From NCBI RefSeq assembly GCF_001620365.2, contig NZ_LQMT02000007.1, positions 429,358 through 493,357 of the forward strand: a stretch of DNA of 64,000 nucleotides. The letters run 5' to 3'. The position numbers and the translations under genes are program-made. Source of the stretch: Amycolatopsis keratiniphila subsp. keratiniphila (GTDB lineage: Bacteria > Actinomycetota > Actinomycetes > Mycobacteriales > Pseudonocardiaceae). This document shows positions 1 to 64,000 of the stretch, piece after piece. Numbering within the stretch: position 1 is the first letter of the stretch; every line of letters begins with the position of its first letter. The notes beneath the pieces are model-generated. The model ran no database searches. It saw only the letters and a list, made by a program, of their open reading frames with translations, and was not told the origin of the DNA.

Positions 1-1
1 C

Positions 2-121
2 TCGGAGAAGAAGGACATCTTCGTCGTCCAGGGCGCGAGCCACTACGACCTGTACGACCAGCCGAAGTACGTCGACCAGGCACTGGCGAAGCTGGGCACC
101 TTCTTCGAAGAAAACCTCTGA
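2..121 (+). CDS. Alpha/beta hydrolase, C-terminal 39 residues (partial)
   Basis: Only the end of the gene lies in the window; it reads from base 2 in frame to a TGA at 119-121. The visible peptide contains GASHYDLYD, which resembles the segment around the catalytic histidine in dienelactone-hydrolase-like alpha/beta hydrolases, followed by a short terminal helix (YVDQALAKLGTFFEENL). Nothing can be said about substrate. It converges on the oxidoreductase gene that follows, with a hairpin between them. The assignment rests on this one motif and its position relative to the stop, so it is moderate. Confidence 0.55.
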   Translation, partial: SEKKDIFVVQGASHYDLYDQPKYVDQALAKLGTFFEENL

Positions 122-126
122 TCAGA

Positions 127-172
127 CAGCGAAGGAGGGGCTGCTGCTGAAGCGGTCGCCCCTCCTTCGCTG
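127..172. terminator. Bidirectional terminator hairpin
   Basis: A perfect 15-bp inverted repeat (CAGCGAAGGAGGGGC with its complement) encloses a 16-nt loop. It starts 5 bp after the stop of the hydrolase and ends 13 bp before the stop of the converging oxidoreductase, so it is placed to end both transcripts. It lacks a U-tract, as is common in high-GC actinobacteria. Confidence 0.8.
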
Positions 173-185
173 CCGTAGGCGGTTG

Positions 186-974
186 TCAGCGAGACAGTGC
201 GGCGATGAGCGGGCCCGGGTCCGGGTGCTGAGACGTGCATTGCAGGATGACGGAGGTGGCGCCCGCGGCGGCCAGCTCGTCGATCAGAGCGCGGGCACGG
301 TCGCCAAGGGCGGGTATGTCCGGCTCGATCTCCGCGAAAACGATGACCTGCGGCGCTGGTCGGCCCGCGGCCTGCGCGGCCTCGGCGGCGCGGGCGGCCT
401 CGGAAGCGACGTAGTCGGGGGTGGCCAGCAGGGCGTCCAGGAGCACCCCGTCGCCCACCTCGCCCGCCAGCGCGACGGTCTTCGGACCCCGCCCGCCGAT
501 GATGAGCGGCGGCACCTGCACCGGCGGCCAGTCCAGAGCCACGGCGTCAAGGTTCACATAACGTCCGGTCACGCTGACGGTCTCGCCGTGCAGCAGCCGC
601 CGGACGGCGTCGGCGTGCTCGCGCAGCAACGTCATCGGCGACGACACCCGGGCGCCGACCTGCCCCATCCAGTCGAGCACCCCGTGACCGACGGTCGGGA
701 CGAACCGGCCGGGGAACATCCGCGCCAGCGTCGCGATCTCCATGGCGGCGACGGCCGGATTGCGCAGCGGCACCGGCATCAGGCCGATCCCGACGGTGAG
801 CCGCTCGCTCCACGCCAGCGCGGCCGCGGCACTGGTGAGACCACCTTCGAGGAAACAGTCCTCCCACAACCACAACTCGTCGATACCGGCCTCATCGGCC
901 GCGACGACGGTCTCCCTCAGCTCCTCCGGCGGCAATTGCGGACGGAACACCACACCAACACGAACCTCGGCCAT
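186..974 (-). CDS. LLM-class (luciferase-like) flavin/F420-dependent oxidoreductase
   Basis: A 262-residue protein from the ATG at 974, preceded by a weak GAGAG; a TTG 24 bp upstream is also in frame. The start MAEVRVGVVFRP, the LWLWEDCFLEGG segment with an acidic residue after the second strand, and VPTVGHGVLDWMGQVGA followed by SPMTLLREHADAVRRLL are typical of bacterial luciferase-like monooxygenases and F420-dependent reductases with a TIM-barrel fold. Many actinobacterial members use F420, but the cofactor cannot be decided here. It is shorter than the usual 300-350 residues yet reads intact. It lies downstream of the SDR and acyl-CoA ligase genes on the same strand and may act with them in degradation of an acyl or cyclic substrate. 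Confidence 0.8.
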   Translation of the reverse strand: MAEVRVGVVFRPQLPPEELRETVVAADEAGIDELWLWEDCFLEGGLTSAAAALAWSERLTVGIGLMPVPLRNPAVAAMEIATLARMFPGRFVPTVGHGVLDWMGQVGARVSSPMTLLREHADAVRRLLHGETVSVTGRYVNLDAVALDWPPVQVPPLIIGGRGPKTVALAGEVGDGVLLDALLATPDYVASEAARAAEAAQAAGRPAPQVIVFAEIEPDIPALGDRARALIDELAAAGATSVILQCTSQHPDPGPLIAALSR

Positions 975-1019
975 GCTCTCTACGCTAGTCCCGTCCAAGA
1001 TCGCCGGCCCGACGCACGT

Positions 1020-1811
1020 CTAATCGACGAAGATGTCCTTGTGCGCGTTGGCATCGCCGTATCGGCTCAGGTCCGTGACGCCAGCCTCGCGCAGGACGTC
1101 GGCATCGATGAACGCGCGACCGTTCTTGCGCTCATGCGGCAGGTCAAACAGGGCGAGGGCGGCGTCGGCCATGATCTCGGGTGATCGGGCGTGGTCGGCA
1201 CCGCCCACGACGTTGCGGACGGCGGAGGTGTCGATCAGGGTCTCCGGCCACAGGCAGGACGCCGACACCCCGTCGGCGGCGAACTCGGCGGCCCAGCCGA
1301 GAGTCAGCAAGGTCATGCCGTACTTCGACGTCGTGTACGCCGGATGGATCCCCAGCCAGCGCGGCGCGAGGTTCAACGGCGGCGAGAGCGTGACGATCGA
1401 GCCTCGGGACTTACGCAAATGGGGCAAGGCGGCCGTGGTGAGCAGCCAGGTGCCGCGGATGTTGACCTCGTGCATCAACGCGAACTTCTTCGCCGGGGTC
1501 TCCAGGGTGCCCGCGGTGTGGATCGCGCTGGCGTTGTTGACGACGACGTCGACGCCACCGAACTCCGCGACGGCGGTCGCTATCAGTTTGGCGGTGTCCT
1601 CTTCGGACCGGACGTCGCCGACCACCCCCACCGCGCGGCCGCCAGCCTGCCGGATCGCCTCGACGGCGGTGTGGATGGTGCCGGGTAGATTCGGTTGCGG
1701 CACATCGGTCTTGGCGAGGAGCGCCACGTTGCCGCCGCGGCGTGCGAAGGCCAAGGCGGTGGCCAGGCCGATCCCGCGGCTTCCGCCGGACATCACCAGG
1801 GTGCGGCTCAC
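1020..1811 (-). CDS. SDR-family short-chain dehydrogenase (HSDL2-like)
   Basis: A 263-residue classical short-chain dehydrogenase. The NAD(P)-binding glycine motif is at the N-terminus (SGGSRGIGLA), followed by the long insertion typical of HSDL2-like members (LLAKTDVPQPNLPGTIHTA), the NNAS motif, and the catalytic Tyr-Lys in YTTSKYGM. The start is the GTG at 1811, which overlaps the TGA of the upstream acyl-CoA ligase in a 4-bp GTGA, so the two are translationally coupled. A longer in-frame reading exists upstream but runs inside the ligase gene and is not needed. A role in oxidising or reducing a 3-hydroxyacyl-CoA-like intermediate made by the ligase is an inference from the operon. Confidence 0.88.
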   Translation of the reverse strand: MSRTLVMSGGSRGIGLATALAFARRGGNVALLAKTDVPQPNLPGTIHTAVEAIRQAGGRAVGVVGDVRSEEDTAKLIATAVAEFGGVDVVVNNASAIHTAGTLETPAKKFALMHEVNIRGTWLLTTAALPHLRKSRGSIVTLSPPLNLAPRWLGIHPAYTTSKYGMTLLTLGWAAEFAADGVSASCLWPETLIDTSAVRNVVGGADHARSPEIMADAALALFDLPHERKNGRAFIDADVLREAGVTDLSRYGDANAHKDIFVD

Positions 1812-3295
1812 GGGTGCGCCTTCTTTCGGTCCATCTGCTCGCGGAGAAGCCCTTTGACGAGCTTGCCCACTGAGTTCCTGGGGAGTTCGGTCCTGACGTG
1901 GATCTCGGCGGGCGTCTTGTAGCGTGCGAGCGAGCGGGAGCAGTGCTCGGCGAGTTCTTCCGCCGTCACGGTCAATCCGGGTTTGGTCGCGACGAAGGCG
2001 ACCGGGACTTCGCCGTAGACGTCGTCCGGCCGTCCGACGACAGCGGCTTCGAGCACGGCCCGGTGGCCGTAGAGGCACTCTTCGATCTCCTTGGGATAGA
2101 TGTTCTCGCCACCTCGGATGATCATGTCCTTGATCCGGTCGACGAGGATCAAGTAGCCCTCATCGTCAAGGATCCCGACGTCGCCGGTGTGCAGCCAGCC
2201 GTCGCGTACCACTCTCGCGGTCTCCTCGGGTCGGCCGAGGTAACCGCGCATCACGTTCGCTCCCCGGATGACAACTTCGCCGCGCTGTCCCGGCGGGAGC
2301 CGTTCCTCGTCGGGGGAAACGACGGCGACTTCCTGACCGGGCAGGGTGATCCCGACCGTTCCGGCCTTGCGGGGCCCGTCCACCGGATTGATGGTCGAGG
2401 CCACGCTGCCTTCCGAGAGCCCGTATCCCTCCACGACCGGGACCTTGAACCTGTCCTCGAACCGGGTGATGAGCTCGGCGGGCATCGGTGCGGCGCCGCA
2501 GATGACGAACCGCAGCGAAGACGTGTCCACCTCGCGTTCGGTCTTGGCGTCCAGGAGCGCGTACATCGTCGGCACCGCCGAGAAGTAGGTCGGCCGATGG
2601 GTTTCGACCTGGTCCCAGAAATCGGCCGGGGAGAAGCGCGGCGCGATGACCACGTTCCCTCCCGCGCGCAGTGCCGAAAGGACACTGGCGACCAGTCCGT
2701 TGACGTGGAACAGCGGAAGCACGAGGAGGCTGGTGTCGGCGGCGGTGAGGCCGAAATGCTCGATGAGGGACGAACTCATCGCGTCGAGGTTTGCGTGGTC
2801 GAGGAGCACGCCCTTGGGTTTGCCGGTCGTACCGCTGGTGTAGATGATCAACGCGAAGTCGGACCGGTCCGCGACCGGAGTCACGTCGGGAACATCGCCG
2901 AGCGCGTGGACGGAGCGCGCATCGATCCACGCGATCCCGGTCGCCTCCGCCAGTGCGCGGGCGCGCTCGTCGCCCACGAGGAGAGCGGCCGTCGAGTCCT
3001 GCAGTTGGTAACGAACCTCGTCGTCAGTGAGCGCCGGGTTGACCGGTGTCAGCGCGGCCCCGCGGCACCACGCGGCGAACATCGTCGTCGCGATCTCCGA
3101 GCAGTTCGGGAGCATGACCGCGACGGTGTCGCCGGCGGCGACGCCCATCGTCTCGAACCGATACGCAAGGCGGCGGACAGAATCGGCGAAGGCCGTGTTG
3201 TCGAGGGTGCCTGCCTGGTCAGCGATGCACGGGCCGTGCGGATCGAGCACCTCACGGACGAACGGAATCCGTGCCGGTTCGCTGGGAATGTCCAT
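1808..3295 (-). CDS. Class I AMP-dependent acyl-CoA synthetase (FadD-like)
   Basis: A 495-residue member of the ANL superfamily, which activates a carboxylic acid as acyl-AMP and transfers it to CoA. All signature motifs are present in order: P-loop IIYTSGTTGKPKGV, GYGLSEGS, LHTGDVG, the hinge DRIKDMIIRGGENIYPKE and the C-terminal catalytic-lysine motif PRNSVGKLVK. The ATG at 3295 is preferred; an in-frame GTG lies 36 bp upstream. It is the first gene of a minus-strand operon (ligase, SDR, then the LLM oxidoreductase) and faces the PucR regulator, which may control it. Substrate is unknown; length and motifs fit medium- or long-chain or aryl-acid ligases. Confidence 0.92.
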   Translation of the reverse strand: MDIPSEPARIPFVREVLDPHGPCIADQAGTLDNTAFADSVRRLAYRFETMGVAAGDTVAVMLPNCSEIATTMFAAWCRGAALTPVNPALTDDEVRYQLQDSTAALLVGDERARALAEATGIAWIDARSVHALGDVPDVTPVADRSDFALIIYTSGTTGKPKGVLLDHANLDAMSSSLIEHFGLTAADTSLLVLPLFHVNGLVASVLSALRAGGNVVIAPRFSPADFWDQVETHRPTYFSAVPTMYALLDAKTEREVDTSSLRFVICGAAPMPAELITRFEDRFKVPVVEGYGLSEGSVASTINPVDGPRKAGTVGITLPGQEVAVVSPDEERLPPGQRGEVVIRGANVMRGYLGRPEETARVVRDGWLHTGDVGILDDEGYLILVDRIKDMIIRGGENIYPKEIEECLYGHRAVLEAAVVGRPDDVYGEVPVAFVATKPGLTVTAEELAEHCSRSLARYKTPAEIHVRTELPRNSVGKLVKGLLREQMDRKKAHP

Positions 3296-3414
3296 GGGAA
3301 CGACGCTAAATCCCGCTCGCGGAACCGGCACTGGCCCGCATGGACAAGACCAGGCCCGCTCCTTCGTTCCCGACGACCAGTGGCGGCCGTCACAGGAGGT
3401 GGGAGACTGTTCAC
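3296..3414. promoter_or_regulatory. Divergent promoter region, acyl-CoA ligase / PucR regulator
   Basis: This 119-bp gap separates two divergent genes, so it must hold both promoters. The visible element is an AGGAGGT ribosome-binding site at 3394-3400 with a second GGGAG at 3401-3405, which places the regulator start at the GTG of 3415. No clear -35/-10 pair or operator palindrome was recognised by eye. Confidence 0.45.
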
Positions 3415-4680
3415 GTGGTGGACGAGGAGCTTCGCAAGCAGGTCGAGACGGTGGCTGCGGCGCTCAACGACAACACCGCGACCCTCACAGCCGGTCTGCG
3501 CGACCTGCTGTCCACCCGGATCGAGGAGCTCGCCGGCGACGCCGCGATCCTGGATCTGCTGGGGTCGAGCATCGAGGGAAACCTCGAAAACATCCTGCAC
3601 GCGCTCCGGCACTCGATCAGCGTCGAGAACCTCGAACCGCCGTCCGCCGCCTTCGAGTACGCGCGACGGCTGGCCCAGCGCGGGGTCCCGGTCAGCGCAC
3701 TGGTGCGGGCCTACCGGCTGGCGCAGCAGAACCTCCTCGAATCCGCCTTCCGCGAGTGCCGAGACCGGCATCCCGACCCGCTGATGCAGGCGGCCAGCTA
3801 CCAGCGCTTCGTGACCGTCACCTTCGACTACATCGACTGGATCTCGCAACGCATCGTCACCGTCTACGAGAGCGAACGCGAGCGCTGGCTGACCGAACGC
3901 AACACCGCCCGCGTCGGCCGGGTCGAGGACCTGATCAGCGGCTTGACCAGCGATATCGACGCGGTCGAGGCGGTGATCGGCTACCGGCTGCGGGTCCCCC
4001 ACCTCGGCGTGGTCCTGTGGGTGCACGAGACGGGCGCGCAGCAGGATCAGCTGTCCCGGTTCACCCGGACGGTGACGACGATGGCGGAGAAGCTCGGCTC
4101 TGGACGGAGCCCGCTGGTCATCCCGCGGGACCGGGCCAGCGCGTGGGCTTGGATCCCGGTCGCCGACGGCTTCACGCCCGACATCGCCACCGTGCGGCCC
4201 CTGCTCGACGACGCCGCCGGACCGCCGCTTCCCCAGGTCGCGCTCGGCGCGGTGCACTCCGGGCTCGACGGCTTCCGGCGGACACATCTGGAGGCGATTC
4301 AGGCACAGCGGGTCGCCATGGTCCGCGACGATCCGACCCATCCGGTGACCGGGTTCCACGAGCCCGGCCTCAACGTGGCCGCGCTCTTCGCGCTCGATCT
4401 CGACGTGACACGACGGTGGGTACACGAGATGCTGGGCGATCTCGCCCGCTGCGACGAACAGTATGAACGCCTGCGCGAGACGTTGCTGATCTTCTTCCGC
4501 CACGACAGCAGCTACACCGCCACGGCGGAGGCGATGCTCATGCACAAGAACTCGGTGAAGTACCGGATCGCCGGCGCCGAGAAGGTACTCGGACGGGCGA
4601 TCCGGGACGACCGTCAGGCGATCGAGCTCGCCGTCACCGCCTGCCACTGGTTGGGCCGAACCTTGCTCCTGAAGAACTGA
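3415..4680 (+). CDS. PucR-family transcriptional regulator (CdaR/HTH_30 type)
   Basis: About 421 residues. The N-terminal half is the helical sensory region common in actinobacterial PucR-like regulators (VDEELRKQVETVAAAL, then a four-helix-like stretch with VPVSALVRAYRLAQQNLLE). The middle resembles the degenerate GGDEF-like domain of the CdaR/PucR family. The C-terminus carries the winged helix-turn-helix (YTATAEAMLMHKNSVKYRIAGAEKVLG). The start is taken at the GTG of 3415 because AGGAGGTGGGAG lies just upstream; an ATG at 3340 is in frame without a good ribosome-binding site. It is transcribed away from the acyl-CoA ligase operon and is its likely regulator. Confidence 0.87.
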   Translation: MVDEELRKQVETVAAALNDNTATLTAGLRDLLSTRIEELAGDAAILDLLGSSIEGNLENILHALRHSISVENLEPPSAAFEYARRLAQRGVPVSALVRAYRLAQQNLLESAFRECRDRHPDPLMQAASYQRFVTVTFDYIDWISQRIVTVYESERERWLTERNTARVGRVEDLISGLTSDIDAVEAVIGYRLRVPHLGVVLWVHETGAQQDQLSRFTRTVTTMAEKLGSGRSPLVIPRDRASAWAWIPVADGFTPDIATVRPLLDDAAGPPLPQVALGAVHSGLDGFRRTHLEAIQAQRVAMVRDDPTHPVTGFHEPGLNVAALFALDLDVTRRWVHEMLGDLARCDEQYERLRETLLIFFRHDSSYTATAEAMLMHKNSVKYRIAGAEKVLGRAIRDDRQAIELAVTACHWLGRTLLLKN

Positions 4681-4994
4681 CCACGGACAAGGGCGAAGGC
4701 GACGTGCCTGGTCGAGTGGGTCGTGAGTGGCGATTCGGGTTAGAGCCAAAAGTGTTTAGGTACCTACGGCAGGTGAGGCTGGGCCGTGAGGGCACCTTGA
4801 CGGACTCGAATCCGTCCAGTGCGAGTTCGAGTCGCGCCGAAGGCACCAAGCCAGACCTGGCGTTACGATTGAAGACAGATCAACACTGTTGGTCGAGGGG
4901 TGCACGTGAGCGCGAGAACACTTATGGCTATGAGGCGTGCCGCTACGGAGGGTTCGTAGCCTGCAGGACCTCTGGATAAAAGCATCACACAAGT
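4681..4994. other. Intergenic region with a tRNA 3'-end-like segment at 4803-4848
   Basis: No gene is recognised here. On the plus strand 4821-4848 reads like a tRNA 3' end: a T-arm (GCGAG, loop TTCGAGT, CGCGC, with one A-G mismatch), a 7-nt acceptor strand CGAAGGC, discriminator A and CCA. It is preceded by a stem-loop (GACGGA/TCCGTC) where an anticodon arm would be. No matching 5' acceptor strand or D-arm was found, so this is not an intact tRNA. It lies just outside the AT-richer RelA/SpoT-like gene, where an attachment-site remnant would be expected. Short in-frame openings over it are not convincing proteins. Confidence 0.3.
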
Positions 4995-6269
4995 TTACGC
5001 GTCATCAGGCGAAGGTGTCCCGATTTCAGCAATGATTGACTCGATGCGCCCCACAGCCTCCTGCAATGTTGCCTTTGAAGGAGAATCTGATCCTATGCGA
5101 TGCGCTACCCTGTTCCTCATTTGCCGAAGTAGGTCAATTTCTCGCACAGTGGAAGGATCAAGGATACCACGACCTTCCATCAACTGCAGCAACCGAAAGG
5201 CAGGTACCCCTGTTAGCCGCTGCTGGTCGTCATCAAGAAGCGAGAACAGAAGGCCTTCAAGCTCAGCCCAGCGAGCCATAAATAGTCCTGCCCACATGAA
5301 TGCGTCATCGTTGTGCTCAGATCCAATTGCACGCAGTGCATCCTCCTCTTGAATGTGCTGGTAGGTTTTAAAACGAGACTCATCCCTCTCCAGTACGGCG
5401 TCAATAACCTGATCCGCAAGTGGACGCTCTTCGAGATTCCCATGTAATGCCGCGAGATAGGAGGCCAAATTGGCCGGCGTGTCGATCCCAAGCCGGGAGA
5501 GCAGTATAAACAGGAGGTCAATTCGCCCAAGCCCAGCTTCGCCAACCGGCTTATCCACCAATGAATTAACTTGATCGAGAAGGTGGACAGTAAGTTCATA
5601 GTGATTCAAGAATTTGCGCCCCACCTCAGCCACCCTGCGCTCACCAGCGCGTTGAAGGGTCTCTAAAGCCAATTCACCCGCAAGTACCATACCGTTCAGC
5701 TGATCAAGTATCGCATACTCATCTTCAGACAGTTCGCCCTCAAATGGCTTGTAGACGAGGTCGTGCTCGACTTCGGACCATGCATGCATGAGCACCGACG
5801 CCACTTGTATTTCCACTCTCGCCAAGGCGTATCGCTTCTGTGAGCCAGTCAGCAAATTCTCGTTTAATCTCACCCGATAATGCGAAGCTGAGTAGCCAGA
5901 GAATCGCTTGCCGGACAAAGTGACATCACGCCTAGGGAAATCTCGACGTTCTTCAACAAGGTGAAATAGGTTCCTGACTGCACTATCAACTTGGTTTTTT
6001 TCTGCAGGGAAGTACAGTGCAACACGAACACCAGCCAGATCCGCGATGTCGTCGAAAATGTCGTCCGCGCTCGCGTATTTTCGGTCGCTGGACCGAATGC
6101 GACATTTCTCCTCCAAGCGCGACGGGTCTTTCGCGCGAGATGTCACCATGCAACGGACCCCCGATCTCTGCAGACTACTTTCGAGTCGCTCTTTAACCAA
6201 ACGGGCAGCCTGGTCGTAAAAATCAAACTCCTTCACGTATCGCGCAATGAAGGCACTGATTACATCCAC
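4995..6269 (-). CDS. RelA/SpoT-domain (p)ppGpp synthetase-like protein
   Basis: A 424-residue protein from the GTG at 6269, which has an excellent GGAGGTGG ribosome-binding site. Residues about 40-180 form a RelA/SpoT nucleotidyltransferase domain: R45 and K55 in RAKDPSRLEEKC, DDIADLAGVRV at 73-83, the G-loop GYSASH at 125-130, EIQVASVLMHAWSEVEH at 153-169 and VYK. These match the positions of synthetase motifs in small alarmone synthetases. No HD hydrolase domain is seen. About 230 mostly helical residues of unknown function follow. The gene is visibly AT-richer than its neighbours and stands alone, suggesting horizontal transfer. It could be a stress alarmone synthetase or a toxic synthetase of the toxSAS type; no separate antitoxin gene is adjacent. 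Confidence 0.75.
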   Translation of the reverse strand: MDVISAFIARYVKEFDFYDQAARLVKERLESSLQRSGVRCMVTSRAKDPSRLEEKCRIRSSDRKYASADDIFDDIADLAGVRVALYFPAEKNQVDSAVRNLFHLVEERRDFPRRDVTLSGKRFSGYSASHYRVRLNENLLTGSQKRYALARVEIQVASVLMHAWSEVEHDLVYKPFEGELSEDEYAILDQLNGMVLAGELALETLQRAGERRVAEVGRKFLNHYELTVHLLDQVNSLVDKPVGEAGLGRIDLLFILLSRLGIDTPANLASYLAALHGNLEERPLADQVIDAVLERDESRFKTYQHIQEEDALRAIGSEHNDDAFMWAGLFMARWAELEGLLFSLLDDDQQRLTGVPAFRLLQLMEGRGILDPSTVREIDLLRQMRNRVAHRIGSDSPSKATLQEAVGRIESIIAEIGTPSPDDA

Positions 6270-6407
6270 TGGTCCACCTCCACGACAACGCGACCGACCG
6301 CGAACGATAGCCCCTGCACATCGTCCAGCCTGCCTGCCGGCGGGCTGCCTCTTCTTAAGAGAAGGGACCGCCAACCCGAATCGCCACTCACAAGCCGTCC
6401 ACCCAGC

Positions 6408-7820
6408 TCAGCTGAGCCCGGCGAGAGCCGCCTTGGCCGCGTTGTACCCGCACATCCCGTGCGCACCCGCGCCCGGCGGCGTCGCCGCCGAGCACAGGTA
6501 GACGCCGGGCACGCCGACCGCGTACGGATTGAGCGTGACCCGTGGACGGAACACCAGCTGCAGCGGGGAATTCGCCCCGGTCACGACGTCGCCGCCAATG
6601 TAGTTCGGGTTGTGTTCCTCCATCTGGACGGCGGAGCGGACATGGCGGGCGAGGACGCGATCCTTGAACCCCGGGGCGAACCGCTCGATCTGCCGCTCGA
6701 TCGCCGCGGTCGCGTCGCCCGTGTACCCGGCGGGCACGTGCGCGTAGGCGTAGAGCGGGTTCTTGCCGTCTTTCGACCTGCTGGGATCGGCGAGGTACTG
6801 CTGGCCCACCAGCACGAAGGGCCGCTCGGGCATACCGCCCCGGGCGACCTCCCGCTCCGCGGCGGCGATCTCCTCGACAGACCCTCCGATGTGGACGGTC
6901 CCGGCCCTGCGGGAGTCCTCGTGTCTCCAGGGCACTTCGCCGTCCACGGCGAACTCGACCTTGAAAACGCCGGGGCCGTGCCGGTAGCGGCTCAGTGCGC
7001 GCCGGACCCGGCCAGGCAGGCGATCGCCCACGATCGACACCGCCGCCGACGGCGCGACGTCGAGCATCACCACGTCCGGCTCGCCGAGTTCGGCAAGGGT
7101 CCGCACTGTCGTGCCGGTGAGGACCTTGCCACCATGGCTCTCCAGGGCGGCGACCATCGCGGCGCTGATCGCCGCGGACCCGCCCTCGGCGACCGGCCAC
7201 CCGTAGGCGTGGGCGGCGGTCCCGAGGGCGACCCCGATCGCGGAGGACATCGGCGAGGACAACGGCCGCATCGCGTGGGCGGCGACCCCGGCGTAGAGAG
7301 CGCGTGCCTCCGGCGTGGACCAGCGGGACGCGAGCACCGATGCGGGCAGGCTCGACAGGAGCCCGAACCGCGCGAGTACCAGCGGATGAGCGGGCACGTG
7401 CAGCATCGGGCGGAGGAAGTCCTCGGTGATCCGATCGAAGTTCTCCGTGAGCGGCCCGAACACCTGCCGCCAGCGGCGAGCGTCGTCACCCAGCCCGAGC
7501 GCGGTGTCGCCGACCGACCGGAGCGCCGCCGCCCCACGACCGCCGTCGAGCGGGTGGGAGTACTGCACCTCCGGCCACAGCCAGCGCAGACCGTGGCTGT
7601 GCAGGTCGGCCTCGCGAGAGAACGGCGTATCGACCGCGAGCGGATGGAAACCCGAGCACTCGTCGTGGATCAATCCCGGCAGGGTGAGCTCGCTGCTGCG
7701 GGTGCCTCCCCCGACGACGTGCGCGGCCTCGATGACCGTCACCTGCAGACCGGCCTTGGCCAGTGTGACCGCGGCGGCGAGGCCGTTGGGCCCGCTGCCG
7801 ACGACGACTGCCGTGGTCAT
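6408..7820 (-). CDS. FAD-dependent NAD(P)-type oxidoreductase, phytoene-desaturase family
   Basis: A 470-residue flavoprotein. It opens with the dinucleotide-binding motif VVVGSGPNGLAAAVTLAKAG and continues IEAAHVVGGGTRSSEL, the arrangement of CrtI/phytoene desaturase and retinol-saturase-like enzymes. The C-terminal FAD-contact region is CSAATPPGAGAHGMCGYNAAK. Start ATG at 7820 has a strong GAGGAGGTG site and overlaps the stop of the upstream DUF3556 gene in an ATGA. Substrate is unknown; apolar lipid or polyene substrates are usual in the family. Pairing with the membrane protein upstream suggests the two act together at the membrane. Confidence 0.87.
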   Translation of the reverse strand: MTTAVVVGSGPNGLAAAVTLAKAGLQVTVIEAAHVVGGGTRSSELTLPGLIHDECSGFHPLAVDTPFSREADLHSHGLRWLWPEVQYSHPLDGGRGAAALRSVGDTALGLGDDARRWRQVFGPLTENFDRITEDFLRPMLHVPAHPLVLARFGLLSSLPASVLASRWSTPEARALYAGVAAHAMRPLSSPMSSAIGVALGTAAHAYGWPVAEGGSAAISAAMVAALESHGGKVLTGTTVRTLAELGEPDVVMLDVAPSAAVSIVGDRLPGRVRRALSRYRHGPGVFKVEFAVDGEVPWRHEDSRRAGTVHIGGSVEEIAAAEREVARGGMPERPFVLVGQQYLADPSRSKDGKNPLYAYAHVPAGYTGDATAAIERQIERFAPGFKDRVLARHVRSAVQMEEHNPNYIGGDVVTGANSPLQLVFRPRVTLNPYAVGVPGVYLCSAATPPGAGAHGMCGYNAAKAALAGLS

Positions 7821-9619
7821 CGCTGCACCTCCTCGCGATCGGCCGCCGCCTTCGGGTACCGCACGCGCTCGTAACCCCGCATGCGCCATTGCACGTCGAC
7901 CGCGATGGGCCCGTTCGGCAGCCAGGGCTGCTCGGCGACGGCGTCCTCGGCACGGTAGACGCCGCGCTCGACGACTCCCAGAGCGGCATCGATCACCTGG
8001 TAGCGGAGGTGGTTCCGGTGCACCGGCTGCGACTCGATCCACACCACCACGAACTCCCCCGGCCGGAAACCGCAGCGGCGCTGCAGGGACTCGATGAACC
8101 GTGCGTCGTGCATGTGGCCGTCACCGAAGTTGAACCCGATGATGCAGTTCGTGCTGAACTCCGCTTCCCGCAAGGTGTAGTGGTCGATGTCGGCGCCGAG
8201 CTGGTTGATCATGATCGAGTTGAGCGCGCGGCCCTGGCTGTGCATGGCCCGCCAGCCCAGCAGCTGGTGCATCACGACTTCGGCCGCTTCGGGACCGTAG
8301 AGGGCGGAGAGCTGCTTGACGGTCATCTCGGAGGGCTTCACCAGGTGCTGGTCGAGACGATCTTCGGCGCCGGGAGCGAACGCCCACATCGCCGAGGCCC
8401 AGTTGCCGGCGTACTGCCGCATCGAAGGCAGGAACGACACCAGATCGGGACGGAGATTGCCCAGGACCGGGAAGAACAGAACGCCCACCACGGTCAGCGC
8501 GAGCAGGGCCGGGTTCATGTCGCCGAGGCCGTAGCCTGCCCAGTTCGGGTGGCCGAGAAAGAGGAAGACCGCGGCGAAGGCGAACAGAATGTTCCATTCG
8601 AGCGGCACCGCGAGCGGGAACGTCGAGGTGATGAACAGGTGGAAGCACACCATCACCCCGGCGGCGAGCAGCGCCACGGTGGCGTTGACGGTGAACAACA
8701 AGACCAGCGGCGTCACGATTTCGACGAAAGTGCCGCCGACGTGCGCGAGCAGCGAACCTCGGTACGACGGGCGCAGATCACGCGGAAAGTCCTTGTAGTG
8801 CATACGCTTGACCGCCTTGGACGGGAGCCACGGCGTGTTGCTGACCATCGGCGGGACCACCATCGAGAAATGCTTGCCGAACTTGGAGAAACCGGCGCCG
8901 AACCACACGGCCACGATCAGCACCTTGAGCGCGACGATCATGTCCACGATCGGGAAGGCCGCGAAGAAGATGATCGCGGGCAGGTACTGCTCGCCACGGG
9001 CCTGCAGGAAGAAGACCTTGTCGCGCAATCCCAACGTCACCATGAGCACGGCGAGCGCGGCCGCGACGGCAGGCATCACCCGGCCCGCGTCGAAGCCGAG
9101 CCGTGTGAGGTCCGCGTCCGCTGTGCCGGGAAGCAGGAGCCCGGCGAGCAGGACGGCGATGACCGCGATGTAAAGCAGTACGTCGACGCCCGTGCGGCGG
9201 TCGCCACCGGTCAGGGGGACGCGCTTCCACGGCGCCTGCCGGATCGTGTCGACCTTCAGGTAGGTGCGCCAACCGCAGGTGAACGGCTTGAAGTGGCCGG
9301 CCAGCGGCCCCCAGGAACCACCGGCGCCGAGGGCCTCGAGGAACACCGTCCACAGGATGAGCTTCTGGTAGAAGATCGGCTCGGTCCACCAGGACGAGAA
9401 CTCCAGGGGGTTGAGCCCCGAAGTGAGTGCGGCGATCAGCAGGCCACCGACGACGTAGACCACGAGAAGCTTCGCGAGGTAGATGACGTGGGTCATCTTC
9501 GGCGTTCCGAAGCCGTACTCGACCCAGTGCCGGGACAACACTTTGATCCGTTCGAGATAGGGCATCTCGAACAACCTGGCGGGGTCAACAGGCGGGAAGT
9601 CCCCGGTCTTGAATCCCAT
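7817..9619 (-). CDS. DUF3556-family transmembrane protein
   Basis: A 600-residue membrane protein with about eight hydrophobic segments (for example LAKLLVVYVVGGLLIAAL, VLLYIAVIAVLLAGLLL, IVDMIVALKVLIVAVWFGAG and NILFAFAAVFLFLG) between a cytoplasmic start (MGFKTGDFPPVDPA) and a soluble C-terminal domain of about 180 residues. Sequence and topology match the actinobacterial DUF3556 family, whose function is not established. The ATG at 9619 follows a GAGGAG site. It is translationally coupled to the FAD oxidoreductase and lies 164 bp downstream of a TetR gene on the same strand, which may share or control its promoter. Confidence 0.82.
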   Translation of the reverse strand: MGFKTGDFPPVDPARLFEMPYLERIKVLSRHWVEYGFGTPKMTHVIYLAKLLVVYVVGGLLIAALTSGLNPLEFSSWWTEPIFYQKLILWTVFLEALGAGGSWGPLAGHFKPFTCGWRTYLKVDTIRQAPWKRVPLTGGDRRTGVDVLLYIAVIAVLLAGLLLPGTADADLTRLGFDAGRVMPAVAAALAVLMVTLGLRDKVFFLQARGEQYLPAIIFFAAFPIVDMIVALKVLIVAVWFGAGFSKFGKHFSMVVPPMVSNTPWLPSKAVKRMHYKDFPRDLRPSYRGSLLAHVGGTFVEIVTPLVLLFTVNATVALLAAGVMVCFHLFITSTFPLAVPLEWNILFAFAAVFLFLGHPNWAGYGLGDMNPALLALTVVGVLFFPVLGNLRPDLVSFLPSMRQYAGNWASAMWAFAPGAEDRLDQHLVKPSEMTVKQLSALYGPEAAEVVMHQLLGWRAMHSQGRALNSIMINQLGADIDHYTLREAEFSTNCIIGFNFGDGHMHDARFIESLQRRCGFRPGEFVVVWIESQPVHRNHLRYQVIDAALGVVERGVYRAEDAVAEQPWLPNGPIAVDVQWRMRGYERVRYPKAAADREEVQR

Positions 9620-9783
9620 GATTCGACTCCTCGGGCCACACGGCGGTGATTGCCGACCGAACGTAGGTCCGGGAGTGAGGTCGAGGTCACAGCTCGATCG
9701 ACCAAAGATCCCGGAGGCGTTCGTTTCAAGGCGACAAAGACCGAGGCGCGCTTGGTCGCCGCACACAAACCCGGGGTTCGCCT

Positions 9784-10374
9784 TCAGTACTCGAAGAGCC
9801 TGACAAGGGTGTGCGACACCGACTCGGCGAAGTCGTCCACGCCGAGCCGGTCCGCCGGGTCGAACCATTCGCCGATGAGGGCGAGTCCGCCCAGCGCCAG
9901 GTTCAGGGTCCGGTGCAGTTCATCGGCCTTCCGCCGGTCCGTTGCCAGCTCGTCCACCACGCCGCGGAAGATCAGGGTCTGCTCGCGACGGAGTTCGTCG
10001 CGCCGGGCCTCCAGGGCCGCGACCGGGACCCGCACTTTGAGGAACAGCGGGATGAACTCGGGGTACTCGCGAAGAGTGATCGCGGCTTCCTCGCGGAACA
10101 TCAGCCGCAGCCTCTCCCGTGGCGGGTGCGCCGACTCCGCGATCCCGGCGAGCCGGGGGAACACCTCAGCGGCCGCGTGCTCCATGCACCTGAGGAACAG
10201 CTCTTCCTTCGATGAGAAGTAGTGGTACAGGCTGGGACCGCGCAGGTCCAAAGCCGCGCCGATGTCTTCGAAGTTCGTCGCCTCGTAGCCGCGCTCGGCG
10301 AAGAGCCGGGCGGCGGTGTGCTCGATAAGTCTGATCCGCTCGGCGCGTTTCCGCATCGCCCGCGTCTCGACCAC
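9784..10374 (-). CDS. TetR-family transcriptional repressor
   Basis: About 196 residues. The N-terminal helix-turn-helix is clear: RIRLIEHTAARLFAERGYEATNFEDIGAALDLRGPSLYHYFSSKEELF. The rest is the helical ligand-binding and dimer domain (ALGGLALIGEWFDPADRLGVDDF). GTG at 10374 is chosen because GAGGAGG lies 5 nt upstream; a GTG at 10407 and an ATG at 10359 are in frame alternatives. The gene is divergent from the aldehyde dehydrogenase operon and lies upstream of DUF3556, so it is placed to repress both, perhaps responding to an acyl-CoA or aldehyde intermediate. That regulatory target is inferred from position only. Confidence 0.88.
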   Translation of the reverse strand: MVETRAMRKRAERIRLIEHTAARLFAERGYEATNFEDIGAALDLRGPSLYHYFSSKEELFLRCMEHAAAEVFPRLAGIAESAHPPRERLRLMFREEAAITLREYPEFIPLFLKVRVPVAALEARRDELRREQTLIFRGVVDELATDRRKADELHRTLNLALGGLALIGEWFDPADRLGVDDFAESVSHTLVRLFEY

Positions 10375-10454
10375 CACGACCTCCTCACTTGCCCGAACTA
10401 AGTGCACAATATATTATCTATTCGTTCGTAGGGAATCTAGCGACCGGGAGAATC
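10375..10454. promoter_or_regulatory. Divergent TetR / aldehyde dehydrogenase promoter-operator region
   Basis: An 80-bp intergenic region, far more AT-rich than its surroundings at 10400-10425, which suits two overlapping promoters. It contains the palindrome AATATATT (10408-10415) and widely spaced half-sites CGAAC (10394-10398) and GTTCG (10424-10428). These are candidate TetR operator elements, but the symmetry is imperfect and the assignment is weak. A GGGAG at 10446-10450 is the likely ribosome-binding site of the downstream gene. Confidence 0.4.
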
Positions 10455-11906
10455 GTGGAAGCGGCAGGCGTACGAGTACCGCACACCGACGACGTCTTCG
10501 TCGGTGGCGTGTGGCGTCCGGCGACAGGAGACCTGCACACCATCGTGTCCCCCGCGGACGCGAAACCGGTCGGAACGGCTCGGCAGGCGTCCGAAACGGA
10601 CGCGACCGCCGCGGTGGATGCCGCCGTCTCCGCCCGCGACGCGTGGGCCGCCACTCCCCTGGCCGATCGGGTTGCGCTGTGCGCCCGCTGGCTGGAGTCG
10701 GTGGACCGACGCGCGGCCGATCTGGATGTGGTGTGGGCCGTCGAGGCAGGAATGCCGGTGCGGCACGGCAGGGCACTGCACCGGTTCGGCACCGTCGCCG
10801 CGTGGCGGTCGGCGCTCGACGGCGCCGAGGAGATGCTGCGTGAGCAGCGCCGGTCCTCGGAACTCGGTGACGTCCTGCTGCGCCGGGAGCCTGTCGGCGT
10901 GGTGGCGGCGATGCTCCCCTACAACGGTCCGGTCGTGACGGTGGCGTCGAAGGTCGTCCCGGCGTTGCTCGCCGGATGCCCTGTGGTCGTCAAGGCGGCG
11001 CCGGAATCCTCGCTGACGATGGCGTTGGTAGCGGACTGCGCCCGGCAGGCCGGCTTCCCTGCCGGGGTGGTGAACTTCGTGTCGGGACCGGTCGCCGTCG
11101 GGCAGGCACTGACCCGGGAGTCCCGGGTGGACCTGGTCTCGCTGACCGGCGGCCATGCGGCGGCGCAGGACGTCCTCGCGGCGACGCACGGCCGGTACGC
11201 GCGCACTCAACTGGAACTCGGCGGAAAATCGCCGGCCGTGATCCTGGACGACGCACCGCTGGACAAGGCGTTGCGGGCGTTGGTTCCCGGCGCCACCAAC
11301 GGTGCGGGCCAGGTGTGCGCGCTGCTGTCGCGAATCCTGGTCTCCGAACGGCGGCACGACGAGGTCGTCGACCGGTTGAAGACAGCCTGGGAACGACTGG
11401 TCATCGGCGATCCACTGGACCCTGCGACGCACATCGGCCCCTTGATCAACGAGGCCGCCCTGCGTCGCACCGAAGGCTTCGTCGCACGGGCACGCGATGA
11501 CGGCGCACGGCTGGTCACCGGCGGAGAACGACCGGCGGGTCTGGAGAACGGCTGGTTTCACCGGCCGACGCTCTTCACCGACGTCGCCGAGGACGCCGAA
11601 TTGATTCGCCGTGAGGTGTTCGGGCCGGTGACCGCGGTGCAGGTGTACCGCGACGTCGACGACGCCGTCCGGCTGGCCAACGCCACCGACTTCGGATTGT
11701 CGGGCGCCGTCTACACCGCCGATGTCGAGGCGGGGATCGAGGTGGCGGGCCGGATCCGCGCCGGCGCGGTGGCGGTCAACTCGTTCGGCCCGGCGATGAG
11801 CGCACCCTTCGGCGGGATCGGGGCGTCGGGCTGGGGCCGCGAGTCCGGGCCGGAAGGGATTCTCGGTTTCACCGAACTCAAGCAGATCCTCGTCGGTGCC
11901 GCATGA
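10455..11906 (+). CDS. NAD(P)-dependent aldehyde dehydrogenase
   Basis: A 483-residue member of the ALDH superfamily that oxidises an aldehyde to the acid. Motifs: PYNGPVVTVASKVVPALLAGCPVVVKAAPESS (cofactor-binding region), the catalytic glutamate in LELGGKSP, the nucleophile in NGAGQVCALLSRILV (GQxC), and EVFGPVTAV followed by FGGIGASGWGRE near the end. The GTG at 10455 has GGGAG four nt upstream; an ATG at 10389 in frame overlaps the divergent TetR gene and is less likely. It heads a plus-strand operon with a CoA-transferase, ligase, alcohol dehydrogenase and MBL hydrolase, consistent with alcohol to aldehyde to acid to acyl-CoA catabolism. Confidence 0.92.
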   Translation: MEAAGVRVPHTDDVFVGGVWRPATGDLHTIVSPADAKPVGTARQASETDATAAVDAAVSARDAWAATPLADRVALCARWLESVDRRAADLDVVWAVEAGMPVRHGRALHRFGTVAAWRSALDGAEEMLREQRRSSELGDVLLRREPVGVVAAMLPYNGPVVTVASKVVPALLAGCPVVVKAAPESSLTMALVADCARQAGFPAGVVNFVSGPVAVGQALTRESRVDLVSLTGGHAAAQDVLAATHGRYARTQLELGGKSPAVILDDAPLDKALRALVPGATNGAGQVCALLSRILVSERRHDEVVDRLKTAWERLVIGDPLDPATHIGPLINEAALRRTEGFVARARDDGARLVTGGERPAGLENGWFHRPTLFTDVAEDAELIRREVFGPVTAVQVYRDVDDAVRLANATDFGLSGAVYTADVEAGIEVAGRIRAGAVAVNSFGPAMSAPFGGIGASGWGRESGPEGILGFTELKQILVGAA

Positions 11907-13069
11907 ACGCCGGACCACTGGCGGGACTGAAAGTCGTCGAACTCGCCGGGATCGGGCCAGGGCCATGGTGCGGCATGCTGCTCAGCGACCTCGGGGCCGA
12001 AGTGCTGCGGGTGGACCGGCCGAGCGCCGTCGGCACCATGCGCACCGACCTCGGTGCCGCCAACGGCAGACAGCCCGCTTTCGTGAATGACCGGGGACGG
12101 CGCTCGATCGCGGTCGACCTGAAACACCCGCGTGGCGCCGAAGTGGTACTGCGACTGGTCGAACAGGCCGACGTCCTCATCGAAGGCAACCGGCCGGGAG
12201 TCGCCGAACGGCTCGGCGTGGGGCCCGAAGACTGCTTCGCACGCAACCCCGGCCTGGTTTACGGAAGGGCGACGGGCTGGGGCCAGGACGGTCCGCTGAG
12301 CCAGACGGCCGGACACGACCTCAACTACCTCGCGACGTCCGGCCTGCTCGCGGCGATAGGCCCTGCGGGCGGGGCTCCGGCGGTTCCGCTCAATCTGCTA
12401 GGCGACTACGCCGGTGGCGGCCTGATGCTCGCCATGGGGCTGGTGGCAGCCTTGTGGGAAGCCCGGAACGGCGGCCCCGGCCAGGTCGTCGACGCGTCGA
12501 TGCTCGACGGCATCGCCCTGCTCGGCGGCGTCTTCTACGGACAACGCCAAGCCGGGATGCTCAGCCTCGAACGAGGCGGCAACACCCTCGACGGCGGCGC
12601 GCCGTTCTACACCGTCTACGAGACCGTGGACGGCGGCTGGATGGCCGTCGCCGCGATCGAAGCGAAGTTCTTCAGCGAACTGCTCGACGTCCTCGGGCTG
12701 CCACCGGAACTCGCCGCACTCCAATGGAACCGTCCCGAATGGCCGTCGCTGCACGCGAAGATCGCCGACGTCTTCCGCACTCGCCCGCGGAGCGAGTGGG
12801 AGAGCCGGTTCGACGGGCGGGAAGCGTGCACGACACCGGTCCTCGACCTCGACGAGGCGCTGCACCACGAGCACGCCACGGCCAGGGCGAGTTTTGTTCC
12901 CGTCGACGGCGTGCTGCAGCCCGCGCCCGCGCCGCGTTTCAGCCGGACTCCCGGCGCCATCCAAGGCCCCGCGGTCCCCGCCGGGGCCGACACGGACACC
13001 GCGCTGCACGACTGGGGCCTTTCCGAGGACGAAGTAACCGCGTTGCGAACGTCCGGAGCGGTCGTCTAG
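11903..13069 (+). CDS. CaiB/BaiF CoA-transferase family III protein, alpha-methylacyl-CoA racemase-like
   Basis: A 388-residue family III CoA-transferase-fold protein, overlapping the ALDH gene by ATGA. The N-terminus GLKVVELAGIGPGPWCGMLLSDLGAEVLRVDRP and the segment GHDLNYLATSGLLAAIGPAGG followed by PLNLLGDYAGGGLMLAMGLVAAL closely follow alpha-methylacyl-CoA racemases, where the Asp of HDxNY and the upstream His act in alpha-proton exchange. Racemases of this type prepare 2-methyl-branched acyl-CoAs for beta-oxidation. A true CoA-transferase activity cannot be excluded. With a ligase directly downstream, the operon can both activate and epimerise a branched acid, for example from a terpenoid or sterol side chain (inference). 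Confidence 0.85.
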   Translation: MNAGPLAGLKVVELAGIGPGPWCGMLLSDLGAEVLRVDRPSAVGTMRTDLGAANGRQPAFVNDRGRRSIAVDLKHPRGAEVVLRLVEQADVLIEGNRPGVAERLGVGPEDCFARNPGLVYGRATGWGQDGPLSQTAGHDLNYLATSGLLAAIGPAGGAPAVPLNLLGDYAGGGLMLAMGLVAALWEARNGGPGQVVDASMLDGIALLGGVFYGQRQAGMLSLERGGNTLDGGAPFYTVYETVDGGWMAVAAIEAKFFSELLDVLGLPPELAALQWNRPEWPSLHAKIADVFRTRPRSEWESRFDGREACTTPVLDLDEALHHEHATARASFVPVDGVLQPAPAPRFSRTPGAIQGPAVPAGADTDTALHDWGLSEDEVTALRTSGAVV

Positions 13070-13095
13070 GCCGACACGAAACACGGGAGTCATCA

Positions 13096-14658
13096 ATGAG
13101 GATGAGCCTCAACTACGTCACCGATGCGATCGCCGGACAGATGCCGGTCGTGGACCCCAGCCGCCCGGCCGTCGTGCTGGGCGGTGAGCCCGCCGTGTCC
13201 TGGACGGAGCTTCGTGCCCTGGAGCTGCGCTACGCACGTGCCCTGCAGCGAGCGGGCATCCGGAAAGGCGACCGGGTCGGAATCCTGCTGCGCAACTGCG
13301 TCGACTACGTCGCGCTCTACCTGGCCGTCGGCCGAGTAGGCGGCATCGCCGCTCGCCTCAACTGGCGCTTGACCGCGCCGGAACTCCGGTTCGCCCTCAG
13401 CGACTCGGGAGCGAGCCTGCTGCTGTTCGACGCCGAGTTCACGGACACCATCGAAGGCATCCGCGACGACATCGCGGTCACGACCTACGTCTCTCGCTCC
13501 TCCACCGACGTCTCCCCGGATTGGGCCACTCCCCTGCTGGTGTTCGCCGAGCAGGAATCCGACGCCACGGGCTTCCCCGCCGTGAGCGCCGACGACCCGG
13601 TGTCGCTGATGTACTCCTCCGGCACGACCGGACGGCCGAAAGGCGTGCTGTTCTCGCACGGCAACGCGTTCTGGATCGGCGCCATCCAGGCACAGCGGTG
13701 GCGCATCGACGAACACACCGTCGCCCAGACCAGCGGACCGCTCTTCCACGCCGGCGGGTTCGAAGTCCTGCTGCTGCCCGCTCTGCTCGCACACGGCACA
13801 GCGGTCACCTTCCCCTCCGGCAACTTCACCTGCGAACGGTTCCTCGAAGTCGCCCGCCACAACGGCACGACGTCGATGCTGCTCTACCCGTTCATGCTCG
13901 CCGACCTGCTGCACAAGGACGCTGTCGAAACCCTCGTCCCCACGTCGCTCCGCCGAATCGTCACTGGTGGCGACGTGGTGATGCCGTGGATCTACGACGA
14001 GATGGAACGACGCCTGCCCGGCGTCGAACTGGTGCAGTCCTACAGCCTCACCGAAGGCGGCGCCGTCAGCACCAGCCTGGAATTCGCGGTGGCACGAGGT
14101 CGCGAAAGCAGCATCGGCCGCCCGCAGGCCATGACCGAGGTGAAGGTGATCCGGCCGGACGGAACACACACCGAAGCAGGAGAAGTCGGCGAGATCTGCG
14201 TACGCAGCGGCGGGGTGAGCATCGGCTACTGGAACCTCCCCGACGCCACCAAAGCGACCTTCGTCGACGGATGGTGTCACTCCGGCGATCTGGGCCGCGT
14301 CGACGAAGACGGCTTCCTGACGATCGCCGGGCGAGTCAAGGACATGTACCGCAGTGGTGGCGAAAACGTGTACCCGGCCGAAGTCGAAATGGTCCTCACC
14401 GGACACGAAGACGTCGCCGACGCCGCGGTGATCGGCGTGCCCGACGACAAGTACGTCGAAACCGGTGCCGCGATCATCGTGCCCGCCGACGGCCACACGG
14501 TCGACACCGATCAAGTGCGCCGGTGGCTGACGGAACGCCTCGCCAAATACAAGGTGCCCCAACACTTCCACTTCGTGGGCGACCTACCGCGCAATGCCAG
14601 CGGGAAGGTCCTCAAGAGCGTTCTGCGCAAAACTTATGGAGGCGAACGAAATGACTGA
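13096..14658 (+). CDS. AMP-dependent acyl-CoA ligase
   Basis: A 520-residue ANL-superfamily ligase. The ATG at 13096 follows a GGGAG site by 6 nt. Motifs in order: SLMYSSGTTGRPKGVLFSHG, QSYSLTEGG, SGDLGRVDEDGFLTIAGRVKDMYR, SGGENVYPAEVE and PRNASGKVLKSVLRK with the C-terminal catalytic lysine. It is a second ligase of the window, distinct from the one at 1.8-3.3 kb, and lies between a CoA-transferase family III gene and an alcohol dehydrogenase in one operon. The alcohol dehydrogenase start overlaps its end by 8 bp. Likely role: thioester activation of the acid produced by the upstream aldehyde dehydrogenase. Confidence 0.92.
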   Translation: MRMSLNYVTDAIAGQMPVVDPSRPAVVLGGEPAVSWTELRALELRYARALQRAGIRKGDRVGILLRNCVDYVALYLAVGRVGGIAARLNWRLTAPELRFALSDSGASLLLFDAEFTDTIEGIRDDIAVTTYVSRSSTDVSPDWATPLLVFAEQESDATGFPAVSADDPVSLMYSSGTTGRPKGVLFSHGNAFWIGAIQAQRWRIDEHTVAQTSGPLFHAGGFEVLLLPALLAHGTAVTFPSGNFTCERFLEVARHNGTTSMLLYPFMLADLLHKDAVETLVPTSLRRIVTGGDVVMPWIYDEMERRLPGVELVQSYSLTEGGAVSTSLEFAVARGRESSIGRPQAMTEVKVIRPDGTHTEAGEVGEICVRSGGVSIGYWNLPDATKATFVDGWCHSGDLGRVDEDGFLTIAGRVKDMYRSGGENVYPAEVEMVLTGHEDVADAAVIGVPDDKYVETGAAIIVPADGHTVDTDQVRRWLTERLAKYKVPQHFHFVGDLPRNASGKVLKSVLRKTYGGERND

Positions 14659-15745
14659 AGCCGCGCTGCTCGAAAAGGCGGGCTCCGCGCTCCGGATCAC
14701 CGAGATCACGCTGGCCGATCCGCATCCCGGAGAGGTCGTCGTCGAGGTGCGCGCCACCGGCGTGTGCCAATCCGATGTCGGCGTCTTCACCGGCAAACTC
14801 CCCGCGCCGGTACCGCTGGTCCTCGGGCACGAGGGCGCCGGCGTGGTCGTCGAAGTCGGCGACGGCGTCGAGGACCTGCAACCCGGTGACCACGTGGTGC
14901 TGTCCTGGCTGGCCAGCTGCGGCAGCTGCTTCTACTGCCAACGAGCCGAGCAGCACCTGTGCGGCCGTCCGCGGACCATGCTCGGTGCGCACACCATGTC
15001 CGATGGAAGCACCCGGATGAGCCTGGACGGCGCCCCCGTCCGCCAGTTCTGCGGACTGGGCAGCTTCTCGCAACGGACCGTCGTTCCCGCCGGAGCGGCG
15101 ATCAAGATCCCCGACGACATCCCGATCGCGTCCGCCGCCCTGCTCGGCTGCGGTGTCCTCACCGGATTCGGTGCAGCCGTGCACACCGGCGACGTGCGCG
15201 TGGGCGACACCGTCGCCGTCGTCGGCTGTGGCGGCGTCGGACTCAACGCCGTGCAAGGCGCCCGCATCGCCGGAGCCACCACCATCATCGCGATCGACGT
15301 CCACGACGACCGCCTGGCGCTGGCCTCCGAACTCGGCGCCACCCACACCCTGACCGCGGGCCCCGACGTCGTCAAGCAGGTGCAAGCACTCACCGGCCGC
15401 CGCGGCGCGGACGTTGTGATCGAGGTGGCCGGACGACACGAAACCGTGCAACAGGCGATCGCCATGGCGCGCCGTGGCGGCACGACGGTCCTCGTCGGCG
15501 CCGGCCCGGGCGTCGGCATCGACGAGGTCTTCGGCAACGTCGTCATGGCAGGCAAGACGGTGAAGGGCTGCCTGTACGGGTCAGCCCACATCAAGCGCGA
15601 CATCCCGCGCCTGGTCGAGCTGTACCGGAGCGGCACCCTGCACCTCGACCAGCTGGTCACCGAGACCTTCCCCTTCAGCGACATCGCCAAAGCCGTCGAC
15701 TACTGCGCCGCGGAACAAGGCGCACGCGCCGTCGTCCTCGCCTGA
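14651..15745 (+). CDS. Zinc-dependent medium-chain alcohol dehydrogenase
   Basis: A 364-residue MDR-superfamily enzyme. Catalytic zinc ligands are visible in GVCQSD (Cys) and GHEGAG (His-Glu); the structural zinc site is CGSCFYCQRAEQHLC; the NAD-binding motif is VVGCGGVGLNAVQGARIAGA. The start ATG at 14651 lies 8 nt after GGAGG and overlaps the ligase stop. The sequence resembles the NAD- or mycothiol/formaldehyde-type class III-like dehydrogenases of actinobacteria. In this operon it would perform the first oxidation, alcohol to aldehyde, ahead of the ALDH. Confidence 0.9.
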   Translation: MTEAALLEKAGSALRITEITLADPHPGEVVVEVRATGVCQSDVGVFTGKLPAPVPLVLGHEGAGVVVEVGDGVEDLQPGDHVVLSWLASCGSCFYCQRAEQHLCGRPRTMLGAHTMSDGSTRMSLDGAPVRQFCGLGSFSQRTVVPAGAAIKIPDDIPIASAALLGCGVLTGFGAAVHTGDVRVGDTVAVVGCGGVGLNAVQGARIAGATTIIAIDVHDDRLALASELGATHTLTAGPDVVKQVQALTGRRGADVVIEVAGRHETVQQAIAMARRGGTTVLVGAGPGVGIDEVFGNVVMAGKTVKGCLYGSAHIKRDIPRLVELYRSGTLHLDQLVTETFPFSDIAKAVDYCAAEQGARAVVLA

Positions 15746-15766
15746 ACTCACCCGAAGGAGACCTCC

Positions 15767-16558
15767 GTGTCCGGCACCATCAAGCACCTCTGGGCACTCG
15801 ACGCCCCCACCATCGCCACCGACTGCGGCCTGTTCCAACTCGGCACCGGCGGCACCCAACTCGCCGTACCGATCCCGACCTTCCTGATCGAACACGACCT
15901 CGGCCTGCTCATGTTCGACTCCGGACTCGACAGCAACGCCGCCGGCGACCCGGCCCGCGCGTACGGCCCCCTCGCCGAAGCCTTCGACATCCGATTCCCC
16001 GAGGACCACCGGCTCGACACCCAACTGGAGTCGATCGGTTTCACCACCAAGGACGTCCGGCAGATCGTCATCTCGCACCTGCACTTCGACCACACCGGCG
16101 GCCTCGACCTGTTCGCCGGCGCACAAGGCTTCATCGGCGCCGACGAACTGCGCTACGCCCGCACCCCACGCGCACTCGACGCCGCCATGTTCCGAGAACA
16201 CGACCTCGACGCCGCGAGCCGGATCGACTGGCTCGAAGTACCCCGCGGCTACGACCACGATGTCTTCGGCGACGGCAGTGTGACGATCCTGTCCCTGCCC
16301 GGACACACCCTCGGCACACTCGGACTGCAAGTGCGGTTGCCCGACGGCAAGCAGATCGTCCTCAGCAGCGACGCCGCCCACCTGCGCAGCAACATCGACA
16401 AAACCACCGGCATGCCACTGGACGTCTCCAACCCCGACAAGGAAAACGGCCTCCGCAAGCTGAAACTGCTCGCCAGCCGACCGGACACCACGGTCTGGGT
16501 CAACCACGACCCCGACGACTGGAAACTCAACCGACCCAACGGACGCCAGATCGCCTGA
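15767..16558 (+). CDS. MBL-fold metallo-hydrolase, N-acyl homoserine lactonase-like
   Basis: A 263-residue metallo-beta-lactamase-fold hydrolase. The metal-binding motif is SHLHFDHTGG (HxHxDH), with later ligands in LPGHTLGTLGL and SSDAAHL, and a terminal histidine in WVNHDPDDW. The GTG at 15767 is preceded by GAAGGAG and lies 21 bp after the alcohol dehydrogenase stop. The spacing and the EHDLGLLMFDSGLDS opening follow the AHL-lactonase/AttM subgroup, which opens lactone rings. Here it may hydrolyse a lactone intermediate of the same catabolic operon rather than quench quorum signals; that is inferred from context. Confidence 0.85.
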   Translation: MSGTIKHLWALDAPTIATDCGLFQLGTGGTQLAVPIPTFLIEHDLGLLMFDSGLDSNAAGDPARAYGPLAEAFDIRFPEDHRLDTQLESIGFTTKDVRQIVISHLHFDHTGGLDLFAGAQGFIGADELRYARTPRALDAAMFREHDLDAASRIDWLEVPRGYDHDVFGDGSVTILSLPGHTLGTLGLQVRLPDGKQIVLSSDAAHLRSNIDKTTGMPLDVSNPDKENGLRKLKLLASRPDTTVWVNHDPDDWKLNRPNGRQIA

Positions 16559-16720
16559 ATCCGGCGCCTCTGCAGGACGCTCACGCGGTATTTGCCGCCT
16601 TGGGCGCGACATCGTTCCGGCGCGGCAGCACTGCAACCGGGCGTCTTCGTCCACACAGCACCGGGTCCACCGCGGCTTTCTGGGCGCGTTTTGTCGGTGG
16701 CTCCCTGTACGGTCGCGGCT

Positions 16721-17902
16721 GTGAGCCGTTCCTTCTTCGACCGGATTTCGGTGATGCGGATCGATCGCGATGGCGCGATGTCGATCGTCTTCGTCGACGG
16801 TCGGGTCGTGTCCGCATCCAGCACCCGAGAGATTTTCGACCGGACCAGCGCCATCACCTCGTCCGCCTACCACCCGCACTCGCACCAGTTGCATCTTCAG
16901 ACCAAACGCGGCCACAACATCGTCATAGAACTCCCCGAACCGGCCGAACTCGCACCGCTAGACGACCGTCCCACGATCTACCTCGACCAGAACCACTGGA
17001 GCACGCTCACCAACACCATCCACGAGCCCCACCGTGTCCCCAGCGAACAGGAACGCGCCGCAGCCCAGCACATCATCACTCTGGCGACCGAGCGGCGAAT
17101 CGTGCTGCCCATGTCCTCTGCGCACATGTCGGAAACCTGCAAACAGGTCGACGTCGAACAACGATATCGGCGAGCACTGACCATCCTGCGACTCTCGGCG
17201 GGGTGGCAACTTCGTGACCCGCTGGCCCTTCGGCGGTTCGAGCTACGACAAGCCCTGACCGTACGCTTCCACGCTCGGTGCCTCATCCCACCAGCGGCGG
17301 TCACGCTCGAGCCCAACGCCATCCACGATGGACGCGACAAAAGTCTGGATGAGGTGGCCTCAGACCTGCCTGCTGAAGCTCGCTCGGCTGTTCACGCCAT
17401 CCGGTGTATCGGCGGGATAGCCGACACCATGCTCGACGACGACCATGTGCCACACGACCCGGTCCCTGGCTGGACGGTCGGCTTCCAGCAGTTCACGGAC
17501 TTCCTGCAGGACAACCCATCCGGAAAGGAACTGAAGCGCCGTCGGACGCGGGCGAAGTTCATGGCGGACTCCGGCAACGAGATCGCCCTCGCCGCAAGCA
17601 TGTCAGGCATCACCACCGATGACCTGTCCAACTGGTTCTTCAACGACAGCGAGGAAGACGTCAGCAGGATGCCTTCCCTCGGCTTGTTCAGAGAGGTCCT
17701 CCACGAGAAGCTCGCGAAGAACGGACTCCGCTGGGAACACAACGACCTCACCGACATGATGTACCTGACGACCGCGGCAGGCTATTGCGATCACGTCGTC
17801 GGCGAACGATCACACGCCTCGCACCTCACCAACAGCGCCCGAAGGCTCGGCCGCACCGTCCGTATTCACCGCAACCTGCAGGGCTTGGTCGACGAATTCT
17901 GA
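16721..17902 (+). CDS. PIN-like domain protein, function unknown
   Basis: About 393 residues from the GTG at 16721; ATG codons a little downstream are also possible and no ribosome-binding site decides the start. After an N-terminal domain of about 85 residues the sequence TIYLDQNHWSTLT looks like the first acidic strand of PIN-like nucleases (hydrophobic strand-Asp-x-Asn). Later acidic positions are SETCKQ and, near the end, NDLTDMMYLTTAAGYCDHVVGERS, the strand-Asp-helix pattern of the distal metal site. This suggests a metal-dependent RNase, but the match is by eye. It is the first gene of the accessory stretch and is followed by a broken transposase. Usage in a defence or toxin context is plausible, not shown. 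Confidence 0.5.
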   Translation: MSRSFFDRISVMRIDRDGAMSIVFVDGRVVSASSTREIFDRTSAITSSAYHPHSHQLHLQTKRGHNIVIELPEPAELAPLDDRPTIYLDQNHWSTLTNTIHEPHRVPSEQERAAAQHIITLATERRIVLPMSSAHMSETCKQVDVEQRYRRALTILRLSAGWQLRDPLALRRFELRQALTVRFHARCLIPPAAVTLEPNAIHDGRDKSLDEVASDLPAEARSAVHAIRCIGGIADTMLDDDHVPHDPVPGWTVGFQQFTDFLQDNPSGKELKRRRTRAKFMADSGNEIALAASMSGITTDDLSNWFFNDSEEDVSRMPSLGLFREVLHEKLAKNGLRWEHNDLTDMMYLTTAAGYCDHVVGERSHASHLTNSARRLGRTVRIHRNLQGLVDEF

Positions 17903-17911
17903 CTCACCCCC

Positions 17912-18321
<410 letters not shown>

Positions 18322-18323
18322 CT

Positions 18324-19709
18324 ATGAAATTAGGCGTCAGATGCCGCGTGATCTGGTTGGATTGGCTGATGGCGATGGTTCCACCTGAGTTGAAGGTCGA
18401 GGAGCCACTGGTTCCCGTCTTCCCGTTCAATGAGCCCGGCGAAGGCATCCAGCTCTATGAGGGCCCTCTCATGGAAGCGGAAGGGCAGGAGCTAGACGGC
18501 AAGATTTTGATACGATGCGGGTCACAGCTCCGCGTCGTCTGGCGTCTCGATGAGCACCCGCCGTCACTCTGGACATTCAATGCGCTGACGGAACCGAGCA
18601 TCCGACTCCGCGTCCATCTGCCGTCTGGCGTGCATGAGTTGGCTGCCCTCAAAGGCAATTTGTCGGAGGGAACCGTCCAGGGACAGACACTCGGCAGCGA
18701 CACAGCGCCGCTGCAGCGAGTGCTACTGCACTGGATGAACCTCCCCGCGATCCACAGCCCGACACTGATCTTCCATAGCGACGGCGAACACCAAGGATGG
18801 CGGACGGGCCGATGGCGTTTCCAACTAGGACCGTGGAAAATCACGCTCGATAGCCGCGAGGACTACAAGCGGGTGTGGGAAATTCTTGGCAGAGAACACA
18901 ACTTCGCTATTACTCACATCATGGAGATCACTAGGGCCGACGGCGGAAACTTCACCGCGATGGAGTTTGCACCGCTTCAGCAGGCGCTGCATTTCGGATT
19001 TTCCTTTGCCTTCGGACGCTGGGTTGGGCCAACGGGACCGATAGGGATGGACTCGACTGGCTCGATCGTCTGGCAGCAGTGGGGCGACTTCTTCTGCGAA
19101 CCGGGCCGCAGCGGCGGCCTTGCCTGGCTGTACCACATCTACAACGAAGATCTCTGCGACCTACTCACGCGCGTGTACGCCGCGTTCGCCGACCCCGACC
19201 GCAGCCACACCACACACATGCTACTGGCGATGGCAGTCGAGTCGAACCAAGCCGGCCGGGTCGAGCAGCGCACAATGACCGTATTCTCGGCCCTCGAGCT
19301 ACTCACGTGGGTCACTCTCAAACTCGGCAAAGGGCTCAGCAAGAGTCAATACAACAAGCTTCTCGCGCAAGGACGCATCAGAATCCTACTTAACACTGCG
19401 TCGATCGACACAGGCATCGACTCGAGACGGCAACCTACCCTTGCACAGTTTGCCAACTCAGAATTGAGCACCGATAGACCGATAGACGGGCCTGCTGCAG
19501 TCAGCGAAGTTCGAAACCGACTGGTTCATCCGAACTCGCCTCAAGATGACCTATACCATTTAGACGGCCTCGTCACTGATGCTTGGCTACTCAGCCGACA
19601 GTACCTCAACCTCCTCATCCTGCACTGGCTCGGATACAAGGGAGCTTATCAATCGGTTCTCGGACCAGGCGGCTGGGCTGGCGACTCTGATCCCGTTCCC
19701 TGGGCCTAA
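18324..19709 (+). CDS. HEPN-like large hypothetical protein
   Basis: A 461-residue protein without a recognised full-length family. The C-terminal quarter contains VSEVRNRLVHPN, which fits the R-x4-H motif of HEPN-domain RNases, preceded by a helical stretch (SALELLTWVTLKLGKGLS) and followed by a long helix (DAWLLSRQYLNLLILHWLGY). The N-terminal part is beta-rich. This arrangement, a large variable sensor region plus a C-terminal HEPN, is seen in several phage-defence proteins, but no specific system can be named. Start ATG at 18324 is uncertain; ATG at 18369 is in frame and neither has a good ribosome-binding site. Codon use is less GC-biased than in the metabolic genes. Confidence 0.5.
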   Translation: MKLGVRCRVIWLDWLMAMVPPELKVEEPLVPVFPFNEPGEGIQLYEGPLMEAEGQELDGKILIRCGSQLRVVWRLDEHPPSLWTFNALTEPSIRLRVHLPSGVHELAALKGNLSEGTVQGQTLGSDTAPLQRVLLHWMNLPAIHSPTLIFHSDGEHQGWRTGRWRFQLGPWKITLDSREDYKRVWEILGREHNFAITHIMEITRADGGNFTAMEFAPLQQALHFGFSFAFGRWVGPTGPIGMDSTGSIVWQQWGDFFCEPGRSGGLAWLYHIYNEDLCDLLTRVYAAFADPDRSHTTHMLLAMAVESNQAGRVEQRTMTVFSALELLTWVTLKLGKGLSKSQYNKLLAQGRIRILLNTASIDTGIDSRRQPTLAQFANSELSTDRPIDGPAAVSEVRNRLVHPNSPQDDLYHLDGLVTDAWLLSRQYLNLLILHWLGYKGAYQSVLGPGGWAGDSDPVPWA

Positions 19710-20110
19710 TCTGTTCCGAAAAACCAATGAGCGCAACGGATCTGCCATTTCCAACTCGTGAAGGCCCAAGCAGCGAACAGGGACTGAAAGGCGATACATA
19801 AGAGACCGATGCGATCGCGTGGAAACCAAGAAGTAGCTGAAGAATTACTTCGGACAACTGCGGCTATTGCGCGTTGCCTAGACAGTTTCCGCACATGCCA
19901 TCGAGCACACAGACCAAGCCGACGAGCCAGTGCGGTGCGATCGCACCGGCCGTGGTCAGCGCCCAACAAATGCGAAGTAGCGATGCCGATGAGTCGGGGC
20001 ACGAAGGTGAACATGGGCCTCGTCGGAGGCACAGCGACGACCGGCATCCCGCGTCTTACCAGGATACGATGTTTGCCTGGCTCGCGAATCACCTCCGCAA
20101 CCTCGGCTCC
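19710..20110. other. Intergenic region between convergent genes, nothing recognised
   Basis: About 400 bp between the ends of the HEPN-like gene and the STAND ATPase gene. Short open frames exist on both strands (for example 19706-20092 on minus), but their translations look like arbitrary high-Arg/Ser sequence without a family resemblance. No strong terminator hairpin was identified. Confidence 0.4.
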
Positions 20111-23100
20111 TCATCCAATGGTGCTCTTGGGGCGACCACAGCAGTGCTTGAATTTACGGTCTGTTTTGGGAGTACAGACGCACTTTTGGTTGCGGGAGGG
20201 CGGCTCGACGGTCAGTTTGACGGCTGCGCCGACGAGGGTGCCGGCTTGGGCTGATTTGATGAGATAGCTGGGATCGTCCGCGGCCATTCCTCGGAGGTCG
20301 TGTCCGAACAACATAAGCAGCGTGCGTCTTTGAGTCGTGGCATACCAATCGGGGTTGAACGAGAGCGGCAGGCTGGAGACGAACACTTTGTCGTCCTGCA
20401 TGATCTTCAGTTGGTTACCCACAAGCTTTGCATGCAGGGAAGCTTTCGTGAGCTGCGGGATGCGCGATCCTTCCGATTGCGGTGTCAGGTCGGTCACTGT
20501 CACGAAACCCGTTGCACTGAGGGAGTCAAGGAACACATCTCTCGGCTGACCGTCCTCGTCTGCGCCCCAGGGACCTCTGGTGTCCACGATAATGCCGGGA
20601 AGACCGCCAGTCATGATGATGCATTCAGTTTCGAAAATTACCTGGCTGCCGCGCGGTCCCTGATCCGTGGTGCTGACTACTGTCGATGGGGCGCACGCGG
20701 GGTGAGCGAGCGTGATTCCCGGCGGCCCGGACGGGAAGCGCAGCAGGACGGCGTTCGCAGGGCCGTCCTCGGCAATGAGGAGCTGGCATTCCAGGCAATG
20801 GCGACGGCCGGTAGCCAGTCTGGTCCAGATGGCGTCCAGCTTGAGGTCGGAGAGCTCGTCTATGATCTCTTGGGAAACAGCTATCGTCCGGCGATGGGGA
20901 ATGCGGTCGGGCTCGGTGGCGACTTGTGCTGCTTCAGTAGCCATCCGGCGCGCATGGAATGTGTTCACCAGCGCCTCGGGCACACCGTCCGGGATATCCA
21001 GCCGCTTTGGGTCGTCGCCATCCTGATCAGCGACGGCCATGGCTAGGAGCATCTCGTTCTGCAGAGCTTTTGACGCGGCGGCCATGTTGTCGCTGCGTTG
21101 CCAGGTCAGCCTCGCCTCACGGAAGCAATGCCGCGCTGCGCGTAAGTCCCCCAGAGACACATGAACCCTCGCCAGGTTGCTCGTGGCATATGCGAGGAGG
21201 TCGGTCGCCCCAAGGCGACCAGCTATGGCGATGACACGGTTGAATTCGACCTTCGCGTCGGCGTGTTGGCCCTGCTGGGCAAGAGCGGTACCGAGGTTGA
21301 TGCGCAGTGAGGCATGCAGCTCATCGAGCCCAAGTTCTTCAGCGTGGTCCTGAATTGCGCGCATCGTGGCGATGGCCTTGGTCACATCGCCGGTTGCCAT
21401 CTCTCCGGTGGCCTGGTTGCTGCGAATGATCAGCATCGTCTGGAGGTCGCGCAGGGTAGTCGCCAATTCCGCGGCGCGGTCGTATTCGGCAGCAGCTTCG
21501 GGCCACCGGGACATGCGTGCAAGCACATTTCCCCTAGTGTGGCAGCAGTGCATGTGTTCGCCACGGGAGCCGGAGTTCTCGGCCAGCGAGACGGCTTGGT
21601 CCGCGGCCTGCGCGGCTTCCGCCCACAACTCGCGGCGGGAATACAGGGTCGCGAGGAAACGGAACGCCGAGGCACGGGTCCGCGGGAGGGCCGCATCGGC
21701 GGGAGCGTCGGTGACCGAACGGAGGACCAGTGCGGCTTCTTGCCATTCGCCGTGCTGAATCAGCGCTTCGCCAAGCCGCGCTCGCGCGTTTGCAAGCGAG
21801 TCGGATTCGCCGGTGCGCTCGAACAGACGCACAGAACGGCGCAACAGGGGAAGGACTTCATCGATCTTCCCAACTCGTCGAAGTATCTTGGCCTGCTGGT
21901 GTTGGACCTGCGCACGCACCAGGGGGCTGCCGCAGCCTTCGGCGACCGCAGCGGCGTCCTGCAGGTACTCGTCTGCTTGCTCGTGCTGCCCGGCTTCCGC
22001 GTAGAGATTGGCGATGTGGGCGAGCGCTTGGGCGAGGTTTCGGAAGTCGTTGATCTGCTGTGCTTTCTCCGCGCAGTCGAAGAAGTACCGCATGGCAAGG
22101 TCCCGGTCACCTTGGTTCTCCGCAGTAGTGCCCATCACCAGCAGCGTCGACACTTGGCTGCGGACATTCCCGACTCCGCGGTAGATCTCCATGGCCGATG
22201 CCAGGTTGTCCAGAAGCAACTCGCCGCTACCGAGTGCCTGCTCGATCAAACCCATCTCGCGCAGCGCATCCGCCTCAACTTCGCGGTTGCCCAAGGCACG
22301 GGCCCGGGCCAAGGCGGTCTCGCATTCAGACTTCGCCTCAGCGCTGCGGCCTCCGAGCCTGAGTGCTTGCGCGAGGGCGATACCTGACGTGCCGAGAAGA
22401 CCGTTGACGCCCGCTCGCTTGGCCACCCGCAGAGCGTTGCGGAAGTAGGCCTCGGCGCGGTCCCATCGGACCATCACCAGGTTCGCCTTGCCTAGGCTGT
22501 CGAGAGCATGCGCGACCATGGTGTCGTTCTCAAGTGCCCGCCACACACGCAGGGCTCGCTGGAGCACCGGGATGGCATCTGCTGCGCAGCCAGTGTTGAG
22601 CAGCAGGTCACCGTAGGCGTTGCGTGCAGCTTCCGCGATCCAGCTATGTTCGCCGTCCGTAGTCATGTCGATGCACTCGCGGAACAGATCGAGCGCGTTG
22701 TCCGTGTCGCCTTTCCGGGCGGCGACCGTCCCGAGGTTGAGCAGACCGGTGGCCCGCCAGTCCTGCTTGCTAGCACGTTCGCCTGCATCTGTCAGACAGG
22801 TCGAGATGCGAGCCAGTTCACTCCACCGACCCAGGTACTGCAAGGCGGGGATGAGCGCACGGGTCAGTCTGATGAACGCATCCCACAGTTCACGCTGTGC
22901 CGCTTGGTGGGCCATCGCCATGGCACCCGCGTGATCGTGCTCGAGTATGGCCACGGCGTCGATGTTGTTTGTCGGCTCACGCCCTTCGATGTCGATGAAT
23001 CCGATCGAGCTGATGGCGTGGCTTGCCCGGTCGGCGTAGGCCTGGCATGCGTGCGCGACGACTCGGTCACGCCAGGCAGAATCAGTGGTAGTCATGGCCT

Positions 23101-24550
23101 TGTGCCGGGCGAACCGGTACAGCACGTCGTGCAAGCGATAGCGGCGCTCGTCAATCTGCTCGATCAGGTGCAGTTCCAGGAGGTCGTCTAGGCGACGGGA
23201 GACCGAGCGCACGTGCACCTCGGGGAGTGCCGCGTCGGGTCCGGCGATTGCCGCGATGACGATGTCGAGGGCTACCTCAGTGCCGGGAAGCACGCCCAGC
23301 ACGACCAGTAGTTGCGCCTGTTCGACGGTGAGCAGCCGGTAGCTGTCTTCGACGATCCGCTCGACCGACTTCTCACCCGCGCGCAGCTCCTCGGTGCCGT
23401 AGATCGGGTCCGCGAGCTCGGCGAGGTAACCAGGTATGCTGAGCTGAGGACGCTTGGCAATCCGCGCGGCAGCGATCAGCACCGCGATAGGGAGACCTCC
23501 ACACACGCTGGCCAGGTGGCTGCTTTGTTCCTCGGTCAACCTTTCGGCAACGGTCCGTGCCAGCTGGGCTGCAGCGTCTTGGGGAAGCGGATGGACTTCG
23601 AGGGCCTCGACTTCGCCGGGCGCGAGCCCCGTCAGCCGCGATCGGCTGGTGCAGATGATGGCGAAGACCCCGCCAATGGACAACAGGTCTGCCATCGACT
23701 CTTCAGTCTGGACATTGTCGAGAACAAGCAGCATCTTCGGGCCAGACAGCAACGCAGCCACACGGGCGCGCTGTTGATAACGCTCCCCCGGTACCTGACC
23801 GCCCGGATCAAGAGCGAGTAGCACCCTTGGCAGCAACTCATCCGGCTGAGACAGGTCGACGACGACGACACCGCCCGGGAAGTCGGCCTGGACGAGCCAT
23901 ACAAGCTCTCCAGCGAGGGCGGTCTTGCCGACACCCGGCGGACCGTGGACCAGCACCACCGGGCGTTCACGGTCCGCGAGCAGTGTCCGGCCCCGGCCGA
24001 GCTCGGCGTCGCGGCCGACAAGGCAACGGCGACGCGGCAACCCATGACGAGGCTCCGGATTGAGCCGCTGCGGCATACCTAAGTACCTGTCCGCGATCCA
24101 GCGCAGGTCGGGCTGCGCAAGCTGGTTGGCAAGCGCGTTGCCGTCGATAATCTGGAATTGGATCTCGTCGGGCACCTGGTCTCGCAGCTGGCGCTGGTAA
24201 CCGTCGGGCACGTCAGTCTCAGTGAATACATAGATAGCATCCACGGGCGGGCCGGACAGAATCTTGGCGACGTCGGCCTGGATCTTCTTCGTCAGACCCT
24301 TGACCTGCAGGGTGCACGCGAACGCGACGGCGCGATCATCTTCCGCGAGGAAGGAGCGGAAGGTCTCGAAATCTCGCCCTGCGTCTCCACCCGCTCCGAC
24401 CGGCCCCGTTTTCGGCAGGACGCATCGGCTGATCCGCAAAGCCGCGAAATGCATGCAGATCTCTTCAAACAGGTGGTGGCCGTTACGGGACCGCAAGTTG
24501 CTCAGCTGAAACCGGATCTGGCTGACGACCTGACTGACATCATCTGTCAC
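20111..24550 (-). CDS. STAND ATPase with N-terminal PD-(D/E)XK-like nuclease, NB-ARC, TPR array and C-terminal SEC-C motif
   Basis: A 1479-residue protein. Residues about 20-100 carry a restriction-endonuclease-like pattern: HLFEE near 26-30, GGDAGRD ending at D60, then ACTLQVKG with Q82 and K84. Residues about 175-440 are an NB-ARC-type NTPase: Walker A GPPGVGKTA (203-211), Walker B LLVLDN (274-279) and CGGLPIAVLIAA. From about 560 to 1180 there are many TPR-like helical pairs with A/G-x-Y/L-x spacing. The last residues, KCVCTPKTDRKFKHCCGR, form a SEC-C zinc motif (CxC...CC). The start is a GTG. The architecture, effector nuclease-switch-sensor repeats, is that of Avs-like STAND defence proteins; the SEC-C tail is unusual. 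Convergent with the HEPN-like gene. Confidence 0.8.
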   Translation of the reverse strand: MTDDVSQVVSQIRFQLSNLRSRNGHHLFEEICMHFAALRISRCVLPKTGPVGAGGDAGRDFETFRSFLAEDDRAVAFACTLQVKGLTKKIQADVAKILSGPPVDAIYVFTETDVPDGYQRQLRDQVPDEIQFQIIDGNALANQLAQPDLRWIADRYLGMPQRLNPEPRHGLPRRRCLVGRDAELGRGRTLLADRERPVVLVHGPPGVGKTALAGELVWLVQADFPGGVVVVDLSQPDELLPRVLLALDPGGQVPGERYQQRARVAALLSGPKMLLVLDNVQTEESMADLLSIGGVFAIICTSRSRLTGLAPGEVEALEVHPLPQDAAAQLARTVAERLTEEQSSHLASVCGGLPIAVLIAAARIAKRPQLSIPGYLAELADPIYGTEELRAGEKSVERIVEDSYRLLTVEQAQLLVVLGVLPGTEVALDIVIAAIAGPDAALPEVHVRSVSRRLDDLLELHLIEQIDERRYRLHDVLYRFARHKAMTTTDSAWRDRVVAHACQAYADRASHAISSIGFIDIEGREPTNNIDAVAILEHDHAGAMAMAHQAAQRELWDAFIRLTRALIPALQYLGRWSELARISTCLTDAGERASKQDWRATGLLNLGTVAARKGDTDNALDLFRECIDMTTDGEHSWIAEAARNAYGDLLLNTGCAADAIPVLQRALRVWRALENDTMVAHALDSLGKANLVMVRWDRAEAYFRNALRVAKRAGVNGLLGTSGIALAQALRLGGRSAEAKSECETALARARALGNREVEADALREMGLIEQALGSGELLLDNLASAMEIYRGVGNVRSQVSTLLVMGTTAENQGDRDLAMRYFFDCAEKAQQINDFRNLAQALAHIANLYAEAGQHEQADEYLQDAAAVAEGCGSPLVRAQVQHQQAKILRRVGKIDEVLPLLRRSVRLFERTGESDSLANARARLGEALIQHGEWQEAALVLRSVTDAPADAALPRTRASAFRFLATLYSRRELWAEAAQAADQAVSLAENSGSRGEHMHCCHTRGNVLARMSRWPEAAAEYDRAAELATTLRDLQTMLIIRSNQATGEMATGDVTKAIATMRAIQDHAEELGLDELHASLRINLGTALAQQGQHADAKVEFNRVIAIAGRLGATDLLAYATSNLARVHVSLGDLRAARHCFREARLTWQRSDNMAAASKALQNEMLLAMAVADQDGDDPKRLDIPDGVPEALVNTFHARRMATEAAQVATEPDRIPHRRTIAVSQEIIDELSDLKLDAIWTRLATGRRHCLECQLLIAEDGPANAVLLRFPSGPPGITLAHPACAPSTVVSTTDQGPRGSQVIFETECIIMTGGLPGIIVDTRGPWGADEDGQPRDVFLDSLSATGFVTVTDLTPQSEGSRIPQLTKASLHAKLVGNQLKIMQDDKVFVSSLPLSFNPDWYATTQRRTLLMLFGHDLRGMAADDPSYLIKSAQAGTLVGAAVKLTVEPPSRNQKCVCTPKTDRKFKHCCGRPKSTIG

Positions 24551-24590
24551 GCCGCGTAACTATACTCGGCCCGCCATCACCAAGACGACG
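24551..24590 (-). promoter_or_regulatory. Candidate promoter for a leaderless STAND mRNA
   Basis: Reading on the minus strand, TATAGT occupies 24564-24559, only 8 nt before the GTG start at 24550, and no Shine-Dalgarno is present. A transcript starting about 7 nt after this -10 would begin at or next to the start codon, as in leaderless actinobacterial mRNAs. The -35 is weak. Confidence 0.4.
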
Positions 24591-24946
24591 CAGGAGGCCT
24601 CCCCATGCGAACACGGCTTTGCCGAAATCGACTTCCTGCACTCATTCGTCATGCCGAAGAAAACGTTGTAAATGCAAATGCGATCTCGCCGTCCACATCT
24701 TCACCTTTACACAGGAAAGGCGGTGTCCCGTTGACCAAGTTGACGCCACGAATGTGCCAAGAATGATCACAGGCAATTTTCTCGAAATCAGCAATGACTG
24801 CGGTTGCGCCTCGAAAGCTTCCGCCTCGGACAGCTGATGCCTGTTCTTTGCATTTGCGGCTACGGCCGCAGTGGCGTCAGGAAGGCGTAGCTAGCACTCC
24901 TTTGGCTTTCGCTGAACCCGATACCGTTTTCTGGCCGGGGCCCTCG
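24591..24946. other. Intergenic region, no gene recognised
   Basis: About 356 bp between the two STAND genes. It is locally AT-richer. A small hairpin TGCGGC-tacg-GCCGCA sits at 24855-24870, about 80 bp past the stop of the second STAND gene, and could be its terminator. A 72-codon plus-strand frame at 24619-24837 has no recognisable features. Confidence 0.35.
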
Positions 24947-27900
24947 TCAGCGTTCATGTTGGAGTGCTTCTGACAGTCCATATGCCCCAAGGTCGGATAG
25001 CTGGTCGATCACGTTGAGACATCGAGCACGCATTGCCGCGTCGCCTTGGCGATAGAGACGGAGTACGAGGGTGACGATGCTGCGGCTAGTTGCCACGTGG
25101 GCCGTCCTCAGGTCACCTAGGTCTGGACCGGCTTGTGCGACGGCTCGTTCGCAGGCGGAGATCGTCGCAGGCGGCAGATGTCGCTGGCTGCGTTCGAGGG
25201 AGCGAAAGAGCCCTTCGAAGTTTTCTGGAAATGCCGGACTGACCGTAAAGGCGGCCAGGATACGTTCAGCTCTAGCTGTATCGATTTCATGTAGGGAGCG
25301 CACGGCGGCCGATGCCGCCTTGCGGACTCGTGGGCTCTGGTCATCGAATAAGTCGATCAGGATGTCTGTCGCGAGGTGTGGGGCGCTGGCGATGGTGGCG
25401 GCGGCTCCCTGCCGTGCTGCTTCGGGCAAGGCGTCCGGAACGGCTGGACAGGCCGCCGGCAACAGGTCGTTAAGTAAGGCGTTAGCCCAGATATGGCCGG
25501 CCCGCACCGCGAAGTGGTCGACGGCTTCAAGCGTCCGGTTGAGGTGACGGGCGAACCGGTCACCGTCGCGGTAGATAGCGTACTTCAGGAGTCTGTTGAC
25601 CGCATTGGAGTAGGTGATCTCGACTGGCGCCGTCGTGAACATGTCGTCGGCGATGTGCAGTGCTTGGTCGAGATCGATGTTGAACAAGGCGAGCACAGGT
25701 TGAGCCGCCTGCGCCTGTACCGACAGGATCGGATCACGGGCAAGCCGCCTGATGGTCGACACGAGGCGAGAGCCGTGGTTGTGCTGGGCGAAGACGACGT
25801 GTCCTATCGCCTCTGCCGCAAGCCCTCGCGTCGAGTTCAGCCCTTCGGTGGCAAGGTCACGTTCTTCATCGGTTCGGCGACTTCTGAACATGGCGGTGAG
25901 TTCTTGCTCTGGATCGTCTGCATGAGCGTAGTGCTCGAGGAGGCTTACTAGTGCGTCATCAGCATCTGCTGCGATCTTCGCGATGGCCGAGCACACCGTT
26001 CGGCCGACTGCCGCATCTGCGATGCGGTGGGCGTGCTGGCACAGCCGCGTGAACAGGGCTATGTCGATCTTGCCGACGACTGCGTTGATCACTTCGGTGA
26101 TGTGAGCTGTCGGTGTGTGCGCATCGAAGGTCAACGCCAGTGCGGCGAAGCGCTCCGGTTCAGCTTCGGCCCGGCGTCCGAGCATACGAGCGAGCTCCGT
26201 CGTCCCACCTTTCCCGAAGGTACGGAGATCGCGGTCCTGACCGATGCGGTATCTCGCGATGGCGTTGATCCAGTCACTGTCGGTCATGTACTCGCCCGCC
26301 GCTTCGGGTACAGGTGATCCAACAAACTGCGCTTCTAGCGGCTTGGGAGGACGAGGTAAGAATTCAGGGAACTTTCTTTCGAGCTCATTCAGCCGACGGC
26401 GTGCTGTCAGAGGCAGACGGTCCGCGGGCAATGCTGACAGCAGCTCATACTGAGAGTAGCCACGCGCAGACCGCCCTTCCGCGGTCTTCTCCCACACTGG
26501 GTAGTAGTCGAGGAGCCTGGTACACAAGGCGATCAAGCGAGCGTCCTGGCACCGCTTCGACGCCGCCTCAACAAGCTGGCGAGATGCCCAGCTCCTGCTG
26601 TCCCGCCAGCCCAGATTCAGATACCTGTCATCCGAGAGCAACCAGTCAATCGCTACGTCGGCTGCCAGGTCGGCGATCGCTGTGTACGCGCGGCAAGCGA
26701 GGAACCAAGCCACCTCGTGGTCGATGGAGGTCAGATCCCGGATGGTGCGGCTGCCGTCGGCCCAGAGTCTCGGAGCACTCGCGCAAAGTGCGATATCGAT
26801 TCCGTCGAGGACAGCACCATCGATCTGATGCGAGCCGGAGAAACGGTACGTCCAAAGACCGTCCTCCATGCGGTCTCCGGCAGTGTCGTTCAAGATCGCC
26901 AACACGAACGGCAGCACACTGTCCAGAAATTGTTCAGGCGCAGCAGTAGCGATCTCGATGATCGTCGTCTCGCCGCCACTGCCGGAGGACTGATCAACGT
27001 AGTCGGAAAAGGGATTCAGAACACCATCAGCCCGCGAGCGCACTCTGGCGCGATCAAGATATGCGCCTACTATTCGCGCGGCTCCCGCTGGATCGTCTTC
27101 CTTTAACCCAGCGATGATCGACCAGAAGTCACTGTTGACCGCGATGGGACCGCGCGCGCCGTCGATAGCGCCACGCTCCAACAACTGCACAGTTAGATCG
27201 ACCAACCCCGGCGATAGGGACCACTCGACCATCACCCGTAGCCGCCGGTGCCACTCCTCGGAGGCGCCGATATAGGGCCGGACCAGCTCAGCTGCCCGTT
27301 CTGGTCGTTCTCGAGCAGCGCCTATGAGCGCGTGAGAGCTTCGGCCGACAGTTGCAGAGCCGGCGAGTAGCGCCTCCCAACGTCCCGCCGAATCGGCGGC
27401 ATCGAACCAGTTGGGCGTGGACAGGAGGTCGACCAGCCTGGCAGCGCGTCGTGAATCTCCGAACGCCAGCGGCTCGATCGCCCGCCAATCTTCACCACTG
27501 GCAGGCAGAGAGCTCAGCACGCCGACCACTACATCCAGCACGTGAGCTCGAATCACATGACTAGCTAGTAGCTCAACGACCTCTGCACGAAATCGGCGGC
27601 GATCTACGCTGAAAAGGTGCTCCAATACCTGGCGCGTCTGTGCCCGACGGAAAAGATACTGTCCCGATTCTTGAAGGAATCCATGAAGGCTGCGACCTTT
27701 CACAATGAATGCTCTTGCAAAGAGATAGTCAAAATAGGTTTCGTGGAAGAAACCTACGTTGGCGGTGTCATCAACTAGAATTCCGGCCGATGCAAGCGCA
27801 GGGCGACCCCGACTCGGCAGTGCGTCGAGCAGCGCGGCCGGGGCTTGCAAGGCCTCGTGTTCACTCATGTACTCGACGAGCGGACTGATCACGCCACTCC

Positions 27901-28879
27901 AACCGGTGGCGCCTAGGTCTGGCTCGACTGCGGGCACCACCTGTTCGGTGAACCGGTGGTACAGGTCCGAGAGAGTGCGATACGATAATTTTCGGGAATC
28001 AGCTGACAAGCGGGTAAACACCGCTAGGTGAAGTGGTACGCGCAGTAGTTCTAGAGTCGCAGATGACAATGTACCTGCATCGACTTCTAGCTGGCCGAGC
28101 GCAGCACGTACGGCTTCCGCGTCGAGGTCGCAGACCTCGAGTGCTTCTACGTTCCCCTCGTCGGTCAGCAAGGAGCTCATTCGCGGGTCCGCGGTCAGGT
28201 CGGCCGTGCGCACGACCAGGACGACCTTCATCGTCTCGTGTTCACACGCCTGCTCGATCAACTCTGCAACAGCCTCGAAGCTGTCAGGCATTCGGCCGCT
28301 ATAGGTACTCACTGCATCGAGCTGATCAACAACTAGAAGGGCTTCCCTACCGCCAGCAGTGGACGCGAGCGCACTGACAGGAGACGACGTCAGCTCACTA
28401 GCTCGCCCGAGCGCATCGGCTGTTCGACAAACTCCATCAATGGCGTCCATCCTCAACACCGCCGCAGGCCACCCGCATTCCAGCAAACGCTGCACAGCCT
28501 CGGTCGCCACAGTGCTCTTGCCCGAGCCTGCGCGCCCATGGAGCACAACAACGGCACGCCCCTCAGGTGCCTGCAGTCGGTCGACCAGCAAGGACACGGC
28601 GGGATGTACAGCCAAGACTCGGGGGCGCGTCATCCGGTTCCGGCGCCGGTGCCGGGCGACTGTGGCAAGGACCGCCGCTTGGTCGTCTGCGGTCAGGGCG
28701 GCATTCCCTGTCCCGCCAACCACCAGGTTGATCTGGTTTACCTTATCCACGCGTACGCTGAAATTGTTTGTCTGTGTGTTGCGGTCGCCGACCTGAACGC
28801 CTTTACTGGCACTCAGTTCAATCTGGACAGGAGTTGTATCGCTCAACGAGCTGCGATCTTCGGCGTCTGCAGAAATCAT
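24947..28879 (-). CDS. STAND NTPase (bacterial NLR) with N-terminal RHIM-like amyloid motif
   Basis: A 1310-residue protein starting at ATG 28879. Residues 26-40 contain KGVQVGDRNTQTNNF, which fits the RHIM core (I/V)-Q-(I/V)-G. The NTPase follows: Walker A HGRAGSGKST (114-123), Walker B LLVVDQLD (181-188), then VVLVVRTADL and a winged-helix-like stretch. From about residue 330 to the end is a long alpha-solenoid-like region rich in Ala/Leu/Arg helices, including HEAT-like pieces (DDQSPRVRKAASAAVRSL). The gene begins 6 bp after the stop of a small membrane protein that carries the same motif at its C-terminus. The inferred model is that ligand sensing by the solenoid oligomerises the NTPase and templates the partner's motif into an amyloid-like assembly. 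Target ligand unknown. Confidence 0.82.
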   Translation of the reverse strand: MISADAEDRSSLSDTTPVQIELSASKGVQVGDRNTQTNNFSVRVDKVNQINLVVGGTGNAALTADDQAAVLATVARHRRRNRMTRPRVLAVHPAVSLLVDRLQAPEGRAVVVLHGRAGSGKSTVATEAVQRLLECGWPAAVLRMDAIDGVCRTADALGRASELTSSPVSALASTAGGREALLVVDQLDAVSTYSGRMPDSFEAVAELIEQACEHETMKVVLVVRTADLTADPRMSSLLTDEGNVEALEVCDLDAEAVRAALGQLEVDAGTLSSATLELLRVPLHLAVFTRLSADSRKLSYRTLSDLYHRFTEQVVPAVEPDLGATGWSGVISPLVEYMSEHEALQAPAALLDALPSRGRPALASAGILVDDTANVGFFHETYFDYLFARAFIVKGRSLHGFLQESGQYLFRRAQTRQVLEHLFSVDRRRFRAEVVELLASHVIRAHVLDVVVGVLSSLPASGEDWRAIEPLAFGDSRRAARLVDLLSTPNWFDAADSAGRWEALLAGSATVGRSSHALIGAARERPERAAELVRPYIGASEEWHRRLRVMVEWSLSPGLVDLTVQLLERGAIDGARGPIAVNSDFWSIIAGLKEDDPAGAARIVGAYLDRARVRSRADGVLNPFSDYVDQSSGSGGETTIIEIATAAPEQFLDSVLPFVLAILNDTAGDRMEDGLWTYRFSGSHQIDGAVLDGIDIALCASAPRLWADGSRTIRDLTSIDHEVAWFLACRAYTAIADLAADVAIDWLLSDDRYLNLGWRDSRSWASRQLVEAASKRCQDARLIALCTRLLDYYPVWEKTAEGRSARGYSQYELLSALPADRLPLTARRRLNELERKFPEFLPRPPKPLEAQFVGSPVPEAAGEYMTDSDWINAIARYRIGQDRDLRTFGKGGTTELARMLGRRAEAEPERFAALALTFDAHTPTAHITEVINAVVGKIDIALFTRLCQHAHRIADAAVGRTVCSAIAKIAADADDALVSLLEHYAHADDPEQELTAMFRSRRTDEERDLATEGLNSTRGLAAEAIGHVVFAQHNHGSRLVSTIRRLARDPILSVQAQAAQPVLALFNIDLDQALHIADDMFTTAPVEITYSNAVNRLLKYAIYRDGDRFARHLNRTLEAVDHFAVRAGHIWANALLNDLLPAACPAVPDALPEAARQGAAATIASAPHLATDILIDLFDDQSPRVRKAASAAVRSLHEIDTARAERILAAFTVSPAFPENFEGLFRSLERSQRHLPPATISACERAVAQAGPDLGDLRTAHVATSRSIVTLVLRLYRQGDAAMRARCLNVIDQLSDLGAYGLSEALQHER

Positions 28880-28885
28880 GTTGTT

Positions 28886-29251
28886 CTACGCACCAAAGTC
28901 GTTGGATTGCGTGTTGTTATCGCCGATTTGAACACCCTTGTTGTCCTGCAGCTCGATCCTGTACCTGCTGGGCGTCGATACCTGCCGCCCGTCCACTGTT
29001 TCCGCAGCAGGGGTGGACAAGGTCCGACTTTGACGCCAAGCAAGCAGCAAGGCACCCAGCGCCACGACCAGCCCTGCGATCCCGGCGATCCAGCTCAGAG
29101 CCTCCATCACCGGTCGCACCGGATGGCTCTCCTGCGCCAGCCATCCCAGCACACCAAACCTCAGTGCTCCCCACACCGCCAGGCCGGCCCCTGCCGCCCC
29201 ACCAGCGATCAATAAAGCACGGCGCTCAAGACCAGCCACCTGAACCTCCAT
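28886..29251 (-). CDS. Two-TM membrane protein with C-terminal RHIM-like amyloid motif (putative NLR effector)
   Basis: A 121-residue protein. The ATG at 29251 is chosen because AGGTG lies 6 nt upstream; a GTG 9 bp further up is in frame. Two hydrophobic helices are obvious, about residues 11-35 (ALLIAGGAAGAGLAVWGAL) and 50-73 (LSWIAGIAGLVVALGALLLAW). A short linker follows and then RIELQDNKGVQIGDNNTQ at about 98-115, ending SNDFGA. The motif repeats almost exactly the N-terminal motif of the STAND protein encoded 6 bp downstream, so the two proteins are probably partners. A membrane-active cell-death or abortive-infection effector is the most economical reading; it is an inference. No similar annotated function is known to me for this exact pair. 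Confidence 0.75.
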   Translation of the reverse strand: MEVQVAGLERRALLIAGGAAGAGLAVWGALRFGVLGWLAQESHPVRPVMEALSWIAGIAGLVVALGALLLAWRQSRTLSTPAAETVDGRQVSTPSRYRIELQDNKGVQIGDNNTQSNDFGA

Positions 29252-29526
29252 AGCAGACACCTACAAAGGTGCCTTCTCTCTAGTCGCTCAGCCTCTCCCA
29301 ATCGCTACAGGCAGCGTTAGGATCTGTGTCCATTGTGAGTGCCTGGAGCGTCGCCGCGGCGACCGCTGCCCCGGCGTTTCGCCGGCCGATGTAGCCCTCG
29401 ACCGCGAAGTCCCACTACACCAGTGGAACCGAGTCGAGCGACATCGGTTACGTTCGCTCCACAGCTAGCCCTTAACCTCGCCATGCTTCGTCGAGCCTTC
29501 CTAGCAGTCAGAGGGCTCACAAGCTG

Positions 29527-30303
29527 CTACCCATGAAGATCGATCGTAGCGCCGTCGCGGCCGCTAGGAATCGAATGCTCGGTCTCCCACCGCGCACGGA
29601 CGGTGCGCATCAGCAAGCGTGAACGTTCCGCTCCCAGGCCGAAGTGTCGCATCAGGCCTTCCGCCGAGATCGGGCGTTGGTGCTCCTCGCGATGACGGCG
29701 GTCCACCCCGATGGCTCTCCCGACCAGGTCGTCGTCGAGTTTCGACAAGCTCGACCGCTTCGTTGGCGGCGGGGACGTATCGATCTCCTGAGGCGGCGTG
29801 TCCGAGGGAGCTTCAGGCGCGGTCGGGACAAGTGGGTTCGGTGGCGGCGCCAGAACTGTAGGTGCCTCTGCAGGATGCGCCGCGGAGGCGAGCTCGCGAA
29901 GTAGTGCTGGGCCGACGTCGGCCCAGCCGATCAGGAGTAGCGGGCCGACCGCATCAAACAGCGCCCGGCCAATCTCCCCAGCGATGAGCGGCTCGGCCAC
30001 GTTCAGGGCCAGCGTGACGACGCTCGAGACCAGCAGTAGCCGTTTCGCAGGTCGGATCACGTCGGCAGAGGCGCCACGCAGCGACAGCTGCCGGATCGCG
30101 ATAAGCAGCGCCAGGACCGACAAGTCCACTGCAGGCGCAACCAGCGGAGCAACCCAACCGGATACGCCGAGCCTGAGACCGAACGCCAGGACGTTGCCGA
30201 ACCCGAACAAGAACGTCAACCCCACGATGACACCAACGATGACCGTGACCAGCTGAAGCACCGAGTCGCGCTCGACCGGAAAACCAATAGCTTTGGCAGA
30301 CAC
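29527..30303 (-). CDS. DUF2637-domain membrane protein (actinomycete integrative-element transfer type)
   Basis: A 258-residue protein from the GTG at 30303, which has GAGGAG 7 nt upstream. Residues about 10-150 contain four membrane segments (LQLVTVIVGVIVGLTFLFGF, WVAPLVAPAVDLSVLALLIAI, LLLVSSVVTLALNVAEPLIA, and a short LFDAVGPLLLIGWADVG). This is the DUF2637 pattern of proteins encoded on actinomycete integrative and conjugative elements beside spread/transfer genes. A Pro-rich linker leads to a C-terminal region with a helix-turn-helix-like end (ISAEGLMRHFGLGAERSRLLMRTVRARWE). No integrase, Rep or TraB gene lies nearby, so the element seems decayed. A deleted relative of its first 100 codons is at the end of the window. 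Confidence 0.8.
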   Translation of the reverse strand: MSAKAIGFPVERDSVLQLVTVIVGVIVGLTFLFGFGNVLAFGLRLGVSGWVAPLVAPAVDLSVLALLIAIRQLSLRGASADVIRPAKRLLLVSSVVTLALNVAEPLIAGEIGRALFDAVGPLLLIGWADVGPALLRELASAAHPAEAPTVLAPPPNPLVPTAPEAPSDTPPQEIDTSPPPTKRSSLSKLDDDLVGRAIGVDRRHREEHQRPISAEGLMRHFGLGAERSRLLMRTVRARWETEHSIPSGRDGATIDLHG

Positions 30304-30414
30304 GAAGTAACTCCTCGTAACCAGCATTCCAAGATCAACTGGCGATATTCAGGCGACCGAAACGCGCCGCAACGCGTTCGAAGCCGCCCCAACGAGGACG
30401 AACGAGAGACCGCG

Positions 30415-30525
30415 GACCTGCGAAAACAGAGAAAACACCTGGTCAGGAGCTAGTTCGATCTTCCCTGACACGGAAGAGGTCACTGGTTCAATCCCAGTAT
30501 CGCGCACCATCTGTTTTCGCAGGTC
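30415..30525. repeat. Perfect 16-bp inverted repeat around a tRNA half-gene
   Basis: GACCTGCGAAAACAGA at 30415-30430 recurs as its exact reverse complement at 30510-30525. The right copy begins at the base after the tRNA CCA. The two arms enclose 79 bp that include the 3' half of tRNA-Val. The layout resembles integrase arm-type sites or a remodelled attachment site rather than a terminator. Confidence 0.75.
30460..30509 (+). pseudogene. tRNA-Val(GAC) 3' half, probable attachment-site remnant
   Basis: The sequence has an anticodon arm CTTCC-CTGACAC-GGAAG with anticodon GAC (30467-30469), variable loop, T-arm ACTGG-TTCAATC-CCAGT, acceptor strand ATCGCGC, discriminator A and encoded CCA. All stems are perfect. 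The 5' half (acceptor strand, D-arm) is missing: the bases upstream do not resemble GCGCGAT or a D-arm. A lone 3' half of a tRNA gene is what site-specific integration leaves at the distal end of an element. The element should then lie to the left, with the intact tRNA beyond it. Confidence 0.8.
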
Positions 30526-30526
30526 A

Positions 30527-30560
30527 GAAGCCCTGCTCCTCCTCGGAGGGGTGGGGCTTC
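30527..30560 (+). terminator. Hairpin after the tRNA half
   Basis: GAAGCCC (30527-30533) pairs with GGGCTTC (30554-30560), with further CTCC/GGAG pairing inside. It lies 18 bp after the CCA, where a tRNA terminator is expected. There is no U-tract. Confidence 0.6.
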
Positions 30561-30686
30561 AGTCGTTCAATGGCGAAGTCCTTCGGAGCCGTCGCCAACT
30601 GCCCGTGACGGAACGTGGCGTGCAAGTGTCGGAACCACTCCCCCTGTGGGGTTCCAAGAGTCGTTCACCGACGCTGACCAGCGAAT

Positions 30687-31215
30687 TTACGCCGCACGCT
30701 CGTACTCGTTGATCAGGCCTCCGAGAAGCCGCTGTCGCCTGATCCGCTGAGAGTTGAGGTCCGCCACGGGGTGGGTCGGCTGTGGTGGGCGAAGCTCGCG
30801 TGCCCGGTGCGGCCGTCGACCGTTGTACTGTCGGACGTACTCGGCGAGCTCGGCGCGCAGATGCCGCTCGTTAAGGATCGACATACGGTCGGTGAGCTCG
30901 GTTCTGGCCGTGAGCACGAACCGTTCGGGGTAGCAGTTCGCCCGCGGGCGACGCGGAGGAATTCTTGCCAACTCGATATCGATCACCGAGATCCAGCATG
31001 AGATTGCGAATCTGCTGCGTCCGCCAGCCGTCCGGATTCGTGGTCATACCGAGGATGTGGACGTAGCGGCTGCCGACCTCCAGCACAAGGAACACGTAGA
31101 TCCTTCGGAGGGTGAGCGCACAGTCGACGTGGAAGAACTCGCACGCCAGCATCGTCGACGCCTGCGCAGGAACTGTCACCAGGTAGTGGCGGTGGCCCGC
31201 GAAGCATCTCATCAC
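30687..31215 (-). pseudogene. IS transposase remnant, DDE core fragments and C-terminus
   Basis: On the minus strand, from 31215 down, QASTMLACEFFHVDCALTLRRIYVFLVLEVGSRYVHILG, then NPDGWRTQQIRNLMLDLGDR, is the DDE core start of an actinobacterial integrase-type transposase. The frame is lost around 30970, the catalytic middle is deleted, and the C-terminus follows in another frame (RANCYPERFVLTARTELTDRM, YNGRRPHRARELRPPQP, RRQRLLGGLINEYERAA). It belongs to the same family as the N-terminal remnant at 17.9-18.2 kb. Inactive. Confidence 0.8.
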
Positions 31216-31576
31216 ACGCCGCCGCTGGGCACGCCGTCTCCGCTACCGTCGCTGGGCAGTCGATGACGAACTCGGCGATCGTGCAGCTGCTCCTTGACAT
31301 CCGCCGTCATTTTCCGGCCACTCGGAAGTTGGGGAGCAGGATGTAGCTGTCACACAGCCTGCGCTCTACCAGTCTCGCGACCTCGACTCGAACTCCCCAT
31401 GCCGGGGGCGGGAGGTCGGACCCGCCCGCCACCGCACTGTGCGAACAGCCGCATTGACACCTCAGATCCCGCAAAGCGAAGATGGCGTCATCGGCTTCCC
31501 GGCACCACTCGGAAATTGCAGCGCGTTGTTCGTCGCGCCCGATTCACTTCACCTTTTGTCGAGATGGGACGAAATC

Positions 31577-32905
31577 ATGAATGTTGTCCACGACTGGCAG
31601 TTGCGGGACGAAAAAGCGGTATGGCATCCGTACACTCAGCATCAGAACTGGATTTCCGACAATCCGCCGGTCATCGACAGCGCCGACGGTGTATGGCTGA
31701 CCGATGTCTCCGGCCGCAGGTTGCTCGACGCCTGCGGCTCGCTCTGGGTTACGTCGTATCAGCACGGGGATCCTCGCATCAAGGCAGCCGTGGCCGATCA
31801 GCTGGACCAGCTGGATCATTCGTCGTTCTTCGGTGCGACACACACGATCGGGATCCGGCTCGCCGAGCGATTGATCGAGCTGGCACCGACCTCCACGGAA
31901 AGCACCGAACGCCTTTCCAAGGTTTTCTACGGCAATGATGGCGCTTCCATGGTCGACGCGGCACTCAAGATGGCATACCAATTCTCCGTGCAGTCCGGAA
32001 GTCCGCGCGAAGTGGTCCTCCATTTGGAGAACTCGTTCCACGGTGATTCCATCGGCGCGTCGAGCATCATGGGCGGCGATCAGTCCCGGTCGACCTATGG
32101 ACCGTTGCTGCTCAAGGTCCGGAAAACCGATTCGCCCGGTCCGGTGAACGGCGAATCCGCCCCCGCGGCGGCGGCGCGGGCGATCGCCGCACTCGAATCG
32201 ACGCTCGCCGAAGTCGGCAGTCGGTGCTGCGCGCTCATCGTCGAGCCCATGATCCAGGGCGCCGGCGGAATGCGGCCCTATCACGCGGACTTCCTCAGGG
32301 CGTGCCGCACGCTGGCCGACAAGCACGGCGTCCTGCTCATCTGCGACGAGGTGGCGGCCGGGGTGGCCAGGACCGGACGGATGTGGGCCACGGAGCACGC
32401 CGGGATCGTCCCCGACATCATGTTGTGCGGTAAGGGCGTCACCGGTGGTGTACTCCCGTTGTCGGCTCTTCTCGCGACGGACAGGGTGGCGAGTGCCTTC
32501 GTCGGCTCGGAGCCCTCGTCGATGTTCTTCCACGGCCACACGTACGCGGCCAACCCGCTCGCCTGCGCCGCGGCACTCGAGAGCCTCGCCATCGCCACCG
32601 AACTCGATCTGCCGTCGATGGCCCGGCAGAAGGGCGATCTGCTCGGTGACCTGCTCGACCGCGTCGCCAAACACGAAGCGGTCCACGAGGTCCGCAGGCT
32701 CGGTGTGATGACCGGCATCGAGCTCGGCACCGACCTTCCCCGAGCCGGTTTCCGGGTCTGCCAGGCCGCGCAGGAGCGGGGGGTCTGGATCCGTTCGCTG
32801 GGCGACACGTTGGTGCTCATGCCGCCTTTGGCGATCACACCCGAAGAGCTGGAACTGATGGCCGGTGTGGTGGAAGAGTCCTTGGACGACGTCTTCGCGA
32901 AGTAG
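31577..32905 (+). CDS. Class III PLP-dependent aminotransferase (BioA-like)
   Basis: A 442-residue fold-type I aminotransferase. The N-terminus DEKAVWHPYTQHQNW is the BioA (adenosylmethionine-8-amino-7-oxononanoate aminotransferase) signature. Other motifs are YGNDGASMVDAALKMAYQF, HGDSIGASS, the cofactor Asp in LLICDEVAAGVARTGRMW, the PLP lysine in MLCGKGVTGG, and HGHTYAANPLACAAAL. The ATG at 31577 follows GATGGGA. No other biotin genes are near, and it converges on the peptide-synthetase operon with a shared terminator, so it may supply a diamino acid or amine building block for the peptide. A plain biotin role is the alternative. Upstream 31301-31576 holds only its promoter region. Confidence 0.85.
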   Translation: MNVVHDWQLRDEKAVWHPYTQHQNWISDNPPVIDSADGVWLTDVSGRRLLDACGSLWVTSYQHGDPRIKAAVADQLDQLDHSSFFGATHTIGIRLAERLIELAPTSTESTERLSKVFYGNDGASMVDAALKMAYQFSVQSGSPREVVLHLENSFHGDSIGASSIMGGDQSRSTYGPLLLKVRKTDSPGPVNGESAPAAAARAIAALESTLAEVGSRCCALIVEPMIQGAGGMRPYHADFLRACRTLADKHGVLLICDEVAAGVARTGRMWATEHAGIVPDIMLCGKGVTGGVLPLSALLATDRVASAFVGSEPSSMFFHGHTYAANPLACAAALESLAIATELDLPSMARQKGDLLGDLLDRVAKHEAVHEVRRLGVMTGIELGTDLPRAGFRVCQAAQERGVWIRSLGDTLVLMPPLAITPEELELMAGVVEESLDDVFAK

Positions 32906-32946
32906 CGAAAAGGCGGTGAGCGCGAGTCGCGCTCACCGCCTTTCGC
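32905..32946. terminator. Strong bidirectional terminator
   Basis: GCGAAAAGGCGGTGAGCGCG and its complement form a stem of about 19 bp with a 3-nt AGT loop and one bulged A. It spans the gap between the aminotransferase stop and the NRPS stop and has A/T tracts at its base on both sides. It therefore serves both convergent transcripts. Confidence 0.9.
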
Positions 32947-32954
32947 TGTGCCCG

Positions 32955-35900
32955 TCACCCGGCGCTGTCGATCCTGGCAGCTAGTTCGGCAGGCGTCGGC
33001 GCCTCGAACACCGTCCGCACGGTCAGCTCTACTCCGAGCTTTCCGCGCATCCGGCTCAGCAGCCGCGTCACCAGCAAGGAATGACCACCGAGTTCGAAGA
33101 AGTTGTCGTGCACGCCGACTTCATCAGCGTCGAGGACTTCCATGAACAGGTCGCACACCACGGTCTCCTGCTCGGTGCTCGGCGTGTGCCGCGCCGTGCC
33201 GACATGGATCGGTTTCGGCAGCCGGGCCTGGTCGACCTTGCCGTTCGCGGTGACCGGGAGCATGCTCAGCACGACGAAGGCCGAGGGAACGACGGGTTCG
33301 GGAACCGCCGCGGCTACATGCCTGCGCAGCTCCGCCACCGTCGGCGCGGGGCCCGACCGGGCGGGGACGACATACGCGACCAGGCGCCGGTCCCCCGGCC
33401 GGTCCTCACGCAGCACGGTGGCGGCCTGCCCGACGGCCGGATGCGTCCCGATCACCGAGTTCAGCTCGCCCAGTTCGATCCGCACACCGCGGATCTTGAC
33501 CTGGTCGTCGACCCGGCCGACCAGTTCGAGTGAACCGCCGGAACGCCAGCGGCCCAGGTCACCACTGCGGTACATCCGGGAGCCCAGAGGGCCGAACGGG
33601 TTCGCCACCATCCGTGCCGCGGTCAGGTCTGGCCGCCCGAGATAACCGTGCGCCACGTTGTTGCCGGCCAGATACAGCTCGCCGACGATCCCGACCGGGA
33701 CCGGCCGGAGACGCTCGTCCAGTACGAAAACCTGGGTGTTCCAGATCGGCGGACCGACCGTGGGCTGGTACGGCCACTCGCCGACGTCGGCGGGCAAGGC
33801 GGCGCCGGTCACTCCGTGGGTCTCCGACGGGCCGTACTCGTTGTGCAGAAGCAGCCACGGCCGGGCGGCGTGGAAGGCCCGGACCGACGGGGTGAGGTGA
33901 AGCATTTCGCCGCCCTGCACCAGATGCCGCAGCGCCACGAAACCCAGTCCCTGCTCGGTGGCCGCCTCGTAGACCGCGGCCATGATGGCGTTGGTGGCGT
34001 AGAACTCGGTGACACGTTCGTCGTCGAGCCAGCGGGCCAGCCGTGCCGGATCCGAGCGGGTGTCTTCGTCGGGAACGCACAGCGTCTTGCCGTTGATCAG
34101 GGCCGTGAGCATCTCGTGCTCGGACATGTCGAATCCGATGGCGCTGAACTGCGCCACCCGCGCGTCCGGCTCGTACGGTGCCTGCGTGGCGTGCCAGAGC
34201 ATTTCGTTGAGCAGGACCTTGGCGGGGAGCACCACGCCTTTCGGCCGTCCGGTCGAGCCCGACGTGTAGACCACGTAGTTCGGCGTGTCCGCCGTCAACG
34301 GCCGCGGACGATCCGCCGGGAGTGGATTGGACACCGGCAGGCCGGTGACCGACGCGAGGTCGGCCGGCGTCAGGACCTCGCAGGGCAGAGAATCGGCCGC
34401 CGCCGCGAAAACGATCGCAGGATGGCTGTCTTCGATCATGAACCGGATCCGATCGCCGGGATAGGCCGGGTCGATCGGCAGATACGCGGCACCGCATTTC
34501 AAAATGCCGACAAAGGCCTCGATCTGCCGAGGACCACGAGCCAGCAGGACACCGACGTGATCGCCCGGACCGATACCGCGCGACAGGAGCAGGTGCGCGA
34601 TCCGGTTGGCCCGTTCGTTCAACTCGGCGAAGGTGATCTCCCCGTCCGCCGACCTGATGGCCGGGGCATCCGGTGTCGCGGCTACCTGCTTCTCGATCAG
34701 CCCGGGCAGGGTGATGTCGGGCAAGGGAACCTCGGTCGCGTTCCACCGGTCGAGAACGTCGGCGCGTTCGTTGCCGAGGAAAAGGTCCACTTCGGACAAC
34801 GGAAGGTCCGGCCGCGCGACCCACCGTTCGAAGAGCGCGGCGAACCGCTTCGCCATCAACGACACCGATTCCGGCAGGTAGAGGTCGGCGGCGACTTCCA
34901 GTCTGCCGTGGACTCCGGCGGGCGACCCGTCCGCGTCGTACCGCTCCACGAGATCGAACAGCAGGTCGACGAGTGCCGCGCCGGTGAAGACGTCCCTCGT
35001 GTCGGCCGTCAGGCCGGGAAACCGGAACCCTTCGCCGTCCTTCTCGCCCGCCAGCAGGAGCATGACCTGGAACAGCGGATTGCGGGTGAGCGACCGTCCT
35101 GGGTTGACCGCTTCGACGACGTCTCCGAACGGGACGTCCTGGTTGTCGAACGCGTCCAGATCGGTCTGCCGGACACGGCGCGCCAGGTCGAGCAGAGTGG
35201 GATCGCCGCCGGTGTCCGTCCGCAGGACCACGGTGTTGGCGAAGAACCCGATCAGCTGTTCCAGCGCCGGATCGCCGCGACCGGCCACCGGTGTGCCGAT
35301 CGGGATGTCCGTCGCGGCGGTGAGCCTGGTCAGCAGCGCGGCGACGGTCGACTGCACGATCATGAAGACCGTGGTGCCGGTCCGCCTGGCCAGCGCGGCG
35401 GCCGCCCGGTGCGATGCCTGCTCGATGGTGATCGGCACCGCCTCGCCGCGGCCGCTGCTCACGGAGGGTCTCGGCAGGTCCGTCGCGGGCACGTCCTCCG
35501 GCAGATCCCGCAGGGTCCGGCGCCAGAAGTCCAGTTGCCGCAGGGCGAGAGGCGTCCGCTTCCTCGATGGCCCCAGCAGATCGGCCTGCCAGAGCGTGTA
35601 GTCCACGTACTGTACGGGCAGCGGTGACCAAGCGGGAGCCGCTCCGGCCAGCCGCGCGGAGTACGCGTCGTGCAGGTCCCGGGCCAGCGGCCGCATCGAC
35701 CAACCGTCGGTGCCGATGTGGTTCATCGTCAGGAGCAGTACGTGCTCTTCCGGCCCGATACCGAACAGCCGCACCCTCAACGGCGGATCCGCGGACAGGT
35801 CGAACGGGGTGTCGATATCGTGCCGGATCGCGGCGTCCACGTCTTCGGGATACTCGACAGGCAGGTCGACGCGCACCGATTCGACCGGGAGCACCGTTTG

Positions 35901-37811
35901 GTACGGCGTGCCCTGATCTTCGGTGAAGACCGTGCGCAGGGCCTCGTGCCGCGCCATGACGTCCGCCACCGAGGCTTCGAGGGCCGCGCGGTCCAGATCG
36001 CCCCGCAACCGGACGGCGAAAGGCAGACTGTAGGTCGGCGAAGCCCCCAGCTGGCCGAGAAACCATAACCGTTGCTGTGCGGGAGAAAGCGGGATCGATT
36101 CGGGCCGGGTCACCGGCCGGATCGCCGTCCGCGCCGTCCCCCGCTCCCGGACCAGGGCCGCCAGCAGGGCCGGCGTGGGCGCGTCGAAGACACAGCGGAT
36201 GGACACCTCGGCGTCGAGACGGCCGACCAGCCGGGCAGCGAGCAGCGAATGCCCGCCCAGTTCGAAGAAGTTCGCGTGCACGCCGACTTCGTCCACGCCG
36301 AGCACTTCGCCGAACAACGAGCACAGGATCGCTTCCTCGGCGTCGCGCGGCGGGGAGAAGGTCGTGGTCCGCACGGGCACCGGCAGTGCCGCCCGGTCAA
36401 GTTTTCCGTTTCCGGTCAACGGAATCCGTTCCAGCGGAACAAGGCTGTGCGGCACCAGATGCGAGGGCAGCCGCTGGCTCAGCCACTCGCGTACGCGGAC
36501 CAGCGAGTCTTCGTGGCGCGCGACGACGTAGCCGATCAGCCCGGTTTCCCCGCTGTCGTACCGGCGCGCGACCACGGCGGCGGACGCGACTTCGGAATGT
36601 TCCTCCAGCGCGGCCCGGACTTCTTCCGGTTCCACGCGGATTCCCCGGATCTTCACCTGGTCGTCCGCGCGCCCCTCGAACCGGAGCCCGCCATCCTCGT
36701 TCTTCCGGACGAGGTCGCCGGTGCGGTACATCCGCTCACCCGGCCCGAACGGGCACGCGACGAACCGTTCGGCCGTCAGGTCCGGCCGGTCGGCATAACC
36801 ACGGGCCAGGCCCGCCCCGGCGATGTAGAGCTCCCCGACCGCGCCGTCGGCGACCTGGTCGAGTCTTTCGTCCAGGACGTAGACCCGCATGCCGGCGAGT
36901 GGCCGCCCCAGTGGCAGGACACCTTCCTCCACATCGGACAGCTCGGCGGCCGTGGTAGTGATCGTGGTTTCGCTGAGTCCGTAGGCGTTGATCACCGGTA
37001 CCGGGGACGTCCGCCGCCATGCTCGCAGATCCGTGGCGTGCCCGGCCTCGCTGCCGGTCACAACAAGCCGCAGGCTGTCCAGACGGGAGGCGTCGAGCTC
37101 TTTGGTCCACTGTGTCCAGTAGGAGGTGGGCAAGTTGACCACCGTGATCTGCTCCCGCGCGAGGAACTCTTCGAAGCGAACGACCGGCGGTACGGCCTCG
37201 GGCAGCACCACGACCCGGCCACCGGCCGCCAGTGTCGGGAAAAGCTCCTCGGCGTACACGTCGAAGGCCACGTTGGAGAATTGCAGCACCCGGTCCTCGC
37301 CCGTCAGCCCGTACCTCCGGCCTGCGGCCACGATGTGGTTGGACAGCGCGCCACGCGGGATGGCCACGGGCTTCGGCTCACCGGTCGAACCGGAGGTGAA
37401 CACGACGTAGGCGAGATCTTCGGGACGTGACGTGCGCGGGCCCGCCACCGTCCGCCCCGGCCTGACCGGCCGCACGCCCTCGGGCGCGGGTTCGTCGGTG
37501 ACGATGAACCGCGCTCCCGCCGTCTGGATCATCCGGTCCCCGCGCGGGCGCGGCGCGCCGGGGTCCAGCGGAAGATACGCGGCGCCGGACCAGAGTACGC
37601 CGAGCAGCGTGGCGGCCAGCCCGGCTCCTCTCGGCAGCCGCACCGCCACGACGTCATCCGGCCGGACCCCGGATTCGATGAGCGCGGCGGCGATTCTGCC
37701 CGCCTCGACACCGAATTCGCGATACGTCAACCGGCCGTCGTCGGCCGCGACCGCGATCGCGGAGTCGCCGCGCAGGCGGATCTGTTCGTCGATGAGAAGG
37801 CCGACGTCCAC
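32955..37811 (-). CDS. Nonribosomal peptide synthetase, A-T-C-A-T (probable initiation protein)
   Basis: A 1618-residue NRPS. Domain order: A1 about 10-480 (core VVFTSGSTGEPKPVAI, YRTGDLV, GNGKLDRAAL), T1 with FFELGGHSLL (Ser 522), C about 570-1000 with NHIGTDG, A2 about 1030-1530 (YTSGSTGRPKGVVL, YRSGDLGR) and T2 ending FFELGGHSLLVTR. It lacks an N-terminal condensation domain, so it is the natural start of the assembly line. By-eye specificity residues read D-V-E-N-V-T-A-I-T-K for A1 and D-M-H-Y-V-G-E-G-V-K for A2; neither matches a code I can assign. GTG start at 37811 follows AGGAG, 13 bp after the upstream MbtH gene. No epimerase or thioesterase domain is present. It is the last gene of the operon. 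Confidence 0.93.
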   Translation of the reverse strand: MDVGLLIDEQIRLRGDSAIAVAADDGRLTYREFGVEAGRIAAALIESGVRPDDVVAVRLPRGAGLAATLLGVLWSGAAYLPLDPGAPRPRGDRMIQTAGARFIVTDEPAPEGVRPVRPGRTVAGPRTSRPEDLAYVVFTSGSTGEPKPVAIPRGALSNHIVAAGRRYGLTGEDRVLQFSNVAFDVYAEELFPTLAAGGRVVVLPEAVPPVVRFEEFLAREQITVVNLPTSYWTQWTKELDASRLDSLRLVVTGSEAGHATDLRAWRRTSPVPVINAYGLSETTITTTAAELSDVEEGVLPLGRPLAGMRVYVLDERLDQVADGAVGELYIAGAGLARGYADRPDLTAERFVACPFGPGERMYRTGDLVRKNEDGGLRFEGRADDQVKIRGIRVEPEEVRAALEEHSEVASAAVVARRYDSGETGLIGYVVARHEDSLVRVREWLSQRLPSHLVPHSLVPLERIPLTGNGKLDRAALPVPVRTTTFSPPRDAEEAILCSLFGEVLGVDEVGVHANFFELGGHSLLAARLVGRLDAEVSIRCVFDAPTPALLAALVRERGTARTAIRPVTRPESIPLSPAQQRLWFLGQLGASPTYSLPFAVRLRGDLDRAALEASVADVMARHEALRTVFTEDQGTPYQTVLPVESVRVDLPVEYPEDVDAAIRHDIDTPFDLSADPPLRVRLFGIGPEEHVLLLTMNHIGTDGWSMRPLARDLHDAYSARLAGAAPAWSPLPVQYVDYTLWQADLLGPSRKRTPLALRQLDFWRRTLRDLPEDVPATDLPRPSVSSGRGEAVPITIEQASHRAAAALARRTGTTVFMIVQSTVAALLTRLTAATDIPIGTPVAGRGDPALEQLIGFFANTVVLRTDTGGDPTLLDLARRVRQTDLDAFDNQDVPFGDVVEAVNPGRSLTRNPLFQVMLLLAGEKDGEGFRFPGLTADTRDVFTGAALVDLLFDLVERYDADGSPAGVHGRLEVAADLYLPESVSLMAKRFAALFERWVARPDLPLSEVDLFLGNERADVLDRWNATEVPLPDITLPGLIEKQVAATPDAPAIRSADGEITFAELNERANRIAHLLLSRGIGPGDHVGVLLARGPRQIEAFVGILKCGAAYLPIDPAYPGDRIRFMIEDSHPAIVFAAAADSLPCEVLTPADLASVTGLPVSNPLPADRPRPLTADTPNYVVYTSGSTGRPKGVVLPAKVLLNEMLWHATQAPYEPDARVAQFSAIGFDMSEHEMLTALINGKTLCVPDEDTRSDPARLARWLDDERVTEFYATNAIMAAVYEAATEQGLGFVALRHLVQGGEMLHLTPSVRAFHAARPWLLLHNEYGPSETHGVTGAALPADVGEWPYQPTVGPPIWNTQVFVLDERLRPVPVGIVGELYLAGNNVAHGYLGRPDLTAARMVANPFGPLGSRMYRSGDLGRWRSGGSLELVGRVDDQVKIRGVRIELGELNSVIGTHPAVGQAATVLREDRPGDRRLVAYVVPARSGPAPTVAELRRHVAAAVPEPVVPSAFVVLSMLPVTANGKVDQARLPKPIHVGTARHTPSTEQETVVCDLFMEVLDADEVGVHDNFFELGGHSLLVTRLLSRMRGKLGVELTVRTVFEAPTPAELAARIDSAG

Positions 37812-37824
37812 TCGCTCGCTCCTG

Positions 37825-38034
37825 TCAGCTCAGTTGTGCCCGCAGGCTTTGTGGTCGCATATCCGTCCAGTGCTCACGAATGTGCGTCAGGCAGGACTCG
37901 CGATCGGTGGGCCCGAATACGACGGTCCAGCCCACGGGCACCTCCGCGAAAGCCGGCCAGAGCGAATGCTGTCCCTCGGCGTTGACCAGCACGTGGAACC
38001 GCTCGTCCGGCGCGTCGAATGGGTTGGGCGTCAA
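37825..38034 (-). CDS. MbtH-like protein (second copy)
   Basis: A 69-residue MbtH-family chaperone: [33 protein letters not shown], then [19 protein letters not shown], with the three conserved tryptophans. These proteins bind adenylation domains and support their solubility and activity. The start is a TTG at 38034 with AGGGA 6 nt upstream and a 4-bp TTGA overlap with the preceding dehydrogenase stop. Its position directly before the A-T-C-A-T synthetase suggests it serves that protein, while the other MbtH gene precedes the remaining two synthetases. Confidence 0.92.
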
Positions 38035-38924
38035 CGACTTTCCCTTTCGCTCGGATTCAGGCAGGCGACGAGGTTGGCCAGCAGCCCGGCTTCGGCGCGA
38101 CGCACCGATTCCGCGGTCCTGGCGGCATAGAGTTCGTGCAGTTCGACTCCGGGCACCTGCTTGGCGGCAGCGGACAGACCGTGCCCCGCGCACAGGTCGA
38201 GTACGACCTTTCCGGTGCGGCCCCGTTGCCACTCGATCAGATCGGCTTCGGCCATGGGCAGGCCCAAGGTCGTCAGGACGACCACGGCTTCCGACGGCAC
38301 GCTCTTCAGCTCGTCGAGGCCGACGACGTGGCGATAGGCGGGCGAATGGAAGGTCAGGTAGTCGGAGGTGGCCAGCACTGTCCGGAGCGGAGCCCACCGT
38401 GGCCCGCCCGCCGCCGCGAGGCGATGGGTGGGCGTATGGAACAGGACGTCCATCCCCAGCGCTGTGGCGATCCGGCCGACGCCCTGCCCGACGGGGCCGT
38501 AACCGATGACGCCCAGGCGACGTCCGGACAGTTCCCCGCGCGCCGGGTCGCCTCGACGCGCGTGCCGCAGGAGCTGTTCCGCGACGAACTCCATGGTCCC
38601 GATGTCGCCGTAGCCCTGGATCGGCGAGACAGTGACGCCGTGACCGGTCGCGTAGTCCAGATCCACCCGGTCGGTCGACGTGGCCCGCAAGCCGATGTAG
38701 CGCAGCGCGGGCAGCTGGGCCAGCCGGTCCGCGCCGAGTTCGTCCTTCCAGCCGGCCAGGATGGCGTCGGTGCCGACGAACGCCCGCCGGTCCGCGGAGT
38801 TCTCGGACGGCCATTCGGGCAGCACCAACGGCGGTCGCTCACTCACCGCGCACAACCGTTCCAACAGCCCGCTGGTCGGCCAGACGCCGGGCAGCACGGA
38901 GATCTGGGAGAAGGTGGCCGTCAT
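38031..38924 (-). CDS. D-2-hydroxyacid dehydrogenase-fold NAD-binding protein with degenerate active site
   Basis: A 297-residue protein with the NAD-binding motif of D-isomer 2-hydroxyacid dehydrogenases ([31 protein letters not shown]) and the expected following strands ([32 protein letters not shown]). The usual catalytic Arg, Glu and His are not visible: the NxxRG position reads TTLGLPMAE, and the terminal TPHxxxxT region reads [10 protein letters not shown]. It may act on another substrate, or be non-catalytic. ATG at 38924 lies 10 bp after the ThDP enzyme. In the operon it would reduce or oxidise an intermediate made by the ThDP enzyme; that is speculative. Confidence 0.7.
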
Positions 38925-38934
38925 CGTCCGCGCC

Positions 38935-40476
38935 TCACAATGCGGCCACGGGTGGTATGACGGCCTCGATGAGATGCGGGCCCGGTTCGGCGAGCGCCTC
39001 ACGGAACTTTCCGGCGAACCCCTCCGCCGTGTCGACGCGCGCGCCGGGTATGCCCATCCCCGCTGCCAGTGACACGAAGTCCAGCCCAGAGATGTCGATG
39101 AACTCCCTGGCCCGGTCCAGGTCCGCGTCGGTGAAGGTACCGACTCTGCCCAGTTCGCCCGCCAAGATCGCGTACGAGGAGTTGTTCAGGATGACGGTGG
39201 TGACGTTCAGGCTTTCGCGCGCCTGCGTCCACCAGGACTGCGGGGTGTACATCGCGCTGCCGTCGGCCACGAAGCAGATCACCGGCCGGTCCGGGCAGGC
39301 CAGCGCAGCACCGGTGGCGGCGGGCGTGCCCATCCCGATCGACCCGCCGGTGAGGCTGAGCCAGTCGTGCCAGGGCGCATCGGCGGTCGCGGCGGGCAAG
39401 TGCTGGCCGGAGGTCATGGATTCGTCGACGAGCACGGCGCCTTCGGGCAACAGCGCTCCGGTGACGGCCGCGACCGCTTCCGCGGTCAGCCCTCCGGTGG
39501 GCATGCCGGGGCGCGCCCGCGGCCCGTCGTCCGGGAGTTCGCCCGCCGCGATCAGTTCGGCCAGGTACTCCAGTGCTGCGGCCGACTGGCCGAGTTCGTG
39601 CACTTCGGTTTCCGGGGAAACGAGCTCGCTGGGTTTGCCCGGATAGGCGAAGAACGCCACCGGGGGCCGGGCACCGGCGAAGACGATGTGCCGATAGCCA
39701 CGCAACGTCCCCAGGGCCTCGTCGACCGGGTACGGCAGGCGCACCAGGTCCGGGATACCGCCGCCACGCTCGTGCCGGGCGGGCGATTTCTCTGCCAGCA
39801 GCCGGGTACCGGTCGCCCGCGCTATCCGGCGGGCCGCGCGCAGTCCGTCCCGCCGCATGACGGCACCGCCGACGAACAGCAGACAGCCTTCCTCGTTCCT
39901 CAGGACCTTGGCGACCCGCTCCACCTCGTCCGCGTCGAAGCCGTCCGGCGGGATCGCCGGGATCGGCGCGACGCTTCCCCCGGCCGACCAGCAGACGTCC
40001 GAAGGGAGGATCAGGGTCGCCACACCGCGTCCGGTGCGCGCGGCGACGAGGGCTTCGGCGATGTCCGAGCCGACGTGCTCGACGCTCGTCGTACGGCGGA
40101 CCCAGGTCGACACCGTTCCCGCCATGGACTCGATGTCGGAGTCCAGTGGCGGATCGAACGCCTTGTGGTACGTGGCGTGGTCGCCGACGAGATTCACCAA
40201 CGGGGTGGCGGCCCGGCGGGCGTTGTGCAGATTCGCCAGGCCGTTCCCCAGGCCCGGCCCGAGATGCAGAAGCGTAGCGGCCGGTTTCCCGGCCATCCGG
40301 CCGTAACCGTCGGCGGCGCCGGTCGCGACTCCCTCGAACAGGCAAAGCACGTTGCGGATCGACGGCCTGGTCGCCATTTCGGCGACCAGGTGCATTTCCG
40401 AGGTCCCCGGATTCGTGAAACAGAAGCCGACACCGGCGGCGCCGAGCGTCTCCATCACCACCTGTGCGCCGTTCAT
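38935..40476 (-). CDS. Thiamine diphosphate-dependent enzyme, acetolactate synthase/benzoylformate decarboxylase type
   Basis: A 513-residue ThDP enzyme with all three regions: the N-terminal PYR domain (NGAQVVMETLGAAGVGFCFTNPGTSEM, with the catalytic Glu in CLFEGVATGAADGYGRM), a central domain, and the PP domain with the diphosphate/Mg motif (FVADGSAMYTPQSWWTQARESLNVTTVILNN, GDG written here as ADGSAMY...NN). The HATYHKAFDPPLDSDI segment is typical of the decarboxylase-like large-subunit homologues. It overlaps the dioxygenase stop by ATGA. It probably decarboxylates or carboligates a 2-oxo acid for one of the unusual building blocks. Which reaction cannot be told. Confidence 0.85.
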   Translation of the reverse strand: MNGAQVVMETLGAAGVGFCFTNPGTSEMHLVAEMATRPSIRNVLCLFEGVATGAADGYGRMAGKPAATLLHLGPGLGNGLANLHNARRAATPLVNLVGDHATYHKAFDPPLDSDIESMAGTVSTWVRRTTSVEHVGSDIAEALVAARTGRGVATLILPSDVCWSAGGSVAPIPAIPPDGFDADEVERVAKVLRNEEGCLLFVGGAVMRRDGLRAARRIARATGTRLLAEKSPARHERGGGIPDLVRLPYPVDEALGTLRGYRHIVFAGARPPVAFFAYPGKPSELVSPETEVHELGQSAAALEYLAELIAAGELPDDGPRARPGMPTGGLTAEAVAAVTGALLPEGAVLVDESMTSGQHLPAATADAPWHDWLSLTGGSIGMGTPAATGAALACPDRPVICFVADGSAMYTPQSWWTQARESLNVTTVILNNSSYAILAGELGRVGTFTDADLDRAREFIDISGLDFVSLAAGMGIPGARVDTAEGFAGKFREALAEPGPHLIEAVIPPVAAL

Positions 40477-41216
40477 GCCGCGATCTGCACACGCTTGAGA
40501 TGCCGTTCGGGATCCTCGAAGGCGTTGCGGGAGTGCAGCATCCGCCAGTTGTCCCAGACCAGCAGGTCGTGTCGCCGGTAGCGGACCGCGATATGCCGTT
40601 CGGCGAACAGCTCGTTGCCCCGGTCGATCACCCGCCGCGCGACGTCGTCGCCGTCGGGGACGACGAGATAGTTGGTGGAGAACCGGAAGATCGTCTCGCC
40701 GTCGTGTTCTTCCAGTACCGGGTGCTCCGCCGTCGGCCGGACACCATGACGGGCAAGCCCTTCGGTGGATCCCCAGCGATAGGCGGTGTCACGTAGATGG
40801 ACCCGTTCGTCGTCGGTGAACTCGGTCAGAACCCGGTTGCCGTCGAAGATCGTGGTCTCCCCACCCTGGCCGGCGGGCGGGTTGACGCACCACAGGCCGA
40901 GGTAGCGCGGCGGGAGCCCATGGAACTCGTAGCCTTCCGTATGCGGCGTCAAACCTCCGCGGTTCTGTCCGTGGTTGACGTCGTCCATGCCTCGCTCGGG
41001 TTTCACGTCGCCGACGACCGTTCCGGTCGGCGTGGGCTGGAATTCGCCCATCTCCTTGAGGAATTCGACGTGGTCGAAGCTTTCGGGAACGTTGACGACA
41101 TGGACATACCCGTTGTTCCCCAGCAATTGCCGGAAGGCGTACCTGAGCACGCCGTCGGCGAGCACGTCGCCGTTCATGTCCACACAGGACAGCACACTGT
41201 CGGGATTCCTGGCCAT
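40473..41216 (-). CDS. TauD/clavaminate synthase-like Fe(II)/2-oxoglutarate dioxygenase (HxE type)
   Basis: A 247-residue dioxygenase. Iron ligands: LTPHTEGYEFHG (His-Thr-Glu, so HxE rather than HxD) and the distal His in VWDNWRMLHSRNAF; the 2-oxoglutarate-binding Arg is in HLKRVQIAA. The HxE variant is known from clavaminate synthase and amino acid beta-hydroxylases such as VioC, which suggests hydroxylation or desaturation of an amino acid, free or carrier-bound. ATG at 41216 follows AAAGGAG. It is 46 bp after the MFS transporter stop and coupled to the ThDP gene. Confidence 0.85.
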   Translation of the reverse strand: MARNPDSVLSCVDMNGDVLADGVLRYAFRQLLGNNGYVHVVNVPESFDHVEFLKEMGEFQPTPTGTVVGDVKPERGMDDVNHGQNRGGLTPHTEGYEFHGLPPRYLGLWCVNPPAGQGGETTIFDGNRVLTEFTDDERVHLRDTAYRWGSTEGLARHGVRPTAEHPVLEEHDGETIFRFSTNYLVVPDGDDVARRVIDRGNELFAERHIAVRYRRHDLLVWDNWRMLHSRNAFEDPERHLKRVQIAA

Positions 41217-41262
41217 GGAGGCTCCTTTGTTCACGATCAGGTTCTCTGGGACAAATCGCGCA

Positions 41263-42504
41263 CTAGGTCAACGAATGATCGGCGTCGACCGGAATGTCGG
41301 CATCGCGGACCACCTTGTGCAGCGTGGCGAAGATCGCGACGGTCAGCATGATGCCCGCGAAAACGAGAAGGGCACCGACGGAACCGAGTGATTCGTAGAG
41401 GAACGCGGCGGCGAGCCCGGCCAGCGGGACCGGCGCTCCGGCGATCAGGACGGCCGCGCTCTGCACCCGGCCCATCAGCTCGTCCGGGATCAGCACCAGC
41501 CAGCGTGCCATGATGACCGCGTTCCACACCGGCCAGACCGACATAGTCAGGCCGAGCAGGAGACCCATCGAGAGATAGTCGGTGGTCAGCGCGAGCGCCG
41601 CGACCATCGGCGCGCCGATCCAGGCGACACCGGCGACAATGAGCCGCATCGACCCGATCCGTTTCTGGATCAGTGGTGCCAGCAGAGATCCTGCCACACC
41701 CCCGGCGCCGCCGAGTGCGAGCATGAAGCCGATCTCGACCTCCGACACTCCCTCCCGCTGCGCGATCACCACGAGCAGCAGGAAAAGCCCGTTGATGACG
41801 AAGTCGCTCGCGGAGACGAACAACGCCGTCCAGCGGAGGAACGGCTTGCTCCAGAACCACGTCACCCCCTCCTTGATATCCCGCAGCAGATGCGGTGCCC
41901 GTGTCCGCGGTGGCGCGGGCAGCGGTGTGCGCAGTGCGAGCACGGTCAGCAACGAGCCCACGTAGGCGATCGCCTCCGCGACGAAGGGCAGGAAATTCCT
42001 GATGCCGAACAGCAGACCGCCCACCGGCTGTCCGGCCAGTTCGGCGCCGTAGGCACGGCCCTGGTTCAGGGCGATGGCGGTGGAAAGCTGGCTCTCGTCG
42101 ACGACAATCCTGCTCAACGCCGCCGATTCGGCCAGCTGGAACGGAACCGCGAGCGTCGCGTCCACAGCCGCGTACACCACGAGATGCGCGAAGGTCAGCT
42201 CGTCCGCCAGCAACGCGACCGCGACACTGCCTGCCGCCAGCGCCCGCCCCAGGTCGCAGCTGATCATCACGGTACGCCGGTTCAGCCGGTCGACGAAGGC
42301 CCCGGCCGGAAGCTGCAGCAAAATGAAGGGCAGGTTCCCGGCGAGGGCGACGATCCCGGCTTTGATCGGTGAGCCGGTGGCCACCAGCACGAGCAGGGGA
42401 AGCGCGACCGAGGACATCGTCGAGCCCAGCGCGGACAGCGTCTGGCCGATCCACAACAGCCGGAAGTCGCGGTTCTGACGAAGCGGAACAAGTTGCCCCG
42501 TCAT
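41263..42504 (-). CDS. MFS transporter, probable peptide/siderophore exporter (EntS-like)
   Basis: A 413-residue protein with about 10-12 membrane segments starting LLWIGQTLSALGSTMSSVALPLLVLVATGSP. The loop LPAGAFVDRLNRRTVMISCDLGRALAA is the MFS motif A region, and the central cytoplasmic loop is charged (LRTPLPAPPRTRAPHLLRDIKEG). It resembles EntS-type exporters found in NRPS clusters. Start ATG overlaps the stop of the thioesterase-containing NRPS (ATGA). Likely exports the finished peptide and may give self-protection. Confidence 0.87.
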   Translation of the reverse strand: MTGQLVPLRQNRDFRLLWIGQTLSALGSTMSSVALPLLVLVATGSPIKAGIVALAGNLPFILLQLPAGAFVDRLNRRTVMISCDLGRALAAGSVAVALLADELTFAHLVVYAAVDATLAVPFQLAESAALSRIVVDESQLSTAIALNQGRAYGAELAGQPVGGLLFGIRNFLPFVAEAIAYVGSLLTVLALRTPLPAPPRTRAPHLLRDIKEGVTWFWSKPFLRWTALFVSASDFVINGLFLLLVVIAQREGVSEVEIGFMLALGGAGGVAGSLLAPLIQKRIGSMRLIVAGVAWIGAPMVAALALTTDYLSMGLLLGLTMSVWPVWNAVIMARWLVLIPDELMGRVQSAAVLIAGAPVPLAGLAAAFLYESLGSVGALLVFAGIMLTVAIFATLHKVVRDADIPVDADHSLT

Positions 42505-45500
42505 GGTTCGCTCCGCTGAACCCGGTCACCGGACAGGAGTTCGGCGAGCCGCCCGACGTGGGGTTCCTCCAGGATCCCGAGATGACTGCCCGGCACGGTG
42601 GTCCGGGTATATGCGGTGCCCGCCAGCAACCGTTGCCACGAAGCGGAATACTCTGCCGGGTCGATGTCCTGGACCACCGTATGCGCCCCGGTGGCGATCT
42701 CCTCGCCGAAGACGAGGTCCACAGGCCACCGCGCCACTTCGAAGCGGTAGCCGAAGATCGCCTTGAGCAGGCTGTTCCATCCACGGACCCGCTCCGACCA
42801 CTCGTCGTCGGTCAGGTCGTCTTCCGGCAACTCCTCGTCGAGCAGCTCCGCCAGCAGCGCGAACGCCTCGGCGCGCACTCGGCTCTCGCCTCCGCTCAGT
42901 GCGGCGAAAAGTTCTTCGCATCGCTGGAAATCCCGCAGCTGGTCGGTGGCGTCGGAAACCGGGGCCACCGGATCGATCAGGGTCAGCGTCACCTCCCGGC
43001 CCGCCTCGGTGAGCAGTCTGGCCATCTCCCACGCGATGGCGCTGCCGCCGCACCAGCCCAGAAGACGCACTCCGGACGCGGTCACCTCGTCGTCCAGCTG
43101 ATCCAGGTAGTAGCGGGCCAGTCGAGCGACCGTGACGCCGTCGGGGAACCGTCGCGATCCCTCGAAGCGGAACCCGCCCACCGGCTGGTCCTCGGGCAGC
43201 GAGGCGGCGAGGTTCTCGTACCAGTGCACGTCACCGCCGCCGGGGTGCACGCACAGCAACGGTGCAGCGGCCCCCGTTTCGCGGAACCAGACCAGCGGCC
43301 CCTCCGGCCGCGCGCTGTCCGCTCCCTCCGCGATCCTGGCGATCGTCCGCCACCGGATGACGTCGGCTCCGGACACGGCGTGGCCCAGGATCGTCGCCAG
43401 CTGCGAAGCCAGCCGCACGGCCAGCAGGGAATGCCCACCCAGCCGCAGGAAGTCGTCATGCACGCTGACCTGGTCGACGCGCAGGACCCGTCGCCATACG
43501 GCCGCGATCCCGGCTTCCCGTGCGTTCCTCGGAGGCACCAGATCGGTGCGGCGGGCGTCGTCCACCCGTGTCCGTTCCAGCGTTGCCCGGTCGATCTTGC
43601 CGCTTTCGCTCCTGGGCAGTTCGTCGAGACGGACGATCCGGGACGGCATCAGGTAGCCGGCGAGCCGGTCGCGGAGGAAATCCTCGATCTCCGTTTCGGA
43701 AACCGTGCCCCCGTCGGCTGTCGTCACGAAGGCGGAGAGATGCCGCAGTTCCCCCTCTCCCTGGACCACGGCGACCGCCTGCCGGACCTCCGGATGGGCC
43801 TGGAGCGCCGACTCGATCTCGCCGAGCTCGATCCGGTGCCCGTTGACCTTCACCTGGTGGTCCGACCGGCCGAGGAACAACAGTTCGCCGCCGGGTCGGC
43901 GGACCACCCGATCACCGGTCCGGTAAAGGCGTGCCCCGGGGACTTCGCCGAACGGATCCGGTACGAACCGGTCCGCGGTCTGGCCGGGCCTTCCCGCGTA
44001 TCCGCGGCCGAGACCGGCACCACCGAGGCACAGCTCTCCCGGCACCCCGACCGGCACCGGATCGAGCCACGAATCCAGGACGTAGGCCGTGGCATTGGCG
44101 ATCGGCCGTCCGATCGTCACCCCTCGTTCGAGCCCAGGGACGACCTCCACACCGGTCGCCCAGATCGTGTACTCGCTCGGGCCGTACAGGTTGAAGAACC
44201 GCACACGGTCCGACCAGGTGTCGGCCAGCCACTGCGGGCAGCCCTCCCCGGCCACGGCGATCACCGCGAGGCCGGGCACCTTCTCCGGATCCAGCATGGC
44301 CAGCGCCGACGGGACGATGACGAGGTGGCTGACCTCCAGCTCGGTCAGCTGACCGGCGAGGGCGTCCCCGACCGCCTGCTCCCCCGGGTCCGGTACACAG
44401 ACCGTGCCGCCGTGAGCCAGCGCCTGGACGATCTCGAACACGGCCATGTCGAAGACGACCGGAGCCAGTTGGGCGACCCGGTCACCCGGTCCGATGCCCA
44501 GGTCCGCGGCGTGCGGGCCAACGAGGTTGGCCAACCCGCGGTGGGTCAGCATCACGCTCTTCGGCGTGCCGGTGGAGCCCGACGTGCTGATCAGGTACGC
44601 CAGCGAATCGGGCTGCACCGGGACCGGTGCGGCGAGAGCGGGCATGGTGTCGAACGACGCGGGGTCCAGCACCGGGAGCCCGGAGGCGGTGGTGTCCGCA
44701 CCGAGGATCGCGACCGCTCCGGCCTCGCGGAGGACCGTCTCCCGCCGTGCCGGTGGCTGCGAGGGATCCAGGATCAGGAACGCGGCCCCCGCGCGCAGCA
44801 CGCCGAGGACGGCCGTCACGAGTAGCCCGCCGCGCGGCAGGCTGATGCCGACCACGTTCTCCGGGCCGATCCCCCGCGCCGCGAGCCCGGCCGCCACTTG
44901 AGCCGACCGGTGCCGCAGCCGCGCATAGGTGAGCTCACCGGTGGCATCGCATACGGCGGGTTCATGGGCGCGCTCGATAGCCCATCGGTCCACGAGGTCG
45001 ACGAAGGTCGTGTCGCCTCGTTCGGCCGGCCCTTCGGACAGGGCGAGTGCGCGCAGCCGGTCGGCCGGATCGAGCAGGCACCTCCGGGGGTCGCCGAGGG
45101 GCGTGGTGGCCATCGCGGTCAGCACCTGGTTGAGCAAGCGTCCCAGCAGTTCTCCGTACTCCGGTGCCACACGCTCCGGCCGGGCCGTGATCGCCACGCA
45201 GTCGAATTCGGTCGACACCGCGATGGCGAATTCGTTGGGGCTGACGTCCTGCAGTTCGTCGACGTCGACCAGTTCCTCGTCGAGCACATGGAAATCGAGG
45301 AAGTTGAAGGCCGTCTCGACGAGTGGCGCGTCGCCTCCCCAGTCCCGCCGCATCTTGGGCATCGGATAGCGGCGATGCGGATGGACCGCGATCTCCTCGG
45401 CGAAGACGTCCTTGACGTACCGCGTCCAGGTGTCCGGGACGGTCGGGGCGGCGAACGGCACGATGTTGAGGAACATGCCCCGGACGTCGTCGCCGCGGAG

Positions 45501-48500
45501 CCGCTCCGGCCTGCCGTTGGTAACCAGACCGGCGAAGAACCGGTCCTGGCCGGTCGCGATCCCCAGCATCCTCAGGTAGGCGGCGAGCACGACGGTCTTG
45601 TACGGCACCGCGGCGGTCCGTGCGAGCGCCCGCAGTCCCTCGTCTATCCCCTTCAACGGCACCCGCACCTCGTAATGCGCCGCGCCAACGGGACCGGACC
45701 ACAGTTCGGGCAGCGTGAGCCGCTCCCATTCCCCGGTCACCCGCCCGGCCCAGAACGCCCGGTCCGCCGCGGAGCCGATCGACGCCCGTTCCAGCGCGAT
45801 GGCGTCGGCGAACCGCACCGTGTCCGGCCCGGACTCCTCGATCTCGTGGCCGTCACGGCACTTCTCGTAGGTCCGCAACAGCTCGACGACGAAGGAGTTG
45901 TGGCTCCAGCCGTCGAGTATCGGGTGGAACTCGACCAGGCACAGCTGCCAGCGGTCGGGCGCCGAAACCACGACGTGCAGGCGCCACAACGGGGCCGCGT
46001 CGAGGTCGAACAGCTCGGCGCGCTCTGCCGCGATGACCTCCCACAAGCGGGAGGACTGTTCCGCCTCGGCGATGTCGCTCAGGTCGGTACACCGGATCAC
46101 GACCGCCGGCTCCCCGTACACGAGTTGAAGCGGCTCGGTGAAGTTCTCGACGTCGAACGACGTCCGCAGTACGTCGTGGCGTGCCGTGACGATCCGGGCC
46201 GCCCGCCGCAACGCGTCCAGGGAGAACGTCCCCTTTTCCCGGACCGGGTAACTGGTCACGTTGTGGTAGCGGTGCACGTCGTCGTCGCGCAGGAACTCGT
46301 AGACCATGCCCGCCTGCGCCTCCGCCAGCGGATACGCGTCGACGACACCGTCCCGCAGGCAGGCGCGGTCCTCGCCGGAGATCAGCGCGAACGGCGGCGT
46401 CAGCTCGTCCGCTTCGACGAATCCGCTCGCCAGCCCGGCGATCTCCTCCACGGTCTGGCGACGGAACAGGTCCGCGACGGTGACCTCGAATCCCTGTGCG
46501 CGCAACATGCCGACCGCCCGCACGGCCCGGATCGAGTCTCCGCCCATGGTGAAGAAGTTGTCCTTCGCCCCCACCCGGGGCACTTCGAGGACCGCCGCGA
46601 AGATCGTCGCGGCGGCGGTCTCCGCCGCCGAGCGCGGCGCCACGTAAGCGACCTGGGAATCCACCCGCGGTTCGGGCAACGCCGCCCGGTCGAGTTTCCC
46701 GTTGACCGTCAACGGGATACGGGGAATGCCGACGACCGCCGCGGGCATCATGTACCGCGGCAGCCTGGCCGCCGCGTGCCGGAGCACGTCCGCCGGTTCG
46801 AACTCCCCCGAAGCGACCACGTAGCCGAAGACGCGTCCGTCACCGGGACCCGACCACGTCACGTCGACGACCGCCGCGGCCACGGCCGGATGGCTCGACA
46901 GGGCCGCCTCGATCTCCCCGAGTTCGATCCGGTGGCCGCGGATCTTGATCTGCTGGTCGGCCCTTCCGAGGTATTCCACCTCACCGCCCGCGGTCAGCCT
47001 GCCGAGATCACCCGACCGATAGAGCCGCGCTCCCGGCTCGACGGCGAACGGGTCCGGCAGAAACCGGTCCGCCGTCAGCGCCGCACGGCCGTGGTAGCCC
47101 CGGGCCACCCCGGCGCCACCGACGTGGATCTCGCCGGGGACGCCGATCGGCGCGGGGCGTCCGGCCTCGTCGAGGACGTGCAGCCGCATATCCGCCAGCG
47201 GGCGGCCGATCGGGCTGCGGCCCGCGACGGTGCCCCCTCGGCACTCGGCGGGCTCGATCACCCGGAAGGTGGTGTGCACCGTGGTTTCGGTGATGCCGTA
47301 CATGTTGATCATCACCGAGGAGGCCGTGCCGCTCCACCGCGACCACGGGCCCAGCAGACCGGGATCGAGGGCCTCCCCGCCGAAGATCACCGCCCGCACC
47401 ACCAGCCCGGCATAGTCACCTCGTTCTTCGAGTGCCTGGGTGAGTCCGGCGAACGCGGACGGCGTCTGGCTGAGGACCGTCACGCCTTCCTCGGCCAGAA
47501 GCCGGAGAAAGTCCTCCGGTGACCGGGAGACCTCGAACGGCACCTGCACGAGCCTGCTTCCGTGCGTCAGTGCACCCCAGATCTCCCAGACCGAGAAGTC
47601 GAACGCGTACGAGTGGAAGGCCGTCCACACGTCGTCCGGACCGGTCGCCAGCTCAAGGTCGATGGCACCGAACAGCCGCATGACGTTGCGGTGGGTGACC
47701 ATGACGCCCTTGGGCAGGCCGGTCGACCCCGAGGTGTACATGACATACGCGAGGTCGTCTGGATCCACCACGACATCGAGGGCGTCTTTGGCGTACGCCC
47801 CGAGCAAGTCTCGCGTCGTCGCGTCGAGGACGAGCGTCCGCGCGTCGATCCCCTGTCGCGACCGTGGTTCCGTGATGACGAGCCGGACGGCCGCGTCGCC
47901 GATCATGAAGTTGACGCGATCCTCCGGCTGCTCCGGGTCCAGCGGGAGATACGCCGCGCCCGCCTTCAGCACCGCCAGGAGCGCGACGATCAAACGAGGC
48001 TCGGTGGGCAGCCGAACGCCGACGAGATCACCCTTGCCGACACCGAGTTCGCGCAAATGCCGGGCGAGCTGATTGCTCTGTTCGTCGAGCTCCCGATAGG
48101 ACAGCCTGCTCGTCCCGCAGCACACCGCCGTGTTCCCGCCCGCCTCGGCGGCTCGGCGCGCGACCTCTTCGTGGATGCCGCCGGCCACCGGGATCGACGT
48201 CGCCTCACCGGGTTCCCACCGGTCCAGCTCGGTGGTGAAACCGAGCCGGGAGACGGGGACCTGGGGCCGCGCGGCGATGGCAGCCACCAGCGCCACGAAA
48301 TGCCCGGCCATCCGCTGGACCGTCGCCCGGTCGAACAGGGCGGTCGGATAGACGATGTCGCCGGTCCAGTCGCCTTCCCCGGTCACCGTGATCGCGAACG
48401 AAAGGTCGAACTTCGCCGCGATCCAGTCGACGTCCACCGCCGCCCCGGTAAGCCCGGTCATCGCCAGGTCTTCTTCGCCGTCGCCCTCCGCGACGGTCAG

Positions 48501-49658
48501 GCTCACCTGGAACAAGGGGTTGCGCGAGAGATCCCGGTTCGACCGCAATTCGGTGACCAGCCAGTCGAACGGCACGTCCTGGTTGGCGAAGGCCTCGACC
48601 GACGTGGCCCGTACCTCGTCGAGCAGGTCCCTGAAGGACGGATCGGCCGACAGGTCGGCACGCATGACCAGCATATTCCCGAAGTAACCGATGGTGTCCG
48701 CCAGATCGGCCCGCGGCCGCGAGGCGGACGGCACACCCACGGCGATGTCCTGCTGCCCGGAGTATCGCCCGAGAAACGCATGCACGACGGCGAGCAGGGT
48801 GACGAACGCCGTGGCGCCGGCGTCCCGGCCGGTGGCCCGCAGCGCATCCGCCACCGCCGCGGGGATGACGAACCCCTCCGAACCGCCGTCGGACCGCCAT
48901 TCGGCCGGATGGGGCCGGTCGGTGAACAACGTGAGCGTGTCCAGGCCCGACAGCCTGGTGCGCCAGTACTCCAGCTGCCCTTGGCCGACACTCCCCCGAC
49001 TCCGGTCCCGTTGCCACCGGGCGTAGTCGCAGTACTGCGTGCGGACTTCGGGCAGCGACGGCGGCCGCGACTCCACCTTCGCCGAGTACAGTTCGGAGAT
49101 CTCGCGCAGCAGCAGTCCGCTGGACCAGCCGTCGAACGCGATGTGATGCACACAGACGAGCAGCACGGTCCTGGCGGGCCCCAGTTCGATCAGGTCGGCC
49201 CTGATCGGATGTTCGCGGCGAAGGTCCACCGGCGTCCGGGTCAGCTCGGCGATCACGGACTGGAGCTGCGACTCGGCACAAGCGTTACGGCGGAGTGTCA
49301 CCGGAGCGGGCTCGTCGATCACTTGGACCGGCTCGCGTCCTTCGAGTACATAACGCGTACGCAGGACTTCGTGGCGCGCGACGACCGCTGTGAGCGCCTC
49401 GGCCAGCGCGCTCTCGTCGAGTTCGCCGTCGAGCCGGAACGCCATCGGGATCAGGTATTCGTCCTGCCCGGGCCGTAGCTGGTCCAGCAGCCAGAGCCGT
49501 TGTTGCGCGAACGACAGCGCCTGCGGTTCGGCACGGTCGAGCCGGGGAATCCCGTCGGCGGCGGACGGTTCGGATCCCCGGCCTGCCAGCCGTCGTTCCA
49601 CCAAAGCCTTGCGCAGTTCGGCGAGAGTGCGCCCAGCGGGCTCAGCGTCGATCGTCAT
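42501..49658 (-). CDS. Nonribosomal peptide synthetase, C-A-T-C-A-T-TE with cysteine thioesterase
   Basis: A 2385-residue terminal NRPS. C1 about 45-480 (HHIAFDG at 171-177); A1 about 495-1000 with residues reading D-F-W-S-I-G-M-V-H-K, close to the Thr code DFWNIGMVHK; T1 of the GGDS type (Ser 1042); C2 about 1108-1530, an atypical condensation domain opening YPLAEAQAGMVYEF with HPILDG at 1245-1250; A2 about 1545-2035 (D-M-F-V-A-A-L-I-W-K, unassigned); T2 (Ser 2077); TE about 2125-2385. The TE nucleophile elbow is GWCGG (2201-2205), so Cys 2203 replaces Ser; the terminal His is in PGSHLGI. Cys thioesterases are known to close strained rings such as beta-lactones and beta-lactams. ATG start overlaps the upstream NRPS stop. 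Confidence 0.94.
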   Translation of the reverse strand: MTIDAEPAGRTLAELRKALVERRLAGRGSEPSAADGIPRLDRAEPQALSFAQQRLWLLDQLRPGQDEYLIPMAFRLDGELDESALAEALTAVVARHEVLRTRYVLEGREPVQVIDEPAPVTLRRNACAESQLQSVIAELTRTPVDLRREHPIRADLIELGPARTVLLVCVHHIAFDGWSSGLLLREISELYSAKVESRPPSLPEVRTQYCDYARWQRDRSRGSVGQGQLEYWRTRLSGLDTLTLFTDRPHPAEWRSDGGSEGFVIPAAVADALRATGRDAGATAFVTLLAVVHAFLGRYSGQQDIAVGVPSASRPRADLADTIGYFGNMLVMRADLSADPSFRDLLDEVRATSVEAFANQDVPFDWLVTELRSNRDLSRNPLFQVSLTVAEGDGEEDLAMTGLTGAAVDVDWIAAKFDLSFAITVTGEGDWTGDIVYPTALFDRATVQRMAGHFVALVAAIAARPQVPVSRLGFTTELDRWEPGEATSIPVAGGIHEEVARRAAEAGGNTAVCCGTSRLSYRELDEQSNQLARHLRELGVGKGDLVGVRLPTEPRLIVALLAVLKAGAAYLPLDPEQPEDRVNFMIGDAAVRLVITEPRSRQGIDARTLVLDATTRDLLGAYAKDALDVVVDPDDLAYVMYTSGSTGLPKGVMVTHRNVMRLFGAIDLELATGPDDVWTAFHSYAFDFSVWEIWGALTHGSRLVQVPFEVSRSPEDFLRLLAEEGVTVLSQTPSAFAGLTQALEERGDYAGLVVRAVIFGGEALDPGLLGPWSRWSGTASSVMINMYGITETTVHTTFRVIEPAECRGGTVAGRSPIGRPLADMRLHVLDEAGRPAPIGVPGEIHVGGAGVARGYHGRAALTADRFLPDPFAVEPGARLYRSGDLGRLTAGGEVEYLGRADQQIKIRGHRIELGEIEAALSSHPAVAAAVVDVTWSGPGDGRVFGYVVASGEFEPADVLRHAAARLPRYMMPAAVVGIPRIPLTVNGKLDRAALPEPRVDSQVAYVAPRSAAETAAATIFAAVLEVPRVGAKDNFFTMGGDSIRAVRAVGMLRAQGFEVTVADLFRRQTVEEIAGLASGFVEADELTPPFALISGEDRACLRDGVVDAYPLAEAQAGMVYEFLRDDDVHRYHNVTSYPVREKGTFSLDALRRAARIVTARHDVLRTSFDVENFTEPLQLVYGEPAVVIRCTDLSDIAEAEQSSRLWEVIAAERAELFDLDAAPLWRLHVVVSAPDRWQLCLVEFHPILDGWSHNSFVVELLRTYEKCRDGHEIEESGPDTVRFADAIALERASIGSAADRAFWAGRVTGEWERLTLPELWSGPVGAAHYEVRVPLKGIDEGLRALARTAAVPYKTVVLAAYLRMLGIATGQDRFFAGLVTNGRPERLRGDDVRGMFLNIVPFAAPTVPDTWTRYVKDVFAEEIAVHPHRRYPMPKMRRDWGGDAPLVETAFNFLDFHVLDEELVDVDELQDVSPNEFAIAVSTEFDCVAITARPERVAPEYGELLGRLLNQVLTAMATTPLGDPRRCLLDPADRLRALALSEGPAERGDTTFVDLVDRWAIERAHEPAVCDATGELTYARLRHRSAQVAAGLAARGIGPENVVGISLPRGGLLVTAVLGVLRAGAAFLILDPSQPPARRETVLREAGAVAILGADTTASGLPVLDPASFDTMPALAAPVPVQPDSLAYLISTSGSTGTPKSVMLTHRGLANLVGPHAADLGIGPGDRVAQLAPVVFDMAVFEIVQALAHGGTVCVPDPGEQAVGDALAGQLTELEVSHLVIVPSALAMLDPEKVPGLAVIAVAGEGCPQWLADTWSDRVRFFNLYGPSEYTIWATGVEVVPGLERGVTIGRPIANATAYVLDSWLDPVPVGVPGELCLGGAGLGRGYAGRPGQTADRFVPDPFGEVPGARLYRTGDRVVRRPGGELLFLGRSDHQVKVNGHRIELGEIESALQAHPEVRQAVAVVQGEGELRHLSAFVTTADGGTVSETEIEDFLRDRLAGYLMPSRIVRLDELPRSESGKIDRATLERTRVDDARRTDLVPPRNAREAGIAAVWRRVLRVDQVSVHDDFLRLGGHSLLAVRLASQLATILGHAVSGADVIRWRTIARIAEGADSARPEGPLVWFRETGAAAPLLCVHPGGGDVHWYENLAASLPEDQPVGGFRFEGSRRFPDGVTVARLARYYLDQLDDEVTASGVRLLGWCGGSAIAWEMARLLTEAGREVTLTLIDPVAPVSDATDQLRDFQRCEELFAALSGGESRVRAEAFALLAELLDEELPEDDLTDDEWSERVRGWNSLLKAIFGYRFEVARWPVDLVFGEEIATGAHTVVQDIDPAEYSASWQRLLAGTAYTRTTVPGSHLGILEEPHVGRLAELLSGDRVQRSEP

Positions 49659-52600
49659 CGCTGGTCGGCCTCCAAGTTCTCGGTTGCTAGTGCCAGGACT
49701 TCGGCGTCCGACAGTCCGGCGAAGGCCGCTTCCACCTCGCCGCGAATCATGGCGGCGAGAGCCTCGACGGTCGTCGCCGTGAAGAACCGGTGCAGGGGCA
49801 GTTCGACCCCGAACGCCTCCTGCGTCCGCATGGACACCCGCGTGGCGGAGAGGGAATGGCCACCGAGCTGGAAGAAGTCGTCCGCCGGGCCGATACCGGT
49901 CATCCCGAGGACCTCGCCCCAGATTCGGGCGACTTCCCGTTCGGTGGGGTCCATCGGGCGGACGTCCACGCGGCTGTCGTGGAAGACCGGCTTCGGCAAA
50001 CGGGCATGGGCCACCTTCCCGTTGGGCGTCAACGGGATCTTGTCGATCACGGTCAGAGCCGCGGGGACCATGTGCGGCGGGAGTCGCTTGTGGACATACG
50101 CCCGTACCGCGTCGGTTCCGGTTCCGGTGTCGACGACGACATAGCCGAGCAGTCCCTGATCGCCGGCGGGGAGCGGACCGGGGACCACGACCGCGGCCCG
50201 CACTCCGGGGCAGGCGGACAGGACGGTCTCGACCTCGGCCGGTTCGATCCGGAAGCCGCGGATCTTCACCTGCCGGTCCGCGCGGCCGAAGAACTCGACG
50301 ACACCGTCCGGTCGCATCCGGACGAGGTCGCCTGTGCGGTAAAGGCGGGCACCCGGAGGCCCGGACGGATCCGGTACGAAGCGGTCGGCGGTCAGGTCCG
50401 GCCGGTTCACATAGCCCCGGGAAACCCTGCCGCCACCGACGTACAACTCACCGACCGCTCCGGGAACGACCGGCCGCGCCGACGAGTCGAGCACCGACAG
50501 CCCGCAGCCTGGCAGTGCCCGTCCCAAGGGGAGGGCGCCACGTCCGGCACGCTCAGCCTCCCGTTCATCGACGAGCTGGAAGGTGCAGGCGATGGTCGCC
50601 TCGGTCGGCCCGTAGGTGCAGCCGAACTCCGCCGGCACACCGAGCGCGTGCCAGGCGGCCGCGTCTTCGCCGGTCACCACGTCGCCGCCGACACTCATCA
50701 ACCGCAGCCCGCCGAGCCGGGGATCACGGGGTCGCGCGGCCCGGCACAGTTCGCGGAAATAGACCGGGGTGACGTCCACGACGGTGACACCGTGGTCGTG
50801 GAGGTCCCGCAGCATCCGGTCCGGCGTCACCGCCCGCGCGTCGAGCACGACCACCGCGGCGCCGCTGACCAGCGGGGCCAGCATCTGGTCCATCGAGGCG
50901 TCGAAGCTCAGCGAGGCGAGCAGAGCCAGCCTCTCCCCCGGTCCGAGCCGGTAGGCCCCGGCCATCACCTGGCAGTGATGCGAGAGTGCGGTGTGGTCGA
51001 CCAGCACACCCTTGGGACGGCCGGTCGAGCCGGACGTGAAGATCACGTACGCGAGATCAGCCCGCGGTGCCGTCAGACGTCGTGACGAGCGCTCCGCGAT
51101 GGCGGTGGCGTCCCGGAGGACATCGATCACCGGGACGTCGCAGGCGAAGGCCTCGTTCGTCACCACCACCACTGGCGCGGTCTCGGCGATCAGCGCGTCG
51201 ATCCGGTGCCGCGGCTCCGCGGTGTCGAGCGGAAGGTAGACGGCGCCGCATTTGAGCACGGCCAGCAGCGTCACGACCGTCCACGCCGTCCGTCCCACGC
51301 GGACCGCCACCACCGAACCGGCGACCACACCGCCGGCGATCAGATGCCGTGCGAGCCGGTTGCTCCGCTCGTCCAGTTCCCGGTACGTCACCGTCCCCGC
51401 CGGGTCCACGACCGCGATCGCGTCGGGCAGCTTCCGCGCCTGCTCGGCGAAGATCTCCATCACCGGCCGTGGATCGTCGTGGTGCCAGGCCACCCGGCCG
51501 TCCCGTTCGGCGTCCGAACGAAGGTCGATGTCGGCGAGGTCGGCTTCCGGCCGCTCGGCCACCCCGGCGGCCAACCGGGCGAACCGCTCTGACAGGCGGG
51601 TGATCGTGGCGGGATCGAACAACGCCGTGGCGTACTCGAACTCGCCGGTCCAGCTACCGTCGGGATTCGGGCGCAGCGAAAGGCTCAGGTCGACCATCGC
51701 CGACCGTGGGGTCAGCTCGACCTCCTGGACGGACAGCCCCGCCAAGGGTAATCCGGGGCCGGCCTCCTCGAGAACCTGGAACATCACGTCGAACACCGGC
51801 GTCCTGGCCGGATCGCGATTCGCCCCCAGCTCGGCGACCACGTCGTCGAAGGGGACGAGACGGTGCTCGTACGCCTCGATCAGCAGCGCCCGCACGGAGC
51901 CGAGATGGGTCAGGAAACTGCCACTCACCTCGGGCACCCTCACCGCCATCGTGTTGACGAAACAGCCGATCGGCGCGTCGGATCCGTCGTGGTCGCGGCC
52001 GCTGACCGGAGTGCCGATCACGATGTCGTCCTGTCCGGACACCCGGCTCAGCAATGCCGAGTACAGCGCGAACCAGGTGGCGAACACGGTCGCGCCATCG
52101 CGCTGTCCCAGCCGGACGAGCTCACCCGGAACACGGAACGAGCACACCGAGCCCGAAGGATCCCGGACGTCGGGCCTCGGCCGGTCGGCGGGCAGCTGCA
52201 GCGGGGTGATCCCGGACAGCGCCGTACTCCAGAAATCCAGTCCGCGCGCCAAGTCCTGTGTGTGCTCCCACGCGGCGTAGTCCGCGTACTGCCAAGCCAG
52301 TGGAGGGAGTTCCGCCCCTCGGTAAAGCCGCGCCAGTTCGTCGCCGACGATCTGCCACGACCGGCCGTCGCACGCAATGTGATGGGTCAGGATCAGCAGC
52401 ACATGGTGCTCGGGCTCCGAACGCACCAGCACGAGCCGGAACTGATGGTCCCGTGCCAGATCGAAGCCGTCCTTCGTCAGGTCGGCGAGGATCTGCCGGA
52501 CCGGACGCCCGTCCGCGTCGACGACGTCCAGCGCGACGGCCCCGGGTTCGTCGACGACCTGGACCAGGACCTCTCCGCCGATGTACCGCGTCCGGAGGAT

Positions 52601-55600
52601 CTCGTGCCGCTCCACCAGTGCGTCGGCCGCACGCCGCAGAGCGGCGACGTCCAGCGGGCCCTCGATGGTGTACGTCATCGGGACCAGGTACTCCTGGCGT
52701 GACGTGTCGAGGCGGTCGAGCAGCCACAGCCGTCGCTGGGCGGCGGACAGCACCAGCGGGGCGTCACGGTCGGCCCTGCCGATCGAGACGACGGCCGGGA
52801 CGGCGGCGCTGTCGATCTCGGCGGCCAGCGCGGCGGGGGTGGGTCCGGTGAAGACGGTGCTGACAGGCAAATCGACGCCCGCGGTGTCGCGAAGCCGCGC
52901 CACGAGCCGGGTCGCGGCGAGCGAATGGCCACCGAGCCGGAAGAAGTCGTCGTGTACGCCGATTCCCACGATGCCCAGCACCGCCGCGAACGCCTCGACC
53001 ACGGCCGACTCCGAGACCGAACGCGGTTCGACGACTTCCGCTCCGGATCCGGGCCGGGTCCGCGGCGGCGCGGGAAGCTCGGCGTGCCGCAGCTTCCCGC
53101 TCGGGGTCAGCGGGAGCTCGGCCAGCGTGACGATCGCGGTGGGCACCAGGTACGCGGGCAACCGGTCCCTGAGCCACTCCCGGATTCCTTGGTCGGAATC
53201 GGCCGCGACGTAGGCGACCAGCTCCTCCTCGCGCGCCACGACGGCGACGGCACGGACCGCCGGATGAGCGATCAGCGCGGCCTCGATCTCCGCGGGTTCG
53301 ACTCGATGCCCGCGAACCTTGAGCTGCCGGTCCACCCTGCCGCGGAATTCGAGAACCCCGTCGGCGCGACGGCGGACGACGTCGCCCGTGCGGTACATCC
53401 GGGCCCCGGCCCGATCGGAGAACGGATCCGGGAGGAAGTTCTCGGCCGTCGCCGACGGCCTGTCGTGATAGCCGGTCGCGATCCGGCGGCCGCCGAGGTA
53501 CAGCTCGCCCGGCACACCGACGGGAACCGCCTGCAGATCGCCGTCCAGCACGTAGGCCCGCGTCCCCGCGACCGCGCGCCCGATGGGCACGACGTCCTCC
53601 GAGACGAAGTCGTCCGGAGTGTCGAGCAGCGTGCAGGTGACCGTCGATTCGGTCGGCCCGTAACAACAGGTGAGCCGCGCTGTGAAACCGCCGTCGCGCC
53701 AGCGCCGGATGTCGCTGCCTCGGACCACGTCCCCGCCCAGGTTCAGCAGTTCGACCGAGGCCAACCTCGGGTCGCGCACGGCCGCCCTGCCCACCAGTTC
53801 CCGGTAGTACAGCGGGGTCACGTTGACGTGAGTGACGCAGTGCCGCCGGATGCCGTCGAGCACTCGGTCGGCGTTCAGGCTCCGGGGGTCCAAGGGGACC
53901 ACCCGGGCGCCGCTGACCAGTGCGGTGAGGATCTGCTCCAACGAGACGTCGAAGCCGAGTGCCGCGATCAACGCCACCCGGGACCGTTCGGTGATCCGGT
54001 ATTCGGCCGAGATGACCTGCAGGTGCTCGCTGAGGGCGCCATGGGAGATCCGTACTCCCTTGGCCCTTCCCGTCGAGCCTGACGTGTAGGCGATGTACGC
54101 GGTGTCCGACTGGTCGATCCGCGCTGTCGCCAGGTATTCGCGGGGTGCCGGCGGCCGGTCCGCCTCTACGTCGAGCACCGGCACGCCGACCTCCCCGAGC
54201 ACGCAGTTCGCCACGACCGACCGTGCCCCGGCGTCCGCCACGAGTTCGCGCGACCGTTCGACCGGCTGCGCGGGATCGAGCCACAACACCGTCGCGCCGG
54301 CGGCCATGACGCCGAGCAGCGCCGGCCCGAGGCGGGGGCCTCGCTCCACGCAGACGCCCACCACGGACCCGCGGGTGATCCCCGTCTGGGTCAGGGCGTG
54401 CGCGAGGCTGTCGGCTTCTTGGGCGACGGCCCGGTAGGTAAGGCCTTCCTCGATCGCGATGGCGTCAGGACGCCACTCCACCTGCCGGGCCACCAGCGCC
54501 ACCGTCGAGACGTCCTCGGCCCGGGCTGGCAGGTAACCCATCTCCTCGCGCTGTTGCCGCGCGGACGACAGCGGCAGGTCGAAGAGGCGGCGGTCCGGCT
54601 CGGCGACCGCGTTTTCGGCGAGGCGCAGGAAAAGTCGGGCGATCCGCTCGATCGTCGACCGGTCGAACAGCGCTGTCGCGTACTCGAAATGACCCGAAAG
54701 CCCGCCATTCTCGTCGTCCCACAGCGCGAGCGTCAGGTCCACTTTGGCCGCCGACGGCGGGATGGGGATCTCCTCGAAGCGCAGACCGTCGGCCTCGAAC
54801 GAGCCGCCGCTCCCCTCTTCGAGCACGAACATGGTCTGGAACAGCGGATTGCGTGACAGATCGCGATCCGGCCCGAGACGTTCGACCAGCAAGTCGAAGG
54901 GGACGTCCTGATGCTCCATGGCGGCCAAGGTCGTGGTGGCCGTTTCGCCGAGCAGATCCCGGAAGGTCGTGTCCCGGCGCACTTTCCCCCGGATCACGAC
55001 GGTGTTGGCGAACAGACCGACCATGGCGTGGGTCTCTTCGTCCGTACGGCACGACATCGGGGTGCCGACACAGATGTCGGCCTGACCGCTGAGCCTGGCG
55101 AGCAGACCGGTGAACGTGGCCAGCATCGTCATGAACCGGCTCGCTCCGGCCGACCGGCCGAGCACGGCCAGCTTCGCCGCCAGTTCGGCGGGTACCTCGA
55201 TCGCCACGCTGCCGCCCTCGGGACGCCACACCGGCGGACGGGCGTGATCCAGCGGCAGGTCCACCTTGTCCACGCCGTCGAGTTCGCGCTCCCAATAGGC
55301 GATCGACCCGGTCGACCGTTCACGCGCCGCGTGATCGGCGTAGTCGAACACGAGCGGGCTCAGCACGGGCGGCACTCCGGCCACCGCGGCGTCGTAGAGA
55401 GCGGCGAAATCCTCGGCGAGGACGTACCCGGACCATTCGTCGAACGCGATGTGGTGCACGGTGAGCGCCAGGAGGTGGTCGTCCGCGGCCAGCCGGATGA
55501 GCGTCCACCGGACAGGATGTTCGGTCGCCAGGTCGAAAGGCGTCCGATGGTCCCGCTCGAGCAACTCGCGTGCGCGCGATTCGTCACCCGTGGAGTCCAC

Positions 55601-55909
55601 GACGGTGAGAACCGGGGTCACCTCGCCGGGGGCGGTGATCACCCGCTTCGGCTCTCCGGCCTCGGCACGATACGTGGACCGCAGTACCTCGTGCCGCCGG
55701 TGCAGGCCGGTGATCGCACCACGCAGCGCCGGAAGATCCAGCGGACCGCTGACGCGGAACACGTACGGCAGTGAGTACCCGGTGGATCCCGGGTGCAGCT
55801 GATCGAGAAACCACAGCCGGCGCTCGGCGTACGAGAGCGTCGAGCGGTCCTCGGTCCGTCGCCATCGGGTGGCGGGCAGGCCGCCCACCGCCCGCGCTCC
55901 GGTCGTCAT
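49655..55909 (-). CDS. Nonribosomal peptide synthetase, C-A-T-C-A-T
   Basis: A 2084-residue NRPS from ATG 55909, which overlaps the MbtH stop by ATGA. C1 about 20-450 has HHIAFDE (152-158), with Glu in place of the usual Gly of HHxxxDG. A1 (YTSGSTGRAKGVRI, YRTGDVVRR) reads D-V-E-N-N-G-C-V-T-K; T1 has FFRLGGHSLAATRL; C2 has HHIACDGRSW; A2 (FTSGSTGRPKGVLV, YRTGDLVRM) reads D-A-D-D-S-G-T-I-A-K; T2 has FFQLGGHSLSATR. Neither code is one I can assign. No epimerisation or methylation domain is present. It likely takes the dipeptide from the A-T-C-A-T protein and passes a tetrapeptide to the thioesterase-containing protein. Confidence 0.93.
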   Translation of the reverse strand: MTTGARAVGGLPATRWRRTEDRSTLSYAERRLWFLDQLHPGSTGYSLPYVFRVSGPLDLPALRGAITGLHRRHEVLRSTYRAEAGEPKRVITAPGEVTPVLTVVDSTGDESRARELLERDHRTPFDLATEHPVRWTLIRLAADDHLLALTVHHIAFDEWSGYVLAEDFAALYDAAVAGVPPVLSPLVFDYADHAARERSTGSIAYWERELDGVDKVDLPLDHARPPVWRPEGGSVAIEVPAELAAKLAVLGRSAGASRFMTMLATFTGLLARLSGQADICVGTPMSCRTDEETHAMVGLFANTVVIRGKVRRDTTFRDLLGETATTTLAAMEHQDVPFDLLVERLGPDRDLSRNPLFQTMFVLEEGSGGSFEADGLRFEEIPIPPSAAKVDLTLALWDDENGGLSGHFEYATALFDRSTIERIARLFLRLAENAVAEPDRRLFDLPLSSARQQREEMGYLPARAEDVSTVALVARQVEWRPDAIAIEEGLTYRAVAQEADSLAHALTQTGITRGSVVGVCVERGPRLGPALLGVMAAGATVLWLDPAQPVERSRELVADAGARSVVANCVLGEVGVPVLDVEADRPPAPREYLATARIDQSDTAYIAYTSGSTGRAKGVRISHGALSEHLQVISAEYRITERSRVALIAALGFDVSLEQILTALVSGARVVPLDPRSLNADRVLDGIRRHCVTHVNVTPLYYRELVGRAAVRDPRLASVELLNLGGDVVRGSDIRRWRDGGFTARLTCCYGPTESTVTCTLLDTPDDFVSEDVVPIGRAVAGTRAYVLDGDLQAVPVGVPGELYLGGRRIATGYHDRPSATAENFLPDPFSDRAGARMYRTGDVVRRRADGVLEFRGRVDRQLKVRGHRVEPAEIEAALIAHPAVRAVAVVAREEELVAYVAADSDQGIREWLRDRLPAYLVPTAIVTLAELPLTPSGKLRHAELPAPPRTRPGSGAEVVEPRSVSESAVVEAFAAVLGIVGIGVHDDFFRLGGHSLAATRLVARLRDTAGVDLPVSTVFTGPTPAALAAEIDSAAVPAVVSIGRADRDAPLVLSAAQRRLWLLDRLDTSRQEYLVPMTYTIEGPLDVAALRRAADALVERHEILRTRYIGGEVLVQVVDEPGAVALDVVDADGRPVRQILADLTKDGFDLARDHQFRLVLVRSEPEHHVLLILTHHIACDGRSWQIVGDELARLYRGAELPPLAWQYADYAAWEHTQDLARGLDFWSTALSGITPLQLPADRPRPDVRDPSGSVCSFRVPGELVRLGQRDGATVFATWFALYSALLSRVSGQDDIVIGTPVSGRDHDGSDAPIGCFVNTMAVRVPEVSGSFLTHLGSVRALLIEAYEHRLVPFDDVVAELGANRDPARTPVFDVMFQVLEEAGPGLPLAGLSVQEVELTPRSAMVDLSLSLRPNPDGSWTGEFEYATALFDPATITRLSERFARLAAGVAERPEADLADIDLRSDAERDGRVAWHHDDPRPVMEIFAEQARKLPDAIAVVDPAGTVTYRELDERSNRLARHLIAGGVVAGSVVAVRVGRTAWTVVTLLAVLKCGAVYLPLDTAEPRHRIDALIAETAPVVVVTNEAFACDVPVIDVLRDATAIAERSSRRLTAPRADLAYVIFTSGSTGRPKGVLVDHTALSHHCQVMAGAYRLGPGERLALLASLSFDASMDQMLAPLVSGAAVVVLDARAVTPDRMLRDLHDHGVTVVDVTPVYFRELCRAARPRDPRLGGLRLMSVGGDVVTGEDAAAWHALGVPAEFGCTYGPTEATIACTFQLVDEREAERAGRGALPLGRALPGCGLSVLDSSARPVVPGAVGELYVGGGRVSRGYVNRPDLTADRFVPDPSGPPGARLYRTGDLVRMRPDGVVEFFGRADRQVKIRGFRIEPAEVETVLSACPGVRAAVVVPGPLPAGDQGLLGYVVVDTGTGTDAVRAYVHKRLPPHMVPAALTVIDKIPLTPNGKVAHARLPKPVFHDSRVDVRPMDPTEREVARIWGEVLGMTGIGPADDFFQLGGHSLSATRVSMRTQEAFGVELPLHRFFTATTVEALAAMIRGEVEAAFAGLSDAEVLALATENLEADQR

Positions 55910-56097
55910 CGCGCGGCCTGTCGGACGCTCAGCGGCCGCATGTCCGTCCAAATCTCGTTCACCCGCGCAAGGCATTCCTCTCGCGTCCCGGTCGTGCCTT
56001 CGGCCGTCCAGCCGAGCGGCAGGGCACGTTCCGCGGGCCACAAGGAGTACTGCTCCTCGTGGTTGCGGACAACCTGGTAGATCAGATCTTCGGGCAT
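55906..56097 (-). CDS. MbtH-like protein (first copy)
   Basis: A 63-residue MbtH protein: YQVVRNHEEQYSLWPAERALPLGW, then EECLARVNEIWTDMRPLS, with conserved Trp and the NxxxQYSLWP core. ATG at 56097 is preceded by GGAAAGGGAG, and its TGA overlaps the NRPS ATG. It should activate adenylation domains of the two following synthetases. The 37-bp gap to the upstream hydroxylase gene contains only this ribosome-binding site. Confidence 0.95.
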   Translation of the reverse strand: MPEDLIYQVVRNHEEQYSLWPAERALPLGWTAEGTTGTREECLARVNEIWTDMRPLSVRQAAR

Positions 56098-56134
56098 CGT
56101 CTCGGCTCCCTTTCCTGCACGATTACGGCAAAGC

Positions 56135-57016
56135 TCAGCTGGGAAGGCGCTCGCGGTCGGTCAGCGCGGAGGCCACGACCCGGCGGAGGACGTCGAATGT
56201 CCAGTCCTCATCGGATCCGGCCGGATCCAGCCGATTGGTCACCAGATCGAGGCGGACGGCACGCAACCGGCGGAACAGCTGCGCGATGACCGTGTCCCGG
56301 TCGACCGGCGCGCGGAGCGTCACGAACAGGTTGTCGAACAACGCGGTGGTACGCGCAGACGGCCGCACGACCGTGTCTGGGGCCCGTTCCTGCAGCAGGG
56401 ACTTACCACCGGACACGAGCCGGTCGGCGAGCGCCTCGTGCGCGGACAGGTTCGTCGCGATGGCCGCGGCCAGCCGAGCCCCGGCCGGCCCGGTCATCCA
56501 CGGCTGCTCGTGCCCGCGTAACAGCCGCCGCAGAGGAGCGAAATCCGCCGCCCACAGTCCGCTGAAACCACGGTGCTGCAAGTAAAGCCGGGGCCGGATC
56601 AGGGTCTGGTAGACCTCCACCGGGCACGATCCGCTGTAGCCCAGCATCGTGGAATAGCCGTGGGTGTACGACTCCAGACTGGTGAGCGTCGCTTCGTCGG
56701 CGGACCGCCCGGCGGCGATCGCCTTCACATGCGCTCCCATCAGATGCCACAGCAGGAACGTGACCTGGTGGCCGGTGATCCACCGGAACCAGTACAACGC
56801 GTCCGAAGAGGACGGTTTCACACCGTCACGTGCGGGCTCGGCGTCGATACTCGCCCGTTCCACCTCGTATACGGCGAGCAGGTCCGCGGGCTGCACGGTC
56901 GCGACGACGCCGTAGCCGCACGGCGGGATGACCAGGGGCTCCAGGCCGTACGGGAAATCGCCGTAGTCCCACTGCTCGGCGGCCGGCGCCAGGACACTCG
57001 TCCTTGCCTCACCCAT
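56135..57016 (-). CDS. Probable heme-dependent L-tyrosine 3-hydroxylase (LmbB2/TyrH-like)
   Basis: A 293-residue protein without transmembrane or flavin motifs. The segments PPCGYGVVATVQPADLLAVYEVERASID, YWFRWITGHQVTFLLWHLMGAHV and YTHGYSTMLGYSGSCPVEVYQTLIRPRLYLQHRGFSGLWAADF resemble the histidine-ligated heme aromatic hydroxylases that turn tyrosine into DOPA in lincomycin, anthramycin and hormaomycin pathways. The strongest support is context: the gene overlaps by 8 bp a VOC-fold dioxygenase of the kind (LmbB1) that cleaves the DOPA ring in those pathways. If right, the pair makes 2,3-secodopa or a cyclised derivative as a peptide building block. The family match is from memory and needs a search. 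Confidence 0.6.
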   Translation of the reverse strand: MGEARTSVLAPAAEQWDYGDFPYGLEPLVIPPCGYGVVATVQPADLLAVYEVERASIDAEPARDGVKPSSSDALYWFRWITGHQVTFLLWHLMGAHVKAIAAGRSADEATLTSLESYTHGYSTMLGYSGSCPVEVYQTLIRPRLYLQHRGFSGLWAADFAPLRRLLRGHEQPWMTGPAGARLAAAIATNLSAHEALADRLVSGGKSLLQERAPDTVVRPSARTTALFDNLFVTLRAPVDRDTVIAQLFRRLRAVRLDLVTNRLDPAGSDEDWTFDVLRRVVASALTDRERLPS

Positions 57017-57464
57017 CGGTTTCCCCCGGCACGTAAGTGAATTCGAACTCGAGCCCGTTCACGTCGAACAGGTAGAGGCTCTGAATACCGTCGGCGTCGG
57101 TCACGATCTCGGTGGGCGGATCCGGCAGCATGAACTTGTACCGGCCGGACTTGTACAGCTTCAGCCACCTCAGCCGGATCCGTGACAGCTCCTCGGCCCC
57201 GTCGACGACGAGGCACACGTGCTGGAACAGGAAGTCGTCGGGTGACGGGGTCTTGCCGGTGTGCGTGACGCGGTCGAACAGGTGGAACCGGACGCCGCCC
57301 GCGGTGACCTCGGTCAGCCGCCGGATACCCGGCAGCCGCCTCAGCGTGAGCCGCGAGAACCGGTCCAGCTGCCAGATCTGCTCGGCTTCGAAGAAATCGA
57401 GATACCAGTTCAGGCAATTCTCGAAATGGTCTGTTTGTACGCCGACATGGTGAACGCTCAGCAC
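57009..57464 (-). CDS. VOC-family extradiol dioxygenase, L-DOPA 2,3-dioxygenase-like
   Basis: About 151 residues from the GTG at 57464 (AAAGG 8 nt upstream; GTG at 57473 is an alternative). A single-module vicinal-oxygen-chelate protein: metal ligands are likely the His of SVHHVGVQTDHF, the His of FQHVCLVVDG and the Glu of GLEFEFTYV, a 2-His-1-Glu set as in extradiol dioxygenases. The central region has DRFSRLTLRRLPG and RFHLFDRVTHTGKTPSPDDF. Small VOC enzymes of this type open the DOPA ring in pyrrolobenzodiazepine and lincomycin pathways. It is the first gene of the long NRPS operon. A glyoxalase-like or resistance role is possible but less likely beside a tyrosine hydroxylase. Confidence 0.65.
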   Translation of the reverse strand: MLSVHHVGVQTDHFENCLNWYLDFFEAEQIWQLDRFSRLTLRRLPGIRRLTEVTAGGVRFHLFDRVTHTGKTPSPDDFLFQHVCLVVDGAEELSRIRLRWLKLYKSGRYKFMLPDPPTEIVTDADGIQSLYLFDVNGLEFEFTYVPGETDG

Positions 57465-57620
57465 TGTCAGCACCTTTCGTCGTTCCTCACCGTGGGCCGA
57501 ATTCCCGGCCGAACCAGCCGACGAATTCACCGGCTGTTCCAACTACCGGCGCACCGTGATCCGCCCGGCAAACAATGGCGGTCGCGCCGTTCCGGAGGCA
57601 AGAAGCGTGAATGACATGGT

Positions 57621-57649
57621 GTTCAACCGGTGGATTCACCCGGTTGAAC
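57621..57649. promoter_or_regulatory. StrR-type operator palindrome
   Basis: GTTCAACCG-N11-CGGTTGAAC, a perfect 9-bp inverted repeat with 11-bp spacing. StrR-family regulators bind GTTCGActG-N11-CagTcGAAC, so length, spacing and outer bases fit. It overlaps the last codons of the StrR-like gene and lies about 160 bp upstream of the first gene of the NRPS operon, the right place to activate it. Confidence 0.7.
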
Positions 57650-58592
57650 AGTCGTTCTTCCGCACCGCCGTCGCCAGCTCCGACCAGGTTTCGGCGCATC
57701 TGCGCGCGATCGCCTCGATCACTTCAACGCAGTGCGGCGGGACCGCAGCGGCCAGTACCGTGCATTCGTCGCTTTCGATGACGTGGCCGTCGAGCCAGCG
57801 CAGGAGCGCGCGCCCGGATTCGGTCAACCGCAACGAGGGGTCGTTCTTCAAACCACGCACGGTCGCCTGCACGTCGACCACCTCCACTGGCCTTCCCGGC
57901 CGTGGGCCGTCGCGGCGCAGCCGGGCGGGAACCGGATCTTCCCCACGCCGCAACCGGTCTCGCACGTCGCGCGCGGTCGCCACGGAGATTCCCGCCGCTT
58001 TCGCGATCTGCCGCAACGACGCGTCCGGGCGGGCCGCGATCTCCTTTCCCGCCAGCACTCGCCCGAGACTCCCGTCGACCGGACGGCTCCGGCCGTCCTT
58101 GCCGAGCCGGTTGGCGGGCTGGGGTATTCCCGGTCCGCCGCGTTTGCGCAGGGCGCCGATCGTCGTCCAGGCGAGGCCCGTACTGGCCGCGATGGTCCGG
58201 TCCGACCAGTGCGGACGGCTGGCCAGTACGCGGACCGCCGCGGCCTCGCGATCCGCGAGCGACAACGGCAGCCCGTGCCGCATGTTGATCTCCACCGCCA
58301 TCAAGAACGCGGCTTCGTCGTCGCCGTCGAAATACCGGACGGCGATCGTTCTTTCACCACGCAATCTGGCCGCACGTAAACGATGCATACCGTCGACGAC
58401 CCGATTCGTCCGGCGGTTGACGACGATCGGCGGAAGCTCGGCGTCGATCTCCGCGAGCAGACGGACGTATTCGAGATTCTCCCCGGCCAGCCTTGGTGAT
58501 TCGGCGGCCGACAGCATCTCGACCGGCACCTGATCGACTTCGGGCGAAACCGCCGCGCCCGCACGGCCACGGTCGTCGTTGTTCTCCAACAC
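57636..58592 (-). CDS. StrR-like (ParB/Spo0J-type) pathway-specific activator
   Basis: About 318 residues from the GTG at 58592, with GGGGGAG just upstream; a TTG at 58589 gives better spacing, and the frame stays open to a TTG at 58817. The N-terminal ParB-like region is VPVEMLSAAESPRLAGENLEYVRLLAEIDAELPPIVV, then NRVVDGMHRLRAARLRGE and EINMRHGLPLSLADREAAAVRVL. The helix-turn-helix is SDRTIAASTGLAWTTIGALRKR, with a second at SLRQIAKAAGISVATARDVRDRL. This is the layout of StrR, NovG and Bbr, which activate aminoglycoside, aminocoumarin and glycopeptide clusters. The trimmed length suits that family. A matching operator lies at its own 3' end, upstream of the NRPS operon. Confidence 0.88.
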   Translation of the reverse strand: MLENNDDRGRAGAAVSPEVDQVPVEMLSAAESPRLAGENLEYVRLLAEIDAELPPIVVNRRTNRVVDGMHRLRAARLRGERTIAVRYFDGDDEAAFLMAVEINMRHGLPLSLADREAAAVRVLASRPHWSDRTIAASTGLAWTTIGALRKRGGPGIPQPANRLGKDGRSRPVDGSLGRVLAGKEIAARPDASLRQIAKAAGISVATARDVRDRLRRGEDPVPARLRRDGPRPGRPVEVVDVQATVRGLKNDPSLRLTESGRALLRWLDGHVIESDECTVLAAAVPPHCVEVIEAIARRCAETWSELATAVRKNDCSTG

Positions 58593-58820
58593 GTACTCCC
58601 CCACAAATTGAGCGATGATCCCTTCCCGGGAATGCCGGGATTCCCCGCGAGCCCCCCAGGCCGGATCACCGGCGCCGGCTCGCTCTGCCAACGCTAGAAC
58701 CGTCTTCTCTCGGGCGGCTCTCGACTCGAATTCCGACAGGAAGAGCCGGGCGATCGCACGAAGAGGCGATCCGAGAGCGAAGTGCCCGAAGGGATATCGG
58801 CCGAATTTGCGGGACAAGCC
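58593..58820. promoter_or_regulatory. Upstream region of the StrR-like gene
   Basis: 228 bp between the sdpB-like stop and the preferred start of the StrR-like gene. It remains open in the regulator frame, so an N-terminal extension of up to 75 residues cannot be excluded, but family length argues that it is the leader and promoter region. No operator was recognised here. Confidence 0.35.
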
Positions 58821-59747
58821 TCAGACGTCGGTCCGGGTCGCCGTCGACGCTGTCCGCGCGGCGAAGTCCACCGGCTCCGCCGGCCTGGTCGTCGCGGCGC
58901 AGGCGATGGCCCACAGACCCGCCATCGTCATGGCGAACGTGGTGAACCCCATCAGAAGGGCGATCGCGCCGTGCATGCCGATCGCCAGCGCCCAGCCCGC
59001 TCTGCGGGCACGGCCGGGGCAGAGCAGGAGCAGGGCGAGGGTCAGTTCGGTCGCCAGCGCGCCCCAGGTCACGACCGATACGCCGATCGGTTGCTGCAGA
59101 ACGGTCCCGACCGGCGGTTGAATCGCCATGGCCGAGCCGTAATGCGGGTGCACCAGCCAGTAGTAGCCCGCTGTCCCGTCACGCCAGGCGGGCACCGCGA
59201 GCTTGCTGAGCGACGCCTGCGCGTAGATCGACACGCCCAGTAAGCGGACGAAGAGATGCGCCGCGTAGGCACGGCCCCGCCAAGCGGCGGACAGCGGACT
59301 GCCGGGGCACTGCCACTGCCATCTCCGGTCGTCGCCGAGGCAGATCGGGATGAGCAACAGCGTGAGGATGCGGATCACCTGCTCCCCCGCGTCGGGCAGG
59401 GCCACGGTCACGCTGAGGCTGTAGGTCAGATACCAGTGCGGGACGCAGGTCCACCGAGGCCGGTAACCGAGTGCCACGATCGCGAACACGGCGAGAGCGA
59501 GCACCCGGCAGACCCGAAGGTCCACACCACTGGATTCGGCCAAGCACCACAAGGAGATCCGGCCGATCCCGGTACAGACCGGCCCGTCGGTCACGCCCGT
59601 CGTTCGTGGGAACAACGCCCGGTCCGGGCTGAGCGCCAGCAGGCATCCGCAGGCCAACGCCAGCAGGGACCGGCCCACCGCGAGCGGCCGCCCGCGCGGC
59701 TCGAACCGGTCCGCCGCGCCGGTGAAGGCCGTCCACCCTCGCCTCAC
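58821..59747 (-). CDS. SdpB/HTTM-family membrane protein
   Basis: About 308 residues with seven or so hydrophobic segments (LAVGRSLLALACGCLLAL, VLALAVFAIVALGY, WYLTYSLSVTVALP, LFVRLLGVSIYAQASLSKL, TELTLALLLLCPG, MHGAIALLMGFTTFAMTMAGLWAIA). ASLSKLAVPAWRDGTAGYYWLVHP matches the HTTM domain of SdpB, which with SdpA matures the SDP killing peptide of Bacillus subtilis. The GTG at 59747 is chosen because it overlaps the SdpA stop as GTGA; a GTG 9 bp upstream is also in frame. It acts in the membrane on a secreted peptide, here probably the product of the small gene two positions upstream. Confidence 0.75.
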   Translation of the reverse strand: MRRGWTAFTGAADRFEPRGRPLAVGRSLLALACGCLLALSPDRALFPRTTGVTDGPVCTGIGRISLWCLAESSGVDLRVCRVLALAVFAIVALGYRPRWTCVPHWYLTYSLSVTVALPDAGEQVIRILTLLLIPICLGDDRRWQWQCPGSPLSAAWRGRAYAAHLFVRLLGVSIYAQASLSKLAVPAWRDGTAGYYWLVHPHYGSAMAIQPPVGTVLQQPIGVSVVTWGALATELTLALLLLCPGRARRAGWALAIGMHGAIALLMGFTTFAMTMAGLWAIACAATTRPAEPVDFAARTASTATRTDV

Positions 59748-60277
59748 CGCACGCACGTCACGTCCAGCAGTGCGACGGCGTTGATCAGGCGGGTCCGGGC
59801 CACGGCGGGCTCGGCGTCCCGCCAGGGACGCGGAGTCTCCTGGGACAGAACGACTTTCCCACAGATCGTCCCGTCACGAGTGGGGTTCACGACCGGGAAA
59901 GCACGAGCCGCCGCCATAGCCGGACGGCACTGCTCGATCGCGTCGGCCGGGCAGGCGGTCCACCGGTCGGCGGGAACACTCTTTTTCAGCGCCGCGGTCT
60001 CCATCCACTGGCTGTAGGCGATGCGACTGAGACCCCAGCGGTTGCCGGAGCTGGTCGCGTACAGGGTGACCAGGGTCAGCTGCCGCGCGTCGTAGACGAC
60101 GGTGTCCGCTCCGATCGGTGCCCGCGTGAACACCCGCCAGTCCTGGTGCCAGACCAGGCTCGCGGTCTCGGCTTGGTGTGACCACCAGGCCGAGGCCGAC
60201 CGCGGAGCCCCGGCCTGGAGCAACCAAGTGGTCGCGAACACGACGGCCAGCGCGATCAGCGATGAAACGAAGCTCAT
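59744..60277 (-). CDS. SdpA-family protein
   Basis: About 177 residues from the ATG at 60277, which follows GAGGAAGAG; an ATG at 60310 is also possible. One N-terminal membrane segment (SFVSSLIALAVVFATTWLLQA) is followed by an extracytoplasmic-looking domain containing QDWRVFTRAPIGADTVVYDA, NRWGLSRIAYSQWMETAALKK and a C-terminal TRLINAVALLDVTCVR. The layout and the WxxFTR(A/D)P-type segment resemble SdpA, a factor needed for processing of the SDP toxin precursor. It overlaps the SdpB-like gene by 4 bp and follows a 52-residue secreted peptide gene. Confidence 0.7.
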   Translation of the reverse strand: MSFVSSLIALAVVFATTWLLQAGAPRSASAWWSHQAETASLVWHQDWRVFTRAPIGADTVVYDARQLTLVTLYATSSGNRWGLSRIAYSQWMETAALKKSVPADRWTACPADAIEQCRPAMAAARAFPVVNPTRDGTICGKVVLSQETPRPWRDAEPAVARTRLINAVALLDVTCVR

Positions 60278-60320
60278 GGTGCTCTTCCTCGTGGAAGACG
60301 GTTCGTTCATCGCTGATGTG

Positions 60321-60479
60321 CTAGCAGTGCGGTTCACAAATCGGACCCTTGATGTTGATCATCAACGCGTCGGAGCCCTCCGAAGCGGGCGAGGGCCCCT
60401 CGCTGACGCCGCTCAGGCCCAGCAGCACCCCCAGGGCGGTGACAGCCACGGCCAAACCTGTTACGACGGCTTTCCGCAT
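60321..60479 (-). CDS. 52-residue secreted peptide, putative SdpAB-processed toxin precursor
   Basis: A short gene easily missed by length cut-offs. ATG at 60479 has AAGGAG 5 nt upstream. The first 23 residues are a clear signal sequence (MRKAVVTGLAVAVTALGVLL, then GLSG), followed by a polar stretch (VSEGPSPASEGSDA) and a hydrophobic C-terminus ALMINIKGPICEPHC. The last five residues CEPHC could form a disulfide loop; the B. subtilis SDP peptide also has a Cys-Cys loop of similar size. It stands directly before sdpA- and sdpB-like genes in one operon, so these probably process or export it. It is much shorter than SdpC, so the type may be new. No immunity gene is evident. Confidence 0.7.
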   Translation of the reverse strand: MRKAVVTGLAVAVTALGVLLGLSGVSEGPSPASEGSDALMINIKGPICEPHC

Positions 60480-60680
60480 GTGTACTCCTTATCGGTCGGT
60501 TCGCGGCAGGTCATGGAGCGACAGGCCGCCTACCTGGGAGATCTCCCCAGCCGGCCCATGATGGCAACCGCCGCTATTCGTTCGCTATCGAACCGGCGGG
60601 CCGGCTCTTGACGGCGCATCGACCGCTCGTCCTTGGTCTACTCTGTGTGGGGTTCGCGACGCGGAGGGGGCTGTTGCGCC
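60480..60680. promoter_or_regulatory. Divergent promoter region, peptide-sdpAB operon / SARP activator
   Basis: 201 bp between divergent genes. A small inverted repeat GTTCG-ctat-CGAAC lies at 60580-60593. GGAGGGGG at 60663-60670 is the ribosome-binding site of the activator. The shared region suggests co-regulation of the peptide operon and the activator. No heptamer direct repeats of the usual SARP type were recognised. Confidence 0.45.
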
Positions 60681-63600
60681 ATGGACTTTTATATCCTCGG
60701 GCCACTCGAAGCGAGGACCGGCGAAGGGGCGGTTCGCCTCGGCGGCCGCCGCCAGCAGAGGCTGCTGGCGATGCTGCTGATACACATGAACAAGGTGGTC
60801 ACCCTCGACCGCCTCGTCGAAGGCCTGTGGGATGAGACGGCCCCGCCGACGGCCCACGCACAGGTGCACAACGCGGTCTGGGCCTTGCGCCGCACGATCA
60901 CCTCGGCGGGCGGGGACGGGGATTCGATCGTCACCGAACCCGCCGGTTACCGGCTGGTCCTGCCTGAGAGCCGTCTCGATCTGCACAGGTTCTGGGCGGA
61001 GGTCCAGTCCGGGGAAAAGGCCGAGGCCGACGGGCGCCCGGCGGAAGCCGTCGAGGCGCTGTCGGCCGCCACCGCTCTTTGGCGCGGGCCCGCGCTCGCC
61101 GGACTGCGGACAAGTCGTGCCATCGACGCCGCGGCCACCGGGCTGGACGAACAGTATCTGCTCGCGGTGGAACGGCTGAGCGAGCTCCGGCTGAAGCTCG
61201 GCCAGGCCGACGAGCTGGTGATCCAGCTTACCGGCCTGGTGAGCGAACATCCGTTTCGCGAGCCGCTCCGGGCGTTGCTCATGCTGACGCTCGCCGCGCT
61301 GGGCAGGCAGACCGAGGCCTTGACCGCGTACGAGGAGGGCCGCCGGCTTCTCGCCGACGAACTGGGTCTCGACCCGGGCAAGCGGCTTCGTGAGGCGCAC
61401 GCCCAGATCCTGCGCGGCACCCCGCTCGAACCGTCACCGGCGACATCCGAACGGCCGCGCCGCCTGCCCGCCGGCGCGAGCGACTTCGTCGGGCGCGCGG
61501 CCGACATCGACCAAGTGCTCACCGAGGTCCGCCGGGGACTCACCGGACCGCTGATCATCACCGCGATCGACGGGATGGGCGGCGTCGGCAAGACCGCGCT
61601 CGCCGTCCGCCTGGCGGAACTGTTGGACCACGACTACCCCGACGGCATGTACTTCATCGACCTGCACGGCTTCTCCGTCAAGGAGCGGCCGCGAACCCCG
61701 GAGGCGGCGCTGGACGTCCTGCTCCGGCAAGCGGGCACCCCGGTGGAACTGGTACCCCCTGGACTCACCGAACGCGCCGAAAGGTGGCGCTCGCTGGCGG
61801 TGGGCAGACGGATCATCGTCGTACTCGACAACGCCGTCGACGCGGCACAGGTACGTCCGCTGCTGCCGGGCACGACCGAGGCGCTGGTGCTGGTGACCAG
61901 CCGCCGCCGTTTGACGACGCTGAACAGCGGACGTCCTGTCTCGCTGGATGTGCTGTCCTCGGCCGAAGCGGTCGCGCTGTTCCGGCGTATCGCGGATCGA
62001 CCCACCGGGGACTCGGCAGCGCTCGCCGACGTGGTCGAGCTCTGCGGCAGGCTGCCATTGGCGATCCGGATCGCCGCATCCCGCCTGCGGCACAGACCGG
62101 CCTGGACCGTCGCGGATCTGGCCGAACGGCTGCGGGAGACCCGACGTCGAATGCACACCCTGACCGTGGACGACCTCAGCGTCTACACGACGCTGTGGCT
62201 GTCCTATGAAACGCTCTCGGAGCGCCAGCGCAAGACCTTCCGCCTCCTGGGGCTCCATCCGGGCCAGGACTTCGACCGGCATGCCATCGCCGCTCTCACC
62301 GGCCTCTCGGTGGACGAAGCCGAGCAGCAGCTGGAAAGCCTCTGTGACTGCAATCTTCTCCTGCAACCCGTCGCGGGGCGATACCAGCTGCACGACCTGG
62401 TTCGCGATTGCGCCAAGCAGCTCGTGGAAACCGAGGAAACCGAGGCCGGCCGCGAAGAAGCGACGGGACGGCTCTTCGACTACTACCTCTACCTGGCCCA
62501 CCTGCACTGCAGCCCGATGGCCCGCAAGCTATCGCTCTTCGAGCCGGACATTCCTTCCGGCCCGGTGCCGGTGCCACCCGCCAGGAACGAGGTCGAGGCG
62601 ATCGGCCTGCTGGAGATCGAATACCAGAACCTGATCGCGGTGGCCTCCCTCGCCCAGGCGTCGGATTGGGCCCTGCACTCCTGGCAGCTGCCCTGCGTGC
62701 TGCGCCCGTTCTTGGAGCGGATGAACTTCCGCGTCGCGTGGCTGGACCTGTTCGAGGGCGCGGTCGCCGCGGCACGGGAGCTGGGTGATCCGCGTGGTGA
62801 GTCGACCGCGCTGGCCAACATCGCCGTCATCCGCCGTGAGCTCGGCCAGCTCACCGAGGCGATCGAGCTGCTGAGACAGGCCCTTCGGATCAGCCGGGCG
62901 GCAGGCGACCAGGCCGGCGAGGCGTACCAGACCGCGGACCTGGGGATCACCTACGTGCGGATCGCCCGGTACCGCGAGGCGCGGGAGTGCTTCAGGATCG
63001 CCCACGACCTGTCGGAGAAACTGGGCAGCACACGTGACGTGGGTGTGCTCATCAACAACCTCGGGTTCGTGGCAGCGGATCTCGGCGAGTATCCCGAGGC
63101 GATGGAACAGTTCCTGCGGGCGCTGACCATCAACCGGAAAACCGGCTTCCGGCAGGGCGAGGCGCTTTCACTGGCCAATATCGGCCGCCTGCACGGGCAC
63201 TTCCAGCGGTATCCGCAGGCCCGTTCCCATCTGACGGAGGCGCTGTCGCTCAGCCGCGAAATCGGCTACCGGTTCGGCGAGGGATGGGCGCTGGCGTGGC
63301 TGGCCGCCCTGCATCGCCGGGAAGGGGATCTCGCGGCGGCGATCGAACTGGGCAGGCTGGCCCTCGACGTCGGCGCGGCGGCGGGAGTCGCCGACGTCGA
63401 ATGCGACGCGCTCAACTGCCTCGGCGAAACGTACCTGGCGTTGGGCGATATCGAGACGGCCACGGATCTGTACCGGCGTGCCGGGACACTGGCCACGAGC
63501 CGCCACCTCATCCTGGAGATGGCGCGCGCCGTCGAGGGCCAGGCCCATGTGGCGCTCCGGCACGACGAACCCGCCGAAGCTCGCCGTCTCTGGCAGAAAG

Positions 63601-63695
63601 CGTTGACCTTCTACCCGGAGACCTTGGCCGATCAGGCGCATGCCCAAGCGCATCTCGCCGACGACGCCGACTGCGGGCGGTGTGCTGTCGGCTGA
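60681..63695 (+). CDS. AfsR-like SARP regulator with NB-ARC and TPR domains
   Basis: A 1004-residue activator. Residues 1-95 are the OmpR-like winged helix (LGGRRQQRLLAMLLIHMNKVVTLDRLVEGLW, then SIVTEPAGYRLVL); 100-250 are the BTAD domain (EHPFREPLRALLMLTLAALGRQTEALTAYEEGRRLL); about 265-560 the NB-ARC ATPase with Walker A GMGGVGKT (298-305), RIIVVLDNA and CGRLPLAIRIAASRL; about 680-1000 TPR repeats. This is the full AfsR-type architecture. ATG at 60681 follows a GGAGGGGG site. Such proteins activate antibiotic clusters, so targets may include the NRPS operon and the divergent peptide-sdpAB genes; direct binding is not shown. Confidence 0.92.
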   Translation: MDFYILGPLEARTGEGAVRLGGRRQQRLLAMLLIHMNKVVTLDRLVEGLWDETAPPTAHAQVHNAVWALRRTITSAGGDGDSIVTEPAGYRLVLPESRLDLHRFWAEVQSGEKAEADGRPAEAVEALSAATALWRGPALAGLRTSRAIDAAATGLDEQYLLAVERLSELRLKLGQADELVIQLTGLVSEHPFREPLRALLMLTLAALGRQTEALTAYEEGRRLLADELGLDPGKRLREAHAQILRGTPLEPSPATSERPRRLPAGASDFVGRAADIDQVLTEVRRGLTGPLIITAIDGMGGVGKTALAVRLAELLDHDYPDGMYFIDLHGFSVKERPRTPEAALDVLLRQAGTPVELVPPGLTERAERWRSLAVGRRIIVVLDNAVDAAQVRPLLPGTTEALVLVTSRRRLTTLNSGRPVSLDVLSSAEAVALFRRIADRPTGDSAALADVVELCGRLPLAIRIAASRLRHRPAWTVADLAERLRETRRRMHTLTVDDLSVYTTLWLSYETLSERQRKTFRLLGLHPGQDFDRHAIAALTGLSVDEAEQQLESLCDCNLLLQPVAGRYQLHDLVRDCAKQLVETEETEAGREEATGRLFDYYLYLAHLHCSPMARKLSLFEPDIPSGPVPVPPARNEVEAIGLLEIEYQNLIAVASLAQASDWALHSWQLPCVLRPFLERMNFRVAWLDLFEGAVAAARELGDPRGESTALANIAVIRRELGQLTEAIELLRQALRISRAAGDQAGEAYQTADLGITYVRIARYREARECFRIAHDLSEKLGSTRDVGVLINNLGFVAADLGEYPEAMEQFLRALTINRKTGFRQGEALSLANIGRLHGHFQRYPQARSHLTEALSLSREIGYRFGEGWALAWLAALHRREGDLAAAIELGRLALDVGAAAGVADVECDALNCLGETYLALGDIETATDLYRRAGTLATSRHLILEMARAVEGQAHVALRHDEPAEARRLWQKALTFYPETLADQAHAQAHLADDADCGRCAVG

Positions 63696-64000
63696 CCGCG
63701 CCCGGGGCTGCCGAGACACCACGCGGCGACGACTCCCGGATCACGACCAGCAGGGCCAGCGCCGACAGGTCTCGCTCAACCGGAGAACCCACAGCTTTGG
63801 CAGACACGAAGCAGCTCCTCGTAACCAACGTCTCGGCAAGGCGATGATGACGTCGTCGGCCGTTATGTGCCGCTGGCGTTCGCGAACACCCGTCCCCCGA
63901 AATCGACACCGCGTCAGCTTCGCCGACAGCGGCTGCGGCCGTCACGGGCCCGCTGTGGGACTTCACGATCGTGTCAGCGAGCGCCGGGATTCCGATCCCG
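63696..64000. other. Intergenic end of window with a DUF2637 fragment
   Basis: No complete gene is seen after the SARP stop. The stretch contains the DUF2637 pseudogene fragment described separately; 63830-64000 shows no recognisable family on either strand. Confidence 0.4.
63709..63829 (-). pseudogene. DUF2637 gene fragment with internal deletion
   Basis: On the minus strand the sequence LVTRSCFVSAKAVGSPVERD runs straight into LSALALLVVIRESSPRGVS. The intact gene at 29.5-30.3 kb has LVTRSYFVSAKAIGFPVERD and, about 45 residues later, DLSVLALLIAIRQLSLRGAS. So the fragment is a relative in which the first membrane segments were deleted in frame. The ribosome-binding site GAGGAG and GTG start are also conserved. 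Downstream of the match the frame has no DUF2637 similarity. Confidence 0.8.

Follow-up and report, generated by a model that had tools for sequence, protein, structure and literature searches.

The last protein of a six-module nonribosomal peptide synthetase (NRPS) in the window, the 64,000-nucleotide stretch of DNA analysed from Amycolatopsis keratiniphila subsp. keratiniphila, ends in a thioesterase (TE) with a Cys nucleophile, and all 33 TEs of its clade, which spans the family of the window organism and three further families of the same class, carry the Cys. A single unusual residue thereby marks out an enzyme family (33 members, four families, one bacterial class) and raises the question of what the Cys gives a releasing TE without an evident strained four-membered ring. 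The reading favoured here, at slightly less than even confidence, is that the domain acts as the releasing type I TE of a dehydrating NRPS and cyclises a Cys2203-bound chain ending in ...Dhb-Xaa (Dhb, dehydrobutyrine) to something other than a beta-lactone or beta-lactam. The literature searched contained no paper on the Cys-TE clade and named no product for its members. The features of the cluster are collected in Table 1.

Table 1. Features of the cluster, in order of window position, with the basis of each assignment.
Feature	Position	Strand	Basis or remark
NRPS1: A-T-C-A-T, modules 1 and 2, presumed initiation	32955-37811	-	without leading C domain
MbtH-like protein (PF03621), start codon uncertain	37825-38034	-	Pfam
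D-2-hydroxyacid dehydrogenase relative, start uncertain	38031-38924	-	passes the Pfam cut-off, falls short of those of the NCBIfam models
TPP-dependent enzyme, acetolactate synthase large subunit family PRK07586	38935-40476	-	nearest solved: benzoylformate decarboxylases
TauD-family dioxygenase with H-T-E	40473-41234	-	domain search and motif reading
MFS transporter	41263-42504	-	domain search
NRPS3: C5-A5(Thr-like code)-T5(GGDSI)-C6(dehydrating class)-A6-T6(GGHSL)-TE, modules 5 and 6	42501-49658	-	domain search
Terminal TE domain, residues 2120-2385	42504-43301	-	C-terminal end of NRPS3
His2359 codon	42582-42584	-	TE alignment
Asp2229 codon	42972-42974	-	position I in TE alignment
C6, condensation domain, dehydrating (DHC / CmodAA) class	45069-46430	-	solved relatives and profile A3
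T5 carrier with GGDSI	46434-46607	-	directly before C6
NRPS2: C-A-T-C-A-T, modules 3 and 4	49655-55909	-	start probably 55909, overlapping MbtH stop
Second MbtH-like protein	55906-56097	-	by eye from DNA
Heme L-tyrosine 3-hydroxylase family protein	56135-57016	-	PDB 7kqr 5.1e-57, 8r2s 6e-56
L-DOPA extradiol dioxygenase family protein	57009-57542	-	PDB 6on1 1.8e-48

A terminal TE with a Cys nucleophile in the motif GWCGG, as given in the preliminary description, was recovered from translation, Pfam and codon alike. The motif occupies residues 2201-2205 of NRPS3 (2385 aa; window 43044-43058), the Cys2203 codon reads TGC (43052-43050, minus strand) and Thioesterase PF00975 matched at residues 2133-2374 (59.6 bits, cut-off 26.4). 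The Pfam match at an NRPS C-terminus and the alpha/beta-hydrolase fold identify the domain as an NRPS type I TE. In the AlphaFold model of the TE (pLDDT 89.7), the position-I Asp ends a strand (104-109, model numbering), and the predicted Cys, position-I Asp and His are all present in the window TE as read from translation and alignment. A frame or sequencing artefact behind the Cys was excluded by the codon reading and by the TE of Actinoplanes utahensis, which is 63% identical and has the same motif.

The 33 Cys TEs comprise the window, A. utahensis, nine from the genus, 18 further members of the family (16 plus G184 and G215b) and four from the class sample; these are lower bounds, as the genome searches scored the best few candidates per genome. 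Ser occupies the same place in 31 of 31 non-clade TE rows of the alignment, and the Cys clade sits among Ser TEs with support of 98/95, the Cys representing one change on the tree (for a second tree, L229 and 10 rows that were near-duplicates or poor were left out). The Cys had earlier been allowed to be incidental in an otherwise ordinary Ser TE; its clade-wide presence and the single change on the tree led us to reject this. For 20 further stretches with class-wide matches, the TE motif was recognised by pattern in 12 (seven Cys, five Ser) and went unrecognised in the remaining eight, including L234 and L241, where the longest frame had no NRPS match.

Throughout the 28 aligned Cys rows, the position-I Asp, the His and the Gly that follows the Cys are invariant, and the alignment is suggestive of the position-I Asp, as opposed to position II, as triad acid. 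Acidic residues also follow strand beta7 (194-199 in the model) in all 28 rows, so that a triad acid at position II could also be accommodated. The column of E2319 holds Asp (24/28), Glu (3/28, window included) or Ala (1/28), and that of E2320 holds Glu in 28 of 28, with Ala read by eye in G215b.

A. utahensis has retained the cluster: the NRPS identities are 64, 60 and 66%, a frame similar to the second MbtH-like protein lies at 18598-18789 and a frame matching the TauD-family protein was recognised by eye. The HxE dioxygenase expected in this neighbourhood was confirmed in that TauD-family protein. The genes for a tyrosine 3-hydroxylase and a DOPA dioxygenase suggest that a tyrosine-derived building block may be used, and the 4-alkylproline pathway of lincomycin, PBD and hormaomycin has the same pair of a tyrosine 3-hydroxylase and a DOPA extradiol dioxygenase (LmbB2, LmbB1). 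The codes of the A domains are our own alignment-based readings, and the substrates assigned to them (Thr, Ser, Asn, Val, Phe, among others) are presumed, Pro excepted.

The class of C6 bears directly on the fate of Thr5. Its nearest solved relatives are McyA (7.1e-57) and AmbE (3.4e-43), C domains of the CmodAA and DHC class that serve different peptides, with the next at 2.8e-25; profile A3 for C6 gave 375, 309, then 239 bits. Upstream of C6 stand a GGDSx carrier and a Ser/Thr module, its code being one that we take to mean Thr. PMC10880069 reports the GGDSx motif for carriers that deliver to dehydrating C domains. Of the 33 Cys-TE NRPSs, 28 were examined for a dehydrating C domain, and all 28 have one upstream (23, one more in G215b and four by coordinates; G002, G007, G015, G063 and G184 were read for the Cys only). 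This domain is preceded by a GGDSI/M carrier in 23 of 23, as also in G215b, and by an A domain with a code presumed to be Thr- or Ser-like in all 24 read. Given a C6 of this class, Thr5 would most likely be made into dehydrobutyrine and hence not be the ring-closing nucleophile, and a Thr serving as small-ring nucleophile became the less likely candidate once the class was found. The Thr-type module described beforehand does exist, if the presumed meaning of its code holds, but it is penultimate (module 5) and not terminal. A NocB-type beta-lactam formed by a C domain was also considered and is unlikely, as C6 reads EFHPILDG and not HHHxxxDG and has McyA and AmbE as its nearest solved relatives.

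The dehydrating tail does not require the Cys, since a Thr-like module and a dehydrating C domain also precede the sister Ser TEs (GWSSG), and the dehydrating class in 10 of the 14 nearest Ser outgroups counts against a strict link to the Cys. Among 20 control stretches only six had any C-domain match, and the best C6 score (136 bits) came from L171. With its GGDSI carrier, and a TE placed among those of the Ser-Pro type, L171 may be a real dehydrating case; control L169 and outgroup L162 are one gene. For many uncharacterised clusters, the tail predicts Dhb or Dha near the C-terminus.

Terminal codes from 24 synthetases were Asn-like in ten, hydrophobic-looking in eight and partly read by eye in two (window and A. 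utahensis), with four left unread (G053, G261, G333 and G004). With the code meanings as presumed, the eight relatives with hydrophobic-looking codes have no obvious beta-nucleophile. The A6 code of the window, DMFVAALIW (partly read by eye), matches no substrate that we could name. This terminal module is not of the Pro type, for which PMC3874040 gives VQ(Y/F)IAHVV. In G004, no second A domain was seen in the last protein, so that its ending differs.

In the cyclising release favoured here, C6 would dehydrate carrier-bound Thr5 to dehydrobutyrine and then join Dhb5 to residue 6, after which thioester exchange would transfer the hexapeptidyl chain ending in ...Dhb-Xaa from T6 onto Cys2203. The Cys thioester would be resolved by an internal nucleophile, water not being used, most likely with an amine of the backbone or of a side chain closing an ordinary macrocycle; as NRPS1 begins with an A domain, the peptide should have a free amine at its N-terminus. 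An unusual ring closure had been proposed in the preliminary description, partly from the Thr module. Closure stays plausible, because the Cys-to-Ser change is reported to lead to hydrolysis in ObiF (hydrolysis dominant) and SulM (rapid product hydrolysis), but the Thr module makes better sense as the source of the substrate for the dehydrating C domain.

Hydrolysis to a linear hexapeptide acid, with the Cys an old neutral replacement, is an unlikely alternative that still carries some weight. Hydrolytic release is common among TEs, the Cys clade is nested among Ser TEs and Cys TEs that only hydrolyse are conceivable. It fits poorly with a Cys kept throughout the clade and followed by an invariant Gly, and with the two studied Cys TEs, where the Ser variants are reported to be the hydrolytic ones.

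More doubtful is an enamide carbon-carbon closure, in which the Dhb5 beta-carbon would attack the Cys-bound residue-6 carbonyl to give a six-membered ring upon release. Such closure is proposed for bacterial pyrrolizidine alkaloids, with a type I TE held to drive it, in PMC10880069 and PMC11177316, and the synthetases described there have a C-terminal arrangement similar to the A(Thr/Ser)-T(GGDSx)-dehydrating C-A-T-TE seen here; a weak carbon nucleophile would also find a better acceptor in a Cys thioester. LgnD, BraB and PxaA (pyrrolizidine alkaloids, lipocyclocarbamates), as described there, share with the window a Ser/Thr, its dehydration, a further module and a TE, and the LgnD carrier is reported with GGDSx, as in T5 (GGDSI), but theirs are short lines with a terminal Pro, whereas the line in the window runs to six modules and its terminal code is not that of Pro. 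The pyrrolizidine pathways in these papers end in Pro or azetidine, while no terminal code read here is Pro-like, the TEs of three Ser-Pro-coded synthetases (L236, L239 and L240) use Ser and fall outside the clade, and the scan of window proteins brought up no recognisable Baeyer-Villiger monooxygenase. We give equally little credence to the wider proposal that the WCG[GSA] clade is a dedicated Cys-TE class that arose inside the TEs of dehydrating lines, with the Cys thioester letting a Dhb/Dha enamide, or a nucleophile otherwise too weak, attack the terminal residue; if true, it would place a carbon-carbon-forming, ring-closing release outside the proline-terminated pyrrolizidine pathways.

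A strained ring, with an ObiF/SulM-like Cys TE making a beta-lactone or beta-lactam from a beta-hydroxylated or diaminopropionyl terminal residue, would suit the Cys nucleophile, the acids after strand beta7 in the 28 aligned rows, the H-T-E dioxygenase within the cluster, the SbnA-like (11/23) and SbnB-like (7/23) genes of cluster stretches (BLAST grouping; one representative of each was annotated and passes the NCBI cut-off) and the VioC-like (7; representative below NCBIfam cut-offs) or other TauD-family (6) dioxygenases of some stretches, but it is very improbable given the hydrophobic-looking terminal codes of eight relatives (meanings presumed), a Thr that sits one module before the end and is probably dehydrated, a scan of window proteins in which neither SbnA nor SbnB nor a sulfotransferase was recognised, and the TE comparisons that follow.

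The literature drawn on here comprises PMC11298585, PMC6668435, PMC10880069, PMC8748450, PMC11177316, PMC10212144, PMC3874040 and PMC13372681. The TEs of ObiF and SulM share the Cys nucleophile and fold of the window TE (Z of 19.9 and 19.9 in the VIA structure comparison) and belong to lines whose terminal residue carries a beta-nucleophile, makers of a beta-lactone and a beta-lactam. Both are reported to have an Asp at position II, and ObiF a Gly at position I, where the window clade has its invariant Asp. Among the best 60 of 72 matches to clade profile A1, Nrps4 (7crn) scored highest (105 bits over the N-terminal part), AB3403 was the top-scoring Cys TE (79 bits), ObiF1 reached 25 bits and SulM did not appear. 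Since only Cys rows went into profile A1, it could favour Cys matches, but the gap in score and the tree make it unlikely that this bias explains everything. Foldseek ranked AB3403 first (1.5e-14), practically tied with Vlm2 (1.8e-14), with SulM outside the top 50, and AB3403 was also first in the VIA comparison (Z 23.3; next 21.8), a coarse ranking with Z of 19.1 to 23.3 over 50 rows. The close kinship with ObiF and SulM suggested at the outset was not supported by the ObiF1 score or by AB3403 as best structural match, and the invariant Asp is suggestive in the same direction. The AB3403 TE (Acinetobacter baumannii, PDB 4zxh), of uncharacterised function in that literature, resembles the window TE in its Cys nucleophile and position-I Asp and differs from it in sequence (22% identity). 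The Nrps4 TE (PDB 7crn/7dxo; VIA Z 21.7) has a Ser nucleophile, unlike the window Cys, and its PDB entry is titled as a bifunctional TE for epimerisation and cyclisation.

The terminal domain of NRPS3, a frame of 2385 aa whose annotated domains are two condensation (C), two adenylation (A), and two carrier domains followed by a C-terminal thioesterase (TE), was reported in the preliminary description to carry a cysteine nucleophile (GWCGG), and translation placed this motif at residues 2201–2205 with TGC as the nucleophile codon. Sequence and alignment also show Asp (within LIDP) and His (within GSHLG) in this TE, completing a Cys-Asp-His set. Searching 80 genomes from the genus, including that of the window, gave nine further TEs with WCG[GS] (35–38% identity). 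A profile built from these nine, the window TE, and the TE of Actinoplanes utahensis (profile A1) yielded 28 matches ≤1.6e-69 (next, 3.7e-44) from 390 family genomes and four more clade TEs from 394 class-sampled genomes; the searches scored the best few candidates per genome, therefore carriers number at least the counts given. All 33 clade TEs (family, n = 28; class, n = 4; and A. utahensis) possessed the cysteine, and the possibility that it is an incidental variant, raised in the same description, does not agree with this distribution: judged from sequence, the residue is not incidental. The original observation is right and of more interest than a stray variant.

A tree built from 59 TEs united its 28 Cys rows in one group (support 98/95). 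When other TEs from dehydrating NRPSs were added (61 rows), the Cys label needed three changes, with three Cys groups: the clade (100/98), a GF/YCIGG group, and a GHC[AV]G pair. The simplest reading would be three separate gains, though the tree tool does not distinguish gains from losses. The GF/YCIGG group is a second set of Cys TEs from class genomes (L222, L228–L231, and L233), located in dehydrating NRPSs with a dehydrating C domain followed by a Ser-like or DISHVGLVE module. Another Cys TE (GHCVG) occurs in the window's own genome (L183, C45:413000-422400), with no dehydrating-class C domain in the stretch read.

Upstream of the TE, the last C domain (C6) was by far closest, among solved C domains, to McyA and AmbE, and a profile of 20 C6-like domains returned the same order (McyA, 375 bits; AmbE, 309; next, 239). 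According to a review, this DHC/CmodAA class is dehydrating, its substrate being Ser or Thr bound to a GGDSx carrier (PMC10880069). All three marks are present in the window: a Thr-like A domain (DFWSIGMVH), which bears out the Thr-type module noticed earlier, a GGDSI carrier, and the DHC-class C domain. The class was identified in 28 of 28 examined clade NRPSs (23 from one comparison that used the window as the probe, one separately, and four by coordinates), preceded by a Thr- or Ser-like code in all 24 read and by a GGDSI or GGDSM carrier in 23/23, plus stretch G215b. Distant controls (20 stretches, only six of which had any C domain to score) reached ≤136 bits. The DHC association predates the cysteine, since 10 of the 14 nearest Ser-TE synthetases also have the class (Thr-like code in 9/9 read of those 10). 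What is new is the conserved pairing of the Cys-TE clade with a dehydrating module.

Features of the NRPS cluster and its surroundings in the window
Feature	Position	Strand	Remarks
STAND-like proteins (two, large)	20111-28879	-	adjoin cluster; NB-ARC with TPRs, weak nSTAND match
NRPS1	32955-37811	-	A-T-C-A-T, without leading C domain
TPP enzyme	38935-40476	-	
NRPS3	42501-49658	-	
GWCGG motif	43044-43058	-	
C6, last C domain	45069-46430	-	nearest solved McyA 7.1e-57, AmbE 3.4e-43, next 2.8e-25
NRPS2	49655 to about 55909	-	C-A-T-C-A-T
Hydroxylase/dioxygenase pair	56135-57542	-	
SdpB and SdpA matches	58821-60337	-	adjoin cluster; sporulation-delaying-protein system
AfsR/SARP-like protein	60633-63695	+	BTAD, NB-ARC, TPR

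NRPS1 is the likely start of the assembly line because of its layout, and the three synthetases together would comprise six modules. The same strand encodes two MbtH-like proteins, an MFS transporter, the TPP enzyme, a D-2-hydroxyacid dehydrogenase relative, and a TauD-family protein with H-T-E, the HxE dioxygenase previously noted. Two genes without a Pfam/NCBIfam match are relatives of solved enzymes, a heme L-tyrosine 3-hydroxylase (5.1e-57) and an L-DOPA extradiol dioxygenase (1.8e-48). Such enzymes begin the 4-alkylproline pathway of lincomycin and the pyrrolobenzodiazepines, and the pair points to a tyrosine-derived 4-substituted proline or pyrroline unit. Module 2 has an odd code (DMHYVGEGV, by eye, with Gly at position 330) and may, speculatively, be the acceptor of this unit. 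For the TPP enzyme, a possible target is the alpha-keto-acid side chain that the DOPA cleavage product carries. A. utahensis has an orthologous cluster (NRPSs 64, 60, and 66% identical) that keeps the TPP enzyme (66%) and tyrosine hydroxylase (55%) and, by eye in its frames, the MbtH proteins, dehydrogenase relative, DOPA dioxygenase, and TauD protein. The AfsR/SARP-like protein is perhaps a pathway regulator. The SdpB match exceeds the NCBIfam cut-off, and the SdpA match lies above the Pfam and below the NCBIfam cut-off; the STAND-like proteins gave weak PADLOC matches to single proteins only (TPR; PDC-M54A).

BLAST grouping of 23 cluster stretches identified SbnA-like (11/23), SbnB-like (7/23), and ornithine-carbamoyltransferase-like (10/23) genes, none of which were recognised among the window proteins scanned. 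The SbnA and SbnB representatives exceed NCBI cut-offs, and the carbamoyltransferase representative falls below its models' cut-offs and above Pfam's. This suggests diaminopropionate, and perhaps also ureidoalanine, in many relatives' products. A protein group with the lantibiotic dehydratase N-terminal domain (PF04738) in its representative (L126:9582-11891) occurred in 14 of these 23 Cys-TE stretches and was absent from the window in that grouping.

Most likely, C6 would convert the Thr loaded by module 5 into dehydrobutyrine and couple it to residue 6, after which the chain would pass to Cys2203 and be released, presumably by cyclisation. Cyclising release is proposed because the cysteine is conserved and because Cys-to-Ser exchange makes hydrolysis dominant in ObiF and leads to rapid product hydrolysis in SulM (PMC11298585, PMC6668435). 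Terminal codes in 24 synthetases were Asn-like (n = 10), hydrophobic-looking (n = 8), not read (n = 4), or DMFVAALIW (the window and A. utahensis); as they vary within the clade, a macrocycle suits better than a ring that depends on one particular side chain at the terminus. Among worked cases in which a TE follows a DHC module, the nearest is the enamide C-C closure proposed for pyrrolizidine alkaloids, but those synthetases terminate in Pro or azetidine (PMC10880069, PMC11177316), and the Ser-Pro-coded L236, L239, and L240 have Ser TEs of another group. All three are bimodular NRPSs that combine a Ser-like and a Pro-like code with a dehydrating C domain, possibly of the pyrrolizidine-alkaloid or lipocyclocarbamate type.

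The strained ring first suggested by analogy with ObiF and SulM is a weak but conceivable reading. The specific likeness to such TEs established by the triad acid, profile, and structure comparisons is the cysteine alone. Position I, closing strand 104–109 in an AlphaFold model of the TE (pLDDT 89.7), is Asp in 28/28 aligned Cys-TE rows, and we take it as the probable triad acid. Acids also follow strand 194–199 (position II: Asp, 24/28; Glu, 3/28; Ala, 1/28), with Glu in the adjacent column in 28/28; in G215b, an Ala was read there by eye. According to the structural papers, the triad Asp of both ObiF and SulM lies at position II, following strand beta7, and position I of ObiF is Gly; the two enzymes grouped with type II TEs in the published tree. 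AB3403, a Cys TE, has its Asp at position I (PMC11298585, PMC6668435). The clade profile scored Nrps4, a Ser TE, at 105 bits, AB3403 at 79, and ObiF1 at 25. Foldseek ranked AB3403 first, nearly level with Vlm2, and ObiF1 42nd, and VIA Z scores (AB3403, 23.3; NocB, 21.8; Nrps4, 21.7; ObiF1 and SulM, 19.9 each) indicated one fold throughout. The clade TEs share Cys and a position-I Asp with AB3403, in contrast to the position-I Gly of ObiF.
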